Assembly: GCA_026014735.1 (NCBI GenBank)
Contig: JAOZHT010000003.1
Coordinates: forward strand, 186,001 to 250,000
Source: Candidatus Bathyarchaeota archaeon
GTDB lineage: Archaea > Thermoproteota > Bathyarchaeia > Bathyarchaeales > Bathycorpusculaceae
Length of the DNA stretch: 64,000 nt
Direction: 5' to 3'
Notes under the pieces: model-generated
Database searches by the model: none
Told to the model about the DNA's origin: nothing
The model's input: the letters and a program-made list of their open reading frames with translations, nothing else
Shown: one piece after another, positions 1 through 64,000 of the stretch
Position numbering within the stretch: the first letter of the stretch is position 1
How the letters are laid out: every line of letters starts with the position of its first letter
Made by a program: the position numbers and the translations under genes

Positions 1-26
1 GAATAAATCTAAGGATAAGTGGAAAA

Positions 27-185
27 ATGTACAAATGCAAAGAATGCGACATAATTCTTGAAACCCGAGGAGAAGCCACCGAGGACGGCACCAGCCTCTT
101 CTACCAGTGCCCCAAATGCAAAAACATCGAACTCCACACCAAACAGTACAGCCACGGTGGCGGCCTCAGGCTAACCTACCCCTAA
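27..185 (+). CDS. Small zinc-ribbon protein (52 aa)
   Basis: Starts with ATG and encodes 52 residues with two CxxC pairs (Cys4/Cys7 and Cys28/Cys31), the layout of a single zinc ribbon. The hydrophilic body and GGG-containing tail give no further clue. Such mini zinc ribbons are common in archaea and usually bind nucleic acid or a protein partner; no specific function can be given. It converges on the next gene with only a few bases between the stops. Confidence 0.6.
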   Translation: MYKCKECDIILETRGEATEDGTSLFYQCPKCKNIELHTKQYSHGGGLRLTYP

Positions 186-190
186 ACACC

Positions 191-427
191 CTACTTTGAG
201 GCAGGCTTCACAATCAAGTAGCCCTTCTCGATGAGCCAATGATGGAACTGCCAGGTGGTGTAGAGGCAGTTGCTGCCGCATTGTTTGCGGGTGGCTTCGT
301 ATTCGGCTGAGCCTTCGGTTTGGCTGTTGAGTTTTAGCTGCACGGGGCATTGGATGTCTTTGCAGAATTCTCTGCGTTTATACTCCACGTAGCCTTGCGG
401 GATCATATTTATCAGCCGATAATCCAC
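191..427 (-). CDS. Small Cys-containing hypothetical protein (78 aa)
   Basis: A 78-residue protein with four cysteines in two pairs (Cys22/Cys27, Cys50/Cys54), which may bind a metal or an Fe-S cluster. The C-terminal third is aromatic-rich and ends in a short hydrophobic stretch. I do not recognise the family. It lies 32 bp downstream of the DUF4184-like gene on the same strand and may be co-transcribed with it. Confidence 0.55.
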   Translation of the reverse strand: MDYRLINMIPQGYVEYKRREFCKDIQCPVQLKLNSQTEGSAEYEATRKQCGSNCLYTTWQFHHWLIEKGYLIVKPASK

Positions 428-459
428 GACTAAACCATATAAGCCTTCAGATTGCGTGT

Positions 460-999
460 TTAGCCAACCAGCAGCTCATTCCAGAGGTGTCTGCGGTTAA
501 CCAGGCATAAGGTTCCGATGAGCGCAACCGTCACCACTTCCACAATAAGAGACGCCGTCGGTGCCCCCCCGAATAGCGGCGTGATGGGGCTGGGGGTCTG
601 GTACATGCTTAAGAAAGGCCAGAAGAGGGGGTTAAACGTGTGGTTAGCTACGTCAAAGAGCACATGGGAGAGCACGCCGATAAGGCAGCTGACAGCCAGC
701 GTCGTCGACAAAGTGCAGTTCTGCTTTAATTTATCCTTATTAACCGGAAAAATAGCGCCTACCAGGGGCCGATAAAGCAGCACCGTTATGGCGACTGCTA
801 GAAGAGTGCCCAGGGTTAAGCCGCCGATTAGGCTGTGGAGCACCATTCTGTCTTCTTTTCCGGTGAGCAGCCAGATGAAGAGCACTTCAAGGTCCGGCAC
901 CATCGCGCCCACGATTAAGCCGGGCAGGCTTAGGCGGGCTTTGCCTCCCAGCATGTGGAGGAGTTTAGCTATGGGGTAATGCAGGGGCGTAACTGGCAA
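460..999 (-). CDS. DUF4184-like integral membrane protein
   Basis: A 179-residue polytopic membrane protein with about four to five hydrophobic segments. The N-terminus (MPVTPLHYP), the motif GAMVPDLE, the HSLIGG segment and SHVLFD near residue 115 match the pattern of DUF4184/YdjM-like membrane proteins, where conserved His and Asp residues suggest a metal site. The start is TTG, preceded by a GGTGA ribosome site on the minus strand. The upstream region holds one of the two 21-bp sequences that bracket the mobile element. Family assignment is from motif memory only. Confidence 0.6.
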   Translation of the reverse strand: MPVTPLHYPIAKLLHMLGGKARLSLPGLIVGAMVPDLEVLFIWLLTGKEDRMVLHSLIGGLTLGTLLAVAITVLLYRPLVGAIFPVNKDKLKQNCTLSTTLAVSCLIGVLSHVLFDVANHTFNPLFWPFLSMYQTPSPITPLFGGAPTASLIVEVVTVALIGTLCLVNRRHLWNELLVG

Positions 1000-1065
1000 G
1001 CTGTCACCGCAGAGGTTTCTTCGCTAAACTATAAATTCCTATCCCCACTTGGCGCACGCATAGAC

Positions 1066-1086
1066 TAGTACATTCGTTTACAAATA
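1066..1086. repeat. Candidate left attachment site (direct repeat with 15575-15595)
   Basis: This 21-bp stretch matches 15575-15595 in the same orientation at 18 of 21 positions; both begin TAGTAC and end TTACAAATA. The right copy lies about 50 bp beyond the start of a tyrosine integrase gene, and the interval contains all the virus- or plasmid-like genes. The three mismatches weaken the case, since recent att sites are usually identical. A shared promoter element is the main alternative. Confidence 0.4.
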
Positions 1087-1207
1087 TACCTTTTGTTTGT
1101 ATGGAAAAAGTGATGTTATTCTATCTATTTTTTAGCTTAGGTTTGTTACGTTTAGCAATACAAAGGCTTAAAAACAAATCAAAGCAAAAAGGGGTAGGTG
1201 AAATAAC

Positions 1208-1690
1208 ATGCCATTATTCAACAATGAAATATTCTATTGCCCAAATACAGAATGTCCCAACGATAAAAAACTTAAACAAGAAGAAAAATGCCCCGAGTGT
1301 GGAAGTAACGCGCAAGGCTTTGGTTGGAGAGAAGCAACTAACATAATCACTGCGAAAAAAGAAAAGCAGCAAGCAGAAAAACAGAGGGAGAAAGAAGCAA
1401 AGCAAACTGAAAAAATCACTGAAAAAATAGAGGCAGGCACTATTGATTTGTTAGTTACGGAAAAAATGACGGATGAGGAAATTCAAAAAAAGAATTATTT
1501 GGATATGGTGAACTTGATTAAGCATGAGGCCGGCACTGGATGGATGCGGGCAGGCACAATAATGTCTGGAAATACTACGGATATGATTTTGGGGGCTGGG
1601 CTTAAAGCAATCATCGACCAAAATAAAATTTTGATTAGGCAAAACGAGTTGATTCTTAGGGCGCTAAATAAGGAAACAGGTATTCATTAG
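1208..1690 (+). CDS. Zinc-ribbon coiled-coil protein (160 aa)
   Basis: An AGGTGA ribosome site precedes the ATG by about seven bases. The N-terminus has a zinc ribbon (Cys11, Cys16, Cys28, Cys31). Residues 45-80 form a highly charged Lys/Glu coiled coil, followed by a helical C-terminus with a glycine-rich turn near residue 125. No known family is evident. It is the first gene inside the candidate element borders. Base composition is more AT-rich than the chromosomal genes to the right, which suits accessory DNA. Confidence 0.6.
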   Translation: MPLFNNEIFYCPNTECPNDKKLKQEEKCPECGSNAQGFGWREATNIITAKKEKQQAEKQREKEAKQTEKITEKIEAGTIDLLVTEKMTDEEIQKKNYLDMVNLIKHEAGTGWMRAGTIMSGNTTDMILGAGLKAIIDQNKILIRQNELILRALNKETGIH

Positions 1691-1752
1691 TTTGATTTTC
1701 CCTATTTTCTTTCTTCTGCTAAATGCGGAAGCAGAGTTGATATAGCAGTAAA

Positions 1753-1935
1753 TCAGGTTTTCTCACCGATCTTAGACAAGAATTGTTTGATTAATTCCTC
1801 GTCGGTTGATATGCCTTTTTGATTGTGTTTTCTTGCGCGTGAAAGTATCAGTTTAAAACCGTCCAATTTTTTTCCAGTGGACAAGTATTCTTTGATGATT
1901 TCCCTTTCATTTGGTGTTAGGATGTAGTCTCTCAA
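1753..1935 (-). CDS. Small conserved-looking archaeal protein (60 aa)
   Basis: A 60-residue charged helical protein beginning MRDYILTPNEREIIKEYL, a pattern I have seen in small uncharacterised archaeal proteins of Bathyarchaeia and Thaumarchaeota. It is mostly basic and alpha-helical. It is divergent from the gene at 2084, and the space between them contains two similar palindromic operator candidates. Function unknown. Confidence 0.55.
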   Translation of the reverse strand: MRDYILTPNEREIIKEYLSTGKKLDGFKLILSRARKHNQKGISTDEELIKQFLSKIGEKT

Positions 1936-2006
1936 ACAGGTTATCCCTTCTAAAGCTTCTTTGTCTTTGTATCTATTTAAGGTTTCTTTTGTTGTTTTGA
2001 TTGTCT

Positions 2007-2025
2007 GGTATCAATGATAGATACC
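2007..2025. promoter_or_regulatory. Operator candidate, copy 1
   Basis: A 19-bp interrupted palindrome with arms GGTATC and GATACC around a 7-bp centre. A second copy lies 44 bp downstream. The pair flanks an AT-rich stretch (TTAATAA) between two divergent genes, as expected for a dimeric regulator controlling both. Confidence 0.45.
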
Positions 2026-2050
2026 TTAATAAGAAACGATGTGTTTTACT

Positions 2051-2069
2051 GGTATCAGTGATTGATACT
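2051..2069. promoter_or_regulatory. Operator candidate, copy 2
   Basis: Second 19-bp interrupted palindrome (GGTATC, 7-bp centre, GATACT), matching copy 1 in 16 of 19 bases. It ends 14 bp before the ATG of the next gene, so a bound protein would probably block transcription or initiation there. Confidence 0.45.
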
Positions 2070-2083
2070 TAACGGTGAATAAC

Positions 2084-2260
2084 ATGATGAGTCAACAAAC
2101 AACCCAAACAAAAACTCCTCAAATCACCCCGATAAAATGTGAAAACGCATCCCCCATCCGAGAAGGCCGCATCTACTGCTGGCGCCTCCAAGAATGGGTC
2201 CACATAGAAAACTGTACCTGCAGCCCAGTTAACCGCCAACGGGCTTCAATGGAGTGGTAA
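2084..2260 (+). CDS. Small cysteine-containing element protein (58 aa)
   Basis: The ATG at 2084 (or 2087) is preceded by GGTGA at 2074-2078, so it is preferred over the in-frame GTG at 2075. The protein has four cysteines (near residues 19, 32, 43 and 45), which could bind a metal. It is the first gene of a rightward run of five small genes and lies just after the two operator candidates. Unrecognised. Confidence 0.55.
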   Translation: MMSQQTTQTKTPQITPIKCENASPIREGRIYCWRLQEWVHIENCTCSPVNRQRASMEW

Positions 2261-2262
2261 AC

Positions 2263-2553
2263 ATGGCGAAGTACACTGAAGCAGACATCAACCGTATCCT
2301 TAACCTCAAAGGCTGGATAGGCGCAACAATCGACGTCTTCAACCTCTACGGTGTCCTAACCATCGGAGTCTCCTCAGATCCCGGACAATGGGAAATCGCC
2401 CAGAGAACATACAGCGAAAACAAACTCCCCATATCTCTCAAAGACTTCGAAACCTGCCAAACAGAAGACGATGTACGAGCCGCATTCAACAGGGCAATCA
2501 AACATGCCGTTGCATCAATGATGTTCAGGGGCGAGGAAGCCTACACTCTGTAA
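2263..2553 (+). CDS. Unknown small element protein (96 aa)
   Basis: ATG at 2263 lies two bases after the stop of the previous gene; an in-frame GTG at 2254 would overlap it. The protein is mixed alpha/beta without cysteines, with a predicted beta strand region near residues 25-45. It is in an operon-like run with its neighbours. No family recognised. Confidence 0.55.
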   Translation: MAKYTEADINRILNLKGWIGATIDVFNLYGVLTIGVSSDPGQWEIAQRTYSENKLPISLKDFETCQTEDDVRAAFNRAIKHAVASMMFRGEEAYTL

Positions 2554-2592
2554 TCCCCTCAGTTTTTAGTGCTAACCTGAAAGGTGAAAAAT

Positions 2593-2976
2593 ATGAAAGT
2601 AGACAAACAAAACCTCAAACAAAAAAGTCCAGCGTTAATGAACTACCTGGAATGTGAATTAAACGAAAGCCAAAGCCTCGAAGAGTTCAAGCAGAAATTC
2701 GCTGATGTTAAAGCCATCTTTGAAGCAAGCAACGCTGCATCAAACGAGACTGCTCAAGCTGACAAAATAGACTTTATAGAATATGACCGTATCCTCGTGA
2801 GCAATGTATGTGAGAAAACGCAACAGATCATGGATGCAGTTGAAGCACTCAATGATTTCTGGCTTAACCTAATGCAAGGTTTCGTCGTCAGAGAAGGCAG
2901 TGAGGAAGTTGGAAGACCCCTGTTGAATGAGGAAAAACAGGCTCTCGTAGAGTTGCTCACTACTGGGAGTTCTTAA
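2593..2976 (+). CDS. Unknown acidic helical element protein (127 aa)
   Basis: ATG at 2593; GTG at 2584 is an in-frame alternative, and AAAGGTG just ahead serves as ribosome site. The product is acidic, rich in Glu and Ala, and predicted almost all helical. Third gene of the small-gene run of the mobile element. No known domain. Confidence 0.5.
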   Translation: MKVDKQNLKQKSPALMNYLECELNESQSLEEFKQKFADVKAIFEASNAASNETAQADKIDFIEYDRILVSNVCEKTQQIMDAVEALNDFWLNLMQGFVVREGSEEVGRPLLNEEKQALVELLTTGSS

Positions 2977-3010
2977 AATCTCTTTTTCCTCTTTTTGTGT
3001 TGTGAAATCA

Positions 3011-3382
3011 ATGAGTGAAGCTTCAAACTCTAACACTTTAACATATTTTTTAACCCTACGTGCTACCCCTCAAACTTTCAAACAAATAAACAAGGCTATC
3101 GCGGATTCAGATACTTACCTCTTAAATTTAGAAGTTAAAAATCAAGGTCAGATAGAGACGGAACTCAACGAAACACTCCTCATAAAAGAAAAGCATCTGG
3201 AGTATGTTAAAGAGAACAGGAAACATGAAAAGGCTACTCAAAAACTCAATGAAGATTGGCAACGTTACTTAGATACATACCATAAGCATGAAGAAAAAAG
3301 CGAGACATATCCCCAGACAAACTGTTCGGTTGCAGCCCCTACGAACAGTTCAAAATGGAAACTTGAGCGAGAAAGCCCTTAG
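3011..3382 (+). CDS. Unknown coiled-coil element protein (123 aa)
   Basis: ATG at 3011; GTG at 3002 is an alternative start. The N-terminal 40 residues suggest an alpha/beta fold, residues 45-100 a charged coiled coil, and the tail is Ser/Thr-rich with one cysteine. The N-terminus (TYFLTLRATPQTFKQINKAI) resembles the strand-helix start of the next small protein at 3421, so the two may share a small fold. Function unknown. Confidence 0.5.
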   Translation: MSEASNSNTLTYFLTLRATPQTFKQINKAIADSDTYLLNLEVKNQGQIETELNETLLIKEKHLEYVKENRKHEKATQKLNEDWQRYLDTYHKHEEKSETYPQTNCSVAAPTNSSKWKLERESP

Positions 3383-3420
3383 AACACCTCTCCACTATTC
3401 CCTTTTGAGTGTGAAACTTT

Positions 3421-3618
3421 ATGGAGAATGAATCAAACCCTAAAATTCAACCAGACGAAAACTTGAAGTTTGGAGGCTTAATTGTTTATGCGAGTGATGA
3501 GGATTTCCAGCGAATCAAAGAGTATATCCTAACCCAAACCACCGCTAAACTAATCTATCAGCGAAAAAGCAGCGGCTACCTCAAAATTGAAGAGTCTCCG
3601 ACGATGAGTTTTCTTTAG
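3421..3618 (+). CDS. Unknown small element protein (65 aa)
   Basis: A 65-residue protein with a short strand (GGLIVYASDEDFQRIKEYIL) followed by a helix and another strand. Last gene of the rightward small-gene run; it converges on the leftward gene at 3644. No recognised family. Confidence 0.5.
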   Translation: MENESNPKIQPDENLKFGGLIVYASDEDFQRIKEYILTQTTAKLIYQRKSSGYLKIEESPTMSFL

Positions 3619-3643
3619 AAGAATGAAAAAGAGAAAGATGAAA

Positions 3644-4012
3644 TCAGGGGGAACTGTGAAGCATCGATAACTTCACAGGCTCCGTTTTACCCTTCACATC
3701 AGGCAATGGATGCGGTGTAGAATCAGTGGCGAAGAACACGCTTAAAAGATCGCATATCAAAGCTGTTTCTTCATCCATATTTTTCGTTTTAGCCAGCAAC
3801 TCCCTGAAGGGCACAGCTGTATAGAAGCAGCATTTGTTTGCCCGATTGGATGTACGCATGATTTTTAGTCCAATGGCCTGTATCTGGGTTTGAATCGCTG
3901 TTTTTGTTTGTTTGGTGTAGCTGATTTTGAGGAGTGTTCCTTCGGGGGTGAAGACTACTATGGGGTTAAGGCTTTTTATGGTTAGGGTTTTCTCGGTCAT
4001 TTTAATACACAT
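3644..4012 (-). CDS. Unknown element protein downstream of tail-fibre gene (122 aa)
   Basis: The upstream ATG at 4012 overlaps the end of the 1032-residue gene by 11 bp; a second in-frame ATG at 4000 begins just after that gene's stop. Either way translation is probably coupled to the tail-like gene. The product is a basic alpha/beta protein of about 120 residues with an adjacent CysCys pair. Its position suggests a structural accessory or chaperone of the fibre, which is inference only. Confidence 0.5.
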   Translation of the reverse strand: MCIKMTEKTLTIKSLNPIVVFTPEGTLLKISYTKQTKTAIQTQIQAIGLKIMRTSNRANKCCFYTAVPFRELLAKTKNMDEETALICDLLSVFFATDSTPHPLPDVKGKTEPVKLSMLHSSP

Positions 4013-7000
4013 TCGTTACGCTTATCAGTATATTCGGGTCATAGCACAAAGTCATGTTTGAAGCGATGATTTCGGCTGAGTCATTCACGAGTCCATAGAT
4101 GTCGATGGTGTCGCCTGCCTCCAAATTCTCGAAGTCATGGCTGATAGGCGGGGAAGCGTCACCGTAAATGTCTGTGATTTCCTCGACAGATTCATTGTTT
4201 AGGCGAATGTCGATTTGTCCATATAACCCGTAGGAGTAGACCTGCACCATCATGCGAATGGAACCAATGATGTCCTCGTTAATTTGAATCTGCTTCAAAA
4301 GGGTATAGTAGCCGTTGCTTGTTGGTTGTGCTTCATTGTTGTAGTTTCTGGGGGTGTTACTGGCGGTGTAGGTGACGCCGACTTCAGCGCGTATACGAAT
4401 CGCTGCACTCCAGCTACCATCAGGCTGTAATATCCGCATGAAATAATCATCTTCTGTTGCGGTGCTGTGCCAATCTGTTGAGCCGTCCTCACTGTATTGG
4501 ACAATGAAGCCAGACATCGAAATCGGGGTACTCCAACTCCCAATTAATGTCCCATCATAGGCTTGGTATGCCACAGACATCCAGAGCATCGCGGAGCCAG
4601 AGGGGAAACCGTCGCTCCATCCCGAGGGGATGCCGTTGCCCGTTGGGGTATCGGGTGCTGTGGCGCTGCGTTTGAATACGTGTTGTTTCTGGTTTCCGTC
4701 GTCGCCGTCGTTGCCGTCTGCTCCGTCTTCGCCGGGTGGACCCTGAGCGCCATCCTCGCCTACAATACGATATGCCTCACTGAATATTGGAGCTGTAGCA
4801 TTATAATTCGCAAGAATCTCCTCAGCAGACAACGCACGATTATATATGCGCACTTCATCGATTATTCCTTTAAACGAAGTGCCTATATCGTCGCCACGTT
4901 TACCTACATATAAATCTGCAGTTGAATCGCGGATATCTGCGATAATGGTTCCTACCGTACTTTGTAACACAGCATTTATGTATATGCGTGATTTTTTATC
5001 TGCTCCAAATACTCCAGTCAGAAACACCCATTCATCAACAGCTAAAGCAGTATTGGCTACTGCATAACTGTTTTCGCCTGGGGTGTCATAGCAACTAAAT
5101 CTGGGGATTCCGTCAGTTTCAGAATATAAAAAGTAATTATATCCTTTCCAAATGAATCCCGTGTTACCTATGATAATAGCTTTTACCCAGCATGAAACAG
5201 TAACTTCCTCAGTTGGGCTAAGAGCCTCTGAATCGGGAACTAAAACATATTTTGATACATCTGCAGCAGTGAAGTCTCGAGCATTTCCAAATTTGCCTTC
5301 CACAACCGATGCTCCCGTTACGGCGCCATTGTTTTCTTCTCCACTATAGTCGGTTGCGGCGTCTCCAGATACCTCATCTAACGGTAAATACAGTATTAAA
5401 CCTGACATATCCAGTTGCGCAGGGAATGTTTTGGTTTTAGCGTAGATGTCGCCTTCTGCAAAGGTGTTATGCCAGTGGATTCCGTCGCTGCTATATATGG
5501 TTAATGATGATAGCCCTGATTCACCATCTGCCCCGTTATCTCCGCTAAGCTGCACCGGCGCACTCCAAACCCCCACCACCACATCCGTCGAAGACTGCGT
5601 ACAAGTCGAAAGCCAAAGCGGATAACCATCTGGTTCAGGCGGCGACAGGCTCCAACCAGACGGCACCCCAGATTCAGCCGTAGGTGTCGCAGGCTGTGAA
5701 GCAGCGCGTTTATACACGTTCACGGGGTGCTGCCCAACAAAATCCGCGGGGTCTTGGTTGATGAAATACAGGTTGGCGTAGCTGGGGTCGTAGCCAATAT
5801 CGAAATCGTATAATGTAAGCACCACATCATCCCATTCGTCACTCATGCCCCAGAGCTCCAACGTGTCGTTTTCCTCGAAGTTGGTTTGGTCTGTGTAGTG
5901 GCTTACAGGCGCTGTTTGCCCACCTGTGCGGAGTTCATTGTAGATTTCAACGCCGTTTTTGCGTAGGCTAATGTAGCTGCCAAAGTAGCCTTCCTTATCG
6001 GTAACCGACACGAACATGATGCGGATGGTGCCCTCGATTTTTTTGCCCACCCGGATTTCCTTAAGTTTAACGTATTGGGTGTGGTCAGAAGTGGATTTGA
6101 AGCTGCTGTTTGTATGGCGCACCGTATTAGAGGCAGTTATAGGGGTAGGCGGGAAGATGCCGAGGGATTGGAGATCCCCGAAGTCCTCAAGTAATTGCTC
6201 GTAAGTGGGTAACGCCGCATCAATCTCCACCTTGGATTTGCTGTTATGGCGGGTGATGCGCATGATGGGGTAGCTGCCATCCATATCCAAATAGGGGATA
6301 GAGACGGTTAGGGTGTCGCCGCTTACCCAGTCGATGCATTCCCCTGTGGGTAGAGTAAGGGGCACCGCAACGGATTCTTTGCTTTTAGCCAACTCGGCCG
6401 CTGCCAGTAAGTCGAGGGTGTCGGTGCCGGTGGCGTTGGAGGCGTTGATTACTTTGGTTCTGCCTGCTGTGCCTGCTTCGCCATAGATTATGTTGCCGTC
6501 TACGTCGGTTCCTCGGGCATAGATTTTTGTGTAGACCTGTTGGGGGTCGAGTTTGCGGGTGGGCTGAGCGATTACGCCGCTATAGCTCTGCGCCGACCCC
6601 TTGTCTGTGATGGATATGGTTAAGCCGTCTTCGACGATGGCTTTGCCCGTGTAGAGCGCAATTAATTCGATGACTTTCCAGCAGTCGGCTTTGTCGAAGC
6701 GGAGCCGTATAGTGTCGGTTGGGCATGAGCCAGCGGTTAAGCCGCATGTGGTGCATACAGCTGCGAATAACTCGTCGGCGTCTGTTCCTACACCTGCATC
6801 ATAATAGGTGAAGGGGACACCATCGGCCTGTAGAAACGCAAGGGACAAGATTTTGCATCGGATGGTGAAGTAGGTGAGGTACTGGTAGAGGAGTTTCCCC
6901 GTGAACTTCACTGCGCCGCCGTAGAGGACTCGCACGGTCGGTTTGGTTTTGGCTAAGGCGAGGTTGGCTGCGGTGTTGACGAGGTAGCATTCTATAATGC

Positions 7001-7100
7001 GTTTCTGGTTGTATTCGTCGATGTCGCCGCTTCCGCCGAGTCTTGCAGCAAGTTTAACCCATGCGCTGCCAGTGTAATATTCAAAGGTGTAGCCTGCCAA
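4002..7100 (-). CDS. Tail-fibre-like protein with LamG and collagen-like segments
   Basis: A 1032-residue protein starting at TTG, with GGAGG about ten bases ahead. Residues 1-320 resemble the compact alpha/beta N-terminus of phage tail or baseplate proteins (weak match, by feel). A beta domain at about 320-440 recurs at 910-1032. A segment with PSGWS, LW and SG marks at about 460-545 recurs at 810-890. Between the copies sit a LamG/concanavalin-like domain (about 560-770, with GKFGNA and EVRIYNRALSAEEI) and a short collagen-like Gly-Xaa-Yaa run near 790. LamG plus collagen repeats in a virus-like context indicate receptor or surface binding. Its size and neighbours fit a tail fibre or adhesin of the integrated element. 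Confidence 0.6.
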   Translation of the reverse strand: MAGYTFEYYTGSAWVKLAARLGGSGDIDEYNQKRIIECYLVNTAANLALAKTKPTVRVLYGGAVKFTGKLLYQYLTYFTIRCKILSLAFLQADGVPFTYYDAGVGTDADELFAAVCTTCGLTAGSCPTDTIRLRFDKADCWKVIELIALYTGKAIVEDGLTISITDKGSAQSYSGVIAQPTRKLDPQQVYTKIYARGTDVDGNIIYGEAGTAGRTKVINASNATGTDTLDLLAAAELAKSKESVAVPLTLPTGECIDWVSGDTLTVSIPYLDMDGSYPIMRITRHNSKSKVEIDAALPTYEQLLEDFGDLQSLGIFPPTPITASNTVRHTNSSFKSTSDHTQYVKLKEIRVGKKIEGTIRIMFVSVTDKEGYFGSYISLRKNGVEIYNELRTGGQTAPVSHYTDQTNFEENDTLELWGMSDEWDDVVLTLYDFDIGYDPSYANLYFINQDPADFVGQHPVNVYKRAASQPATPTAESGVPSGWSLSPPEPDGYPLWLSTCTQSSTDVVVGVWSAPVQLSGDNGADGESGLSSLTIYSSDGIHWHNTFAEGDIYAKTKTFPAQLDMSGLILYLPLDEVSGDAATDYSGEENNGAVTGASVVEGKFGNARDFTAADVSKYVLVPDSEALSPTEEVTVSCWVKAIIIGNTGFIWKGYNYFLYSETDGIPRFSCYDTPGENSYAVANTALAVDEWVFLTGVFGADKKSRIYINAVLQSTVGTIIADIRDSTADLYVGKRGDDIGTSFKGIIDEVRIYNRALSAEEILANYNATAPIFSEAYRIVGEDGAQGPPGEDGADGNDGDDGNQKQHVFKRSATAPDTPTGNGIPSGWSDGFPSGSAMLWMSVAYQAYDGTLIGSWSTPISMSGFIVQYSEDGSTDWHSTATEDDYFMRILQPDGSWSAAIRIRAEVGVTYTASNTPRNYNNEAQPTSNGYYTLLKQIQINEDIIGSIRMMVQVYSYGLYGQIDIRLNNESVEEITDIYGDASPPISHDFENLEAGDTIDIYGLVNDSAEIIASNMTLCYDPNILISVTNVY

Positions 7101-7226
7101 ACTATTCAGGCCTCCAGAACGTCGCTGCTGTTTGTTTGGGGAAGTTGGGGTTTTTGTTTTTCAGGGTTAAGATATGAACGCATGTTAGTCTACCTTAAAA
7201 CTTTGGGCGAATACTCCTAAATCTTC

Positions 7227-7291
7227 GGGGGAGGCGCATGTGTTTGGATTCGAGTCTATCTTCCTTAGGGGTTTGGATGCGCCCTTCCCCC
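7227..7291. other. Long interrupted inverted repeat in 300-bp gap
   Basis: Left arm GGGGGAGGCGCAT (7227-7239) pairs with ATGCGCC at 7277-7283 and, after a two-base bulge, TCCCCC at 7286-7291. The 37-base loop holds GTTTGGAT, which is repeated at the base of the stem. It lies in the 7101-7401 gap, where I see no gene other than a possible 25-residue leader. It may be a terminator, a structured RNA or a replication/packaging site. Confidence 0.45.
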
Positions 7292-7401
7292 TTTGACTCT
7301 CGTATTATTCACGATGTCAACCAGAAAGCCAGCCCAAGAAAAATTAACGCGACAAAATATATTTCATGAGCAATAAGAAAAAAAATGTTTGGGAATATAG
7401 C

Positions 7402-7866
7402 TTAAGCTTCACCATGCTCTCTATGATGACTTAACCCGTTCATCTCCATGCATTCCTCACTATGATACAGCATCGGTTCAAAATGCGTATTCAGGGAGGT
7501 GCAGCCGGGGACCATGCATTTGATTCTGGCGCCGCTCGCCATGCCATGCCAACCATACCCCAAATTGGCTTTCTTATGAATTGGGCACTCTATTCGTGAT
7601 AGTGCCCCCTGTTTTCCATAGTCGATTCGGAAGATGTTTAATGCATCACTGATTTTCTTTTTGCCGTATCTGGCGAGGATTTGCTGTTTCTTTAACGGGT
7701 TCCTCTCAAAATAGTATGCCAAGCACTCTTTTAGTTCGGCTTCGCTTAGCTGTTGACTGTGTCTTCCACGTTTTTTTCTTGGGGGTGCCGATGCAAGATT
7801 TGGGGCTGAAGCCGCTACGGCATCCGGGATGAAACTGAAAAGTGTAGTTTGGGGGTTCATGTTCAA
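7402..7866 (-). CDS. Unknown element protein, possible DNA/metal binder (154 aa)
   Basis: A basic patch (PPRKKRGR, near residue 30) is followed by a helix-turn-helix-like segment (about 42-80) and a C-terminal region with five Cys and several His residues that could hold zinc. This suggests nucleic-acid binding. It is the last of three leftward genes (8845 to 7402) in the element. No family recognised. Confidence 0.5.
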   Translation of the reverse strand: MNMNPQTTLFSFIPDAVAASAPNLASAPPRKKRGRHSQQLSEAELKECLAYYFERNPLKKQQILARYGKKKISDALNIFRIDYGKQGALSRIECPIHKKANLGYGWHGMASGARIKCMVPGCTSLNTHFEPMLYHSEECMEMNGLSHHREHGEA

Positions 7867-7885
7867 TCAAAAAATTTGGTGTTTA

Positions 7886-8329
7886 TCAGCTGAGACTTGG
7901 CGTCCAACCGTTGCAGTGTCGAATGTAGTTTTTGAGTTGACGCTCACAATGCTTGAAGTATTCCAGTTCGGCTCGAGTGATGGCTACTTGATTTCTGCGG
8001 AGGAGTTTTATGCCTAAATATTCAGCGTCTTTTTCAAGCGTCTGTAAAGCAGAATCTTTGATTGTAGCCTCTACCGCATCATAATCATAAGTGTACCCTG
8101 AACGTTGCCCCTGAGCTTGCATCCAATCTTTAACTGATGGGTAATCGCGGAGTTCCTCAAGCGCGGAGTATAAGTCGCCTCCGTCGCCGTAGGCTGCGGT
8201 GTACTGGTGGATGGCGTCGCAGATTTGGAAAACATTGAATCGGCTGGTGGTTTTATGCCAGGTTCCCAGTTTAGAAAGGTGCTCTTTAACTTGAGTATAT
8301 TCTGGGGGTAAACGAAAAGTTTGCTTCAT
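7886..8329 (-). CDS. Unknown element protein (147 aa)
   Basis: A soluble, mostly helical protein with many Tyr residues and a C-terminal helical pair. It is 19 bp upstream of the 7402-7866 gene on the same strand and probably co-transcribed. No known motif seen. Confidence 0.5.
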   Translation of the reverse strand: MKQTFRLPPEYTQVKEHLSKLGTWHKTTSRFNVFQICDAIHQYTAAYGDGGDLYSALEELRDYPSVKDWMQAQGQRSGYTYDYDAVEATIKDSALQTLEKDAEYLGIKLLRRNQVAITRAELEYFKHCERQLKNYIRHCNGWTPSLS

Positions 8330-8365
8330 GGTCTTTTAGGTAAAAAAGAAAGGATGAATGCAGGG

Positions 8366-8845
8366 TTACTGCTTCTGTTTTGAGGGGTCAAAGATTCGGA
8401 TAGTGATGCCGTTTTCATCGACGGTTCTTTTGCGTAGTGTTCCGATAGGACAGGGCCGTTTCACGTGGACCTTAGCGACGTCAGATGGGCGATCCGGGAA
8501 AGGTTTAAAGTCACATTTCTCGCATACCCCAATTTTCTCTGGTGCATAGTGCATATCCCAGCAGTCTCGATAAGTTATGATTTCCTTTTCGAGTTCACTG
8601 ATTTTACGTTTAAGACCAGTTACCTCCGAACATATCTCTGCTTTTTCGGCTTCTAAGTCGAATCCAAACTTTTTAGTTAAAAAGCGACAAATCGCTTCTA
8701 AGTCACTGTCGGCTTCACCGATGGCGTTGATCTGTTTGTTTAACTTGTAGATTTCTTGGCTTTTTTCGTCCTTTTTATTCCAGCAGAGCTGACGTTTCTT
8801 TTTTAATTCTTCTTGTTTGATTTCTTCAGGGGTTTTGGTTTTCAT
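8366..8845 (-). CDS. Coiled-coil/zinc element protein (159 aa)
   Basis: The N-terminal 100 residues are charged coiled coil; a CEKC pair near residue 108 together with nearby Cys residues suggests a zinc site. First gene of the leftward trio, divergent from the prohead-protease-like gene at 8900. Such coiled-coil/zinc proteins are common in archaeal mobile elements but their roles are unknown. Confidence 0.5.
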   Translation of the reverse strand: MKTKTPEEIKQEELKKKRQLCWNKKDEKSQEIYKLNKQINAIGEADSDLEAICRFLTKKFGFDLEAEKAEICSEVTGLKRKISELEKEIITYRDCWDMHYAPEKIGVCEKCDFKPFPDRPSDVAKVHVKRPCPIGTLRKRTVDENGITIRIFDPSKQKQ

Positions 8846-8899
8846 GGTGGTTCACTGATTTCTTGGGTTTAAACCCGAAACTGCTAAGGAGACATCGTC

Positions 8900-9865
8900 T
8901 TGGCACAGAAAAATCAATGTACAACGCGGTTTTACGCTTCCGTCTACAGCATCAACGAAGCGGAGCACACCGCCGAATTCTACCTTATGAATACTACTCC
9001 GAATCGCAACGGCTGGGAAGTCACTGAGAAGGGCCTTGCTGAAGCAGCACCCACCATCAAGGGTAAACCCATCGGTATGGGAGTAGGCTACCGCATCGAT
9101 CAGCATTACCCCGATGAGGAATGTATGAACAGCGGCGAATTCGTAGCCTACCAGAAAAATGACAGTTACCTTTTAGCAACCGCGAAAATCACCGATGCAG
9201 CTTCCTGGCAGATGCTTAAAGACAAAAAACTGGCGGCTGTCAGCGTAGTTATCACTTACTACCAGAAACACTGTTCTGGCTGCAATGAAGACTTGATGCC
9301 CTACCAGAGCAGTGTGGACCAGCATCACTGCATCAAAGAAGGAGCTGGACACGAGGTGATATCCAGCTTCATTTTTCACCGCGTAGACTTCGTGGATGTG
9401 CCCGCTTATCCGCAGGCGGGTGTACTGGATATGTCTGCGCAGGCGGTTGCTGAATCAGCGCCGTTAACTGCCTTCGCATCATTTTATCAACAACAAAATC
9501 AATCAGGTGTAAAAAACACACCTGCTATGCATGTTAATGAACTAAAAATACCGCTTAAAGACGCCATAAACGCCCGACGCGCAGAATGGGGCTTTCCCCC
9601 CTCAACCACAGAATTCATAGCCACCGCCCAAGTTAACGACCCCTTAGAAGGAACACTATCGAAAAAGCAACTTAACTTCTTGAATTCAGAATATGAGAAA
9701 GCTAAACTTTACCTCAGCACACACCCCGATAATGCTTTGATGGCGGCGGTTGAGCGTCACCGCATGGAATTGGGGTTACATACCGCCGACTCTTCAAGTG
9801 GCCCCACGAATAGCCTGGATGCAGCGATAAAGCGACGCCGTGAAGAATTGGGCCTCTGCCTCTAA
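8900..9865 (+). CDS. Prohead-protease-like protein (virus capsid maturation)
   Basis: Starts at TTG with the strong ribosome site AAGGAGA at 8886-8892. Residues 1-185 follow the layout of HK97-type prohead serine proteases: an N-terminal strand region, candidate His residues, LAAVSVVI (about 112-119, with a Ser where the nucleophile lies) and FHRVDFVDVPAYP (about 157-169), matching the usual ending of the fold. The family cleaves scaffold and capsid proteins during head maturation. The C-terminal part carries three related helices (about 221-232, 283-294, 308-319) of the form A[IV]xxRRxExG[LF], possibly the scaffold portion. No capsid gene is visible beside it. Catalytic residues were assigned by eye. 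Confidence 0.55.
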   Translation: MAQKNQCTTRFYASVYSINEAEHTAEFYLMNTTPNRNGWEVTEKGLAEAAPTIKGKPIGMGVGYRIDQHYPDEECMNSGEFVAYQKNDSYLLATAKITDAASWQMLKDKKLAAVSVVITYYQKHCSGCNEDLMPYQSSVDQHHCIKEGAGHEVISSFIFHRVDFVDVPAYPQAGVLDMSAQAVAESAPLTAFASFYQQQNQSGVKNTPAMHVNELKIPLKDAINARRAEWGFPPSTTEFIATAQVNDPLEGTLSKKQLNFLNSEYEKAKLYLSTHPDNALMAAVERHRMELGLHTADSSSGPTNSLDAAIKRRREELGLCL

Positions 9866-9948
9866 TCGCGGAGAAAAAAGGAAAAGATGATGTTAGTTAC
9901 TTACTCGGCTTTCCTCAAGTGTAGAAAAAAATGTGGAGAGGCATCCGG

Positions 9949-10284
9949 TTAGCTTTGGACGTCTATGAATTCCGTCACAGTCCACACTTGCGGAATGTTG
10001 CCCTTTGGGTGTTCTTCAACGGTTATCTTGGTCCAGCGTCTGCTTCTCCAGTAAGCTATTACCGCCAACGCGCCCTCTGTTGTTTCAACGTGTACCATGT
10101 AGATGTTTCTTCCACTGCCAAGGCAGCTTAGGCGTATTGGCCCCGCTTTTTTGATGTGGGGGAGCGCGCTGTTTTTTAGGGTTTGCTGTTTCTGGGTTAA
10201 CTGTTTTGGTTTGGTTGGTTTCTGTGTTTTGTCTGACAATCTGATCTCCCGTGAAGTCTTGCATGATTCTGTTCGCTCCTTCAT
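9949..10284 (-). CDS. Unknown basic element protein (111 aa)
   Basis: The first 45 residues are Lys/Gln/Thr-rich and probably disordered; the remainder forms a small beta-rich domain with GRNIYMVHVETTEGALAVIAY and WTKITVEEHP. It follows the helix-turn-helix gene at 10314 on the same strand. It could bind DNA or protein; no family is recognised. A competing overlapping frame (10085-10414) has a less protein-like composition. Confidence 0.45.
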   Translation of the reverse strand: MKERTESCKTSREIRLSDKTQKPTKPKQLTQKQQTLKNSALPHIKKAGPIRLSCLGSGRNIYMVHVETTEGALAVIAYWRSRRWTKITVEEHPKGNIPQVWTVTEFIDVQS

Positions 10285-10313
10285 TTAGTTCAGTTTCTGT
10301 TGTCGTCTGTTGT

Positions 10314-10616
10314 TCACGCTCGGTGAGCGGCTTGGAAACGCCGCATAAACTCGCTGCCGGTCTCCTGTAACTCGAAAGGAAAAACACTGCTACGTCTAAT
10401 AGACAATAAGTCATGGCTTTCTAAGAAGTCTAAATCCCGCTCGACAGTCCAGCGGGAAACGCTTAACGCCTCAGCTGCTTTTCCAACGCTGAATCTTTTA
10501 GTGATGTACCGCAAAGAGATTAATCGTTGACGTCTACGCTGAACATTTAGACTCGCTGACCTCTGCCTTTTTCTTATGATCTTAACGTTAGGTGCACTCA
10601 ATCTCTGATTCTCCAT
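10314..10616 (-). CDS. Winged-helix DNA-binding protein of the element
   Basis: A 100-residue basic protein. Residues 35-75 form a clear helix-turn-helix (FSVGKAAEALSVSRWTVERD) followed by a wing-like DLLSIR segment, as in DeoR/MarR-type regulators. The Arg-rich N-terminus could add DNA contacts. It probably controls element genes. It lies downstream of the MCM-like operon on the same strand, separated from it by about 230 bp. Confidence 0.6.
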   Translation of the reverse strand: MENQRLSAPNVKIIRKRQRSASLNVQRRRQRLISLRYITKRFSVGKAAEALSVSRWTVERDLDFLESHDLLSIRRSSVFPFELQETGSEFMRRFQAAHRA

Positions 10617-10853
10617 GTCTGTGGAACCTCGAAACTTGCAGTTTCTTGCAATTCTGAGGTTAACCTATTCGGTGTTTATCTGCAACAAGCAGAGCAACTA
10701 ACCACGCTTAACTACACAGAAAACCCGTAAGTGTATCTTTTTGTAGCATTTTTCTGTATATGTCGAGAAATGTCCAGTTTTTTTTGATGTTGTGTGATGT
10801 TTCTGGGGTAGGGTTTGGTAGCAATTAAGAAAAGAGAAAGAAAAGTTAGCGTT

Positions 10854-13277
10854 TTATGCTGGGATTGGTGGTTCCTCGGGGTATGGTGGCAGTTCTGGTT
10901 GGTCTTCGACGAATTTCACTCCTTGTGGCTCGTTCTCAAAGCGGTACATATTAAAGCAGTTTTGACAGCTGTAGTATGTTTGGCCGCTGCCCTTGTTGGA
11001 GGTCATTTTGACTTCTGCTTGTACTGCTTGGCACCTGTGACAGGTTTGGGTTTCCATGTATGGGTTGATTCGCCGGTAAAGGATGGTTTCTTTGCCATCC
11101 TTGCCATCCTTGCTATGCTCTAAAATGATGCCCCCTACACCATTTTCTGTTGTGTTACTGTCAGCATTGTAAGAGGTAAAAGAGGAATGGGTTTTGGAAT
11201 TTAATAAAGTGTTATGGGGGGTATCGGTTTGAGGGGTGGCAAGGATAGCAAGCGTGGCAAAATTATTTGTTACCTTATAGGCTTCTATGAGTTTATTCGT
11301 AGAGAAGTAACCTCTTCCACCACGTGCTAAACCTGTTGAGACAAGCGCAGCAACCAGTGGAATTAACTGGTTTTTCTCGGTTAGGTCATAAGTGTTTTTC
11401 AAGTGATCTTTGGTGGTATATCCTGTAGTCACGAAGTCATCTAAGATAGCTATTAGTTTGCTACGTTCGATTGGTGCCCTAGATAATTTTTCTTCTATTT
11501 GCTTAACCAGTGCTTCGACATCATCAGGTGAAAGCTTTTCAAATCGGTGTTTTTGAGCTAAGATGTTTAAGCCTGCTTTGCTGTACTCTTCGGTAAGGAA
11601 TTTAACGATTAAATCCACATGTTCCAATGTGACTGTCACTGTTTCATAGTCATCGGTTGATAGGGTCATGTTTGCTGCTGCGATGCTTAGTCTTGCAAGT
11701 TTAAACTTCATGTCGGCTGAAACCAATGGTATAGGCGCATAGTAGAATGTGTTGTACAGTTCTGTTGCTTTTGATAAAAGATAACTTAGTGCATCATTTG
11801 TGAATACTACGGTTGTGGTGTTGCTCCAGCACCATCTTAACGATTCGCTTAGTAGGGTATATTCTGGTTCTGGTTGTGTTGTAGGAATTTGATTGATTTT
11901 CTCGGGCGGTACATCTCGGCTATCGACAAATACGGCTAAGTCTCGTCGTGCGATGGTTGTGGGGTCTGCAATTGTAGGGTATGCCTGTGCTGGATAGAGG
12001 AAGTCGCTTAGTTGTTTGGTGGGGTATCCGGGGGTTTCTTTGTCGAGAGCATTGTAGATTTTGATTTGTCTGGTGTGTGCTGGTACTATTGCTTTTGCGG
12101 CTTTGCTGATGTTTAAAATGCCATCTCTTTCGGCTTCGGCGGTTTTTGCCCATTCCCATGGGGGAATTTTGTGGCAGCCATCCATAGCTAAGAGTTTACA
12201 GTCCATTAATGGTAGATAGCCCCAGTCAACGAACCATGCGCCATTTTCCATCTGTGAAACTGCGCCTATTACGCCTGCAATGCTTGCGGTTTCGGCTGAG
12301 ATTACCATGCCTGCGTTTAGGCTTCTTGCTATTTTTTTGACGGTTTCACTTTTGCCTGTAGTTGAGTCACCGATGATATCCGCAAGGCCCCAGCCATGTT
12401 GTATGTCATTATATAGTTCGACTCGTAAGGGCGAAAAATAGGTTAGGTATACGGCTGCCGCAACATTTCTGCGTCCTATTATCTGTGTATAGAGTTCAGC
12501 GTTATCCAACACCCAATTCCAACGCTCTTGCATTGATAAGCAGTCGAATTTGTTTTTTAGTTGGGTTAAAGCGCTTATGTTGAAGTGTTCTGTGGCTTCT
12601 GGAAACTCTACTTTATACGCTAATAGGGTGGTGCGTTGTGTTTTGGGGTTGGGTAAGGGGATGCCTGTTAGGTTGATTTTGGTGGATGATTGGAAGGTCA
12701 AGGGTTTTTCGGTTACGATGTAGATGTCATAGTGTTTGTATTCTCTACCTTGTTCGTCGATTTGTTTGTTGCCATCTTGTTTGATGGCTTGGACTGGTGG
12801 GCGTACTCGTATCAAGTAAGCCGTGCGATATTTTTTGATTCTTAGGTTGGTTACTTTGCAGTTTTCATCCATGAATAACCGTTTTAGTCTACGTTCCTGT
12901 GCTTCAAGGGCTATATCGATTAACGCAAGGTTGATGGGGTCTTTGGGGTTGATGGTTGTTGATGTGGGATAGTTTTCATACTCACCATCTGGGCCGCTTG
13001 TTTTGATGAGTTTATCGGCTGCTATCTCGGCAGGTATTGGGTAGCTTATGCTGTTGCTGGAAACTATACCTGGCACCGTGACGGTTTTGCCGATGTATTG
13101 TGGGTTTTCAATATCGTTAATGTGGTTAAGAAGGATGGATGGTTCCTCTGCTTTTTCTGCCTGTTCTCTTTCTTTGTACCATTGTTGTCTGGCTTCGTTT
13201 ATGGCTGTTTTTTCTGCGTTTAAGAGTTTATTGAGAATGGGAGATGTTGTTTCCGTCTGCTGTGCTGTAGCTGTCAT
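10854..13277 (-). CDS. MCM-like replicative helicase of the mobile element
   Basis: An 807-residue protein. Residues 60-230 resemble the MCM N-terminal OB region. The AAA+ core has Walker A GDSTTGKS (303-310), a Walker B position reading LLAMDGCHKI (362-371, where MCM proteins have I-D-E), the following SKA segment, and ARRDL (443-447) at the arginine-finger position. A winged helix follows at about 600-680, and a CxxC...CxxC zinc ribbon near 745-780. MCM proteins unwind DNA at forks and are often carried by archaeal plasmids and viruses. The Walker B glutamate is replaced by Gly, which may alter ATP hydrolysis. It ends an operon with two small genes upstream (13295, 13475). Confidence 0.75.
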   Translation of the reverse strand: MTATAQQTETTSPILNKLLNAEKTAINEARQQWYKEREQAEKAEEPSILLNHINDIENPQYIGKTVTVPGIVSSNSISYPIPAEIAADKLIKTSGPDGEYENYPTSTTINPKDPINLALIDIALEAQERRLKRLFMDENCKVTNLRIKKYRTAYLIRVRPPVQAIKQDGNKQIDEQGREYKHYDIYIVTEKPLTFQSSTKINLTGIPLPNPKTQRTTLLAYKVEFPEATEHFNISALTQLKNKFDCLSMQERWNWVLDNAELYTQIIGRRNVAAAVYLTYFSPLRVELYNDIQHGWGLADIIGDSTTGKSETVKKIARSLNAGMVISAETASIAGVIGAVSQMENGAWFVDWGYLPLMDCKLLAMDGCHKIPPWEWAKTAEAERDGILNISKAAKAIVPAHTRQIKIYNALDKETPGYPTKQLSDFLYPAQAYPTIADPTTIARRDLAVFVDSRDVPPEKINQIPTTQPEPEYTLLSESLRWCWSNTTTVVFTNDALSYLLSKATELYNTFYYAPIPLVSADMKFKLARLSIAAANMTLSTDDYETVTVTLEHVDLIVKFLTEEYSKAGLNILAQKHRFEKLSPDDVEALVKQIEEKLSRAPIERSKLIAILDDFVTTGYTTKDHLKNTYDLTEKNQLIPLVAALVSTGLARGGRGYFSTNKLIEAYKVTNNFATLAILATPQTDTPHNTLLNSKTHSSFTSYNADSNTTENGVGGIILEHSKDGKDGKETILYRRINPYMETQTCHRCQAVQAEVKMTSNKGSGQTYYSCQNCFNMYRFENEPQGVKFVEDQPELPPYPEEPPIPA

Positions 13278-13294
13278 TATCTAAAGCTCCGTTG

Positions 13295-13459
13295 TTATGA
13301 AAGCGCTGTTATTGCTTGCTGCAGAGTGGTTTTAAGTTCCGCTATGATGGTGAGTTGTTGTTCGTGGGTGCTGGGGGCAGCGTCGGTTGCTCTGGGTTGC
13401 TGCTGTTTGGGCTGTGAGGTTTTTTTTCCGAAGTTATTGGAGTCTGTGTTTGGCTGCAT
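13295..13459 (-). CDS. Small Gln/Thr-rich protein between RHH and MCM genes (54 aa)
   Basis: A 54-residue reading frame starting MQPNTDSNNF and ending in a short helix (LTIIAELKTTLQQAITAL). It begins 15 bp after the ribbon-helix-helix gene, with GAGGTG as ribosome site, and ends 17 bp before the MCM-like gene. The Gln-rich first half is probably disordered; the terminal helix could dock a replication partner. Unrecognised. Confidence 0.5.
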   Translation of the reverse strand: MQPNTDSNNFGKKTSQPKQQQPRATDAAPSTHEQQLTIIAELKTTLQQAITALS

Positions 13460-13474
13460 GGGCTTCACCTCTTT

Positions 13475-13621
13475 TTATGGTTCCGCTAAGAAGTCGCGGA
13501 TTAGAACTCTTACTGCCTCTGCCGTGGTTACATAGCCTTTCTGACGTGCTTTGTCTTCGAGGGGCTGTTTCCATTCTATCGGAATCTTGATTTGGAGGAG
13601 ATTTAAGTTACTGTTACTCAT
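13475..13621 (-). CDS. Ribbon-helix-helix DNA-binding protein (48 aa)
   Basis: Reading frame of 48 residues beginning MSNSNLNLLQIKIP. The strand LLQIKIP, helix EWKQPLEDKARQKG and helix TTAEAVRVLIRDFL match the ribbon-helix-helix (CopG/MetJ-like) fold. It heads the leftward operon with a small protein and the MCM-like helicase, and is divergent from 13741. A palindrome at 13701-13716 in the shared upstream region is a plausible operator for autoregulation or copy control. Confidence 0.65.
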   Translation of the reverse strand: MSNSNLNLLQIKIPIEWKQPLEDKARQKGYVTTAEAVRVLIRDFLAEP

Positions 13622-13700
13622 TGCTTGTCACTGTGAAACCTTCGGTTTTTTTGTTAATGCTAAAACAATACGCTTTTATGGGGGTCACCGTTTAATAATG

Positions 13701-13716
13701 TGGAAAAATATTTCCA
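13701..13716. promoter_or_regulatory. Palindromic operator candidate
   Basis: TGGAAAAATATTTCCA has arms TGGAAA/TTTCCA around AATA. It lies between the divergent ribbon-helix-helix gene and 13741, next to TTTAATAA (13691-13698), a TATA-like element. Candidate binding site for the adjacent ribbon-helix-helix protein. Confidence 0.45.
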
Positions 13717-13740
13717 TAATAATTTCCTGAGGTTAAATGG

Positions 13741-14415
13741 TTGAGGAAGCGTGGACGGAAACCTAAAGCGGCTGTCAAACCAAGAAGCCAAATTGACCGT
13801 TTAAAGTATCTTAGGCAAACTAATGCTTTAGGTAAGTCGATTGAGGAATTAAAAGATTTGATTGCAGAAGTGCAGAGAATATCGAGTAGCCCTCCTGATG
13901 ATTTTGCGGAGATGATTACAGAAGACCATAAACGGATAATTGAGGATGTGGTTTATCCAGCGGTTACACGTGGAGTTAACCTAATAGGTATAACTCGTGC
14001 TCGTGAACCCGTTGAGTTTGGCGCGAGTGAGGATACTGTAACTGATCTTTATGGTGTGATTGAGCGCCATCTTATAAGTCGAAGAACCTGGACAGATACA
14101 TTACACAAGTTTCCACCTGAAGCAATTAGGCATGCTATTAGGCGGGCTTGGTTTTACTTGTTGGGAGATTGTGATTGGGGAACTGAATTTGAACATTTAA
14201 AAGAACATGAAAACATCGAAGATTTTATTGATGATGTGATTAATCGGAGTAATTTGAAGCGTGATTGGGATAAAGACGCATATCAGAAGGCATTATCTCA
14301 CCTTGAGAGACAAGCGGAAGAACTGGGGTTTGTGATTGTTGATCGTAGAGAGGCTGAGATGTTGCAGGCTTTAAAGGTGCAGCGCTTCAAGACTCAATCA
14401 TCAGTGATTGCGTAG
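13741..14415 (+). CDS. Unknown helical element protein (224 aa)
   Basis: TTG start preceded by GAGGT at 13729-13733. The N-terminal 25 residues are very basic (RKRGRKPKAAVKPRS), an AT-hook-like patch, followed by a helical, acidic body of some 200 residues with no cysteines. This suggests a DNA-binding protein with an oligomerisation domain. Its stop codon abuts the integrase stop. Divergent from the replication operon. No family recognised. Confidence 0.55.
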   Translation: MRKRGRKPKAAVKPRSQIDRLKYLRQTNALGKSIEELKDLIAEVQRISSSPPDDFAEMITEDHKRIIEDVVYPAVTRGVNLIGITRAREPVEFGASEDTVTDLYGVIERHLISRRTWTDTLHKFPPEAIRHAIRRAWFYLLGDCDWGTEFEHLKEHENIEDFIDDVINRSNLKRDWDKDAYQKALSHLERQAEELGFVIVDRREAEMLQALKVQRFKTQSSVIA

Positions 14416-15522
14416 TCAACTCTGTTTAAGTTGGGTTTCCAGCGCTTCAACCTTCCTCAATAATGCTTCCAGTGTTGGTTTCGCTGCCTCCAACGTATTC
14501 AGCCGTGCTTGCAACTCCTCAAGTTTGCGGTCTTTCTGTTCCCGGTCCAAAATCAACTTCTTAACGGTTTTACTGCTAACGGCGGCTCCAATGTTTAAGT
14601 AAAGTTCATAGGCTTGCGGGTAACGTTCCTCAATCTCCAGCATCAACGATTGCAGATAAGTGCTATCGCTGACAGGTATTGTTTTGCCAACGATGTATTT
14701 GATTTGAAACTCGTTTAAGCCGGCCCTGCTCAGGGTAGACATGACCCAGCCCCGTATCTTATGCCAATGCACCCGTCCAGTCGTGACAATTCGGGCTTCC
14801 CCGGCGATGCGTTTTAGATACTTGTTAATTGATGTCGTGCGTATGTCAAAGATGTTGCTGATTTGGTTACATGCTTCTTTACCTGTTCGTCTGCGGAGTC
14901 TTTTACCCTCTGTTTCATCTAAATATTTGCCGACCCACTGGATAGCCAGGGGGTTTAATACGCCGAGTCTGGGGGCGCCAGTTTTCTGCCTAAACGTCTT
15001 GAAATAGTAGTATTCTCTTTTTTCGCTTCTGGCTTTAGCGATGAGGCTCTTCATAAATTCGCGTTCGAGCTCCAATGTTGCGCCTATTTCCCAGCCGAGG
15101 CTGGTTCCGAGTGCAAGTAATGCTTTGCCTTTGGTGTCCGCGGCGTTAAACATTCTTGTGAAGTCGTCGGTGGTGAATTCGTGGCTGGTGGTGTCGGGCT
15201 GGATTTTTTTGCGTTTATGCTGCCAGTTTATTGGTTGATCCAGATAGGTTAGGAAGCTGCTGAGTGCTGTTAGGACGCCGCATGCGGTGTTGTCGGGGCC
15301 TGTGAATGTGTTTTGGTAGATGAGGGCGAGGTGTCGTTTGTCTTTGTTTGGTTTGGATAGGTAGGTTTCTATGGGGTGGTCTGAGGACTGGTTTTTCTTT
15401 TTCAGGTAGTCTGTGTACCAGTTGAAGAATCTGCTTATGGCGTACCAGTAGATTCGTTTGGTTGATTCTCTGCGGCATTCTTCTAACCATTCAGCGATTT
15501 GGGGATGGTTTGTTAGTTCCAT
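14416..15522 (-). CDS. Tyrosine recombinase/integrase
   Basis: A 368-residue protein with an N-terminal SAM-like DNA-binding region (1-110), a catalytic domain (about 120-310) and a coiled-coil tail (320-368). The box II pattern HWHKIRGW is recognisable, and GKTIPVSDSTYLQ fits the end of the catalytic region with the tyrosine near 290. The first catalytic arginine is not evident: the usual GLRISEL position reads GWEIGATL. It is the rightmost element gene, 50 bp from a candidate att site. The function is insertion and excision of the element; the altered arginine position could mean a divergent or inactive enzyme. Confidence 0.75.
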   Translation of the reverse strand: MELTNHPQIAEWLEECRRESTKRIYWYAISRFFNWYTDYLKKKNQSSDHPIETYLSKPNKDKRHLALIYQNTFTGPDNTACGVLTALSSFLTYLDQPINWQHKRKKIQPDTTSHEFTTDDFTRMFNAADTKGKALLALGTSLGWEIGATLELEREFMKSLIAKARSEKREYYYFKTFRQKTGAPRLGVLNPLAIQWVGKYLDETEGKRLRRRTGKEACNQISNIFDIRTTSINKYLKRIAGEARIVTTGRVHWHKIRGWVMSTLSRAGLNEFQIKYIVGKTIPVSDSTYLQSLMLEIEERYPQAYELYLNIGAAVSSKTVKKLILDREQKDRKLEELQARLNTLEAAKPTLEALLRKVEALETQLKQS

Positions 15523-15574
15523 TTTACCTCTCTCACCTCTGTCGGTTTAAATAACTCGACTTTTCACGAAAAAG

Positions 15575-15595
15575 TAGTACGTTTGCTTACAAATA
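15575..15595. repeat. Candidate right attachment site (direct repeat with 1066-1086)
   Basis: Matches 1066-1086 at 18 of 21 positions, same orientation. It lies between the integrase and the chromosomal regulator at 15631, where an element border would be expected. See the left copy for reservations. Confidence 0.4.
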
Positions 15596-15630
15596 CAGTT
15601 AAAAACACAAACATCCCCTTCCTAGCATAA

Positions 15631-16335
15631 GTGGTATCTACCTTGAAGCGTGCCCTAACAGTTACAGCGGTTCTCGCCCTAACCGTAATCGTCGTCGGCT
15701 GCTTTGCCGCACAGCTCTACCAGCAACGCAACTTCCACTTCACCCTCACGCCCTCAGATGGGCACCTCGAAGTCTCCAGCTTAAACGGCGTCAAAGCCGT
15801 AGGCATAAACCAGTTTATCCTCCTAGGCGCCACACCTACATTCAGCTTAGCGTCCCCCCAAAGCAGCCAAACAGTCCTTGCAAACCAAACCCGCAGCCAA
15901 ATCTTAGGCTACATTAACCAAAACCCCGGCGTGCAGTTCCGGGCGGTCTGCGCGGGGCTCTGTTTGCCGGTGGGGCTGGCGGAGTATCATTTGGGTGTGC
16001 TGGTGAGGTCGGGGCTGGTTTCTTTTATGCGGGATGGACGCTACAAGCGGTTCTTTGTGTCGGGGCGCTTTAGTAAGCGGGATATGGCTATGATTTGTCT
16101 GCTGAGGCATAGGACGGCCCGTAGGGTTTTTGAGGCGCTGCTGGGGAAGAGGCGGCTGTCACATTGCAAGCTGGCATGCGAAGTCGCGGTTTCCTCTCAG
16201 GCGCTGACGTGGCAGATGAAGTCGCTTCGTTCATCGCAATTTGTGCTGCAGGCAAACGAGGGCATCCGCACCGTCTACTACCTCGACGATGAGTATCTGC
16301 CGACGCTGCAGAAGTGTCTGGCGATTGTGCAGTAG
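15631..16335 (+). CDS. Membrane-anchored winged-helix regulator
   Basis: A 234-residue protein from a GTG start. One N-terminal membrane segment (about 10-28) is followed by a short beta region and then two winged-helix modules (about 88-145 and 150-228); the first has the ArsR-like layout of helix, AEYHLGVLVRSGLV recognition helix and wing. Archaeal one-component regulators of this build sense signals at the membrane and bind DNA. Targets unknown. It is the first chromosomal gene right of the element, so it may be the interrupted locus. Confidence 0.65.
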   Translation: MVSTLKRALTVTAVLALTVIVVGCFAAQLYQQRNFHFTLTPSDGHLEVSSLNGVKAVGINQFILLGATPTFSLASPQSSQTVLANQTRSQILGYINQNPGVQFRAVCAGLCLPVGLAEYHLGVLVRSGLVSFMRDGRYKRFFVSGRFSKRDMAMICLLRHRTARRVFEALLGKRRLSHCKLACEVAVSSQALTWQMKSLRSSQFVLQANEGIRTVYYLDDEYLPTLQKCLAIVQ

Positions 16336-16371
16336 CGTCCAGCTTTTAAGTCGTGGCGCCTCTTTGTGGGT

Positions 16372-17016
16372 ATGCCCAAGCTGTATCTTTTAGGCGGAGA
16401 AAACGTTTACCGCAGAAGCGCCAAAGCCATCAACGATCAAGCCTTCAGCGACGCGGGTGGGCGCCCGCGGGTTCTGGTGGTTCCTTGGGCGCGGCCATCC
16501 TTTGATAAGCCCTACCAGAAACGCAAGCTACTAACTGACTACTTCGCTTCCCTGGGCGCCTCCACGGTTGATTTTGCCGAGTACGAGGCGATGGCTGATG
16601 TGGCAGAGAAAATAGCGGCGGCTGACCTGCTGTATTTGACGGGTGGACAAGCCAGCATCCTCATCGAACGAGCCAAAAAGATGGGGCTTGATGGGCTACT
16701 AAGGAGCTTTGACGGCGTCATTGTGGGGCGAAGTGCAGGTGCGCTGGCGCTTTGCAGGCGATGCGTAACCACAGTCCGAAACAACGGCAGAGTCCGCGTC
16801 GTAGACGGCTTAGGCCTAGCCGACATCACCTTAAAGGCGCATTACCACTCAGAAAAAGATGAGGCGCTCAAACGGTTTTCGAGGGAAACGCCGATTTTTG
16901 CGGTGCCCTCCAACTCAGCACTCCTCTGGGATGAGGGGGAGATGTCTGCTTTAGGCGAGGTCTACGTTTTTTCGGGCGGCGAACGCTTATCCTACGAGAA
17001 GTATCGTTTAACGTAG
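16372..17016 (+). CDS. Peptidase S51 (dipeptidase E-like)
   Basis: ATG at 16372 is chosen over the in-frame GTG at 16366. The 214-residue alpha/beta protein has a glutamine-amidotransferase-like fold: LTGGQ near residue 95, the nucleophile elbow GRSAGA near 122-127 (catalytic Ser) and HYHSEKDEAL near 160 supplying the His. S51 peptidases cleave Asp-Xaa dipeptides or act on cyanophycin. A cytoplasmic peptide-recycling role is likely; the substrate is not evident. Its 3' end overlaps the convergent membrane protein by 25 bp. Confidence 0.75.
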   Translation: MPKLYLLGGENVYRRSAKAINDQAFSDAGGRPRVLVVPWARPSFDKPYQKRKLLTDYFASLGASTVDFAEYEAMADVAEKIAAADLLYLTGGQASILIERAKKMGLDGLLRSFDGVIVGRSAGALALCRRCVTTVRNNGRVRVVDGLGLADITLKAHYHSEKDEALKRFSRETPIFAVPSNSALLWDEGEMSALGEVYVFSGGERLSYEKYRLT

Positions 17017-17762
17017 ATTTTAGAGCGGACAATATAGGGTGTAAACGCAACGGTGAGCAAGGTGCCTAAGGTGGCGAGCACGATGATGTCGCCGAAGACC
17101 CAGCCGAAGAGAACTGTGCCAAACGCCTCCAGCGGAATGTTGCCAAACGCCGCCAAAGCCCCGACGCCAAAGATGCCTGAGGTGAGCGCCGCGACGAATA
17201 CGCCGATGGGCAGCCAAGTAAGCCAGGTTCTGCGGTCCTCCACAAACCCCTGAAGCAGCACCAAAAACAAGGCAGCGCCAAAGCTTGCGATGAACGCCCA
17301 AGTGTAGGAGTAGACCAATGCAAAGGCAGACGCGGCCAAAACAACTGCCAACAACAGATTAATCCCGTAGGTAACCTTCGGCTTTTTGAAGTCCAAAACA
17401 GGCCTAGTTTTGAGCGAGCGATAAATCAGCAGCGGCACAAAGCCCTCAAAGAAATCCGCCAGCGACCAAACCAAAACAAACCCCAACGTGTACCCCGGAG
17501 CCCCCAGCGCCATCAAATACACGCCTAAAAACACGCAGCTGAGGTAGCCGGCAAGGCAGCCCCAGACTCCGAACCAAAGCGCGAGTGGCACGTAGACTGC
17601 GGCGGAGATGTAGAGTCCTGAGACACCTGGGACTGCGACGCCGTCTGAACCCACGGGCGCCGTGATAACTGCCCAAATCGCCAGGACTGTGCAGATTGCT
17701 GTGGAAACTGCAAAGACGACTGGTTGCCTCCAGGTGATTCCGCCGAATTTGCGTTTAGCCAT
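16992..17762 (-). CDS. Polytopic membrane protein, ECF S-component-like
   Basis: A 256-residue protein with about seven hydrophobic segments. The arrangement VPGVSGLYISAAVYVPLALWFG in segments 2-3 and the GFVLVWSLADFFEGFVPLLIYR loop resemble substrate-specificity components of energy-coupling-factor vitamin transporters. No ATPase or T component is adjacent. The substrate cannot be named. Convergent with the S51 peptidase. Family call is tentative. Confidence 0.5.
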   Translation of the reverse strand: MAKRKFGGITWRQPVVFAVSTAICTVLAIWAVITAPVGSDGVAVPGVSGLYISAAVYVPLALWFGVWGCLAGYLSCVFLGVYLMALGAPGYTLGFVLVWSLADFFEGFVPLLIYRSLKTRPVLDFKKPKVTYGINLLLAVVLAASAFALVYSYTWAFIASFGAALFLVLLQGFVEDRRTWLTWLPIGVFVAALTSGIFGVGALAAFGNIPLEAFGTVLFGWVFGDIIVLATLGTLLTVAFTPYIVRSKIYVKRYFS

Positions 17763-17818
17763 ACAGGGCAGATTGAGGCGGCTTGGCGATATAAAAGTTA
17801 AGGTTCAAGCGATGCCGT

Positions 17819-18052
17819 TTAGGCTGGGGCGGCTTTTCTTTTGAGCGCCGCTAAGATGATGCCTGCAAGCGTCAACGCCAAATAAGCCACGCCTAAAACC
17901 GATAGGGTCAAGCGGACGGTGGGGTCAGAATGCAGTACGGCTGTGGTGGGTAATCCCGCGAGGTAGGCTGCTAAAAACAAGCCGACGAAAACGGCGCCGA
18001 CTCCCTGTGTGGCGTAGAGGAAAACGGTTACGGGTTGGCTGCTTATTTTCAT
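17819..18052 (-). CDS. Small two-TM membrane protein (77 aa)
   Basis: Two hydrophobic segments (about 10-32 and 48-70) joined by a polar loop, with a Lys/Arg-rich end. It follows a GGAGACC ribosome site. 56 bp upstream of the ECF-like gene on the same strand. Unrecognised. Confidence 0.5.
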   Translation of the reverse strand: MKISSQPVTVFLYATQGVGAVFVGLFLAAYLAGLPTTAVLHSDPTVRLTLSVLGVAYLALTLAGIILAALKRKAAPA

Positions 18053-18126
18053 TTGTGGTCTCCTATGTAATACTGGCGCGGTTTAGGTATTTAACGCTAA
18101 CCAAACCAAAGCCCGCTGGAACCGCA

Positions 18127-18137
18127 AATATAATATA
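18127..18137 (+). promoter_or_regulatory. TATA-box promoter of 18179 gene
   Basis: AATATAATATA lies about 45 bp before the ATG at 18179, placing transcription start near 18158 with a leader of some 20 bases. Confidence 0.4.
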
Positions 18138-18178
18138 GGAACTTAGCCGAGAGTAGTACAGCGCACTTGGTTGATTTT

Positions 18179-19135
18179 ATGACAGAACAGAAGTCACTTA
18201 CTCCGCTGAGGGTCGGCTTGCTCGCCGCCGCAGCATCCTATTTCATTTTCACTTTCCATGCTATGTTTACTTTGTCATGGATTGGCGAGTGGGAATCATC
18301 CGGGGGATACTTTGGGTTTGTATTATTAGTGGAGGATATCTCCGCTACCATTGGGCTGGTTTTCAGGTTTATCGCAAGCATCATCGCCCTAGTCGCTGTA
18401 ATTATGTATCTTTACAAGAAGATTCCCCAGTCCAAAGCCATAAAAATGCTACAAGTAATTGTGGTTTTCGAGGGCATCTACTGGCTGGGGCTCATCGCCA
18501 CCGCAGGCTTTAACACCATCTTCTTTGGCTCAATCCTTAGCCGCGGAGGCTCATTAGCAGCGGTGCTTGACTCATTGCTGCTAAGCGTTATCCCAACCGT
18601 ATTCGAATCCATAATCCTGCCAATCTCCCTATTCATCTTCGCTTACAAACTCAGCCCCAAAAAACCCCTGCGTGGCGCCATAAAATGGGGTGCAATCACC
18701 GGCGCTCTTTACGTGCTTGTTTTCTGGATGATTAATAGTAGCATCTGGATAGGCGTGGTTGAGGCAAAAGGCACCGAATATTTAACGGCGTACCCTGAAC
18801 ATCTGGTGAGCTTTGCCACTACAACGATAGGGTTGGCTATGCTGTCAGTTGCCGCCATTTACTTCGCCAAAAAAGCCAGCGCAAAAAACAGCCTAGACGA
18901 ACTCGGCCCCAAGGCAGTGGGCAGCATTGTGTTGGCGCTGGGCGCGTATTTCCTCTGGAACTATCTAAGCTGGGTTATTTTTGCAGGCGCCACATGGAAT
19001 GACTGGTACGCGTGGTTTCTGGGGCATAACATGGATTTGTGGTTGCTGGTGCTGCCGCTGGTTGGTTTGCCCCTGCTTTTCCATGCTAAGCCGCCTCGGC
19101 AGGCAGCGGGTGAGCGGCAACAAACAGCCACCTAA
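18179..19135 (+). CDS. Polytopic membrane protein, unknown family
   Basis: ATG at 18179; TTG at 18167 is an in-frame alternative. About eight hydrophobic segments over 318 residues, a small cytoplasmic KKxSPKKPLR loop in the middle and a basic tail. No transporter or enzyme signature recognised. It precedes the hdr-mvh operon on the same strand but is about 200 bp away and has its own TATA element. Confidence 0.55.
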   Translation: MTEQKSLTPLRVGLLAAAASYFIFTFHAMFTLSWIGEWESSGGYFGFVLLVEDISATIGLVFRFIASIIALVAVIMYLYKKIPQSKAIKMLQVIVVFEGIYWLGLIATAGFNTIFFGSILSRGGSLAAVLDSLLLSVIPTVFESIILPISLFIFAYKLSPKKPLRGAIKWGAITGALYVLVFWMINSSIWIGVVEAKGTEYLTAYPEHLVSFATTTIGLAMLSVAAIYFAKKASAKNSLDELGPKAVGSIVLALGAYFLWNYLSWVIFAGATWNDWYAWFLGHNMDLWLLVLPLVGLPLLFHAKPPRQAAGERQQTAT

Positions 19136-19331
19136 GTAATGCGTATTTAGACAGGCACACAGCTCATTACATGTCTGCCTGTGCACTCTTGCCTCGTTCG
19201 ATGGATAAAGTGGACAAAAAAACCGAATCTGCCGTTTCATCATGGAAGAATCAACTTCCTGTGCTCAAACTTTATCTATTCGACAAACCCATTCAACTGC
19301 TGTTCCAGCTAACCCAAAGGAGTTAACGTTT

Positions 19332-19898
19332 ATGAGTCAAGAAGCCCCCCCAACTCCACAGAGCCAGGAGCACCCAATCAAAGCTTCTGAAATCGACCCA
19401 AAATTCAAGTATGAACTCCAAAAAATCCACGGCGCCGAAAAAATCCTCAAATGCTTCCAATGCGGCACCTGCACAAGCGACTGCCCCGTCGCCCGATTCA
19501 GCGACTCCTACCGGCCCCGCACACTCATCCACATGGCGCAGCTGGGCCTCAAAGACCGCGTCCTCAACAGCGACACCCTTTGGCTCTGCGCCGCATGCTT
19601 CACCTGCACCGACCGCTGCCCCCAAGACGTCGAAGTAGCCGCGGTGATCCGTGTCTTCCGCAACCTCGCCGCTGAAAAAGGCTGCATACCCCAGGTTTTT
19701 AAGGATCAAGCCCAAAGCCTGATAGAAACGGGTTACGCCTACAAAATCCCCGATTTACGCGTCAAGAAGCGGGAATCTTTGGGGTTGCCGCCTCTGCCCA
19801 GAGGCAACGCGGAAGCCGCCAAAAAAATGCTTAAAGGCATAAAATTCTTTAGCTGCATCCAGCAGCCGCAAGGAGAATCCGGCGATGTCAAGCAATAA
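19332..19898 (+). CDS. hdrC: Heterodisulfide reductase subunit C
   Basis: The ATG at 19332 is preceded by AAAGGAG (19316-19322); a longer in-frame start at 19242 adds a 30-residue segment without family likeness. The 188-residue protein carries two [4Fe-4S] motifs, CFQCGTCTSDCP (about 44-55) and CAACFTCTDRCP (about 88-99), the typical HdrC pair. HdrC passes electrons to HdrB. It starts a tight operon, overlapping hdrB by 14 bp. In an organism without proven methanogenesis the disulfide substrate may be something other than CoM-S-S-CoB. Confidence 0.85.
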   Translation: MSQEAPPTPQSQEHPIKASEIDPKFKYELQKIHGAEKILKCFQCGTCTSDCPVARFSDSYRPRTLIHMAQLGLKDRVLNSDTLWLCAACFTCTDRCPQDVEVAAVIRVFRNLAAEKGCIPQVFKDQAQSLIETGYAYKIPDLRVKKRESLGLPPLPRGNAEAAKKMLKGIKFFSCIQQPQGESGDVKQ

Positions 19899-20778
19899 AT
19901 GGCTGATTTATCTAGGCTGCGCAGTGCCCTACCGCGTTGCATCCTACGAGATCAGCGCACGCAAAATCCTCGCTAAACTGGGCGTGGAACTTATTGAGAT
20001 GCCCGAGTTTAACTGCTGCGGGTTGCCCTTTGATCCTGTGAGCCACGAAACCATGCTTATTATGGCTGCTAAGAACCTTGCAGTTGCAGAGCAGCAGGGC
20101 TTAAACATCCTAACGCTTTGCCCCGGCTGCGCGGGCACCTTAAAGAAAGTTAACAAAATCCTAAAAGAAGACAAAGCACAGCGCGAGCAAATCAACGCTC
20201 ACCTCAAAGAGGCGGGTCTCGAGTTCAAGGGCATCATCGAAACCAAGCATCTGCTCCAGTTCCTCAAAGAAGACATAGGTATAGATAAAGTCAAAGCCGC
20301 CGTCACCAACCCCCTGACTGGACTAAACGTGGCGGAACACAACGGCTGCCACATCCTGCGTCCCAAAGAATACATAGGCTTTGATGACCCCGAAGACCCC
20401 CAGACACTCAAGATGCTCATTGAAGCCACAGGCGCCACCTGCCTTGACTACATCGACGAAACCGAATGCTGCGGAGCCCCCAGCGTAGGCGTAAGCGACA
20501 AAGTAGCGTTGGCGTTGGCGCGTGATAAGCTCAGCCACATAAAAATGGTTGAAGCTCAAGCTTTAATCACGATTTGCCCGTTCTGCCACATAATGTACGA
20601 TACAAACGAGCTACGCATAGAGAAAACTTTTAACGAAGTCTATGGCATTCCCATTTTGCATTATCCGCAACTACTCGGATTAGCCATGGGCATGAGTCCT
20701 GATGAATTAGCCTTTGGCGACCTTCGAGTAAATGCACAGAAGATAAAGCAATATGCGCAAGGAGCAAGCAAACCATGA
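19885..20778 (+). CDS. hdrB: Heterodisulfide reductase subunit B
   Basis: A 297-residue protein with two CCG domains. Domain 1 has LGC near residue 11, NCCG near 43 and CPGC near 79; domain 2 has NGC near 153, ECCG near 192 and CPFC near 231. In HdrB these cysteines hold two noncubane [4Fe-4S] clusters at the disulfide-reducing site. Overlaps hdrC (14 bp) and mvhG (4 bp), so translation is coupled. Together with HdrC it forms the catalytic arm; the flavin subunit HdrA is not in this window. Confidence 0.87.
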   Translation: MSSNKWLIYLGCAVPYRVASYEISARKILAKLGVELIEMPEFNCCGLPFDPVSHETMLIMAAKNLAVAEQQGLNILTLCPGCAGTLKKVNKILKEDKAQREQINAHLKEAGLEFKGIIETKHLLQFLKEDIGIDKVKAAVTNPLTGLNVAEHNGCHILRPKEYIGFDDPEDPQTLKMLIEATGATCLDYIDETECCGAPSVGVSDKVALALARDKLSHIKMVEAQALITICPFCHIMYDTNELRIEKTFNEVYGIPILHYPQLLGLAMGMSPDELAFGDLRVNAQKIKQYAQGASKP

Positions 20779-21764
20779 GTAAAAGCAAGCTGAAAATAGC
20801 CTTCTACTGGGCTGCAAGCTGCGGCGGCTGCGAAATCGCCGTCTTAGACATAAACGAGAAAATCCTTGATGTAGCCAACTTAGCTGATATCGTGTTTTGG
20901 CCAGTTGCACTCGACGTTAAATACAAAGACGTTGAAGCCATGGCTGACAAGTACATTGACATCACCTTCTTTAACGGCTCTGTACGCAACAGCGAACAGG
21001 AGCATATGGCAAAGCTGCTGCGGCAGAAATCCAAGACGCTGGTGGCGTTTGGCTCCTGTGCACACGAGGGATGTATCCCCGGGTTAGCTAACTTAACTGA
21101 TAAACAGGGCGTTTTTGAGCAGGTTTACCTCAAAGATACCTCCAACGTTAACCCCGATGCAACCGTACCTAAAGCCGAAAGTAAAGTTAAAGAAGGCACC
21201 CTTAAAATCCCCGAGTTCTACGACACCGTCAAAACCCTCAACCAAACCGTAGAAGTCGACTACTACCTCCCCGGCTGCCCCCCGCCAGTTAAGCTGATTG
21301 CAGCAGCCATCGATGCCATCGCAAGCGGCAACCTCCCCGCGAAAGGCTCCGTGCTGGCGCCGCCTAAAGCAGTCTGCGATGAATGCCCCCGCAAACGCGA
21401 TAACAAAAAAATCGACAAAATTTACCGTGTATACGAGAAAACCCCCGACCCAGACGTGTGCCTTCTTGAACAGGGCATTCTTTGTATGGGTCCAGCAACC
21501 CGAAGCGGCTGTGGCGCGCAGTGCCTAAAAGTTGATATGCCCTGTACTGGCTGCGGCGCAAAAGCCCCCAACGTACCCGAGCAGGGTGCAGCCATGATTT
21601 CGGCTTTAGCTTCGATTTTGGGTTATGACGGCGTGGAAGGTAAAGAGAAATATACGGAGAAAGAGATTGAGGAGTTAATCAGCCAAATTAAGGATCCGGC
21701 TGGAACATTCTACATGTATAGTTTGCCTGCTTCGCTTCTGAAACGTAAGGTGATTAAGAAATGA
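20775..21764 (+). CDS. mvhG: [NiFe] hydrogenase small subunit (MvhG-like, group 3)
   Basis: A 329-residue protein with the proximal-cluster motifs CGGCE (about 16-20), GSCAHEGC (about 93-100) and PGCPPP (about 176-181), and C-terminal cysteine clusters (CDEC; GCGAQC; CTGC) for medial and distal Fe-S centres. No Tat signal, so it is cytoplasmic as in group 3 enzymes. It takes electrons from the large subunit toward Hdr. Lies between hdrB and mvhA with 4-bp overlaps. Confidence 0.85.
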   Translation: MSKSKLKIAFYWAASCGGCEIAVLDINEKILDVANLADIVFWPVALDVKYKDVEAMADKYIDITFFNGSVRNSEQEHMAKLLRQKSKTLVAFGSCAHEGCIPGLANLTDKQGVFEQVYLKDTSNVNPDATVPKAESKVKEGTLKIPEFYDTVKTLNQTVEVDYYLPGCPPPVKLIAAAIDAIASGNLPAKGSVLAPPKAVCDECPRKRDNKKIDKIYRVYEKTPDPDVCLLEQGILCMGPATRSGCGAQCLKVDMPCTGCGAKAPNVPEQGAAMISALASILGYDGVEGKEKYTEKEIEELISQIKDPAGTFYMYSLPASLLKRKVIKK

Positions 21765-23212
21765 AGGAAATCATAATTGACCCCATAACAAGGCTTGAAG
21801 GACACGGTAACGTCTCGATTTTCCTCGACGCAAAAGGTGAAGTCGCCAATGCCTACCTTAAAATCCCTGAGCTGCGTGGCTTTGAAAAATTCTGTATAGG
21901 CCGAAGAGCAGAGCTTATGCCCCAGCTTACCTCGCGTATCTGCGGTGTCTGCCCCGTGGCGCATCACTTCGCCGCAGCCAAAGCCCTCGACGTAGCCTTC
22001 AACGTGGAACCGCCATCAGCGGCAAAGAAGCTCCGTGAACTGATGTACGCCGCATACATAATCTACGATCACACCCTGCACTTCTATTATCTGGGCGGCC
22101 CCGACTTCATCGTAGGCATCGATGCTCCCCCAGAAAAACGCAACATCCTAGGCGTCATCGAGAAAGCCGGCATGGACGTAGCCAAAGACGTCATAAAGCA
22201 CCGTGCCTATGGACAGAAAATCACAGAGATAATCGGCGGCAAAGCAACCCATCCCGTCTGCGGATTACCCGGCGGCATGTCTAAGGCACTTAGCGAGGAG
22301 AACCGCGCTGAAATCGAGAAGATGGCGGTTTCCTGCCGCGACTTTGCCCAGTTCACCCTTAAACTCTTCCATGACCTCGTGTTAAACAACGCAAAATACG
22401 TGGGTTTAATCAAGAGTCAAGCCTACTGCATGCCAACCTACTACATGGGCACCGTGGATGAGAACAACAAAGTTAACTTCTACGACGGCAAAGTCCGAGT
22501 TGTCGACCCCAAGGGCGCTGAATTCGCCAGGTTTGACGCTCAAGACTATTTGGGCTACGTCGGCGAACACGTGGAAGAGTGGACGTATAGCAAATTCCCT
22601 TTCCTGAAAGCAGTCGGCTGGAAAGGCTTAGCCTCAGGCGCAGATAGCGGTATCTACCGCGTTGGTCCACTGGGCAGAATCAACGCTTCAGATGGCATGG
22701 CTACTCCGCTGGCTCAAGCCGAATACATGGAAATGAAGAAGATGCTGGGTAAACCCGTCCATAACACTTTGGCTTTCCACTGGGCCAGACTCATCGAGCT
22801 CATGTACGCCACCGAACGCGCTATGGAGCTGGTGAAGGATCCTGAAATCACAAGCACCAACGTCCGCGGCAAACCAGGCGAGCCCACCGAGGGCGTCGGC
22901 ATCGTGGAAGCAGCACGCGGCACCCTTATCCACCACTACACTCTTGACAAGGACGCACTGATAAAAGACGTCAACCTGGTCGTTGCAACCACCAACAACT
23001 ACCCCGCCATCTGCATGAGCATCCGCGACGCCGCCAAAGGCTTAATCCATAACGGTAAGGTTGATCAGGGAATTCTCAACATGGTTGAGATGGCTTTCCG
23101 CGCCTATGACCCTTGCTTTGGCTGTGCTACCCACGCGGCTGTGGGGCAGATGCCTTTGACAGTGGAAGTCTATGATGCAGACAAGCAGCTTGTTGATTCC
23201 GTCAGCCGATAA
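21761..23212 (+). CDS. mvhA: [NiFe] hydrogenase large subunit (MvhA-like)
   Basis: A 483-residue protein with the N-terminal nickel motif [11 protein letters not shown] (about 60-70) and the C-terminal DPCFGCATH, whose four cysteines bind the Ni-Fe centre. Some 25 residues follow the final His; in the family these are cut off by a maturation protease, and a candidate protease gene is at 59737-60228. Function: reversible H2 oxidation, feeding the Hdr complex. Last gene of the operon; a T-rich tract follows. MvhD, which normally bridges to HdrA, is missing here. Confidence 0.87.
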
Positions 23213-23217
23213 CTCGG

Positions 23218-23238
23218 CTTTTTCTTTTTTATTTTTTT
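23218..23238 (+). terminator. T-rich terminator of hdr-mvh operon
   Basis: Long T-rich tract (TTTTTCTTTTTTATTTTTTT) directly after the mvhA stop, the usual archaeal termination signal. Confidence 0.5.
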
Positions 23239-23256
23239 GCTTTAGGAAAAATATTT

Positions 23257-23296
23257 AGGTATACCCACCTATACTTAGTATGGGTACCCATACTTG
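23257..23296 (+). repeat. 40-bp palindromic repeat, copy 1 (5' border of ATPase gene)
   Basis: Contains GGTATACC, then the perfect 18-bp palindrome AGTATGGGTACCCATACT (23277-23294). It ends exactly at the TTG start codon of the ATPase gene. Copy 2 lies just past the stop codon. The repeat shares 37 of 40 bases with copy 2; two of the three differences are a matched pair that keeps the palindrome intact. Confidence 0.75.
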
Positions 23297-24388
23297 TTCT
23301 TTGACCCACGTCCCAAAATCAAAAAAGAAGACCTATACGGCAGAAACCAAGAACTAGCTCAGTTCCAAAACGCCATAACGTATGCCCCTCTTATCGTAAT
23401 CACGGGGTTACGTCGAACTGGAAAGACCTCTTTCCTAAATGTTGCCATGGCTGAATCAAAACAGCCCTATACCATCATGGACCTGCGCGGACTACCCTAT
23501 AACCCCTCAAACGCTGATATTGTCCGAAGACTAGAAACTGCCTTTAACAGAGTTGATAAGCAGTGGTTATCAGGCTTAACCGGCGCCCTAAAACATCTAA
23601 GAGGCATTTCAATAATGGGCAACGAAATCACCTTTGGCTGGGGAAAAACAGGTGTGGATTTGCCAGAGTTTTTCAGCAAAATCAACGATTGGACAGCCAA
23701 CGAGAACAAACATTTCTTGGTGGCTTTTGACGAAATACAAATCGTTCGAGGAGACAAGTGGATTCCCCAGCTTTTTGCTCATGTCGCAGACTCCTATCGC
23801 AACATCACTTTAGTGCTAACAGGCTCGGAATGTGGTCTTATGTTTGATTTTCTGGGCTTTGACAACCCCAATGCACCTCTATATGGACGGGATTACGTTC
23901 AAATCCAGATGAACAATTTTTCTGAGCCGCAATCAAGGACTTTCTTAGAATCCGGTTTTCAGCAGATAAACATCTCTTGCTCCCCAGAAGTGATAAACTA
24001 TGCATTAGCGAACCTTGACGGCATCGCTGGCTGGCTAACACTGTTTGGGTCCAGGTGCCTGACTAAACAAGCCAGTTCCAAGGAAATCGTCGATGAGGTG
24101 GTTTCGGAGGCGGGACGGCTGGCCAGGGCGGAAGCTCTTAAACTTACCTTGATGTCTAGGCGATATGGGGTGGCGCTGAATTTTTTGGCAGGCACCAAGG
24201 CTGCGGGGTGGGGTCAAGTTAAGTCGGCTCTGGAAGCTAAAGAGGGGCATTCGTTGACAGGTTCGATGGTTTCTAAGCTATTGAATGCGCTTGTTAAGTC
24301 AGGGTTTGCTGTGAAGGCTGAAGATAAATATGCTGTTGCTGACCCGCTTCTTGTGCGGGGCATCAGAGACGAGCCGCTTCCAGAGTAG
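23294..24388 (+). CDS. Archaeal STAND-type ATPase
   Basis: A 364-residue protein of the archaeal ATPase (PF01637-like) group. LYGRNQEL (about 14-21) is the entry motif, GLRRTGKTS (about 38-46) the Walker A loop, and FLVAFDEIQ (about 141-149) Walker B; LVLTGSE near 178 fits sensor 1. A C-terminal winged-helix region (about 290-360) follows. These proteins multiply in archaeal genomes, are often linked to mobile elements and may act in signalling or defence; individual functions are mostly unknown. The TTG start lies in the last bases of the upstream 40-bp repeat and the TAG stop overlaps the first bases of the downstream copy. Confidence 0.75.
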   Translation: MFFDPRPKIKKEDLYGRNQELAQFQNAITYAPLIVITGLRRTGKTSFLNVAMAESKQPYTIMDLRGLPYNPSNADIVRRLETAFNRVDKQWLSGLTGALKHLRGISIMGNEITFGWGKTGVDLPEFFSKINDWTANENKHFLVAFDEIQIVRGDKWIPQLFAHVADSYRNITLVLTGSECGLMFDFLGFDNPNAPLYGRDYVQIQMNNFSEPQSRTFLESGFQQINISCSPEVINYALANLDGIAGWLTLFGSRCLTKQASSKEIVDEVVSEAGRLARAEALKLTLMSRRYGVALNFLAGTKAAGWGQVKSALEAKEGHSLTGSMVSKLLNALVKSGFAVKAEDKYAVADPLLVRGIRDEPLPE

Positions 24389-24426
24389 GTATACCCACCT
24401 ATACTTAGTATAGGTACCTATACCTG
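24387..24426 (+). repeat. 40-bp palindromic repeat, copy 2 (3' border of ATPase gene)
   Basis: Direct repeat of 23257-23296 (37/40). The central palindrome is GTATAGGTACCTATAC; relative to copy 1, the G-C pair flanking GG/CC has become an A-T pair, preserving symmetry. Overlaps the ATPase stop codon by two bases. Confidence 0.75.
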
Positions 24427-24436
24427 TTAACAGGTA
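24421..24436. promoter_or_regulatory. Perfect 16-bp palindrome abutting repeat copy 2
   Basis: TACCTGTTAACAGGTA is fully self-complementary and overlaps the last six bases of repeat copy 2. No equivalent follows copy 1. It could be an additional protein site or a terminator-like hairpin. Confidence 0.45.
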
Positions 24437-24716
24437 ACGCCACCACACACCAGACACAAAACAACCGACCAGTAAACCCGCCAAATCCACAGCACACAAA
24501 CAACCCGCGCTTGGATCCCTCTGCACATGCACAGCCCCCAAAACGAAAACCTCCGCAAACGCATACCCTATAAATAAGGGGGGATAGAAAAAAAATGCAG
24601 CTGAGTACATCGATAACCCCGCAATTTTACATCATAAATTTCCTGTACTAGCCGACTTTGAGGCACACCTATAAAAGAGTGAAAAACAATCATTGCCTAC
24701 AATAAGCGGAATAAAC

Positions 24717-25043
24717 ATGACCGAACAACCAAACGAGCAAAACCCCCAAACTCAAAAACTTTTAATCGATGACCCCGAGAAATTCCAGTTCCACGCCGCA
24801 TACCTTGTCTATGAAGAAGCTTTCGATAAGGCACGCGACAACCAAGCAAAAATAGAATTAAACCGTAACATTCAAGATTTATCCGAGAACAAAATCGGCC
24901 CCGAAACCTTCTACATGAATGTGTCACGTTTCCGAAAAGTGGATGTTCCACGGCAAGAACGCTTCTCGATGCAGACCCAGCGCAAGAAGGATTGGCGCAA
25001 AAAAGAGCAAAGACAAGACAGAATTAAGCGGCACAAGAAATAG
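24717..25043 (+). CDS. Unknown charged small protein (108 aa)
   Basis: ATG at 24717; a TATA-like CTATAAAAG at 24669-24677 would start transcription near 24700, which excludes the in-frame TTG at 24693. The acidic N-terminus is followed by a helical region and a very basic Arg/Lys/Gln tail (about 80-108), which suggests RNA or DNA contact. Family unknown. The 290-bp gap to its left holds only repeat copy 2, the palindrome and this promoter. Confidence 0.55.
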   Translation: MTEQPNEQNPQTQKLLIDDPEKFQFHAAYLVYEEAFDKARDNQAKIELNRNIQDLSENKIGPETFYMNVSRFRKVDVPRQERFSMQTQRKKDWRKKEQRQDRIKRHKK

Positions 25044-25091
25044 GCACGCTGCTTCATTCTCTTATTTCCTGTGCATTAAAATCTGGTGCTA

Positions 25092-25250
25092 GCTGGTTTT
25101 CCGTTAGTTGATGTTGTTGCGGGAAACCTGCTTTATTCAACAACAACCCGAGGATAGAGTAAAGCAAGCTTTTCGGAAAAGGGCGTTTTGGCGCATCGCA
25201 GATTGGTTGTGCAATCTGAGAGAAGCTGAACAGGCAAATTTGGTCTCTGT
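25092..25250 (+). repeat. Dispersed structured repeat, copy A
   Basis: About 160 bp that match 62513-62672 in the same orientation. Shared blocks include CTTTATTCAACAACAACCCG and TGGTTGTGCAATC. GTTGTTG and CAACAAC arms pair around an inner stem (GCGGG/CCTGC here, GGCGG/CCGCC in copy B), and a second hairpin CAGATTG/CAATCTG lies at the 3' end. No reading frame is conserved between copies. Either a small non-autonomous element or a structured RNA. Confidence 0.65.
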
Positions 25251-25285
25251 TGAAGGGTGCTTTGACCCTTAAAGGTGGGATATGT

Positions 25286-25597
25286 ATGGTTAGAATATGG
25301 TGTGTTCCAGTCAGCGAACTTGACCGCCAGCATCTGCTGGGCGAACACGCGGAACTCCACTGCATCGTCGGGGCACTCCAAGGCAAATACAAAGCCTATC
25401 GGCATCACCCCCAAACCTTGCGTTTCAAAGACCGCATAGAGCAGCTTTACTTTCGCCACTGCGAGCAGGTAGCGGAGATGCAGAAACGGGGCTACAGGCA
25501 TAACTCGCCGCTGCCAGAGAGCACTCAGCGCTACCAGTACTCGCAGCAGGAATACTTGTGTGACCACGAGGAACTGCAGAGGCGGCAAGCAGGTTAA
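25286..25597 (+). CDS. Pyrimidine dimer DNA glycosylase (T4 endonuclease V-like)
   Basis: ATG at 25286 with GGTGG ahead is preferred over the in-frame start at 25250, which reads into the repeat. The 103-residue protein begins MVRIWCVPVSELDRQHLLGEH, close to the T4 endonuclease V pattern of SEL, QHL and an acidic residue at the active site (E23 in the phage enzyme, here Glu in LLGEHAEL). LYFRHCEQVAEMQKRGYRH fits the C-terminal helix. The family excises UV pyrimidine dimers via glycosylase and AP lyase steps. It stands alone between the dispersed repeat and the CoA cluster. Confidence 0.8.
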   Translation: MVRIWCVPVSELDRQHLLGEHAELHCIVGALQGKYKAYRHHPQTLRFKDRIEQLYFRHCEQVAEMQKRGYRHNSPLPESTQRYQYSQQEYLCDHEELQRRQAG

Positions 25598-25709
25598 ATT
25601 AAGGAATTACAAGCCGTAACATGTGTTTAATCGTGTTTAAACATTATAAACGGAATACTTATTTGCACCGCGTTATCTGAAGCTTAAGCTTAAGTTCAAG
25701 GGATAACGA

Positions 25710-26459
25710 TTGAACACGCACTTCAAAACCCAAGACATCGCTGTAATCGGCATCTGCTCAGCGTTATACGCGGTTTTAGGAATTTTAACAGCAAACGTCA
25801 GCTTCTACGGCATAGGCTTTTTGCCTGCAGTAGCCGTGCCCGCCATCTTCGCCGTTCTGTATGGGCCATGGGTTGGTGGATTAAGCGGAGCCATCGGCAT
25901 CTTCATCCGAGACATGTTTGTCCATGGCAACGCAGCTTTAAGCCTAGTTGCAGGAGTGCCCGCAAACTTCTTGTTATTCTTCATCATTGGCTACATGAGC
26001 CACAGAAACATTAGCTTAAAACAGGCCCTCGCTGGAATAGCTGTGGCTGCAGTGGGTCTACTGGTACCAACGTTGGTGTTTCTACCCGACTTTGAAGCCC
26101 TCACAGGCTTACCGTCACAGTTTATCCTACTCACCTTCGGCTTAACAATCGTTGCAAGTTTATCTATAATTGCCCTGGTCTCTATCCGATGGAAAGAATG
26201 GAGAAGCTACGCCATAGGTGCAGTGCTTGGGCAAATCGTTGGCGCCGGCTTGGTCGCAGTCACCGTGTGGCTAGTCAGCCCCCTATTCCTCGGATACTTC
26301 GGCGTGCCCTTCGCGGCATCGCTGGTTTTACCCCTCTTTGTCTGGACCTTTGCAACTGAAGTGCCCTTCATCCTACTTGTCGGACCACCCATCATAAAAG
26401 TCTGCTACAGAGCCTTCCCAAGCTTAAGACGCAACCAAAGCTCAAGGGACAAACCGTGA
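25710..26459 (+). CDS. ECF transporter S component, possibly pantothenate or precursor uptake
   Basis: TTG start. The 249-residue protein has about six membrane segments; the layout ICSALYAVLGILTAN...GIGFLPAVAVPAIFAVLYGPWVGGLSGAIG is typical of ECF substrate-specificity proteins. It overlaps pantoate kinase by 4 bp, so it is in the CoA operon; a pantoate/pantothenate-type substrate follows from context only. No EcfA or EcfT gene is in the window, as usual for the shared-module group. Upstream lies an AAGCTTAAGCTTAAG stretch of unknown meaning. Confidence 0.7.
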   Translation: MNTHFKTQDIAVIGICSALYAVLGILTANVSFYGIGFLPAVAVPAIFAVLYGPWVGGLSGAIGIFIRDMFVHGNAALSLVAGVPANFLLFFIIGYMSHRNISLKQALAGIAVAAVGLLVPTLVFLPDFEALTGLPSQFILLTFGLTIVASLSIIALVSIRWKEWRSYAIGAVLGQIVGAGLVAVTVWLVSPLFLGYFGVPFAASLVLPLFVWTFATEVPFILLVGPPIIKVCYRAFPSLRRNQSSRDKP

Positions 26460-27388
26460 GAAAGACTGCTAAGGCCTTCGCCCCCGGTGCCATCTCTAGC
26501 TTTTTTGAAATCCGCGATACCCAAAACGGCAAACCCATAATAGATCAACTTAAAGTCGGCGCCATCGGCGGAGGCTTCGGACTTAGAAAAGGCGTCTACA
26601 CCGCCTTAACTGTGGAGCCCGCGCAGGACACCCACATCAGCGTCACCATCAACGGCTTGTCAAGCCACGCTAAAACCACGCGGCATGTAGTCGAAGCGCT
26701 TCTTAATCGCACAGAACAAAAATACGCGGTGACGGTGGAGCATCAAATTGAGGTTCCCGTCGGTATGGGCTTTGGAACAAGCGCAGGTGGCGCATTAACC
26801 GCTGGGTTAGCCCTCAAAGAAGCCCTGGATTTGCCCTTGACTTACAATCAGGTGGGGCAAGCCGCGCATGTAGCTGAAATTCAGTGCCTCACGGGTTTAG
26901 GAACGGTAAGCTCGCTGAATTTCGGCGGTGGACTTATCCTCGTGACCCAAGCAGGGGCGCCGGGCATCTGCAAAATCGACCGAATCCCCATTCCGCCCAG
27001 CTACCAAATCGTAGTTGGCTACTACCGAGAGCGCATCTCCAAAAAATCCATCTTGGCATCACCTGAGAAAAAGCTGGAAATCAATGGGTATGGCAGAAAA
27101 GCCCTCAAAGCTATCCTTCAAAAACCCAGTCTCGCCAACTTTTTGGATTGCTGCTGGGATTTCTCGCAGAAAGCAGGCTTCGCAACCGAGGGCATCTGCA
27201 AACTAGTGGATGCAGCCAAAGCAGCGGGCGCAGTGGGTGCTGCCCAGAACATGATTGGCGAAGCAGTTCACGCCGTTGTGGATGAAGAGAGCGCTGTTGC
27301 GGTAGCAGAAGCTTTTAAGCAAACCTTGCCTTCAAATCAGGTGTTCATCACCGGAATCGATTTTCAAGGCGCAAGGCTGATAAAATGA
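26456..27388 (+). CDS. Pantoate kinase
   Basis: A 310-residue GHMP-family kinase beginning MRKTAKAFAPGAISSFFEI, the hallmark N-terminus of archaeal pantoate kinase. The ATP-binding loop is PVGMGFGTSAGGALTAG (about 101-117). With phosphopantothenate synthetase (not seen here) it replaces the bacterial PanC/PanK route: it phosphorylates pantoate before condensation with beta-alanine. Overlaps the ECF gene and coaD by 4 bp each. Confidence 0.85.
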   Translation: MRKTAKAFAPGAISSFFEIRDTQNGKPIIDQLKVGAIGGGFGLRKGVYTALTVEPAQDTHISVTINGLSSHAKTTRHVVEALLNRTEQKYAVTVEHQIEVPVGMGFGTSAGGALTAGLALKEALDLPLTYNQVGQAAHVAEIQCLTGLGTVSSLNFGGGLILVTQAGAPGICKIDRIPIPPSYQIVVGYYRERISKKSILASPEKKLEINGYGRKALKAILQKPSLANFLDCCWDFSQKAGFATEGICKLVDAAKAAGAVGAAQNMIGEAVHAVVDEESAVAVAEAFKQTLPSNQVFITGIDFQGARLIK

Positions 27389-27864
27389 TAAAATATGGGA
27401 AAGTCGCGGTCGGCGGAACCTTCGATCAACTTCACAGAGGACACAAAGCCCTATTAGATAAAGCCTTTGAGGTCGGCGAAAAAGTCGTCATAGGCTTAAC
27501 CTCCGATGAATTTGTCGCTAAAATGGCTAAACCCCACAGAACCGCCCCTTACGTTGAGCGGCTTAGAGCCCTTAAAGCCTACCTTGCAAAGAGGGGACTG
27601 GCAGAACGCGCAGAAATCGTCGCACTAAATGATCCTTTGGGTTTAACAGTTTCAGGCAAGGGCTTAGAAGCCATAGTGGTGAGTGAAGAAACAGCCAAAA
27701 TTGCCCAGTCAATCAACCAAAAACGCCTTGCCGCCGGGTTGGTGCCGCTGGAGATAGTAACCGTGGCTATGGTCCCCGCCGAGAACCACACACCCATATC
27801 GACCACGCGGATTCGCAGCGGAGAAATCAACCGCAATGGACGCCTGCTAAAGCAAACAGGCTAA
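27385..27864 (+). CDS. coaD: Phosphopantetheine adenylyltransferase, archaeal type
   Basis: A 159-residue nucleotidyltransferase with VGGTFDQLHRGHKALL (about 8-23, containing the HxGH site) and ISTTRIRSGEI (about 137-147) in place of the KMSKS-like signature. It adenylates 4'-phosphopantetheine to dephospho-CoA. The archaeal/eukaryotic form is distinct from bacterial CoaD. Last gene of the CoA operon; its stop is separated by one base from the end of the convergent regulator-like gene. Confidence 0.87.
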   Translation: MIKYGKVAVGGTFDQLHRGHKALLDKAFEVGEKVVIGLTSDEFVAKMAKPHRTAPYVERLRALKAYLAKRGLAERAEIVALNDPLGLTVSGKGLEAIVVSEETAKIAQSINQKRLAAGLVPLEIVTVAMVPAENHTPISTTRIRSGEINRNGRLLKQTG

Positions 27865-27865
27865 C

Positions 27866-28798
27866 CTACAGGATTTCGGCTACCACATTGATGGGTTTTG
27901 GGATAAGCGCCCGTAAATCCTCCAGTCTCTTCTCATCGATGGTTACAAGTACAACTGTGGCTGGACCCGCAGATTTCTCCAGGTCCAAACCAGGCACTTC
28001 CAACATCCGCAGTTGCCTGCCCACTCCATACGCCATCATCTTAGCTTCACCTGCGATGCCAAAGCCACCCACCGGGGCGATGTCATGAACGTATTTTCTC
28101 TGCGCAAGCTGCGTTACGTTTCTGAGGTCCGCTATTTCCCCATGAGCCTCCGCCGCAACCACTTCATCCCCGACTTTAGGTCGACCAATCGCCACAATTA
28201 AATCGCCAGGCAACGTCTTTCCTAACCGTAATTCATCCTCGTTTGCCAAGCCAACCACAGTTAAGCCAGCGCCCGTCTGCACCGCCTCGAAGTTGTCTTC
28301 AGTTTTCTCCATAAGAACCTGGTTGGGGTCTAAACCGATGCCTCGTGCTTCGCGGCTTATCCCCTCGATTATTTCGTTGCCCGTTGGCTCTTTCTCCACC
28401 CCCAAAGTCACTGATAAAAGCAGCGGAAAGGCCCCCGTTGCCGTAACATCCATCAACGCGACCCTCGCCAGGAACTTTCCCAGCACCCGACCGTCCACTT
28501 TTACTTTATCCATGACTTTTGGCCCCACTGACCCCATGGAGGTGGAGCCAGCGACGATGGCGTGTCCCGTTGGCATCTTTAGTATGGATACGTCTCCGCG
28601 TCGGGTGTAGCTGATCTGTGCGGGTTTAACTTGGAAGACGATGGGTCGAAGCATTGTGCCGACGTTTTCGGTTAAGTGCAGGTAGATGGTTAGGGCTTGG
28701 CGGAGAACTTCAGAGCGGGTTAAGCTGTGTTTTTTGGCAAGTTTATCTAGGTCTGAGATGACTTTGCCGGGTAAACGTACGTTTACGATTTCCAACAT
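27866..28798 (-). CDS. Ribbon-helix-helix/AIR-synthase-like fusion protein, putative regulator
   Basis: 310 residues. The first 45 form a CopG/NikR-like ribbon-helix-helix domain (EIVNVRLPGKVISDLDKLAKKHSLTRSEVLRQAL, in two stretches of strand and helices). The rest (about 60-310) resembles the PurM/ThiL/HypE AIR-synthase fold: MDVTATGAFPLLLSV, GLTVVGLANEDELRLGKTLPGDLIVAIG, and VGGFGIAGEAKMMAYG. These folds bind ATP or phosphorylated intermediates. The fusion suggests a DNA-binding protein controlled by a nucleotide ligand or by its own catalysis. Convergent with coaD. The RHH part is firm; the ligand is unknown. Confidence 0.65.
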   Translation of the reverse strand: MLEIVNVRLPGKVISDLDKLAKKHSLTRSEVLRQALTIYLHLTENVGTMLRPIVFQVKPAQISYTRRGDVSILKMPTGHAIVAGSTSMGSVGPKVMDKVKVDGRVLGKFLARVALMDVTATGAFPLLLSVTLGVEKEPTGNEIIEGISREARGIGLDPNQVLMEKTEDNFEAVQTGAGLTVVGLANEDELRLGKTLPGDLIVAIGRPKVGDEVVAAEAHGEIADLRNVTQLAQRKYVHDIAPVGGFGIAGEAKMMAYGVGRQLRMLEVPGLDLEKSAGPATVVLVTIDEKRLEDLRALIPKPINVVAEIL

Positions 28799-28906
28799 AG
28801 TTCACTGTAACACATATGTATTACGGATGGCAGGTTTATCCTTTGCCTTTCCAAAAAAATGCTGAATAATCAAAAAATTGGAAAAAAGAAAAGAAAAGGG
28901 ATCTGC

Positions 28907-31594
28907 TTACCCAAAGAAGGTAAACATCGAGTTTACGCCCGTCCATGAGAGGACTCGCCATGGCGAGTAGAAGTTGTAGAAGTTAAACGAGTAAGTCGTT
29001 GGTGCAGGCGTGGCTGTCGGGGTTGCTGTTGACTTGACGGTCGGTGTTGGAGTTGGCGTCTTAGTGGGTGTAGTTGTGGATGTTGGGGTGGCTGTAGGGT
29101 CGGTTGATGTTGAGTTAGAGGGGTTTTTTGATGTTGTCGACGTCGTTTGGGTGGGGCTCGGAGTTGCTGTCGGCGACGAACTGGCTGTTGGGGTCGGTGT
29201 GGCTGTCGGAGTAGCTGTAGGTGTTGGAGTGGGGGTAGCGGTTGGAGTTGGGGTGGGGGTAGGTGTTGCGGTTGGCGTAGCTGTTGGTTTAGGTGTGGGG
29301 GTTGGGGTGGCTGTTGGTTTAGGTGTCTTGGTCGGCTTTGGCGTAGCTGTTGGAGTAGGTGTAGGAGTTGGAGTCGACGTCGGCGTTGGTGTTGGTGTCG
29401 CGGTTGGAGTTGGCGATGGAGTGGCTGTAGGTGTAGGGGTAGCGGTGGGTGTGGCTGTTGGGGTCGGAGTGGCTGTCGGAGTAGCTGTAGGTGTTGGAGT
29501 GGGGGTAGCGGTTGGAGTTGGGGTTGGGGTAGGAGTTGCAGTTGGCGTAGCTGTCGGTGTGGCCGTAGGAGTAGGTGTAGGTGTTACAGTCGGCGTGGGG
29601 CTTGGAGATGGTGTAGGAGTAGCTGTCGGAGTTGGAGTTGGCGTCGTGGTGGGAGTAGAGATATCTCCACTCGATGATAGCTGAGCATTAGTTATGTTGT
29701 AGCTGCATGAAATCCCTTTCATCCCAGGGCGTAGGCTCCAAACAACCTGGCTAACATGGTTTAATGGAACGCCCACATTTCTCAAGTCAATGGTGTAATG
29801 TACAGGCGCTGAAGAGTTAGCCACACGCATGATGGTGCCGTCCTGGAGCGTAACCGCATGGCCATATTTGGTTGAAAGGTCACAGGCTGATTCCTCTGAG
29901 GGATTCCAGCCGTTGTTCGTCGCATCAAGAATAATTATAGATAGACCTGCGTGATCTTGAAGGTCTCCCTGCCAGAACTCGTCAGCCCAGAAATCAAAGG
30001 ACAAGTAGGGCGTGTTTCTTAGGTCCCAGTAGGGGTAGCCGTTTCCGTTAGCGATGGTGGGGTAACAGCCATAGCAGTCGCCTGGGATGTAACCCGTCAC
30101 GCCCGTCGCTGTTTGCGTCTGGGTTACTTTGCCCGTGCTTGCATCTGCTGGAACCGGCGTGATCCAGTATCTGCCGTTTAAGGGGTTAATGGTTGGGCTT
30201 TCCAAGACGGGTTGGGTGGGCGTTGGCGTAGGCGATGGAGTTGGAGTGGCAGTCGGCGTTGCCGTAGGCTGGCTTGTCGGCGTTGGAGTTACGGTTTCGC
30301 CGGCGTAGGCAGAGATGAATGATTGCCCCATTGTGTTAGGAGTATAGCCGCTTGACAGCATAGTTTCTCCAGAGAAGATGGCGCCTAAACCCGAATCGCT
30401 CAACCAATAATATGCGCATGCACCCACGCCTAAGTCGCGTTGAGCCAAAATCAGGTTTTGCCACCAAGTGCAATCGTTTTGCTTGTTGGTGGAGCTTGAT
30501 GTGCATGAGCCTTCTTCGTTGATAACTAAGGGGGCATTGACTCCCATGCTGCTGATGGCTGTTTGCACCTGCGATTTGAGGGTGCTGTAATCTTTTGCCC
30601 AGTACTTAGTTAGGTCAGTTGGCGAATAATAGTAGAAATGGGTTGTGTAGACAACGTTAGTTGGGTGCAGGTGGCTGTCGATGTCCGCTGCCCAGCTCAG
30701 GTCAGAGCCATAGCTGTTGGGGTAATAGCCCATTCGCCACTGCATAAAGATAAGGTTGGTTGCGCCTGTACCACGTATGGCACTATACATGGTTTGCAGG
30801 TATGTCATGTAGCCGCTTGGAATAGCTTCCGTATCTGCGCCGGTCCAGCCGGGTTCATTCCATGCCTCAAAGATTGCGTTAGGGTAATCTTTTAGGTTAT
30901 TGGCCATATCTGTCCAGAACCAGCTCCAAAACGCCTGCTCATTGTTACCGTAACCTGCATCAGAGAGGAACTCCTCGCCGGCATCGTCCCATCCCAAAAT
31001 CGGCAAACCCTGCCAGGCATAAGAGTCAGTTGCATATGGATCTATGTTAGAAGAGCTCGATGAGGGCGTTAGCATATAGGGCACAATATTAACGTAGATG
31101 CCATATTTGTTAGCTTCCTGGCATAGCGTACGCAGATATCCGCGGGTGCTAATGGGGGTAGTTTGGCCTGCGTAGTTTGAGTCTTCTTGTGAAGGCGCGA
31201 TGTTATCGCGGTAATACCAGCTGGGATATACAAACACGCGAATCATGTTCACATGCCACTGGCTCTGCAAAACCGAAAACGTCTGATCCATCACAGACGT
31301 GGGATTAGCATTCCATTGGTCACTCCACGCATCTTTTCCGCCTGACCCCCAAAGTATCAGGTTAGGCGCCATACCTGCAACGCCAACCCCCCGCAGATAA
31401 ATGGTGTTGCCGTTGGCATCCAAAATGTAGGAGCCGGACGTGTGAAGCGGCGAAGCCGTTGCTGCTTGAACAGTCGTTGTCGTGAAAACTGTAAGCATGC
31501 TTACAAGGAAGATTATGGAAAGACATATCGCTAAAGGTTTAGAGGTCTTTTTTTTGTGCAGAGTTTGCACTGAGGGTTTTAAATGTGCTCTCAT
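28907..31594 (-). CDS. Secreted GH5 glycoside hydrolase with Thr/Pro-rich linkers
   Basis: The ATG at 31594 follows GGAAGAGAG and a TATA element; the upstream ATG at 31633 lies before the expected transcript start. A Sec signal (basic n-region, hydrophobic core, VQA|A) is followed by a GH5 barrel of about 380 residues with acid/base EAWNEPG (Glu near 247) and nucleophile VINEEG (Glu near 360). A Thr/Pro linker leads to a 190-residue beta domain that may bind carbohydrate, then a second linker of nearly 200 residues of TPTPTATP type, then a hydrophobic 25-residue tail. Likely an extracellular cellulase or mannanase. The long linker contains an in-frame 270-bp-offset duplication (see findings). 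Confidence 0.8.
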
Positions 31595-31633
31595 ACGCTC
31601 TCTTCCTGAATGGATAGATATCTTGAGATTCAC

Positions 31634-31650
31634 GATATATTATATAAGCG
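31634..31650 (-). promoter_or_regulatory. TATA-box promoter of the GH5 gene
   Basis: On the minus strand it reads CGCTTATATAATATATC. It lies about 45 bp before the preferred ATG (31594), giving a leader of roughly 23 bases with GGAAGAGAG as ribosome site. Confidence 0.5.
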
Positions 31651-31887
31651 TGTTGTCTCGACCAGACTTTAGTAGAAATGTACAACGTAAATACATAAAA
31701 ATGGGAAATTGACCATTTCCCAACATGAAATCAAAATAAAAAACAACATCGTTTTTTAGTCTTTTATCTAAAAAATCTTGACAATATTTTTTAAAATTAT
31801 AGTTATTCTAATTCCTTTATACTATTACTCGTTGAGTACATGGGGTCCATCGGTGTATGCCCTGGGATAAGGGGAAAAGCACAAGTG

Positions 31888-31896
31888 TTATATGTA
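31888..31896 (+). promoter_or_regulatory. TATA-like promoter of the tubulin-like locus
   Basis: TTATATGTA about 35 bp before the ATG at 31928, followed by GAGAAGAGGG as ribosome site. The rest of 31595-31927 is AT-rich and shows no gene. The promoter would serve both 31928 and the tubulin-like gene. Confidence 0.4.
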
Positions 31897-31927
31897 TCTT
31901 TAATAGAAAATTGAGAAGAGGGTCCAA

Positions 31928-32875
31928 ATGAAAAAAAAGGTCTTAGCGTTAAGCGTAATTTTTTTGTTAACCAGTATCTTTATTACACAAATCTCGTCTG
32001 TCGGAGCGGTGGGGGAAGGCAGTTGGATAACCGGTTACTCGATCTATGATGCGCAGACTGAGCAGCTTTTGGCACAGTACAATGCGCAGACTAACACAAC
32101 AGATAGTTATCAGCCGATTTTGCCTGGAGCCAGCATAGAAATAGTTTTTGACGTTAACATCGTTGCTTCTGGATCAGGTGATCTCAAGTTAACTTCTGGC
32201 TTGTTAAAGCCGTCTTCCGGTCCATATTGGTCGCTTGAAAGTGACGATTACGAGTTAGGTTCAAGTTTTAGCCCCAACACCGCCTCGACGAAATTCAACT
32301 GGGTTGAAGGCCAATTCACCATGGCACTCTACGGCAAGATTCCCTCAAGCACCAACAACACCAAATCGATAGTTGCGATAAGCTTGTTTGGTCCATCAGG
32401 AGGAAAAGCGCTTGACAAGATCGTAATAACCTCGACCAGCGCAGAAATGGATAACTTCCTGATTCTTCTGAGCGAAAAAGAGGATAAGCTGCAGTCGATG
32501 GCCGATAGCGGCGTGGACCCCCTCTTTATAGAAATCTACACAAATATCCTCAATGCCGCTCAGGATGTGGCCAGCAACGGCGACGTTGAAGGCGCAGTTG
32601 CTATGCTCGATAGCTTGGACACTTCAGGGGAACCCGCAAGTTCAGCCATGCAAATGGTGCTGCTGCCCCTCGTCGGTGTTACCGCTGCGATTGCAGTGGT
32701 TTTTGTAGTCCTGTTCTTTAGGGCACGAGGCAAAGTCGGCTACTTCCAGCTTGTTGTGGAAGACCAAATCAAGGATCTTGAGGGGTTGTCGATGCGGGCG
32801 GCAAGGATTGACCGCTCTATGGCGGCTAACCTTGAGTCAGTTAAAGATAGACTAAAAAGATTAGTTGGGATGTGA
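31928..32875 (+). CDS. Signal-peptide/single-TM protein of the tubulin-like locus
   Basis: 315 residues: Sec signal (1-27, ending GAVG), a beta-rich outer domain (28-160), a helical region (165-235), one membrane span (about 241-265, VLLPLVGVTAAIAVVFVVLFF) and a cytoplasmic helical tail of about 45 residues. Topology: large domain outside, tail inside. The tail is placed to recruit the cytoplasmic tubulin-like protein encoded directly downstream in the same operon. The outer domain is not a family I know. Stop TGA is followed at once by TAA. Confidence 0.65.
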   Translation: MKKKVLALSVIFLLTSIFITQISSVGAVGEGSWITGYSIYDAQTEQLLAQYNAQTNTTDSYQPILPGASIEIVFDVNIVASGSGDLKLTSGLLKPSSGPYWSLESDDYELGSSFSPNTASTKFNWVEGQFTMALYGKIPSSTNNTKSIVAISLFGPSGGKALDKIVITSTSAEMDNFLILLSEKEDKLQSMADSGVDPLFIEIYTNILNAAQDVASNGDVEGAVAMLDSLDTSGEPASSAMQMVLLPLVGVTAAIAVVFVVLFFRARGKVGYFQLVVEDQIKDLEGLSMRAARIDRSMAANLESVKDRLKRLVGM

Positions 32876-32881
32876 TAACCT

Positions 32882-35575
32882 ACGCGAATCTACCAAAACA
32901 GCGTACAACTAGTAGGGCTCGGATCAGCAGGCACAAACATCGTTGAGGCTTTCTTAGCCAACAAAAAAACCAAGGAACTAATAGAGAACGACCTTACCCG
33001 TCTCTCTCTTTTAGCCATCGACATCGCCGACCCAGAAATTCGAAGTCTCCAAGAAACACATGAACGGATCGCTAAAGCCCTCGCCAAATCAGGCGTACCC
33101 AAGGAACGCATGCGCCTAATCGCTGAATCCGTAAAGTTCCCCACAGCCGAAGCCATGTTTGACTTTATCAGCCAAAAATACGGTGAATATGTTGTAGGTG
33201 ACGGCGCTAAACTCAACAATTATGTTCCCTGGCTGCAATCCACTATGGCGGTTCCGCCTATGGCAGGCGGCGCAGGACGCAGACGCGCACTCGCCAAAGC
33301 AATCTACGCTCTTAATTACTACCAACTGGGCATCATAAGAAACTGCATCACGGCCTTCAAAGAACAAGCCCTCTCATCCATCGTCACCCCAACCGTTGTT
33401 ATGGTTTACGGTTTAGGCGGCGGCACCGGCAGCGGAGTATTCTTTGACTTCGCAAGGCACCTGCGTAAGGTTCTCGGTTCAGGTGTGCCCATAATCGCCT
33501 TCGTGATTACACCCTGCGGTGGAGATGACCCTCCCGCTAAGGGCTGCTCTGCATTCGTCGCCATGAACGAGCTGTCGCTGCTGCTAAACAAGGACTACAA
33601 CGAGCATGTAATCAGTGAATTCGGTGAAATGTACCGTAACCCCCTCAATGCCCTGGTTTATCTGCCTCTGCTTCCGGCGTTCTCTAAAGTCGGCAACATC
33701 GTTAGTGCCCGAAAAGAAATGGATGAAATGGTTGTTGACCTGCTCTATGTGCTTATGGATTTCGACCTTGCAGACTTAATGGGCGGCATCGGCACCGAAG
33801 TTGGCTTAACCTCAAACTCTGCCCACACAATCGGCATGTACAAAGTCATCTACCCCGTGGAGGACTACATTAATGCGTTTAAGCTGAACTTTGAGGGAAT
33901 GCAGCTTCTGCAGGAATCCCGCAAAGAAAAACTCTGCATCCTCGACGAAATCCAAACTATCGTGAAGGTTGACTATGACTTAGTACGGGAGCTATTCAAG
34001 AACTACTACATAAAAAGCGGAAACTTTGATGAGGAGCAGTTTGAGGAGAAACTCAAAAGCATCGTCAATAGCAACCCGCGCCTCGAAGACGATATCGAGT
34101 TGCATGTGAAGGGCGTCGAGATTCAGGCTAAAAACTGGTTGGAGGAAATCATGAAGTTCCTCTCCACCATCAAGCTCATGGGTAAAATCGGCCCCATAGA
34201 GGAAGCCATCATTAACCTGTCGCTTAGCAAAGAAGGCTCCCGGAGAATCGATAACCTGGAAACGCTGCTGACAACTCTGACAAAGAACTATCTGGACTTC
34301 TCTGAACGAAAAGCTGACATCCTCGAGAGGCTTAAGCAGCTGATTCCCAGCTCGCAGGTCTTTACGCTTCGCCAAAAGAAGGTCCTTGATGACTTGGTGA
34401 ACATCGCAGAGGTATCTGAGAAGACCCTTAATTTGCTCAAGTTCTACGATGAAACCCGCTACTTAACCGACACGCTCATTCGCTACTACGAGGTTCTGCC
34501 TGAATCCGAATTGGAGTTGCAGGAGCTACATGACGTCCAGAAAGAACTCGGAACCCTCTACTTAGTTATCCAGCTGATGCTACGCACGCCAGGCGACGAG
34601 GCTAAGATGATTGATGAGCACCTCACCTACATCAACGAAATCCTGTCTAAGCGCTTGGCGAAGCGAGGCGACTTCGACAACGAGGCACTCCGTGTGGCGG
34701 AAGTCAAGAAACGCAAGGAATTCGATAAGCACAGACTGGATATACAGGCACGCAAATTCTTTGGCTCCAAGCGTTATGCACGCGAGCAACTGCTAAATAT
34801 TGAACGTGACCTCAGGCGGGTAGCCGAAGAGGAAGCCATCGCGCTGGAAAACCTCGATAAAGTAGACAGCATCTTAAGGCTCTATGAGAAGCTTGCCAAG
34901 CGCTTTGAATTAACCTCGGAGTACCGCAAACGCCTAAACAAAATCGTCGATGCCTACACCGAATACAAAGCCCAGATGGCTGAGATAGCTGCGCCTAAAC
35001 GTTACTACGAGAAATCCGCTGACTTAACTGAGCATGAGCAACTAAAGATAATTTTTAAGATACTGACCGAGCAGGAGGAAACCTTAACCCGCGAGGTAAT
35101 CTACAAAGACATCCTCGACATGGACCACTTTAAAGACTACATAAAAAGCGTTGTCCGAGCATTCAAGACCCCCACTATCATGGGTTACAAGCCCACCTAC
35201 AGAACCGACTACCTCTGGGTAACCGTTTCTACGCCGCCAAAAATGTGGACCGAAGATATGTCACAGGAAATCTACACGGCGCTGGCAGGATACGTTACAA
35301 GCGAAGTGTCCCGAACAATCACTGTCCGCGTTGTGGAATCACGCGATCCATGGATCACCAGAGTGCTGGTTGTGGGTGGACGCGGAAAACCCGAAGACAT
35401 GGAGGCTTTCGACGAAATGCAGCTGCTATACAGCAAATCCAACGACTTTGAACGCTACCTCTCCAGATCATACCTGCTGGAGCATGGCGTGCATGCAACA
35501 AAAATCATCAAAGACATCAACCAAGCAAACGGTTATGTGCCCGCTTCAGCAAACGGCGAACGCAACAAAAAATAA
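32882..35575 (+). CDS. Large tubulin/FtsZ-superfamily GTPase with helical C-terminal region
   Basis: About 897 residues. The nucleotide-binding T1 loop VGLGSAGTNIVEAF (near 32912-32953) lies upstream of the first ATG (33110), so the true N-terminus is earlier. No ATG, GTG or TTG exists in frame between the TAA at 32876 and this motif; ACG at 32882, a frameshift from the GTG at 32872 (which overlaps the upstream stop), or a sequence error could explain it. T3-like GGAGRRRALA and the tubulin signature GLGGGTGSG (near 33408-33434) follow, then MDFDLADLM at a T7-like position. The last 500 residues are charged helices. Probably a GTP-dependent polymer-forming protein with a built-in scaffold domain. 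Confidence 0.7.
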   Translation, partial: TRIYQNSVQLVGLGSAGTNIVEAFLANKKTKELIENDLTRLSLLAIDIADPEIRSLQETHERIAKALAKSGVPKERMRLIAESVKFPTAEAMFDFISQKYGEYVVGDGAKLNNYVPWLQSTMAVPPMAGGAGRRRALAKAIYALNYYQLGIIRNCITAFKEQALSSIVTPTVVMVYGLGGGTGSGVFFDFARHLRKVLGSGVPIIAFVITPCGGDDPPAKGCSAFVAMNELSLLLNKDYNEHVISEFGEMYRNPLNALVYLPLLPAFSKVGNIVSARKEMDEMVVDLLYVLMDFDLADLMGGIGTEVGLTSNSAHTIGMYKVIYPVEDYINAFKLNFEGMQLLQESRKEKLCILDEIQTIVKVDYDLVRELFKNYYIKSGNFDEEQFEEKLKSIVNSNPRLEDDIELHVKGVEIQAKNWLEEIMKFLSTIKLMGKIGPIEEAIINLSLSKEGSRRIDNLETLLTTLTKNYLDFSERKADILERLKQLIPSSQVFTLRQKKVLDDLVNIAEVSEKTLNLLKFYDETRYLTDTLIRYYEVLPESELELQELHDVQKELGTLYLVIQLMLRTPGDEAKMIDEHLTYINEILSKRLAKRGDFDNEALRVAEVKKRKEFDKHRLDIQARKFFGSKRYAREQLLNIERDLRRVAEEEAIALENLDKVDSILRLYEKLAKRFELTSEYRKRLNKIVDAYTEYKAQMAEIAAPKRYYEKSADLTEHEQLKIIFKILTEQEETLTREVIYKDILDMDHFKDYIKSVVRAFKTPTIMGYKPTYRTDYLWVTVSTPPKMWTEDMSQEIYTALAGYVTSEVSRTITVRVVESRDPWITRVLVVGGRGKPEDMEAFDEMQLLYSKSNDFERYLSRSYLLEHGVHATKIIKDINQANGYVPASANGERNKK

Positions 35576-35659
35576 CCCCTTTCCCCTTTCTTGGGAAAAA
35601 TTTTTGACGGCTAGAAAGCTCTAGGTTGCTAATCTTACATTAATTCAGCAATACTTGAG

Positions 35660-37039
35660 CTAACTTTCTTTTATTTCCGTTTTTTCAGCCGCAACCTCAT
35701 TTTCAGGTGAAGGTAAATCAGCCGTCTCAGGTTCTGCTTCAGGCCGACTGGCTCCCTCCTCGGGGCTTAGTGGTTGCGCGTCACTAATCTTTTCCTCTGG
35801 CTGAGGGGCCTCTGCTTTTTCGGTTACCTGCTCGGCAGTTGCTTGCGGCGGCGGGACCTCTACAGTCTCCACCTGCTGCAGGTTAAGGTCCATGTTTATC
35901 CGCCAATCCTCTGTCAGGTAGCCTTCCTTAACTGCTCTGCGCTTAAGCTTCTGCACTTTTGCTTCAAACTCTTGGAACATCTGGGTTTGGTCAAAGCCGC
36001 CGATGAAGAGCACAGCATCGATGCGGTCGCTGGAGTCGTCGCTGTAGATTGGCTCAGAAATATGGATGGATTGAAGCGCGGTTTTCTCTTTAAACCAGTT
36101 AGTTATCTCTAGCTCGATTTGAGCCCTTGGAATCTTGTCTTTCAGATGCAGGGGCATACGTAGCAGCACATAGAGCAGTGAGGCGCTGGATAAGTCAAAG
36201 GTTGAAAGGGGCTTAAGCAGCACAGCGTTAAGCATGTTGCCTAGGGAACCGTAGATTTTGTAGCTTGCCCCCGTTACCGCTAAGGCACTGAATAACTTCA
36301 CGTTAAAGGTACGTGACAACTCGGCGATCTCAGGCACCAGCAGCTCCTTATCCAAAAACACACTCAGCAGGTAATTTACAACCGCGTTGCCCCTGAGCGG
36401 TACGCCTTTTCGGTCTACGCCCTCATAATTCTCCAGTTGGTCTCTGCTTAAAAGCAACACCGTGGAGCCCTCGGTTGCAAGACACATCTGCAGGGCCGAG
36501 TAAGCGTTGAAGTGGGCGTCTGCTGGTTGAATTTTGGAGGGTAAAACCGCTATGGATAGGGAATCGATGCTTTGGGCTTTAAACTTGGCTGTTAAACTTG
36601 GAATGGCGGCGCTTCCCACACCGTCGGAGATGGATGCGAAGAATATTGCGCCTCGGAGTTTCTCGGCGGATTTCTTCTTTAAGCTGTCGGTGATGCTATG
36701 GTCCTTCGCCATCGCAGGCAGCACGTTATACCAGAAATGCGTGTCTACGTTTGCGTCCTCAAAGCCTATGACTAAATGGGGGTTGTAGCCATCAGGTACC
36801 CATTTGTAGATGTCATCGCTGGATTTCTCCATGAAAATGGGCAAGACACCATCGCGGTAAACGTCTGCCTCCTTAAGGAGGGCTTTTATGGGGTATTCGC
36901 CGATGCAGATGATTGCCTGTTTAGGCAGCAGAGGTTTTAGGGATTGGATATGTTTTTCGATGCATGTTAGTATGTTAAAGGAGCCTTTGCTGTCCTTCAT
37001 ACGAGGTACCTGCATAAGCTTTAAGAGCAGTATACTCAA
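35660..37039 (-). CDS. Putative degenerate tubulin-fold protein with acidic disordered tail
   Basis: 459 residues; ATG at 37039, but internal ATGs at 37015 and 37000 are possible since the divergent gene starts only 22 bp away. Order of segments resembles the tubulin fold: strand AIICIG near 43, FFASISDGVGSAA near 132 where tubulins have GGGTGSG, VLPSKIQPADAHFNAYSAL near 163, and FDLSSASLLYVLL near 280 at a T7-like place. The GTP-binding glycines are lost, so it would not bind GTP normally. The last 80 residues are Glu/Pro-rich and disordered, like an FtsZ linker. Fold call is by eye and uncertain; context supports it. Confidence 0.45.
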   Translation of the reverse strand: MSILLLKLMQVPRMKDSKGSFNILTCIEKHIQSLKPLLPKQAIICIGEYPIKALLKEADVYRDGVLPIFMEKSSDDIYKWVPDGYNPHLVIGFEDANVDTHFWYNVLPAMAKDHSITDSLKKKSAEKLRGAIFFASISDGVGSAAIPSLTAKFKAQSIDSLSIAVLPSKIQPADAHFNAYSALQMCLATEGSTVLLLSRDQLENYEGVDRKGVPLRGNAVVNYLLSVFLDKELLVPEIAELSRTFNVKLFSALAVTGASYKIYGSLGNMLNAVLLKPLSTFDLSSASLLYVLLRMPLHLKDKIPRAQIELEITNWFKEKTALQSIHISEPIYSDDSSDRIDAVLFIGGFDQTQMFQEFEAKVQKLKRRAVKEGYLTEDWRINMDLNLQQVETVEVPPPQATAEQVTEKAEAPQPEEKISDAQPLSPEEGASRPEAEPETADLPSPENEVAAEKTEIKES

Positions 37040-37061
37040 AATAAGGTTTTAGGTAAAACGC

Positions 37062-39464
37062 TTGAAAAAGCCCTCGCTTAAGGTCTCCAATATAAGCACC
37101 TGGAACAAAAACAGAAAGAAAAAGGCCAAGGAAAAAGAAGAGTTGCTGCGCAGCACCGAAGGCCAAGGCATCAAACTGTTCACCTTGGTGATTACGCTGG
37201 TAGCGATGGCGCTGGGCATGTCTTACCTTTCGCTGTTTCCTCAGCCCCTGCCAATTTTGCTTGCGGCGTTGGTTGCTTTTGCCACTTATAAGCAGCCCAA
37301 ATTCGGTATGCCCATCGGCGGCGTCATCCTGGGTTTGGGTTTGCTGTATCATCTTTCCGAGCTGTATTTTCTTTCATTTCTCGGCGACATTCAGGTGCGC
37401 GTGGCTTTTCTGGTTGTCTGGATGACGCTGTTTATCTGTTTACCCATAGTTTTTAACCGCTACAAAAGCGCCCTCGCCATCGACTTCGGTATATTGGCGG
37501 TGGTTTCGCTTTTCTACGCTCCCATCTATTTTCTGGCTATACCTTTGATTATTGCTTCCGCGGTGTACTTTAAGAAATATGTTGGGTTAACCATCATCTA
37601 CTATGTCCTGCTTTCGGTTCCGCTGCAGCTAGCCCAATACTACAATTATATTTTCGACATTGCGCGAGATGACTGGTGGGTTGAGGCAGGTTCAGCGCCG
37701 CCACTGTTTGTTCCATTAACCGACATCGCCAAAGACCTGACTGTTTCACTCGGGCAATTCCGCCTATATGACATGTCAAAATTCATTTTCGACATAACAG
37801 GGCAACTCACCTGGGTTCCTGACTGGAACGGACGAACCCTAACCGACGCCTTCGCGCAGTACCTAGACTCCGTACCGGGCATATTCATGTTCATAGTGAT
37901 AGTGGCTGGACTAGCCGTGACGCTTGTCTTCTTCACGCGTTTACTTGTCAGCGAAGGAATCCTGGGTTCCCGCGACAGATTCTTCCTTTGCTTCACCGCC
38001 GTGATTGCCGCGGCAATCATATTCATCCTGTTAAGTGCCCTCCAGAAACCCTTAGCCTTCAGAGCAGACGTCGGCGTTACCACGATGGCGCTTGGCATCT
38101 TTAGCACTTTCCTGCTTACTCTGCCGGTGCTCTTCATTGAACCAGCGCCTAAGCCGCAGGCGACAAACCAGGAGATAATCGACAAAACCCAATCGCTGCT
38201 CGATAAAATCGTGGCTCTTGAAGCAAGCATTGGTTTAGCAAAAGACAGTGTCCCCGTGGTTGTTACTTCGCCGCAGGGCAAAGCCCTGGTGCTAAAGGAC
38301 ACCTCATCAGATATCCTCAAAGCCGCAACCCTCAAGCTGCTAGACCAAGCCGACATAAACGAAAAATTCAACCAGTTAGGGGTGCTTGAAAAAGACCGGG
38401 AAGCCATCGAAAACGAGCTTAACGGCATCTTAGCGGAATACCAGATTTACTCCATCGGGGAATTCGCTAACTGGACGGGTAAACTTAGGGCGGCGGGACT
38501 CAAAATCAGAACCAGCGTTAATGTCGATTTCCAGAAGGAGATGCCTCTGGATCAACGCATCGAAGCCATCAAGCAAATCATGGATGGCGGCAAGGCGCTT
38601 GTAAAGGAGGTTTCTGACTCGATGGATCCAATCTATGGCATTATCCGTCCACTCTATGATCAGACGTTGCCGCCTAAATGCTACGCGGTGGAGTATGCTA
38701 ACTCGAAGCTGGATCAGAAGCAGGCGCCCTGGATTGCCCTTGAAGCCCTCTACGGCGCCCTCAACGGCTGGAAACGACAGTACGGCAGCCAAATTCAGCA
38801 GACCATGAAGTACCTGCAGACTTCGCTTGTTCCCATCGCGGAGTTGAGTCGCCAAAGCATGGTTTTGCCCGCTGTCTTCGGTGAGGACGCGGAGAAGGTT
38901 TTGGGTTACGCTAAAAGGGCTGAGGGCATCAAGCAGCTGGCGCAGATGCGGGCGGAGAAATATAATCTTGACGTGTTAGACATTGTTTCTCTCCGCGACG
39001 ACGTGGTCGGGTTCATTGAGATGGCTAACGATGTGCTTTTGATGCTTTACCGCGAGGTTGTTGCGGAGGAAGAAGCCATCGAGGGGTTGCTGCCCACCAA
39101 GGATTTCATGTGGCAGAAGAACGAGTCGCTGCGGTCGCGGCTGGAGGCGGCAACTGAGCAGATGAGTAAACCTGAGGCTCAAAGCATCAACTTGGTTATG
39201 GAGCGGCTGCCCCGATACCTTGGTTACATCGACGAGGCGGTGCAGACGCTGGCTTCGTATGCTGAACGTAGGGAGTTTTTGATGAATTATCCGCTTGCCG
39301 CCACCGCCATTGAAGAGCAGCTTAAGCTGAAGCCGAAGCTGTTGCCCTCCGATTTGCCTTTCCGCCCTCATTTTGCAGCGGAGTACCTGCGGCTCTACTA
39401 CACCACCCGTTTCGGCGAGTACATGTTTGATAAAGAGGAGCTGGCGCTGCAGAAGCGGCCGTAA
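37062..39464 (+). CDS. Polytopic membrane protein with large helical cytoplasmic domain
   Basis: TTG start. The 800-residue protein has a basic N-terminus (NRKKKAKEKEELLR), nine to eleven membrane segments between about 35 and 365, then a soluble 430-residue domain rich in helices (370-800) without known motifs. The positive-inside rule puts the N-terminus and probably the C-terminal domain in the cytoplasm. It is divergent from the putative degenerate tubulin-like gene and belongs by position to the tubulin-like locus; a membrane receptor or anchor role is inferred. Confidence 0.65.
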   Translation: MKKPSLKVSNISTWNKNRKKKAKEKEELLRSTEGQGIKLFTLVITLVAMALGMSYLSLFPQPLPILLAALVAFATYKQPKFGMPIGGVILGLGLLYHLSELYFLSFLGDIQVRVAFLVVWMTLFICLPIVFNRYKSALAIDFGILAVVSLFYAPIYFLAIPLIIASAVYFKKYVGLTIIYYVLLSVPLQLAQYYNYIFDIARDDWWVEAGSAPPLFVPLTDIAKDLTVSLGQFRLYDMSKFIFDITGQLTWVPDWNGRTLTDAFAQYLDSVPGIFMFIVIVAGLAVTLVFFTRLLVSEGILGSRDRFFLCFTAVIAAAIIFILLSALQKPLAFRADVGVTTMALGIFSTFLLTLPVLFIEPAPKPQATNQEIIDKTQSLLDKIVALEASIGLAKDSVPVVVTSPQGKALVLKDTSSDILKAATLKLLDQADINEKFNQLGVLEKDREAIENELNGILAEYQIYSIGEFANWTGKLRAAGLKIRTSVNVDFQKEMPLDQRIEAIKQIMDGGKALVKEVSDSMDPIYGIIRPLYDQTLPPKCYAVEYANSKLDQKQAPWIALEALYGALNGWKRQYGSQIQQTMKYLQTSLVPIAELSRQSMVLPAVFGEDAEKVLGYAKRAEGIKQLAQMRAEKYNLDVLDIVSLRDDVVGFIEMANDVLLMLYREVVAEEEAIEGLLPTKDFMWQKNESLRSRLEAATEQMSKPEAQSINLVMERLPRYLGYIDEAVQTLASYAERREFLMNYPLAATAIEEQLKLKPKLLPSDLPFRPHFAAEYLRLYYTTRFGEYMFDKEELALQKRP

Positions 39465-39540
39465 ACTTATCCTGCGACGCTTAGGCTCCTCTGGTAAGAC
39501 ATATCAGTGATGCCACAGTCAATATCTGCTGTGAACTGAT

Positions 39541-39903
39541 TTGCGTCATCGCCACCAGACCAAAAAAACCCATGTGTGCTTTGTAGAATACGACGACGTC
39601 AACTTTGACAAGCTCCGAGACGCCCGATACTTCGGTGAAGGCAACTCCAGGGGGCGCAGACTCGAATTCGACTTCACGTACTGCCTAAATTGCCAGATGC
39701 GGCTGCTCAACGACCAACCCGTCATGACCCGGGATATCTTGGAGGATGAATTCGAACGCTACGTGGCGTTGGCTAAAAGCGGCGGTTACCTCGCGGCGGA
39801 GGAGCGCACGGTGCAGCATAGCGATTTTGAGGCGCTTGAGCACCTGATAGAATCAGCCATCGAGCTGGGCAAGCTTAAGGCAAAACAAGACAGTTGCCCT
39901 TAG
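39541..39903 (+). CDS. Unknown zinc-binding-like protein (120 aa)
   Basis: TTG start; weak ribosome site. Contains CLNC near residue 48 and another Cys/His set near the N-terminus that could complete a metal site, then a helical C-terminus. Ends four bases into the convergent YgiT-like gene. Not recognised. Confidence 0.5.
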   Translation: MRHRHQTKKTHVCFVEYDDVNFDKLRDARYFGEGNSRGRRLEFDFTYCLNCQMRLLNDQPVMTRDILEDEFERYVALAKSGGYLAAEERTVQHSDFEALEHLIESAIELGKLKAKQDSCP

Positions 39904-40133
39904 CTGCCGAGTTGTTGCTGCAGGTCTTGCTGCTGCTGGGGCGTCAGCGCTTCCTGCTGGCATCTTGGGCACCTGAGAGCCTTCACGTTATGGAGGACGA
40001 CGCCGTCGACTTCACAGTCAAACTCTACCTCCATGTATTCGACGCAGCAGATTGGGCAAAGCAGCGCCCCCGCCTTTGTGCCTGATATTTTACTGGATGA
40101 ATTTTTCGCCAACTTTGTTTGCCCACGCCTCAA
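39900..40133 (-). CDS. YgiT/MqsA-type zinc-finger protein
   Basis: 77 residues with CPICC...CPRC (about 26-58) and the ending EALTPQQQQDLQQQ, matching the YgiT-type zinc finger found as the N-terminal half of MqsA antitoxins. The DNA-binding half and a toxin partner are missing, so it is not a complete toxin-antitoxin pair. The first 14 codons overlap the flavodoxin gene upstream; the true start may lie further in. Confidence 0.55.
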   Translation of the reverse strand: MRRGQTKLAKNSSSKISGTKAGALLCPICCVEYMEVEFDCEVDGVVLHNVKALRCPRCQQEALTPQQQQDLQQQLGS

Positions 40134-40563
40134 CTTTAGCTAAATCTAAATTATCCAAAACCATCTTGCCCAGAACCTTCATGCGGCCTCCAAACGCCTC
40201 GGTTTCCACTGGGGCGATTTTGGGGTAGCGGGCAAGCGTGTTTTCCAGAAACTTTGCTTTGGCATCTTGGTACTTTTCGGGGGTGCCTGCGTCGCCTGAA
40301 CTGATGAAGAAAGCGATTTTTCTGTCGCCGAAGTCGTTTTCGAGCATTTTGAGGGCTCGCTCGTACACTTTGCCGCCCCTGACTCCGCCGCCAACAACCA
40401 CGTTGCCATAGGAAGCTATACTGGGGGCTTTCTGCTCTTTAAGATCCACCAAATCCACTTCGAGGCCGAATTTGCCGCGAAGAACCTCCGCGATTTTCCG
40501 CGCTGACTCCTCGGTTGCTCCGCCCTTGGATTCGTAGGCAATCAATGTTTTGCTATTTTTCAT
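40090..40563 (-). CDS. Flavodoxin-domain protein (paralogue 2)
   Basis: 157 residues with the FMN-binding phosphate loop region YESKGGATEE (about 9-18), VVVGGGVRGG (about 55-64) and AFFISSGDAGTP (about 84-95), typical of the HemG-like flavodoxin group. It resembles its upstream neighbour throughout, so the two arose by tandem duplication. Likely an electron carrier or quinone/porphyrinogen-type oxidoreductase component in the cytoplasm. Confidence 0.75.
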   Translation of the reverse strand: MKNSKTLIAYESKGGATEESARKIAEVLRGKFGLEVDLVDLKEQKAPSIASYGNVVVGGGVRGGKVYERALKMLENDFGDRKIAFFISSGDAGTPEKYQDAKAKFLENTLARYPKIAPVETEAFGGRMKVLGKMVLDNLDLAKVEAWANKVGEKFIQ

Positions 40564-40594
40564 GGATTCTATTCACTTCGGGATGATAAAATTG

Positions 40595-41065
40595 TTATTG
40601 GCTGAAGACTTCGCCTAGTTGCTCAGCCCAAGCTTTGACTTTGGCGGGGTCGGTGTTGTCAAGCATTAATCTGCGGAAGTACTTGATGCGTCCGCCGAAG
40701 GCTTCCGCCCCCACGAAGGTGACGTTTGGGTGTTTAGCGACGGTTTTTTCGATGTACTGTTTTTTGGCGTTTTCGTAGCTGCCCGGTGTGCCTGCCCAGC
40801 TTGAACAGGTGAAAAAAGCCACTTGTTTGCCGGCGAGGTTTTCGAGGAGCGCTTTGGCTTTGCCGTAGATTCTGCCGCCCCGCACCCCTGCGCCAACAAC
40901 TATGCCTCGGTACTGCTTGACATCGGGAGTTGGCTGCTCTTTAAGGTCCACAACGTCGACTTTCAAGCCGAATTTGCCCCGGAGCACATCCGCAACGATT
41001 CCTGCTGCTTCTCTGCTGGCGCCCTGCTTACTCTCATAGGCAACCAAGGTCTTGTTCTGGCTCAT
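40595..41065 (-). CDS. Flavodoxin-domain protein (paralogue 1)
   Basis: 156 residues, same layout as its downstream neighbour: YESKQGASRE near the N-terminus, IVVGAGVRGGRIY in the middle, and AFFTCSSWAGTPGSY. A Cys replaces a Ser in the third loop, which might allow redox regulation. Starts one base before the end of the zinc-ribbon gene, so it is co-transcribed with it. Function as for the paralogue. Confidence 0.75.
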   Translation of the reverse strand: MSQNKTLVAYESKQGASREAAGIVADVLRGKFGLKVDVVDLKEQPTPDVKQYRGIVVGAGVRGGRIYGKAKALLENLAGKQVAFFTCSSWAGTPGSYENAKKQYIEKTVAKHPNVTFVGAEAFGGRIKYFRRLMLDNTDPAKVKAWAEQLGEVFSQ

Positions 41066-41425
41066 CTATGCGCTTCCAACCGCGCCTTCAGGCACCATTT
41101 TTTTGCCGCAGCTAACACAGAACACTGCGCCCGAACCGTTTTTGGCTCCGCAGTTGGGGCAGGTAACGTTGTTTTCCTGCGTGGATGGAGAAGCGGTTTT
41201 CTGCTGGATGTTTTCGCTTGCACGTTTGAGTGCGCTGTGGGTTTCATGCGCGGCGATTGTGAATGCCCGCTCCAGTTCTACGCCAACGCGGTAGAAGGCG
41301 TCTTGGAGTTCGTCGGTTGGATAGTTTACTTTGGCTGTTTTTCCCACTGCGGTTTTGGTGCCGCATTTGGGGCAGAAATAGGCGTCTTGGGCGATTTGTG
41401 AGCCGCAATGTGAGCAATAAACCAT
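41066..41425 (-). CDS. Double zinc-ribbon protein (119 aa)
   Basis: Two CxxC...CxxC zinc ribbons (Cys4/7 with Cys18/21 and Cys89/92 with Cys103/106) joined by a helical linker. This is the common archaeal/bacterial zinc-ribbon adaptor build. It heads the flavodoxin operon (stop abuts the next start). Role unknown. Confidence 0.7.
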   Translation of the reverse strand: MVYCSHCGSQIAQDAYFCPKCGTKTAVGKTAKVNYPTDELQDAFYRVGVELERAFTIAAHETHSALKRASENIQQKTASPSTQENNVTCPNCGAKNGSGAVFCVSCGKKMVPEGAVGSA

Positions 41426-41949
41426 GTTGTGTTCACCGTTAATGCATGGGTCTGTTGGAATTTAAGCTTTACAGGAGGTCTTTTGGGTTTAGCTGTGCTT
41501 TTTTTTGGTTGAAAGGAGAAGGCGTCGGCTTATCCTTTTTCTTCAAATGGGGCGGATGGGGCATTTTGTTTGCGGTGCTGAGGCAATCCGGCTTTGCATC
41601 TTGTGTACTTGGCTTGGCGCATTGCAGGCATATCGCTTGCTCTGCCACGCCTATCCCCCCTCTATTTATAGGGTCATTGCATAGGGGTCTGCTGCTCCAC
41701 CAGCCTCTCCCTCCCCGTATATAAAGCCGCAAAGTCCGTTCTGTTTAATCTGGGGTGGACGTGGTTCGGCTGCTTTTTTCCTCGCAAGACTCAGCAAGGC
41801 AGTCAACCCAACGGCAGCTGAGCCCTGAGGCGCAGGGGAAAAAACCGGTAACCACTCTGTCTCTCGCTCTTGGCAATAAATAGGCTACTATTCATCCAAG
41901 TTATCGCAAAACGCAATAATTTATATGCTTTACAAAATGATTTAATTAT
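41426..41949. other. 520-bp gene-less region with promoter and hairpins
   Basis: No convincing coding frame. A TATA-like GTATATAAA at 41717-41725 would start a rightward transcript near 41748. The transcribed stretch contains CGGCTGC/GCAGCTG, CTCAGC/GCTGAG and CCCTG/CAGGG complementary arms between about 41767 and 41844. It could be the leader of the histidine kinase or a small RNA. A 14-base stretch near 41615 (GGCGCATTGCAGGC) is shared with the dispersed repeat copy B. Confidence 0.35.
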
Positions 41950-44900
41950 GTGAGTATCAAAGAAAAGCCGGAGTCCAAGAGTAAAGAAATCCAGTTTGAG
42001 CCCAAATATCGCTCAGTCATCGAAAACACAGATGATGCTTCCAACTGTTAGAACTCATCTATGAGAAAAGTCAGGTTGTCGACTTCAAATTCCTCTACGT
42101 TAACTCCGCCTATGAACAGCAAACCAGCCTAAAAGCATCCTTTGTCGTCGGAAAAACCATACGGCAATTCGACCCCGCCATCGAAGACTACTGGTTCTCC
42201 ACTTTTGGCCTAGTGGACAAAACAGGCAAAGCATCGCATCTGCTACAGTACAATAAGGGCACCAAACGCTGGTACGACGTCTATAGCTTTTCATATTCAC
42301 AAGGCATCGTCGGTTCCCTCTTCAGGGACATAACTGAGAAAATAAGAACCGAGGAGCTTCTGCGGCAGAGAGACCAGGAATTCCGAACCCTAACCCAGGC
42401 CTCCGCAGATGTGGTTTACCGCATGAACCCCGATTGGAGCGAAACACAGGAGTTGCATGGAAAAGACTTCCTCCCCGACACAGAAAAACCAAGCCGCAGC
42501 TGGCTGGAGAAGTACATCCTAAAAGAGGACCAGCCCAAAGTGCAAGCCGCCATCCAGCATGCAATTGACACTAAAGCTGACTTTGAACTCGAGCACAGAG
42601 TCATAAGAGCCGATGAAAGTGTCGGCTGGACTCATTCACATGCTATGCCACTCCTCGATAAGCACGGGTTGATAGTTGAGTGGCTAGGTACCGCGAAAGA
42701 TATAACGGAACGCAAGAAAGCACAAGAAGCTCTTCTGGCAAGTGAGAAGCGGTATCGTGAGCTTTTCAACTCTATGACAGAGATGTTCCAGGTTCTTGAG
42801 CTGGTTTACAACGAAAACGGTCAAGCTGTAGACTTTTATTACCGAGAGGTCAACCCAGCCACCGAAAAAATAGTGGGCATGAACAGAAGCCAAATGCTTG
42901 GCAAACGAGCAAAAGAACTGTTCAGCATAGTTGAGGATTATTGGCTTGAGGCACTAAGTCAAGTTAACAAGACGGGTCAACCTGCCCGCGTTGAAAATTA
43001 CAGTTCAGCATTGGACAAGTTTTGGGCTGTAAAAATTTTTAAGGTCCCAGAGAGGCAAAATACGGTTGCGATATTGTTTTCTGACATAACTAAGCATAAA
43101 AGAACTGAAGAAGCACTTTTAATCACTAAATGGCAAGCAGAGACAGGTCATAGACAACTTGAAACAGTGCTTGAAACAATCCCTGTTGCGGTAGTCATAG
43201 TTGACTCTCCGTCCGGCAAAATATCTTATACTAACAAACGTGCAAAAGAACTCTATTCATTTGATTGGGCAAATCGAAGTTTAGAGGATAATCTTTCCCA
43301 AGTTAAGCCTAAACGGCTTGATGGCTCGCCATACCCATTTGATGAGTTGCCCGCGTATCTTGCGCTTAAAGGGCAAACAGTGTATAATAGGGAGTTAATA
43401 CTTGAGCGCCCAGATGGCACAACCTACACTATCAGTGGCAGCGCATCGCCCATCGTTGATAGCAATGGCGAAATAGTTTCAGCTGTGGTGATTTTCGAAG
43501 ACATTACCGAGAGCAAGAAAACAGAAGAAGCTCTACGTCAAACCGAAGAACGTTTCCGTGATGTGTTTGAATGTGCGGCGATTGGAATGACCATCGGGGA
43601 TATGGCGGGTCATGTGGTTGAAAGTAATTTTGCGTTGGAAAGCTTACTTGGCTACAGTAAAGATGAACTGAAGGGTAAACTATTCTCTGATTTCACCTAT
43701 CCTGACGACGTTAACTTGGAATGGCAATTAATTAACGAGATGAAAGCGGGTAAACGCGATTTCTATGCCATAGAAAAACGGTACATAAGAAAGACCGGTG
43801 AGGTTATCTGGGTTCATCTTACTGGCCGCCAAATTCTAGGTCCTGATAAGAAACCATTGATCGGAGTAGCCACCGTTGAAAATATTACTGAACGCAAGAA
43901 GGCAGAAGAGGCTCTAATTTTAAGTGAAGAGCAAGCCCGCCAGCGCTCAGAGGAACTGCAGAAGCTCATGGATATTATCCCCGCGGCGGTCTGGGTGTCT
44001 AACGATCCGCAATGCAAAGTAATAGTCGGCAACCAAGCTGCAAACGAGTTCTATGAAGCAAAAGGCGACGAAAACGTCTCTGCGGGGCCCGCCGGCGGTG
44101 AAGAGCAGGATACAACCCGACGCTTCTTTTGGAAGGGAAAGGAATTGTTGCCCAGCGAACTACCCATGCAGCAAGCCGCCACAGAAAACAGAGAAATCAA
44201 AGATGCTGAATTGGAAGTCCTAACGCCAAGCCTCAAAAAAATGACTATACTTGGCAGTGCAAAACCGCTTCTAACCGACGAGGGAAAGGTGCGTGGTTGC
44301 CTTGCCGTTTTTATGGATGTAACGGAGCGGAAGAAAGTAATAGACGCCCTCGAGGTATCTGAGGCCAGGTACCGTAGCCTCTACGGCAATTTACGGGACC
44401 CATTTGTCGCCGTCGACTTGGAGGGCAAAATAATCGAGAGCAACCAGGCCTACCAAGAGCTCCTCGGATACACAAAAGAGGAGTTGGAAAACCTAACCTA
44501 CATTGATTTGACACCGCAGAAATGGCGTGCCATGGAAGACCGCATTATAAGGGAACAGATTTTGCCATGCGGATACTCGGCTCTCTACGAAAAGGAGTAT
44601 CGTCGAAAAGACGGAGAAAACGTGCCTGTGGAACTGTTAACCTATGCTTTGATAGATCAAAATGGTAAAACAACAGGGATGGCTGCCATTGTACGGGATA
44701 TAACTGAACGCAAGAATGTAGAAAAGGCATTAAGAGACAACGAGCAAGCCGCGGTAAAATACGCCAGAGAGCTAAAGGCGCTCCATGATAAACTTGAATT
44801 AAAAACCTTAGAGGCAGAAAACTACGCCAGCAAAATGGAAGCCCTCGCAGAAGAACGTGCCCGGCAACTGAGGGATTCTGAACGTTTATCAGCCATCGGC

Positions 44901-45566
44901 GCCACCGCGGGGATGGTTGGGCATGACATCCGCAATCCCCTGCAGGCTATTTTAGGCGATATTTTCCTTGTGAATGATAATCTGGCGGATTTGCCTGAAA
45001 GCCCAGAGAAAAGGGAAATCAGGGAAAGCGTGGACAGCATAACCTCCAACGTCTCCTACATCAACAAGATAGTGGCGGACCTGCAGGATTATGCCCGCCA
45101 GCTTACCCCCGAATACTCCACGTTTGACCTTTCGAACTTAATCAACAAAACCCTCACAACCATAGTTATCCCAGATAACATCCGCCTGACAGTTAACGCT
45201 CAGACAACGCGTGCAATAAAATGCGACCAAACCTATCTGCAACGCTCCATTACCAACCTAATCAACAATGCGGTTCAGGCTATGCCCAGCGGCGGAGATT
45301 TAGGGGTGGATTGCTACGCAAAAAATGATGAGGTCTACATCGTGGTTTCAGACACCGGCACTGGCATCCCCGCGGAGGTTAAGCCTAAGCTGTTTACGCC
45401 CATGACGACAACTAAATCGAAAGGGCAAGGGCTGGGGTTAGCGGTTGTGAAAAGACTCGTGGAGGCGTTGGGCGGCAAAGTCAGCTTTGAAAGCCAAGAG
45501 GGCAAGGGAACAAAATTCACAATCGAGCTGCCTATAACTCCCCATCCAAAAAGCAAGGAATTATGA
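41950..45566 (+). CDS. Multi-PAS sensor histidine kinase with N-terminal frameshift
   Basis: The frame from GTG 41950 stops at TAG 42049; homologous PAS sequence resumes in another frame at about 42036 and runs to 45566. Joining the two frames gives a smooth N-terminus (VIENTDDA then FQLLELIYEKS), so one base seems lost near 42038. About seven PAS domains follow in tandem, then a coiled coil, the HisKA box GHDIRNPLQ near 44920, and an HATPase with N-box NLINNAVQAMP and G-boxes DTGTGIP and GQGLGLAVVKRL. No membrane segment, so it is a cytoplasmic redox, light or ligand sensor. No response regulator adjoins. A sequencing error or a decaying N-terminus are both possible. Confidence 0.8.
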
Positions 45567-45604
45567 GGGGATTAATAAAAAAAAGAAAAATATAAAAGAG
45601 GAAA

Positions 45605-46966
45605 TTAAACGGTGAGTTTTGCTCTGCCTTCCTCGATTGACCGCACGGTTTCGTCGCGCCATGCCTCAAAGCCCACCGGCGTTGAGGGGTAAGTGTTGTA
45701 GTGTGCACCCAGCGCCTTCATCATGGTGACGGTTGTGTGGAGCTTGTTGAGGAAGCCGACTTTGCGGATGCCGCGGAAGACGCGTTTGGCGGTTTCGGTG
45801 ATGTTAAGGTGGAAGTCGTCGCCCATGCCGGCTTTAAGCACGTCGTCTTCAGTCATGAGTTTCTGGTTCATGCCGTAGTTGAGGTCGTCATCGCTGCAGC
45901 TCAGCAAAAACATCTTGAAGATATCCAGTGTGCCCTGCTTTTTGCCGTAGGTGTCGATGTAGCGTTTGTTGTAGCCCCAAAGCGCCTCTTTGGTGGCTTC
46001 GCCTTTGCCAAGTGCCTCAATGATTTGTTGGCCTGCAAAGTAGCCTGATAGCATGCTGGGGCCGATGCCGCCGCCGTGAATCGGATTCACCAAAGACGCC
46101 GCATCGCCGATAAGCGCCACGCCGTTTCCGACCATGTTGTCTATGGGCCTGCGGACGGGATCAAACCATGCGCCCCCCGTTAAAACATGTGAGCCCTCAA
46201 ACATGGGCTTCTTAAAAGCGGTGCTGTAGAGTTGCTCTTTGGGGTTAGGGTAACCTGGACGCATGATGGCGCCGATGCCGACGTTGACGCGTGCGCCGCC
46301 CTTGGGGAAAATCCAGATGTAGCCGCCGGGGCTGGATTTCTGGTTAAGGTAGATTTCGCAGAAGCGTGTGTTAGTGGTTTCCTGTTTTAGCTGGCGGATT
46401 TCGCGGTAGCATGCCTCCACATCCACGGGGGCAAGGTCGCGTTCTATGCCGAATTCCGCGGGAAGCTGCTTGCGCACCATGCCAAAGTAGCCGGTGGCAT
46501 CCACCACCACTTTGCTGTGCAACTCGTTGACTTTGCCGGTTTTCATGTTCTTAGCCGAGACGCCGGCGACCGCGCCCTTCTCAAAGAGGGGACTGCGGAA
46601 ATTGGTGTTATCCATAAGTTCCGCGCCTGCGTCGGTGGCTTTTTTGAGCAGCCATTGCCCGAATAGGCGGCGGTTTAGGATGTGGCCGACGAAGTCTTTG
46701 TCAGCTATGGTGAAGACGGTGTTTTCGTCGGGGCTGAAGATTTGGATGCCGTCGATTTTGGCTTCCAGTTCGCCGCCGGTGGGTTTTTCAAGTCCGAGGA
46801 AGTTTAGGTGGTGATCGCCTAGGGCGTCGCCGCAGATTTTTTCTCCGACTTCTTCTTTGGGTTTCTTTTCGATTAGGGCTACTTTGAGGCCGCTTTGGGC
46901 GATGGTTTTTGCTGCAAGGCAGCCTGCTGTTCCTGCGCCAACGATTATGGCGTCGTATTTTTGCAT
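45605..46966 (-). CDS. Geranylgeranyl reductase family protein
   Basis: A 453-residue FAD protein: IIVGAGTAGCLAA (about 7-19) is the dinucleotide fold, GEKICGDAL (about 42-50) holds the family cysteine, and GVALIGDAASLVNPIHGGGIGPSM (two linked parts near 275-300) is the second FAD motif. It saturates geranylgeranyl chains of archaeal membrane lipids. A GGAGG ribosome site precedes the ATG. The divergent HxlR-type regulator and the palindrome between them suggest control of lipid saturation. Confidence 0.85.
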   Translation of the reverse strand: MQKYDAIIVGAGTAGCLAAKTIAQSGLKVALIEKKPKEEVGEKICGDALGDHHLNFLGLEKPTGGELEAKIDGIQIFSPDENTVFTIADKDFVGHILNRRLFGQWLLKKATDAGAELMDNTNFRSPLFEKGAVAGVSAKNMKTGKVNELHSKVVVDATGYFGMVRKQLPAEFGIERDLAPVDVEACYREIRQLKQETTNTRFCEIYLNQKSSPGGYIWIFPKGGARVNVGIGAIMRPGYPNPKEQLYSTAFKKPMFEGSHVLTGGAWFDPVRRPIDNMVGNGVALIGDAASLVNPIHGGGIGPSMLSGYFAGQQIIEALGKGEATKEALWGYNKRYIDTYGKKQGTLDIFKMFLLSCSDDDLNYGMNQKLMTEDDVLKAGMGDDFHLNITETAKRVFRGIRKVGFLNKLHTTVTMMKALGAHYNTYPSTPVGFEAWRDETVRSIEEGRAKLTV

Positions 46967-46996
46967 TGTGATTTCCTCCGCTGTGAGCTTTACTAT

Positions 46997-47014
46997 TTAC
47001 ACCATGTTGTGTAA
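46997..47014. promoter_or_regulatory. Palindromic operator in divergent promoter
   Basis: TTACACCATGTTGTGTAA has perfect 6-bp arms (TTACAC/GTGTAA) around a 6-bp centre. It lies just upstream of the TATA element GCTTATAAAT (47021-47030) for the HxlR-type gene and directly upstream of the reductase gene on the other strand. Likely bound by the adjacent regulator. Confidence 0.5.
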
Positions 47015-47066
47015 GTAAACGCTTATAAATTAGGAAGTGAGCAAAACCACACCGAGTGTAAACCGC

Positions 47067-47495
47067 ATGACCACCCCCGTCACTTTAAGCGCGGATTTCC
47101 GCCGCATCGTCGAAGCCCGCATGGACCAGGTTCTCCGAGGCATAGAAGAAACCTTCACCCAAATCATCGAAACCCAAAAAGTCACCCCTAAAGAACTCAG
47201 AGACGAAGTCGAAAGCCTCCAAGACAGCTTCAACGTGCTCTTCCAGAAGTGGAGCCTAGAAATCCTCTACACCCTGATGCTTAAAAGCGGCATTGGATTT
47301 GGCGAAGTTAAAAAGACATTGGGCGTCAACAGCCGCACCCTCTCGGATAAGCTTAAGATGCTGCAGGCGCATGGCTACATAAACCGCGTAGTCACTGATG
47401 GGCCGCCTCTGCATGTTGCTTACTCGTTGACGGCGAAGGGGAAAAACACGGTGCTTTTGGCGTTGCCGCTGCTCTACTACCAAAGCGAAGCCTAA
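47067..47495 (+). CDS. HxlR-like winged-helix regulator
   Basis: The TATA element at 47021-47030 puts transcription start near 47050, so ATG at 47067 is chosen over the in-frame GTG at 47037. After a helical 55-residue N-terminus, a winged helix (about 60-130) has KWSLEILYTLM, FGEVKKTLGVNSRTLSDKLKMLQ split as helix-turn-helix, and YSLTAKG, the HxlR signature. Divergent from the geranylgeranyl reductase, its probable target. Confidence 0.7.
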   Translation: MTTPVTLSADFRRIVEARMDQVLRGIEETFTQIIETQKVTPKELRDEVESLQDSFNVLFQKWSLEILYTLMLKSGIGFGEVKKTLGVNSRTLSDKLKMLQAHGYINRVVTDGPPLHVAYSLTAKGKNTVLLALPLLYYQSEA

Positions 47496-47624
47496 ACGCA
47501 GTTTGACGACTTAACTTGTTTGGCGTTTTTATTGTAAAATTACCGAAAACAAAAACTGGGTTTGCGCTCAATCAGACAAAACACAAATAAGGACTATCTT
47601 GCACTGTTCATTGAAGGATTCAAA

Positions 47625-48938
47625 ATGGACAGCTTAGAAGGATTACGTAGAACACACTATTCAACCGACATCACTCCAAGCGCAGAAGGCGCCGAAGCAG
47701 TAGTCTTTGGGATAGTTGCCAGCATCCGGGAACACGGCAAACTAACCTTCCTGATTTTAGAGGACAAAAACGGCATCGTACAAGTAACCGTCCACAAAAA
47801 CAACGTCTCCGAAGCCGTCTACGCCAAAGTAAAAACGCTCCAGGAACAATCCTTCATAGGCGTCAAAGGCAAAGTAAAAAGCACCGAGAAAGCGCCCCAT
47901 GGCGCAGAAATCGCGCCCAGCGACCTGCGATTACTCTCGATTCCCCAAAGCATCCCCCCCTTCAAGTTATACAAGCAGAAGCTGCCCAACATAGAAAAAC
48001 GCCTCGACCTAAGAGCCGTCGACCTACGCCGCCCCCAAGCCAAAGCCATATTCAAAATAAAACATATGGCGCTCCAATCCATCCGCGGCTTCTTCAGCGA
48101 ACGCGGCTATCTTGAGGTGGAAACCCCCAAAATCATCTCCACCGCAACCGAAGGCGGCGCAGCCCTTTTCCCCCTGCTTTACTACAACAAAGAAGCCTTC
48201 CTCGCCCAGAGCCCCCAGCTCTACAAGGAGCAGCTTATCAGCGCATTTGAGAAGGTCTTCGAGATCGGCCCAATCTTTAGGGCTGAACGTTCCCGAACCA
48301 TGAAGCACCTAAGCGAAGCCACCAGCGTAGACCTTGAGGAAGCATACGTCACCTACGAGGACGTGATGAAAACCCTCGATGAGGTAATCACCCACACCGT
48401 AAGTGACATAGCCTCAAACTGTAAAGATGAGCTTGCCCTGCTAAAGGTCAAGTTGAAGGTGCCTCAGTCACCCTTTAAGATTTACACTTACGACGAAATC
48501 ATCGGTTTGCTCAAGGCCGAAGGCGTCGATGTGGAATGGGGCAATGACCTCTACGTTTCAGAGATGAAGCTCCTGGAGAAGAAGCTGCCTGACTTCTACT
48601 TCATCAAAGACTGGCCAACAGCCTCCAAAGCCTTCTACCTTAAAGCCAAAGAGGACAACCCAGAAATATGTGAATCCTTCGACTTAATGCATGGCTCCCT
48701 GGAGATATCTTCAGGCGGCTCAAGAATCGACCAGAAACAGGCGCTGATGGATAAACTTAAAGAACGCAGCTTCGACCCCAAAGCCTTCGAGTACCACCTT
48801 AAAGTTTTCGACTACGGCATGCCCCCCCACGCAGGCTTCGGCTTTGGGCTAGACCGCTTCATGATGGTGCTATGCAAGCAGAAGAACATCCGCGAAGTCG
48901 TCCTCTACCCCCGTGACCAGCGCCGCTTAATCCCCTAG
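47625..48938 (+). CDS. aspS: Aspartyl-tRNA synthetase (probably non-discriminating)
   Basis: ATG at 47625 with AAGGA six bases ahead gives 437 residues, the usual archaeal length; the upstream in-frame TTG (47562) would add 21 unlikely residues. OB-fold anticodon domain (about 15-105), then class II motifs: motif 2 FRAERSRTMKHLSEA near 220 and motif 3 GFGFGLDRFMM near 410. Charges tRNA-Asp. With gatCAB directly downstream and tRNA-Asn close by, it probably also makes Asp-tRNA-Asn; the discriminating residues were not checked. Confidence 0.88.
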   Translation: MDSLEGLRRTHYSTDITPSAEGAEAVVFGIVASIREHGKLTFLILEDKNGIVQVTVHKNNVSEAVYAKVKTLQEQSFIGVKGKVKSTEKAPHGAEIAPSDLRLLSIPQSIPPFKLYKQKLPNIEKRLDLRAVDLRRPQAKAIFKIKHMALQSIRGFFSERGYLEVETPKIISTATEGGAALFPLLYYNKEAFLAQSPQLYKEQLISAFEKVFEIGPIFRAERSRTMKHLSEATSVDLEEAYVTYEDVMKTLDEVITHTVSDIASNCKDELALLKVKLKVPQSPFKIYTYDEIIGLLKAEGVDVEWGNDLYVSEMKLLEKKLPDFYFIKDWPTASKAFYLKAKEDNPEICESFDLMHGSLEISSGGSRIDQKQALMDKLKERSFDPKAFEYHLKVFDYGMPPHAGFGFGLDRFMMVLCKQKNIREVVLYPRDQRRLIP

Positions 48939-48949
48939 GAGAAGAAAAA

Positions 48950-49246
48950 ATGAGTAAAGAGAAAGTCAGCGATGCAAAACCCCAAATCAAGCACCTCAGC
49001 TGGCTTGCCCGAATAGAATTAACTGAGCAGGAAGAGCAGCTTTTCGCCAGCCAACTAAGTGACATACTGGACCTCTTCAAGAAAATCGAGAAGATCCCCC
49101 TAGACGAGGTGCCGCCCACCTACCACGCTTTGGAGCTAACAAACGTTTGGCGAGCAGACGTGGTGGAGCCTTCCATGAGCGATGAAATCCTCAAGCGTGC
49201 CCCGCAACTTAAAAACCGCTACGTCAAAGCGCCAAGGATGGGGTAA
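48950..49246 (+). CDS. gatC: Asp/Glu-tRNA amidotransferase subunit C
   Basis: 98 residues with the GatC pattern: HLSWLARIELTEQEEQLFASQ at the N-terminus, DILDLFKKIEKIPLDEVPP in the middle. It wraps around and stabilises GatA and GatB. 11 bp after aspS with a GGAG ribosome site; two bases before gatA. Clearly co-transcribed. Confidence 0.85.
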   Translation: MSKEKVSDAKPQIKHLSWLARIELTEQEEQLFASQLSDILDLFKKIEKIPLDEVPPTYHALELTNVWRADVVEPSMSDEILKRAPQLKNRYVKAPRMG

Positions 49247-49248
49247 AT

Positions 49249-50727
49249 ATGCCCAAAAACATGCTCCTTTCATTTTCTGCCTTTGAAGCTGCCCAGAAAA
49301 TCCGTGCAGGCGAAGTGTCGGCAGAGGAATACGTGGCGGCGCTTTTTAGCCACATCAAACTGGTGGATGGAAAAATCAAGGCTTTCGTCTCCACCGATCA
49401 AGAGGGCGCACTTGCCCAGGCTCGAGCAGTCGACAAACGTGTCCGGGCAGGCGAAAAACTAGGCAAACTCGCGGGGCTAGGTGTATCTATTAAAGATAAC
49501 ATCTGCACCCTTAACCTGCGCACTACCTGCTGCAGCAGAACCCTTGAGAAATATGTTTCCCCCTACGATGCAACAGTTATCGAACGCATCAAACATCAAG
49601 ATGGCATAATCATCGGAAAAACCAACCTTGACGAATTCGCCATGGGCAGCTCAACCGAGCACAGCTGCTTTGGCCCAACACATAACCCCTGGGACCTCAC
49701 CCGTGTCCCCGGCGGCTCCTCGGGCGGCAGCGCCGCATCCATCGCAGCGCAGGAGGCGTCAGTGGCGCTGGGCGGCGACACAGGCGGCTCGATTCGTTGC
49801 CCCAGCAGCTTCTGCGGCGTCACCGGAATCAAACCCACCTATGGACTAGTCAGCCGCTACGGCATGGTTGCCTACGCTAACAGCCTCGAACAAATCGGCC
49901 CCATCGGCAAAAACGTGCGTGACTGCGCTTTGATGCTGGAGGTAATTGCGGGACATGACCCCCGGGATAGCACATCCGTTAAAGACCAAACCTCCCCGTA
50001 TCTGCAGGCAGTCGGCGCAAGCATCGACGGCTTAAAAGTCGGCGTCCCCAAAGAGTTCTTCGCCGAAGGCACTGACCCCCAAATCAGAGAAAGCGTACTT
50101 GACGCAGTTACAAAACTCACCTCTGCCCACAAAGTCACCTCCAAGGAGGTTTCGCTGCCCACAATATCCGATGCGCTGCCCGCATACTACATCATCGCCA
50201 TGTCCGAGGCCAGTTCTAACCTTGCCCGCTTCGACGGCATACGCTACGGCTACCGCATCGACGATAGAACCTACGATTGGAGCACCGTATTCTCTAAAGA
50301 CCGCGAATACGGGTTTGGCCAAGAAGTCAAACGCAGAATAATCTTGGGCACCTTCGCGTTATCCGCGGGCTACTACGACGCATTCTATCTGAGGGCACAG
50401 AAAATCCGAACGCTAATTATGCGGGATTTCATGCGAGCCTTCAAAGAGGTCGATGTGCTGGTGGCTCCCACGATGCCTGTGTTGCCATTTAAAATCGGCG
50501 AAAAAATGAGCGACCCCATCCAGATGTATCTTGCCGACGTAGACACAGTCCCCATCAACTTAGCCGGCGTCCCCGCGGCTTCGGTTCCATGCGGCTTCAA
50601 AAGCGGCTTACCCGTTGGGCTGCAGCTGATTGCGCCACATTTCCGAGAAGACCAACTCATCAAGGTGGCGTCGGCGTTTGAGCGAACCCTCAACGTTAAC
50701 AGAACCGCCGATTTGGAGGAAGCCTAA
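49249..50727 (+). CDS. gatA: Asp/Glu-tRNA amidotransferase subunit A
   Basis: 492-residue amidase-family protein. Catalytic Ser-cisSer-Lys triad: Lys in VSIKDN (about 82), PGGSSGGSAAS (about 151-161) and GGDTGGSIRCPSSFCG (about 173-188). It releases ammonia from glutamine (or asparagine) and passes it to GatB. Its stop is immediately followed by the gatB start. Confidence 0.9.
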   Translation: MPKNMLLSFSAFEAAQKIRAGEVSAEEYVAALFSHIKLVDGKIKAFVSTDQEGALAQARAVDKRVRAGEKLGKLAGLGVSIKDNICTLNLRTTCCSRTLEKYVSPYDATVIERIKHQDGIIIGKTNLDEFAMGSSTEHSCFGPTHNPWDLTRVPGGSSGGSAASIAAQEASVALGGDTGGSIRCPSSFCGVTGIKPTYGLVSRYGMVAYANSLEQIGPIGKNVRDCALMLEVIAGHDPRDSTSVKDQTSPYLQAVGASIDGLKVGVPKEFFAEGTDPQIRESVLDAVTKLTSAHKVTSKEVSLPTISDALPAYYIIAMSEASSNLARFDGIRYGYRIDDRTYDWSTVFSKDREYGFGQEVKRRIILGTFALSAGYYDAFYLRAQKIRTLIMRDFMRAFKEVDVLVAPTMPVLPFKIGEKMSDPIQMYLADVDTVPINLAGVPAASVPCGFKSGLPVGLQLIAPHFREDQLIKVASAFERTLNVNRTADLEEA

Positions 50728-52164
50728 ATGGGCGAATTCGACTTAGAAGTCAAGATAGGCTTAGAAATCCACGTTCAACTCACGCACCTAAAAACCAAGC
50801 TGTTCTGTGGCTGCTCAACCGATTACCGCGGCAAAGAACCTAACACTAACCTCTGCCCTGTCTGCATGGGATTACCCGGCAGCCTCCCCGTCCTCAACGA
50901 AAACGCCGTCAAAGACGCAACCGCATTGGCGTTTGCATTAAACTCCACCGTGCAGCCTCACATGCTGTTTTTCAGGAAAAATTACTACTACCCCGACATG
51001 CCCAAGAACTTCCAAATCACCCAGTATGACAAGGCAGGAGGAGTCCCCTTCTCTGTAGGCGGCACAGTTACTATGGAGGGGCAACATGAAATCCGAATCA
51101 CCCGCCTCCAGCTTGAAGAAGACCCAGCGCGGCTTGCCTACGAGGGCACCATCGACCAATCCACCGCCACCCTAGTGGATTATAACCGTGCGGGTATGTC
51201 GCTGATTGAAATCGTCACTGAACCTGACTTCCGAGCGCCCAAAGAAGCCCGCAACTTCCTAGATAAACTGCGCTCCATCGTTGAGTCACTGGGCATATCA
51301 GATGGCTCACTGGAGGGTGCCATGCGCTGTGACGCAAACATCTCCCTGAAAGGCGGCATCCGAGTGGAAGTCAAAAACATATCCTCATTCAAAGAGGTCG
51401 AGCGGGCATTGAACTTTGAGATTTCACGGCAGAAAAGCCTCGTAGCCAAAGGCATCAAGGTTAAACGTGAAACCCGCCACTGGGACGAAGCCCGACGCAT
51501 CACCGTATCATTACGCACTAAGGAGGAAGAGCAGGATTACCGCTACTTCCCCGAACCCGACTTGGTCCCCGTTGCATTATCCAAGCCGTTTCTCACCGCC
51601 GTCAAAGCACACATGCCTGAGTTGCCGCAGGAACTTGGAAAGCGCCTCGAAAAGCAATACGGCATGTCCACTGAAAACGCCAAGATTTTAGCGGACCACG
51701 GCGACTTTGCCCGCTACTTTGAACAGTGCACCAGACTCTACCCTGACGCAGTGGAAATCAGCAACTGGATAGTAAGCGACTTAATCCCTGACTTAGCTAA
51801 ACGGGAACGCGGCTTGCATGAGGCAAAGATGCCGCCTGAAACCTTCTGTAGCCTGCTGAAGCTCTTAAAAGACGGCGCCATCAACCGGGTTGCAGCAAAA
51901 ACTGTGCTTGAAGAGGCCCTAGACACGGGGAAAGCGCCTGAGGCAATCGTTAAAGCTAAGAAACTCAGCAAAATCGGCGACGAATCCGTTATCGAAGATA
52001 TTGTATCGAAAATCTTTGCGGAGAACCCCGTTGCGGTGGAGTCGGCGCTCAAGGATCCCAAAGCAGCAAACTACCTTGTGGGCTTAGTTATGAAGGCAAC
52101 AAAGGGACAGGCGGATCCGCAGCTGGCAAACCAAGTTATCAGAAAGAAACTGCAGTCTGCTTAA
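50728..52164 (+). CDS. gatB: Asp/Glu-tRNA amidotransferase subunit B
   Basis: 478 residues; begins FDLEVKIGLEIHVQL, with the FCGC...CPVCMG zinc site (about 31-51), RLQLEEDPARL and YNRAG motifs of the kinase/amidotransfer core, and the YqeY-like tail domain (about 330-478). It phosphorylates and amidates the mischarged aminoacyl-tRNA. In archaea GatCAB normally serves Asn-tRNA, while GatDE serves Gln. Overlaps the convergent asparaginase by 26 bp. Confidence 0.9.
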   Translation: MGEFDLEVKIGLEIHVQLTHLKTKLFCGCSTDYRGKEPNTNLCPVCMGLPGSLPVLNENAVKDATALAFALNSTVQPHMLFFRKNYYYPDMPKNFQITQYDKAGGVPFSVGGTVTMEGQHEIRITRLQLEEDPARLAYEGTIDQSTATLVDYNRAGMSLIEIVTEPDFRAPKEARNFLDKLRSIVESLGISDGSLEGAMRCDANISLKGGIRVEVKNISSFKEVERALNFEISRQKSLVAKGIKVKRETRHWDEARRITVSLRTKEEEQDYRYFPEPDLVPVALSKPFLTAVKAHMPELPQELGKRLEKQYGMSTENAKILADHGDFARYFEQCTRLYPDAVEISNWIVSDLIPDLAKRERGLHEAKMPPETFCSLLKLLKDGAINRVAAKTVLEEALDTGKAPEAIVKAKKLSKIGDESVIEDIVSKIFAENPVAVESALKDPKAANYLVGLVMKATKGQADPQLANQVIRKKLQSA

Positions 52165-53164
52165 CCCCGATTTCCCCCGCCATGTTGTTTTTCATGGCAT
52201 CCACGATTTCCCCGGCGGTTCGGTAGTGTGCGGCGGCATGCATAAGCTTCACAACAGCCACTTCCCCCAGCATGTCCCCTAGCCCCACCACGCCAGCCTG
52301 AGCCAGCTTGAGCCCCACATCATAAACTAATTTGACTGCGCCGCTGCTGCATTGGGTACACATGAACACCGGTATATCTGCCTCTTTAGCTCGGCGAAGA
52401 GCAGGCAAAAAAGAACACGCTTTATCCTGCGAGTTCACGTGCCCCGCTCCCAGTCCCTCGATGACTATGCCTCTGTAGCTTTGGTCGATGTACCAGTCGA
52501 GGATTTCTGGGTTTAGCCCCGGATACGCCTTGATGTAGCCCACCTTGAAGTCCATGGCGGAGTCGCATTCCACTTTTCGGTAAGGCTTATCCTTTTTAGG
52601 AGGCTTAAAACCGTCGTGACCGTTGAATTCCTCGAAAGCCGCATCTTTCTCAGTATCGACTTTTCTTGCCCTCACGCCCCGAATAAAGCAGCCGCCAAAC
52701 GCAATGTACACGCCTACCTCGCCATCCGCCGCCATCCTTGCCGCATCCAACACGTTTCGGGGCGCATCCGAGTCCACTGTGCCAGCGGGCCGCTGCGCGC
52801 CAGTTAACGCCACCGTTCGGTCCAGGCCCTTGAGCATGAAGGAGAGCGCCGCGGAGGTGTAGTGCATGCTGTCGGTTCCATGCGTGATTAAGACGCCGTC
52901 GTAGCCCCGGTTGAGTGCCGCTGCGGTTTCGGAGGCGATTTTGGCCCAGTCCTTGGGGGTGAGGTTTGAGCTGTCTTTATCGACGGTTTTCTTCACTTTT
53001 ATGACGTCGTCTTCAGTTAAATCCACGGTGTTGTCCAGCCCCGGAAAGTATCGTCGGAGTTTTTCAGCGGTTAAATCTGCAGCGTGAGATTCAAGCATCT
53101 CATCTTGGTTGGGCGTCATGAATATGGTGCCGCCGCATAGCAGCCAACACAGCTTAGGCTTCAT
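52139..53164 (-). CDS. L-asparaginase, type I
   Basis: 341 residues with WLLCGGTIFM at the N-terminus (first catalytic Thr) and GVLITHGTDSMHYTSAALSF (Thr-His-Gly-Thr-Asp block near 92-98). It lacks the N-terminal GatD extension, so it is a free asparaginase rather than a GatDE subunit. Hydrolyses asparagine to aspartate. Convergent overlap with gatB. Confidence 0.8.
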   Translation of the reverse strand: MKPKLCWLLCGGTIFMTPNQDEMLESHAADLTAEKLRRYFPGLDNTVDLTEDDVIKVKKTVDKDSSNLTPKDWAKIASETAAALNRGYDGVLITHGTDSMHYTSAALSFMLKGLDRTVALTGAQRPAGTVDSDAPRNVLDAARMAADGEVGVYIAFGGCFIRGVRARKVDTEKDAAFEEFNGHDGFKPPKKDKPYRKVECDSAMDFKVGYIKAYPGLNPEILDWYIDQSYRGIVIEGLGAGHVNSQDKACSFLPALRRAKEADIPVFMCTQCSSGAVKLVYDVGLKLAQAGVVGLGDMLGEVAVVKLMHAAAHYRTAGEIVDAMKNNMAGEIGVKQTAVSF

Positions 53165-53230
53165 AAAGCACCTTCGGCGGTTTCTATATTAAAGCTTTAA
53201 CCCAAGCACACTGGGGCCGCGTTAAGAGAA

Positions 53231-53241
53231 GCTTATATACC
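53231..53241 (+). promoter_or_regulatory. TATA-box promoter of tRNA-Asn
   Basis: CTTATATAC lies about 40 bp ahead of the mature tRNA 5' end, as expected for an archaeal tRNA promoter with a short leader. Confidence 0.45.
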
Positions 53242-53275
53242 ACAAAAAGTACATTGGCTGAGCCGTGGATGGTTT

Positions 53276-53352
53276 GCCGCCGTTGCACAGCCCGGTAGTG
53301 CAACTGACTGTTAATCAGTAGGTCAAAGGTTCGAGTCCTTTCGGCGGCGCCA
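53276..53352 (+). tRNA. tRNA-Asn (GTT)
   Basis: Full cloverleaf: acceptor stem GCCGCCG/CGGCGGC, D-arm GCAC...GTGC, anticodon stem ACTGA/TCAGT with loop CTGTTAA (anticodon GTT), T-arm AAAGG-TTCGAGT-CCTTT, discriminator G and encoded CCA. No intron. It stands close to aspS-gatCAB, the enzymes that would make its aminoacyl form. Confidence 0.95.
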
Positions 53353-53566
53353 TGACATTTACGAATCTTTCTGTTTTTCAGTTTTCAGAAGGCATACGTT
53401 AGTCTTACCAATACCCCGGCGGCCTTAAGCAAAGAATAAAAGGTATGGAGGAACGAATTATACCTAGGTCGTGGGGAGAGTTGAGGAGATTGATGATTGA
53501 TAATTTCCCATCATACCCTCTTCTCTTCTGCCGTGAAGCTAAAAGAAATCGTGGAGGATAAGAAAA

Positions 53567-54145
53567 GTGGAGAAGGGAACAATCTTGGGATTAGTGGGTA
53601 TGCTTGTTATTGCCGCAGTGTTTGCTTCGGTGGCGCTGCAGCAGCCGCCAGCTGAGAACTCAGCAACCGACGAGCCAATCCCGACTGCATCGCCGCAGAA
53701 CCCCCCTGATGGAGGAATCGGCTCAAACGATTCAGCGCCAACTGCAAAGCCGACCAGCACCGCGCATCCCACAGCAAAACCGACAGCGGCGCCTACAACC
53801 TATCAAACGCCACAGCCCACGGCTGCGCCAACACCAACGCCCGCACCCACCTACGACGCCACAATCAATTACCAAGTCGCATCTCAAGGCTTCAGCGACA
53901 ATCAATCAGTCGTTGTCATAGCCGCTAACTTCACGGGTGGACACGGATACACATTCCATTTTGACATGTTTAGATTGGTCGTGAATGGCACGCAGTTGGA
54001 CACTGCCGGATGGGTGAATGAGGGAACAGTAAAGCTGGATACAGGCGCTGTGTACTCAGGGCAGCTCAGGTTTACTGTAAGCGGATTTGGCAACTATGAG
54101 TTAAAATACGAAGGGGACGCAAACATAAATTTCATCCGCGTGTAA
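53567..54145 (+). CDS. Membrane-anchored protein with Pro/Thr linker (192 aa)
   Basis: GTG start with GGAGG ahead. One N-terminal membrane segment (about 6-25), an Ala/Pro/Thr-rich linker (about 30-100) resembling those of the GH5 protein, and an outer beta-sandwich domain (about 105-192) with several Asn-glycosylation-type sequons. It recalls DUF4352-like extracellular domains, but I cannot assign it firmly. Surface protein of unknown role. Confidence 0.6.
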   Translation: MEKGTILGLVGMLVIAAVFASVALQQPPAENSATDEPIPTASPQNPPDGGIGSNDSAPTAKPTSTAHPTAKPTAAPTTYQTPQPTAAPTPTPAPTYDATINYQVASQGFSDNQSVVVIAANFTGGHGYTFHFDMFRLVVNGTQLDTAGWVNEGTVKLDTGAVYSGQLRFTVSGFGNYELKYEGDANINFIRV

Positions 54146-54205
54146 CCCTTCCACTTTGCTCTTTAAGTCAAGAAATTTATTAGCCTCCGCATCGTATTCG
54201 CGTTG

Positions 54206-55873
54206 GTGACATTTACGCGGTTAGCGATGGCTCAAATCAACTGCACCGTCGGAGACTTAGAAGGCAACATAAAAAAAATCGTGCAAACCACCCAGACCGC
54301 CAAGAGCCTGGGCGTTGACTGCGTTTGTTTTCCCGAGTTAGCCGTAACCGGTTATCCCCCCCAAGACTTGCTGCATGAATCTGACTTTGTTGAGCAAAAC
54401 AAGCAGCGCCTCCTCGAAGCCATCTCGGAGCTGCAGGGCATCGGGGGAGTCATCGGCTTTGTGGATTGTGAGGGCAAAAAACTCTACAATGCAGCCGCAG
54501 TCTTCGCGGACGGAAAAATAGTTAGGATCATCCATAAAACGTTGCTGCCTACCTACGACGTGTTTGACGAGGACCGCTACTTCAAAGCAGCCTCCGAAAA
54601 CCAAATCCAGCCTGTGGAAATCAGCATCAACGGCAAACGCCTCTGCCTCGGCGTAGAGATATGCGAGGACCTCTGGGACGACCAGTACACCATCAAAGTA
54701 ACCGACTTGCTCGTGCAGCGGGGCGCCCAAGCAATCCTTAACATTTCCTCTTCGCCCTTCTATGTGGGCAAACGCTTTGAGCGCCAAAAACTCATCTGCA
54801 ACAAAATCCGAAAACACAAAGTGCCCCTCCTCTACGTGAACTTGGTGGGTGGGCAGGACGAGTTGGTTTTCGATGGGCAATCTATGGCGTTTGGTGCCTC
54901 CGGGCAGCTTCTGGCGGTTGGGCGCCAGTTCCAAGAGGACCTGGTGGTGGTCGAGTTAGATTCAGCCCAAGCCGCCGCACCGGTCGAGTTTGAACCTTAC
55001 AGCCGCGAAGCCGAAATGTTTAACGCCCTCGCACTTGGCATCCGTGACTACTTCAAAAAAAGCGGCTTTACCCACGCGGTGGTCGGCATGAGCGGCGGCA
55101 TCGACTCGTCGCTTTCCAGCTGCATCGCCGTGGAGGCTCTGGGAAAAGAAAACGTCATCGGCGTCTCCATGCCCTCCAAGTACTCCAGTAGCCACAGCAA
55201 AACCGACGCGGAAAAACTCGCCCAAAACCTCGACATATTGTACCTGCAGCTGGGCATACAGGACATCGTTGACTCCTACCGCAAGGCACTAAGCATGCCT
55301 CTGCGGCAGATTCGAAAGCACTATGGAATCAGCCCAGAAAACGATGATCCCGTCGCCGACGAGAACCTGCAGCCTAGAACCCGCGGAAACTGCCTCATGG
55401 ACATCGCTAACCGCCTCAAAGCCCTCGGCATCTTGGTGGTGAACACAGGCAACAAAACCGAGTTGGCGCTGGGCTACTGCACCCTCTACGGCGACATGGC
55501 AGGAGGCATCGGCGCTTTGGGGGATGTGAGTAAACTCGACGTTTACCGCTTGGCTCGCTACGTTAACGCTAAATGGGGCGGCGAGGTGATTCCGGAGGCG
55601 GTTTTTGTTAAGGCGCCTTCTCCGGAGCTTAAGGAGTGCCAGTTTGACCCCTTTGACTTCGAGGTGGTTAGCCCCTTGGTGGATGAGTTCATTGAGAACC
55701 GTCGTAGCCGCGCGGAGTTGGTGGCGATGGGTTACGGGGGGGCGGTGGTGGAGGATACTTATCGGCGGATACGTAACTCGGAGTATAAGAGGCGCCAGGC
55801 TGTGCCGTGTATAAAGATAACCAGTAAAGCGTTTGGGCTTGGACGCAAGATGCCTATAGTGAATAAATTCTGA
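54206..55873 (+). CDS. nadE: Glutamine-dependent NAD+ synthetase
   Basis: GTG at 54206 (TTG at 54203 is an alternative). 555 residues: a nitrilase-type glutaminase (1-260) with ELAVTGYPPQDLL (Glu), a central Lys near KTLLPTYDVFDE and ICEDLWDDQ (Cys), then the NAD synthase PP-loop GMSGGIDSSLS (about 292-302) and NTGNKTELALGYCTLYGD. It amidates nicotinate adenine dinucleotide using glutamine nitrogen. Stands alone. Confidence 0.9.
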   Translation: MTFTRLAMAQINCTVGDLEGNIKKIVQTTQTAKSLGVDCVCFPELAVTGYPPQDLLHESDFVEQNKQRLLEAISELQGIGGVIGFVDCEGKKLYNAAAVFADGKIVRIIHKTLLPTYDVFDEDRYFKAASENQIQPVEISINGKRLCLGVEICEDLWDDQYTIKVTDLLVQRGAQAILNISSSPFYVGKRFERQKLICNKIRKHKVPLLYVNLVGGQDELVFDGQSMAFGASGQLLAVGRQFQEDLVVVELDSAQAAAPVEFEPYSREAEMFNALALGIRDYFKKSGFTHAVVGMSGGIDSSLSSCIAVEALGKENVIGVSMPSKYSSSHSKTDAEKLAQNLDILYLQLGIQDIVDSYRKALSMPLRQIRKHYGISPENDDPVADENLQPRTRGNCLMDIANRLKALGILVVNTGNKTELALGYCTLYGDMAGGIGALGDVSKLDVYRLARYVNAKWGGEVIPEAVFVKAPSPELKECQFDPFDFEVVSPLVDEFIENRRSRAELVAMGYGGAVVEDTYRRIRNSEYKRRQAVPCIKITSKAFGLGRKMPIVNKF

Positions 55874-56226
55874 GGGCGGTTTGATAAAAAGAGATTTGCA
55901 TCTAACGTGCACTGCTTGAACTTGACATCCTGATGCCGGGTGTTGAAATGCAGGTTGGTATGAAAATTGGCTTTTCAGTACTTCTTTAACCTCTAAAAGC
56001 TGGGCGGAGGCTTGGTTTGCTATTTGATTGCCGAAAAATGTGGCATTTACATTGCCGCTGAATTGCAGAGGATATTGTTAATAAAACAATCCCTAAGCTC
56101 AAGTTATGTAAATGAATTCCGAAGCGCTGCACACATCAGGTAAAGGAACAGTAAGCTTTTGTAAAAAAACCGTAGAAGTAATTGAAACATAACGCTTCTG
56201 CTTGCACAAAGTTTTTTAGTTGACTG
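55874..56226. other. 350-bp gap, no gene seen
   Basis: Neither strand shows a plausible gene or RNA. It probably contains the promoter of the PEP carboxykinase gene in its last 100 bases, but no clear TATA element stands out. Confidence 0.4.
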
Positions 56227-58161
56227 ATGCATTTCCCAAAGCGGAAAGCGATAGAAATGCCGATAATGAACCCTTACCTTGAAACCCTGCAGCCTAAACT
56301 TAGCGCCGCAGACTTCAAAAAGATATGTGAAATCGACAACCCTAACGTGCACGAGTTCATCGCAAAAGCAAGCGACCTCTGCCACCCGGAAAAGATCTTC
56401 ATCTGCACCGACTCAACTGAAGACCTCGAGCACATCCGTAAACAAGCCATCAGCACAGGCGAAGAAAAAGCCATCCTTGACCTGGAGGGACACACCGTCC
56501 ACTTCGACGGCGAACAGGACCAGGGCAGAGACCGCCAAGCCACCAAGTACCTCGTCGCCAAGGGATCCAGCCTAAGCAAAGCCCTCAACCAAATAGACCG
56601 CCAAGAGGGTCTTCTTGAAGTTATGGGTCTGCTCCGGAATAGCATGGTTGGCAAAACCATGATTGTGCGCTTCATCTCTTTAGGGCCCGCTGACTCGGTT
56701 TTCACCATTCTGGGGCTGCAATGCACTGACTCATGGTACGTTGCCCACTCTGAGAGCCTGCTTTATCGCCCGGGATTTAACCAGTTCGCGAAGGCAGGAA
56801 ACAGAACCGAGTTTCTAAAAGTGCTCCACTCCGCAGGCAAACTTAACAGTGACATGGTTAGCGTGGATGATAAGCAAAAACGCATCTACATCGACCACAT
56901 GGACGAAACCATCTACAGCGTCAACACCCAGTACGCAGGCAACAGCGTGGGCTTCAAGAAACTTGCCTTCCGCTTGGCAATCCGCAAAGCAAGCACCGAA
57001 GGCTGGCTAGCAGAGCATATGCTGCTTATGGGCGTGTTTGGGCCTAAAGGACGCAAAACCTACTTTGCAGGTGCCTTCCCAAGCGCATGCGGCAAAACCT
57101 CCACTGCCATGCTGCCCGGCGAAACCATCCTGGGCGACGACATCGCCTACATCCGCGAGATGGACTCAGCCGCCCGCGCAGTCAACGTGGAATCAGGCAT
57201 CTTCGGCATCATCCAGGACGTTAAAGCCAAAGATGACGCGCTCATCTGGAAAGTCCTCACTCACCCCGGAGAAATCATCTTCAGCAACATCCTAGTCAAA
57301 GACGGAAGACCCTACTGGCTTGGAATGGGCCAAGAGCTGCCTAAAGACGGCTTAAACTACACAGGCGCATGGTTTGAAGGCAAAAAAGACGAAGCCGGCA
57401 ACGACGTGCCAGCAGCCCACAAAAACGCCCGCTACGCAGTTTCGCTTACGGCGCTTGAGAACTGTGACCCTGAACTTAACAACCCCAACGGTGTAGAACT
57501 GGGCGGCATCATGTATGGCGGCAGAGACGCAAGAGCCTACGTGCCTGTGCAGCAGGGTTTCAGCTGGGAACATGGCATAATCGCTTATGGCGCCTCGCTG
57601 GAGACGGAAACAACCTTTGCCACCATCGGCAAAGAGGGCGTGCCCGAAATTAACATGATGAGCATTCAAGACTTCATCAGCATCCCCTTGGGCAGGAACG
57701 TGCGCAACAACCTCAACTTCGGCGCTAAACTCCAAAAGCAACCCATAGTTTTCGGCGTAAACTACTTCTTAAAGGAGGTAGGCAACGGCAAATACCTCAA
57801 CAGCCCACAGGACAAGCACGTCTGGGTTAAATGGATGGAGCTGCGTGTCCACGGCGAAGTCGACGCGATTAAGGCACCCACAGGCTACATACCCAAATAT
57901 GAGGACTTAAAAAAGCTCTTCAAAGAAGTCCTCAACAGAGAATACACCAAAGAAGACTACGTTAAGCAATTCACCACCCGCGTACCAGAAAACCTCGCCA
58001 AGATCGAGCGTGTCCAGCAGTTCTACCAAGCAAACGTCACCGACACCCCATTGGAACTCTTCGGCATACTCTACCTGCAACGCCAGCGCCTGATGGATGC
58101 ACAGGCAAAATACGGCGACTACATCTCGCCTGAATGCTTCCAAAAAGAAGCCTCAGCTTAA
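56227..58161 (+). CDS. pckG: Phosphoenolpyruvate carboxykinase (GTP)
   Basis: 644 residues (ATGs at 56257 and 56266 are shorter alternatives that remove a non-conserved start). Contains FPSACGKTSTAM (about 278-289; P-loop with the hyper-reactive Cys), GDDIAYI (about 297-303; metal-binding Asp), and the GTP-type MYGGRDAR...PVQQGFSWEHG segments. Interconverts oxaloacetate and PEP, for gluconeogenesis or for anaplerosis in acetogenic carbon flow. Alone in its operon. Confidence 0.9.
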   Translation: MHFPKRKAIEMPIMNPYLETLQPKLSAADFKKICEIDNPNVHEFIAKASDLCHPEKIFICTDSTEDLEHIRKQAISTGEEKAILDLEGHTVHFDGEQDQGRDRQATKYLVAKGSSLSKALNQIDRQEGLLEVMGLLRNSMVGKTMIVRFISLGPADSVFTILGLQCTDSWYVAHSESLLYRPGFNQFAKAGNRTEFLKVLHSAGKLNSDMVSVDDKQKRIYIDHMDETIYSVNTQYAGNSVGFKKLAFRLAIRKASTEGWLAEHMLLMGVFGPKGRKTYFAGAFPSACGKTSTAMLPGETILGDDIAYIREMDSAARAVNVESGIFGIIQDVKAKDDALIWKVLTHPGEIIFSNILVKDGRPYWLGMGQELPKDGLNYTGAWFEGKKDEAGNDVPAAHKNARYAVSLTALENCDPELNNPNGVELGGIMYGGRDARAYVPVQQGFSWEHGIIAYGASLETETTFATIGKEGVPEINMMSIQDFISIPLGRNVRNNLNFGAKLQKQPIVFGVNYFLKEVGNGKYLNSPQDKHVWVKWMELRVHGEVDAIKAPTGYIPKYEDLKKLFKEVLNREYTKEDYVKQFTTRVPENLAKIERVQQFYQANVTDTPLELFGILYLQRQRLMDAQAKYGDYISPECFQKEASA

Positions 58162-58295
58162 CCGCAGAGCCCTTCTTCTTCATTTTCTTTTTCCCTAATT
58201 TGGGTCAAAATATAAATGGACCTTGCATACAGACTAATAATTCATAATCGTTAATAAAATAAAAAAGAAAACTGTCTAAGCAAGAAGGAAGAAAA

Positions 58296-58541
58296 ATGAT
58301 GATGAAGAAGCTTGAAAAGCGCTGTATACAAACCGTAAACCTAGCCAACCTGGAAGGCGACGGCTCCTTTGCATGTCCCAAGTGCGGCGTCTCCATCTCG
58401 CCCGACGACGAAAGTGAAGACAACTACGAAATCATAGACACCAAAGTAGTTAACGACGAACTCTCAGAGCTTGTTATCGCCTGCGGCAAATGCGGATGCA
58501 CCATTAAGCTGATTGGTTTCCAGCAAATCTTTGACGCATAA
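58296..58541 (+). CDS. Small zinc-ribbon protein (81 aa)
   Basis: AAGGAAGAAAA precedes the ATG cluster. CPKCG (about 27-31) and CGKCGC (about 63-68) form a zinc ribbon with an acidic insert between. Basic/charged termini. Probably a conserved archaeal adaptor; role unknown. Confidence 0.65.
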   Translation: MMMKKLEKRCIQTVNLANLEGDGSFACPKCGVSISPDDESEDNYEIIDTKVVNDELSELVIACGKCGCTIKLIGFQQIFDA

Positions 58542-58674
58542 AACCCCCTGACCTTTTAACACGTTTCGCATGCCCAGCGGCAGCTAACGGCTTTTATCGG
58601 TTAGACGCTCACGCCGGCAACTATCGGTTATATTCAAACATGCGGCAAAACCTAGAAGCAGAGAGGAGGTTAGG

Positions 58675-59154
58675 TTATTTGAGGTTCTTCACTGATTCGT
58701 TGGCTCGGTCAAGCTCCTTCTTTTTGCCCTCTTGGTAAGCCAACACGTTAGCATAAACCGCCTTATCCTCCAGCGCCAGCATCTTTGCAACCGCAATCGC
58801 GGCTCCCTCAGGTTCAATCGTCACCACGGAGCCTATGCCGCTGGGTACGCGAAGCGACGAATAAATGTCTGCGCCACCGTATTTGTCGCTGTAGGGTGGA
58901 CAGGCAATCACCGGCTTGGATGTGTTTCCGTCTATGAATGCGCTTAGAGCATTAGAACGCCCCGCCACCGTGACGTAAACCACTTTTTCAGCTTCGAATT
59001 CTTTAAGGATCGCCAGCACTGTTTGCGGCGTCTTATGTGCGGATGCAACGCGGAACTCGTATTCTACGCCCAGGAGCTTAAGGTACTTGCCTATGTCGCG
59101 GCTAAACTCTAAATCGCGTTCCGAACCCATAACAAGGACTGCTTTGCCTGCCAT
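58675..59154 (-). CDS. purE: PurE-like AIR carboxylase, class II type
   Basis: 159 residues with MGSERDLEF (about 9-17) and SAHKTP (about 38-43) of the PurE fold. The motifs AGRSNALSAFIDGNT, VIACPP and SSLRVPSG follow the animal-type class II pattern (AGRSN, GNT, CPP, SSLR-PSG) rather than the bacterial class I AGGAAH. Class II enzymes carboxylate AIR directly with CO2 and need no PurK; no purK is adjacent. Purine biosynthesis. Confidence 0.8.
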   Translation of the reverse strand: MAGKAVLVMGSERDLEFSRDIGKYLKLLGVEYEFRVASAHKTPQTVLAILKEFEAEKVVYVTVAGRSNALSAFIDGNTSKPVIACPPYSDKYGGADIYSSLRVPSGIGSVVTIEPEGAAIAVAKMLALEDKAVYANVLAYQEGKKKELDRANESVKNLK

Positions 59155-59280
59155 CGCAATTCACAGTTAATGCTTACTCCTATCTAGCTAATTAACGTAA
59201 CCCGCAGCCCAACTCCGTGACTGCATGTCGCCGACAACAACCGTTTATTATCTGCACCAATCTGTCTGTGCTTGATTTGT

Positions 59281-59745
59281 ATGGTACAACAACAAACCAC
59301 AGCGCTAGAGCGCCTAAGGCAACTGATCGGCGAGTGGCAGGTAGGCATCGCGCTGCGCACAGCCGAGGGCATAGCTGTGGCGGGCTGCGGCGAAATGTCG
59401 GCGGTGGAGGTCGAATCGGGCATAAACAGCGAAATCAACACCCACATCGAAGGCTACGAGGACTACTACGAAAACGACCTCTGGACAGTAGACGACGTAA
59501 CCGGGCAGGTGCACCTCTACAGCGTCACCTCGGATGGTGAAGCCCACGACCACGTTGGCAAATGGAGAGACGACCTCACTCTTGAACTGAATTGGCGGGG
59601 AACATACGAGGATCAAGACCGAGAAGAAAACGTGATTGCAAGGTGGGCAAACAAAGACCAAATTGAGCTAAAAGTAACTAATTATCGCCAAGATAAACCG
59701 TTAATGACGACGGATTACGTGTTTAAAAGAAAAAATCTAGCTTAG
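59281..59745 (+). CDS. DUF1579-like beta-barrel protein (154 aa)
   Basis: ATG at 59281 (59272 in frame is an alternative). ERLRQLIGEWQVGIAL at the N-terminus, a run of short beta strands, and the ending LMTTDYVFKRK resemble the lipocalin-like DUF1579 family. Probably a small-ligand carrier; not certain. Its 3' end overlaps the hydrogenase maturation protease by 9 bp. Confidence 0.5.
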   Translation: MVQQQTTALERLRQLIGEWQVGIALRTAEGIAVAGCGEMSAVEVESGINSEINTHIEGYEDYYENDLWTVDDVTGQVHLYSVTSDGEAHDHVGKWRDDLTLELNWRGTYEDQDREENVIARWANKDQIELKVTNYRQDKPLMTTDYVFKRKNLA

Positions 59746-60228
59746 AATCGCAAGCAAAATCTGAGTTAACTTTTCCGCTGCCTCAGCAACCTCGCTGCTT
59801 ACTTCCTCGCCGAACCCTAAATCTTTAGGCTCCACCAGCAGAAGCCCAACTTTGGCGCCCGTTGATTTCTTAACGTACTCGCAGAAAACCCGCAGAGGCA
59901 GCACATGTGAAGAAACAGCCGAAAACCCCGCCACTGCCTCGGCATCCACAAGGCTTGCCTCTCCTGCGTTGCGTCTTAAAACTGCGGTGTCGATGAGCAG
60001 CACATGGGAGGGCTGGAACTTTTCGATGTCCAGCAGGTACCCCTCCGGCACTGTTTCGCATTCTAAAAGGCAAACTTGAGGGCGCACTTTACCCTGCAGG
60101 GCCTGCACTATTTTTAAGCCTACAAAGTCGTCTCTGCGTATGGGGTTGCCGATTCCTGCAACAACCACCTTTTTAGCATCTGCAAACCAGCTTTGCAGGT
60201 CCCGCTCAATCAACGATGACATTTTCAA
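59737..60228 (-). CDS. Hydrogenase maturation protease (HycI/HyaD family)
   Basis: 163 residues with VVVAGIGNPIRRDDFVG (about 20-36; nickel-binding Asp in the DD pair), LLECETVPEG and LLIDTAVLR (about 77-85) and SSHVLPL with the His ligand (about 107-113). These proteases cut the C-terminal peptide from nickel-loaded hydrogenase large subunits. The MvhA-like protein at 21761-23212 keeps such a 25-residue extension and is the likely substrate, although the genes are far apart. Confidence 0.8.
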   Translation of the reverse strand: MKMSSLIERDLQSWFADAKKVVVAGIGNPIRRDDFVGLKIVQALQGKVRPQVCLLECETVPEGYLLDIEKFQPSHVLLIDTAVLRRNAGEASLVDAEAVAGFSAVSSHVLPLRVFCEYVKKSTGAKVGLLLVEPKDLGFGEEVSSEVAEAAEKLTQILLAILS

Positions 60229-60297
60229 CTGAAAGAAGCAAGCACAGGCTAGAAAAGGCTTGCCCCAAAGGAAGCATTAATCCCACCTAGGAGTATA

Positions 60298-61806
60298 CTA
60301 AGCGGGTTGGGGGCTGCGGGAGGCAAGATGTTTCTTTCCCAGCCGATTTGTCACCGCTGCTAAAATGCAGATAAACACCATAAACGAAACAACCAAAACC
60401 TCGATTAAAAACTCGTTTAGAGTCCAAGTGAATCCGCCGTGGTTTGCTTTATGGGGAGCATTCGGTGTGGGTTGCTCTGATGTTCCAGGCGTGATGGTGG
60501 GGGCGTCAAGCGCAGCTGTCTGGTTTGAATCGCTTTGAGGAATAGGAGCTGATGTTTCAGTCGATATAGAGGACGGCGCCAATGGAGCGTAGGGGTAACT
60601 GAAGTTCACGTTGACGTCTTTGTCGACGGCGTAGCGGGCGGCACTGACGATTAAGCCGTTACTGAAGTCACAGGACGAAACGGGTTTGCCTGCTTCATCC
60701 ACGCCGGCGGCGTAGCCGTTTTGGGAAGCGGGGATACGCTGAAGCAGATAGTTAACCATGGTTTGGGTGTAGTTTGTGTTGTACACCGCCAAAAGCCCCG
60801 TTGCCGCTTTCAGGTACACAATCGGCGTCACCGAAACGTCGGTGTCTACGTCGTTGCAGTCGCCGGTCTGAATTATCCACATGCGTCCACCGGGCAAAAC
60901 AACCCATTCCCAAACAAACCCGATACTGCAGAAGCCCTCGCTAAAAGCAGTGAATTTACCTGTTATGTTGTAACGTGTTTCTTGAGCCAAATACACCTGC
61001 TCGGATAATGCGAGTATGCGTTTATCGGTGGGGTTGAGGTTAAAGATAGATAGCAGCAGCGGATCACAAGATATCTTCGCCGAAGGCAACGATACGCCCC
61101 CGTAGTTAACTTTGGGCGCGGAGACAATCAGGTTAAGAATCGAGTCGGCTTCAGCAGAGAAGCGCTGCGGCCAAAAAGCGGCAAAGCCGCAGGTAACATA
61201 GTAATCGTAGACGTTGGGGGCCCGCGTGCCGCTAAGCATTTCTCCAAGCAATATATCCACTGAAATCTGACGCCGCGTATAGTTAGTTACATCGTAGACG
61301 ATGCGGTCGATACGGGACTTTAAGCTGGGATCCGCGGTTTGCAGGTTCTTTAATGCAACAAACAGGCAGCCAGCGTCGGTTGCAACCTGCTCGACCCCAT
61401 TGGCGTTCTGGCCATTAGCCGAGTTGTAGGCAAGATATGGTAGCCCATCTGCCATCAGTGGACGCTTCTCAAGAAACCGCAAGAACCGCTCTACGCGGTC
61501 ATTAAATCCCCATGTGCCATTGCGCTCGATAAGCCCCAGTTTTTCAGCGTCGATTACCGCTTGAAGGTAGATTCCCGCGTCCCAATCAGTAAAGTAGGAG
61601 GATCCCACACTGTTCTCGGGCAACCCCGTGGATGCGTCCACGCCGACGCCTGGCTGAAAGAAGCGCCAAGCGTTCGATGCCATAGTTAACCAGAAAGCAG
61701 ATGGATCGGCGGTGTCTGCTCTGGTAACTAAAACATTCGCGCCAAGAGAAGTGATTAATCCTAAAAGAAGAGTATAGGTGAGGATTTTGAGGGTTTTATT
61801 TTTCAA
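60298..61806 (-). CDS. DUF3131-type secreted, membrane-anchored protein
   Basis: 502 residues: N-terminal signal/anchor (1-30), a helical alpha/alpha-toroid domain (about 35-410) with TGLP, SYFTDWDAGIYLQAV and EKLGLI as in DUF3131, a Ser/Thr/Pro linker (about 415-455) and a C-terminal membrane span (about 468-490) ending in a basic tail. DUF3131 is glycoside-hydrolase-like; the substrate is unknown. Probably surface polysaccharide related. Confidence 0.7.
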   Translation of the reverse strand: MKNKTLKILTYTLLLGLITSLGANVLVTRADTADPSAFWLTMASNAWRFFQPGVGVDASTGLPENSVGSSYFTDWDAGIYLQAVIDAEKLGLIERNGTWGFNDRVERFLRFLEKRPLMADGLPYLAYNSANGQNANGVEQVATDAGCLFVALKNLQTADPSLKSRIDRIVYDVTNYTRRQISVDILLGEMLSGTRAPNVYDYYVTCGFAAFWPQRFSAEADSILNLIVSAPKVNYGGVSLPSAKISCDPLLLSIFNLNPTDKRILALSEQVYLAQETRYNITGKFTAFSEGFCSIGFVWEWVVLPGGRMWIIQTGDCNDVDTDVSVTPIVYLKAATGLLAVYNTNYTQTMVNYLLQRIPASQNGYAAGVDEAGKPVSSCDFSNGLIVSAARYAVDKDVNVNFSYPYAPLAPSSISTETSAPIPQSDSNQTAALDAPTITPGTSEQPTPNAPHKANHGGFTWTLNEFLIEVLVVSFMVFICILAAVTNRLGKKHLASRSPQPA

Positions 61807-62063
61807 GCAAGCACCACAAAAAAGGCTCAGCGGAACCTCTCCTGTTGAGTTTCCAAAAGCGGAACGCTTGGGGTAGCCACAGGTTGGTTTACCAGAAAAT
61901 GTTGGCTGATGATTGAGGCTTTAGCAAGGTGTTACTGAGCCAGAATTCGAGTTATAAAAAACCGCTCTTAAAATAAAAAAGTATGTGACTACACGGAACC
62001 ACAGCGGGTAAGCATTGCCTTAACAGATAGGCCACGGACAACAATGCCTGCATCCGCCCACGG

Positions 62064-62450
62064 CTAAGGGTTCTTTTTTGCCAGCGTCGGAGGCTTGCGA
62101 CGGGCATCCCAGGCATGATGCAGCGCCAAACCCGGGTGACTGAGCAGCATACGGGGTCCAGCGTACCGCATGACGGTCCGGGCTTTCTGCTTCATGTCGG
62201 GTCGATAGCAGTGGATGGTGCATTTGCCGCAGGTGGTTTTTTTCTCTTGGAAGGGGCACTTGTCGAGGCGCATAAAGGCGTATTCTTTGAATTGCTGGCA
62301 CTCCATGCAGAGGGCGCCGTTTTGGGTGCCGTGGTGGTTTTTGCAGTAGATTTCCACCATGTAGCCTATGGTTTTCTTTTCGCGTCGCATGCGTTTATGG
62401 GTGGGGTTTGGGCGTTGAGGCTGCATATGCATCAGATTATAGGTGGGCAT
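62064..62450 (-). CDS. Nitrous-oxide-stimulated promoter family protein (YgbA-like)
   Basis: 128 residues, perhaps from an inner ATG at residue 21. KKTIGYMVEIYCKNHH, CMECQQFKEYAFMRLDKCPF, CGKCTIHCY and VMRYAGPRML match the YgbA family in order. The eight cysteines suggest a metal or Fe-S site and a role in nitrosative stress in bacteria. Rare-looking in archaea, so possibly acquired. The 61807-62063 gap beside it shows no gene. Confidence 0.75.
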   Translation of the reverse strand: MPTYNLMHMQPQRPNPTHKRMRREKKTIGYMVEIYCKNHHGTQNGALCMECQQFKEYAFMRLDKCPFQEKKTTCGKCTIHCYRPDMKQKARTVMRYAGPRMLLSHPGLALHHAWDARRKPPTLAKKNP

Positions 62451-62512
62451 GAACCCACATAAGTTTTAACCCTAATAGCTAAGGGGTTTTCTGGCAGTTC
62501 AATTCTGTGCAG

Positions 62513-62672
62513 GCTGTTTTTGTTTAGTTGTTGTTGTGGCGGATCCGCCTTTATTCAACAACAACCCGCGGATTGTGCAAAGCAATGCTTCTTAGCAACA
62601 GGCGCCGGGGCGCATTGCAGGCTGGTTGTGCAATCAGCCACAAGCAGAACAACAAATTGATCTGCTAAGAGG
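62513..62672 (+). repeat. Dispersed structured repeat, copy B
   Basis: Matches 25092-25250. The GTTGTTGTTG/CAACAACAAC arms enclose the perfect palindrome GGCGGATCCGCC; the 3' part has ATTGCA/TGCAAT and GGCTG/CAGCC arms. Lies upstream of metG, before its TATA-like element (TTTTAAATA, 62747-62755). Confidence 0.65.
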
Positions 62673-62789
62673 GGCATCCTCTGCTTGCCGTACGCTTCTG
62701 CATAAAACCAGGCTCCAAAGCATCTCTATGATGAGCCACATAGCAATTTTAAATAGGGCGAACCTCAACGTTTGGTTGGAGAATCCACT

Positions 62790-64000
62790 TTGCCCCAGAA
62801 AGTTCTCGTAACATCCGCTTGGCCATACATAAACGCCATCCCCCACCTAGGCAACTTAGTCGGCTCCGTCCTATCCGCCGACGTAACCGCCCGCTACTAC
62901 CGGCTCAAAGGCGCAGACACATTGATGGTCAGCGGCTCCGACACACACGGCACCCCCATGGAAGTCGCCGCCCTAAAAGAAGGCATAACGCCAAGGGCGC
63001 TAACCCAGCGCAACCACGCAAAAGTGGCTGAGCTGTTCCAGCGGTGGGACGCCAGCTTTGACAATTACACCAGCACCGAAAGCCCCGTGCATAAGGAATT
63101 TGTGCAGAAGACGCTTTTGGAAATTCAGAGGAACGGCTATATCTTCGCGCAGGACACGCAGATGCTTTACTGTGAGCGTGACCAGCGTTTCTTGCCTGAC
63201 CGCTTCGTTGAGGGTAAATGTCCTTTCTGCGGCTGCGAGAAGGCGCGGGGCGACCAATGCGATAGCTGCGGCAAACTGCTTGAGCCCACAGCGTTGATTG
63301 AGCCGTACTGTACCATATGCAAAACCAAGCCAGTTGTGAAGAACACGCGGCACTGGTATATTGACCTCTCCAAACTCGAAAAGCAGCTGATAGAATACAT
63401 AGAAAATAATCCTCAGCTTCCCTCTAACGTAAAATGCTTCAGCCTAAACTGGATTAAAGAGGGCCTTAAACCCCGCGCCGTCACCCGCGACGTCGAATGG
63501 GGCATACCTGCACCGTTTGAAGGCGCCGAGGGCAAAACCATCTATGTCTGGGTGGAAGCCGTGATGGGCTACATATCCGCCACCATCGAGCACAGCCAGC
63601 GTCTGGGGCAGCCTGAGAAGTGGCGCGAATACTGGCTCAACAAGGAAGCGAAAACCCTCTACTTTGTCGGCAAAGACAACATCCCATTCCACACCATCAT
63701 CCTACCCGCGCTGCTTTTAGCTTCGGGTCAAGGCTACAACCTCCCATACAACGTTTCCGCCACCGAGTTTCTCCAGTTCCGCGGACAAAAAGCCTCCAAA
63801 AGCCAGCGGGTAGGCATCTGGATAGACGAAGCCTTAGAGATGTACCCGGTGGATTACTGGCGCTTCTTCCTCATCGCCACGCGCCCCGAAAGCAAAGACA
63901 CCAACTTCACCTGGGAAGCCTTCCGAGAAAAAATCAACGCCGACCTCAACGACACATTTGGCAACTTCATCCACCGCACCCTCTCATTCATAAACAGCAA
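62790..64000 (+). CDS. metG: Methionyl-tRNA synthetase (5' part, runs off the window)
   Basis: TTG start at 62790 after GGTTGGAG; the frame stays open to the window end (about 403 residues seen). PYINAIPHLGNL holds the HIGH-type motif, CPFCGCEKARGDQCDSCG (near 146-163) is the zinc-knuckle insert, and KASKSQ (near 332) replaces KMSKS. Charges initiator and elongator tRNA-Met. The TATA-like element at 62747-62755 gives a leader of about 12 bases. Confidence 0.9.
   Translation, partial: MPQKVLVTSAWPYINAIPHLGNLVGSVLSADVTARYYRLKGADTLMVSGSDTHGTPMEVAALKEGITPRALTQRNHAKVAELFQRWDASFDNYTSTESPVHKEFVQKTLLEIQRNGYIFAQDTQMLYCERDQRFLPDRFVEGKCPFCGCEKARGDQCDSCGKLLEPTALIEPYCTICKTKPVVKNTRHWYIDLSKLEKQLIEYIENNPQLPSNVKCFSLNWIKEGLKPRAVTRDVEWGIPAPFEGAEGKTIYVWVEAVMGYISATIEHSQRLGQPEKWREYWLNKEAKTLYFVGKDNIPFHTIILPALLLASGQGYNLPYNVSATEFLQFRGQKASKSQRVGIWIDEALEMYPVDYWRFFLIATRPESKDTNFTWEAFREKINADLNDTFGNFIHRTLSFINS

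Follow-up and report, generated by a model that had tools for sequence, protein, structure and literature searches.

Four adjacent genes of a Bathyarchaeia genome, here called A, B, C and D, form a set that is inherited together and probably encodes an undescribed membrane-bound cytoskeleton. B and C are members of the tubulin/FtsZ superfamily, and A and D carry predicted transmembrane (TM) segments. The four open reading frames lie at 31928-39464 of the window, i.e. the whole stretch of 64,000 nucleotides that was analysed (Table 1), and the locus is more than chance, since dozens of genomes retain the set. The host genome (2.9 Mb, 99.3% complete) holds each of the four genes in a single copy, and the nearest named relative of protein B is Candidatus Bathycorpusculum termitum. 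The B family and its predicted link to membranes are already known: in 2010, Makarova and Koonin placed FtsZl1 (Tubulin_2) at the centre of a system that they predicted to remodel membranes (PMC2875224). A first, sequence-only reading of this DNA knew of no described system with this gene set, which is only partly right in view of the B family, although the set of four appears undescribed.

Table 1. Features of the four-gene locus (coordinates of the window)
Feature	Coordinates	Strand	Basis or remark
Gene A, type I membrane protein	31928..32875	+	signal peptide, variable ectodomain, one TM segment, conserved cytoplasmic tail
Cytoplasmic tail of A, candidate tether for B	32714..32872	+	consensus
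GATGTGAT, Shine-Dalgarno-like element	32869..32876	+	upstream alignment of 22 homologues; overlaps the A stop codon
Gene B, FtsZl1/Tubulin_2 protein, 897 aa	32882..35575	+	PF13809 match
ACG start codon of B	32882..32884	+	aligned homologues
T1 loop of B, GLGSAGTN	32915..32938	+	G12, L13, G14, G17 invariant in 34 sequences
T4 loop of B, GGGTGSG	33416..33436	+	G179, G180, G181, G183, G185 invariant
T7-like catalytic loop of B, DFDLAD	33758..33775	+	between H7 and H8 of the model
Helical/coiled-coil insertion of B, residues ~326-770 (~440 residues)	33857..35191	+	AlphaFold secondary structure
Strand-helix-strand-strand segment of B, residues 778-835	35213..35386	+	AlphaFold topology
Gene C, tubulin-fold protein without GTP glycines, disordered C-terminal tail	35660..37000	-	AlphaFold, Foldseek
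T4 position of C	36608..36628	-	SDGVGSA in place of GGGTGSG
Gene D, polytopic membrane protein	37062..39464	+	9-10 hydrophobic segments

Conservation and rearrangement of the gene set

A scan of the genome collection with the B alignment returned 47 loci from Bathyarchaeota, Thaumarchaeota/Nitrososphaerales and Chloroflexi/Dehalococcoidia bins. Over 59 loci, B was accompanied by A in 54 of 55 testable cases, by D in 40 of 43 and by C in 35 of 43, counts that include related genomes and do not represent independent events. The eight testable loci with no recognisable copy of C may be cases where C is dispensable or too diverged to recognise. Bathyarchaeia show the order A-B-c'-D, with C reversed, and keep it even where the flanking genes differ, while the order in Nitrososphaeria and Chloroflexota is A-B-D-(X)-C with A, B, D and C co-directional. 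The search for the neighbourhood in relatives, proposed beforehand as a check, found the set conserved even through rearrangement and across domains. That the genes stayed together despite the rearrangement supports most strongly the view that the four proteins work together.

Nitrososphaeria and Chloroflexota carry an extra gene X (~325 aa) next to C, as does, judged by eye, the archaeal genome G528, which is a single contig (L126:12196-13170, L129:12109-13086, L138:12107-13171, L187:12390-13121). It is located between D and C in many Nitrososphaeria and Chloroflexota loci, lies on the opposite strand in some archaea, and was not seen in the Bathyarchaeia cassettes. Its product consists of a helical part and an N-terminus with weak bacterial PH/GRAM-like matches only. 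In G528, B is split into two frames (L187:6484-9167) within an otherwise intact A-B-D-C cassette and may be decaying or affected by a sequencing error. Two Nitrososphaeria cassettes are adjoined on the opposite strand by a membrane-anchored protein (L126:14624-16633, L142:13078-15147), with a transglutaminase-like domain in the L126 copy.

The occurrence of B is patchy, with matches in 22 of the 101 genomes searched among relatives and, across the phylum, in 31 of the 398 genomes sampled (E <= 0.001, some of these matches being weak). Chloroflexota examples come mostly from metagenome bins; one is on a record titled chromosome (CP070819.1), where B matches over ~505 residues only. Moreover, the B tree pairs one 'Bathyarchaeota' bin with Nitrososphaerales, and Chloroflexota with Nitrososphaeria. 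Both the patchiness and these pairings might be expected from a mobile or defence island, i.e. genes that travel together and protect against viruses or plasmids. Yet we consider this very improbable given the long syntenic inheritance in Bathyarchaeia, where many relatives also keep the flanking genes, the lack of PADLOC family matches for any component, and the failure to find a nuclease or other effector domain with Pfam and NCBIfam.

Two further observations concern the surroundings of the set in the window. Directly upstream, the minus strand encodes a glycosidase-like secreted protein that contains a very long Thr-Pro repeat (28907-31633), with homologues at the same place in several relatives, not all. 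The region 460-15522 looks like an integrated element, with a large structural-type protein with collagen-like repeats (4002-7100), a replication-type protein (10854-13277) and a tyrosine-recombinase-like protein (14416-15522).

Candidate membrane anchors A and D

Protein A had been read as a signal-peptide/TM protein with a cytoplasmic tail, and this description was borne out. It has one TM segment (residues 244-262) with a KR-rich inner side, an ectodomain with few conserved residues, and a cytoplasmic tail (residues ~273-314) that is the best-conserved part of the protein. The tail consensus VEDQxxxLExLxxRASRIDxxLAxxLExxKDxLKxL is common to archaea and Chloroflexota. For D, the polytopic topology with a cytoplasmic helical domain of ~430 residues was likewise confirmed, and the family alignment revealed a conserved C-terminal motif, EFLLNYP..DLPV..EYL.LY. 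No named family was matched by A (Pfam, NCBIfam) or D (Pfam, PADLOC, NCBIfam), and PDB relatives of D were generic coiled coils only.

Protein B, an FtsZl1/Tubulin_2 family member with a T7-like loop

B matches PF13809 (Tubulin_2) with an E-value of 8.2e-15 and 55.3 bits, well above the cut-off of 27. It is not a canonical FtsZ, as TIGR00065 gave no match and the PF00091 score of 30.1 bits stays under the cut-off of 33. Structure prediction had been named in advance as the test on which the tubulin assignment could fail, and both B and C were modelled as tubulin/FtsZ folds. The AlphaFold model of B, built with 34 homologues, reached a pLDDT of 84.6 and a pTM of 0.74, with low confidence at residues 125-147 near T3. 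It places an FtsZ GTPase domain with T1, T3, T4 and T7 loops, running to H7 and strand S7, ahead of the helical insertion and a final strand-helix-strand-strand segment, and Foldseek matched it to TubZ (1.8e-5), FtsZ (8.5e-5) and CetZ2 (1.4e-4), with too few aligned columns to span the insertion. T1 and T4, already noticed in the letters, are present, with the invariant residues given in Table 1. At the T7 position, where FtsZ has NxDxxD, B has DFDLAD, of which F294, D295 and D298 are invariant in 34/34 sequences, archaeal and bacterial.

What had been taken for a 500-residue helical tail is indeed a helical region; in the model it is not a tail but an insertion followed by an alpha/beta segment. 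This last segment is a candidate second half of the FtsZ-type C-terminal domain in the model. Profile comparison of it with FtsZ or C by hhalign gave no signal, so that an arm inserted in the activation domain is a model-based proposal. In the model, an FtsZ-like domain at the N-terminus is followed by an extended coiled coil and then a C-terminal domain, in agreement with the architecture described for FtsZl1 (PMC2875224). In 2010, elements past H5 could not be located in FtsZl1 and its polymer-forming C-terminal half was not recognised (PMC2875224). A superfamily study of 2023 omitted FtsZl1/Tubulin_2 because these tubulin homologues had no recognised polymer-forming half and scattered neighbours (PMC9871819).

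A conserved ACG start codon

An ORF finder begins B at 33110 and thereby loses T1, and there is no in-frame ATG, GTG or TTG 5' of T1. The aligned sequences strongly support the ACG at 32882 as the start of B. Among 22 close homologues, the window included, the same codon is ACG in 20, ATG in one and TTG in one. ACG accounts for 8.8% of the Thr codons in these genes, and codon use is mixed at all 17 other invariant Thr positions. A Shine-Dalgarno-like element, GATGTGAT, precedes the ACG by 5 bases, its likeness to GAGGTGAT being judged by eye. ATG or TTG serves as the start in Nitrososphaeria, in Chloroflexota and in the Bathyarchaeia family that is more distant, so the ACG arose within one family-level group. 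Joining of A and B by stop-codon read-through or frameshift was considered and rejected because the frame of the ACG relative to the A stop differs between genomes. A literature search for ACG starts in archaea returned no relevant paper. Selection would here have kept a non-standard start codon, which is rare, and standard annotation cuts these proteins short at the nucleotide-binding loop.

Protein C, a tubulin-fold protein that probably lost its GTP loops in archaea

C had been described from the letters as a protein with the segment order of B and lost GTP glycines. The analysis found a tubulin fold in which the T1 and T4 glycines are missing, and the start of C was moved from 37039 to 37000 as the most likely position. 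The AlphaFold model (pLDDT 79.4, pTM 0.75) shows a complete tubulin fold, with CetZ1 as the best PDB match (Foldseek 4.2e-15, TM 0.77 on target), and the C family profile matched the PDB tubulins AtubB2 (5.7e-6) and CetZ (1.7e-5). No named family was found. C of the window stays under the PF00091 cut-off that Chloroflexota orthologues pass.

The GTP loops of C are lost stepwise, graded by lineage in the sequences compared. An intact T4 (GGGTGSG) occurs only in Chloroflexota orthologues, Nitrososphaeria keep T1-like glycines and not T4, and Bathyarchaeia have neither (in the window, GEYPIK at the T1 position). Because Chloroflexota C retains GGGTGSG, the ancestral system probably comprised two nucleotide-binding tubulins, of which the archaeal C lost its site. 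Chloroflexota and Nitrososphaeria C also share a zinc-ribbon-like N-terminus (CxxxH..C..C). In the tree, C forms one clade apart from canonical and thaumarchaeal FtsZ, with long branches that leave between-group relations unsure.

Two closer relationships were rejected. Apart from the superfamily that they share, direct homology between B and C was limited to a weak profile match confined to the T4 region. Orthology of C with thaumarchaeal FtsZ was suggested by profile matches, but the tree, with its long branches, puts those proteins with canonical FtsZ.

Relation to cell division

No canonical FtsZ was found in the host genome, where PF00091 picks out B and C only, and ESCRT-III/Snf7 homologues are present on another contig than the set. 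This fits the earlier claim of a system distinct from FtsZ-based division. The missing FtsZ, together with tubulin folds and membrane anchors, might also point to a division system, either a substitute for FtsZ or a helper of ESCRT-III (Cdv) in these archaea. However, the ESCRT-III homologues lie elsewhere, B is missing from many close relatives, and B coexists with canonical FtsZ in several others (e.g. G007, G013, G014, G029), which makes this reading improbable. Given that B is patchy and that several relatives have both proteins, the system is optional and does not depend on FtsZ, a point against a general role in division.

Proposed mechanism

We regard it as moderately probable that the four genes encode one membrane-attached tubulin-type machine operating as outlined here. 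The modelled folds of B and C with their PDB matches, the invariance of T1, T4 and T7, and the linkage of A, D and C in two gene orders argue for a single machine, as do the single copy of all four genes, the conserved A tail, the gradual loss of the C loops, the patchiness of B and its ACG start. The FtsZ and ESCRT-III findings suggest that it does not serve general division.

Tubulin/FtsZ proteins form GTP-driven filaments, in which the T7 acids act on the GTP of the adjacent subunit. According to its model, B would bind GTP through T1, T3 and T4, and by analogy with FtsZ it would polymerise head to tail, so that the site of each subunit is completed by the T7 acids of its neighbour. The helical insertion may jut from the filament as an arm, the likely contact by which the conserved A tail and the cytoplasmic domain of D would keep B against the inside of the cell membrane. 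C would be a subunit that does not hydrolyse GTP and serves to cap, space or regulate the filaments of B, having descended from a GTP-binding partner that may still be seen in Chloroflexota. Translation of B from the ACG, in coupling with the end of gene A, would limit how much B is made, and the whole would shape or pattern the membrane or a surface patch. Polymerisation, contacts, stoichiometry, purpose and membrane tethering of the B/C machine are what we infer; the sequence-only reading, which presented a membrane-tethered polymer system of four, fits the joint inheritance of the set and went too far on polymers and tethering.

The main rival holds that B is a GTP-controlled switch or scaffold without long filaments, which together with C forms a defined oligomer that gates or assembles an A/D membrane complex, for instance in transport, secretion or surface display. 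Such a role would suit two membrane proteins, one of them with a large ectodomain, and a C without nucleotide loops, and it recalls the unrecognised polymer-forming half of FtsZl1 and the transport or signalling function proposed by a reviewer of that study (PMC2875224). We nevertheless consider it unlikely, as the T7 acids of B are invariant and both proteins are modelled with the fold of tubulins that polymerise.

Comparison with known systems

The main texts consulted on FtsZl1 and the tubulin superfamily contain neither the fixed set of four genes nor the conserved ACG start, and they describe neither the C family, in which the loss of GTP binding can be traced, nor the assignment of T7. 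B resembles FtsZl1 in its N-terminal FtsZ-like domain, long coiled coil, C-terminal domain and predicted membrane link (PMC2875224; PF13809), but differs in its identifiable T7 loop and its fixed partners A, C and D. The cassette lacks the vWA, P-loop GTPase, kinase or OmpA genes of FtsZl1 operons: Pfam detected no vWA, P-loop GTPase or kinase domain in A, C, D, X and the gene at 39541, and wider flanks were assessed by ORF lists. A or D may overlap with the archaeal neighbour families A1-A2 of that study. The locus supplies fixed partners, a T7 catalytic loop and a fold model for a protein family that has been puzzling since 2010.

A second kind of FtsZl1, like the SSO1376 type of Sulfolobus, was observed in genome G332 (L188:6552-9707), next to a 769-aa helical protein. 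It shares the Tubulin_2 domain (PF13809, 5.6e-17) and a helical region with B, whereas it carries N-terminal membrane helices on the same polypeptide, has other neighbours, and is only marginally similar to B (E 1.4e-7).

The archaeal cell-shape tubulins CetZ, the best fold match of C (4b46, 3zid), bind GTP, unlike the Bathyarchaeia C without T1/T4 glycines and under the PF00091 cut-off. Thaumarchaeal degenerate FtsZ (Nmar_1262, PMC3684127) is comparable as an FtsZ homologue that lacks the GTP motif and belongs to an archaeon dividing by ESCRT, yet it groups with canonical FtsZ, and A, B and D are absent beside the copy examined in Nitrosopumilaceae-like genomes (L194:6032-7030). The related copies L182 and L183 have the T4 variant AGKAGSA, as reported for Nmar_1262. 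With C comes a second tubulin family, in which the disappearance of the GTP loops is traceable through living lineages.

More distant analogies are BtubA/B and alpha/beta tubulin pairs, which are two-tubulin systems, B and C being very unequal in size and sequence, and FtsZ with its membrane anchors SepF, FtsA or ZipA, of which no homologues were recognised here. We hold, tentatively, that a two-tubulin membrane-anchored cytoskeleton may be common to archaea and Chloroflexota, with B as a GTPase bearing a coiled-coil arm within the tubulin fold, C as a GTP-binding partner turned dead subunit in archaea, and the amount of B set by a conserved ACG in the Bathycorpusculum family. A and D are candidate membrane anchors in archaea without FtsZ.
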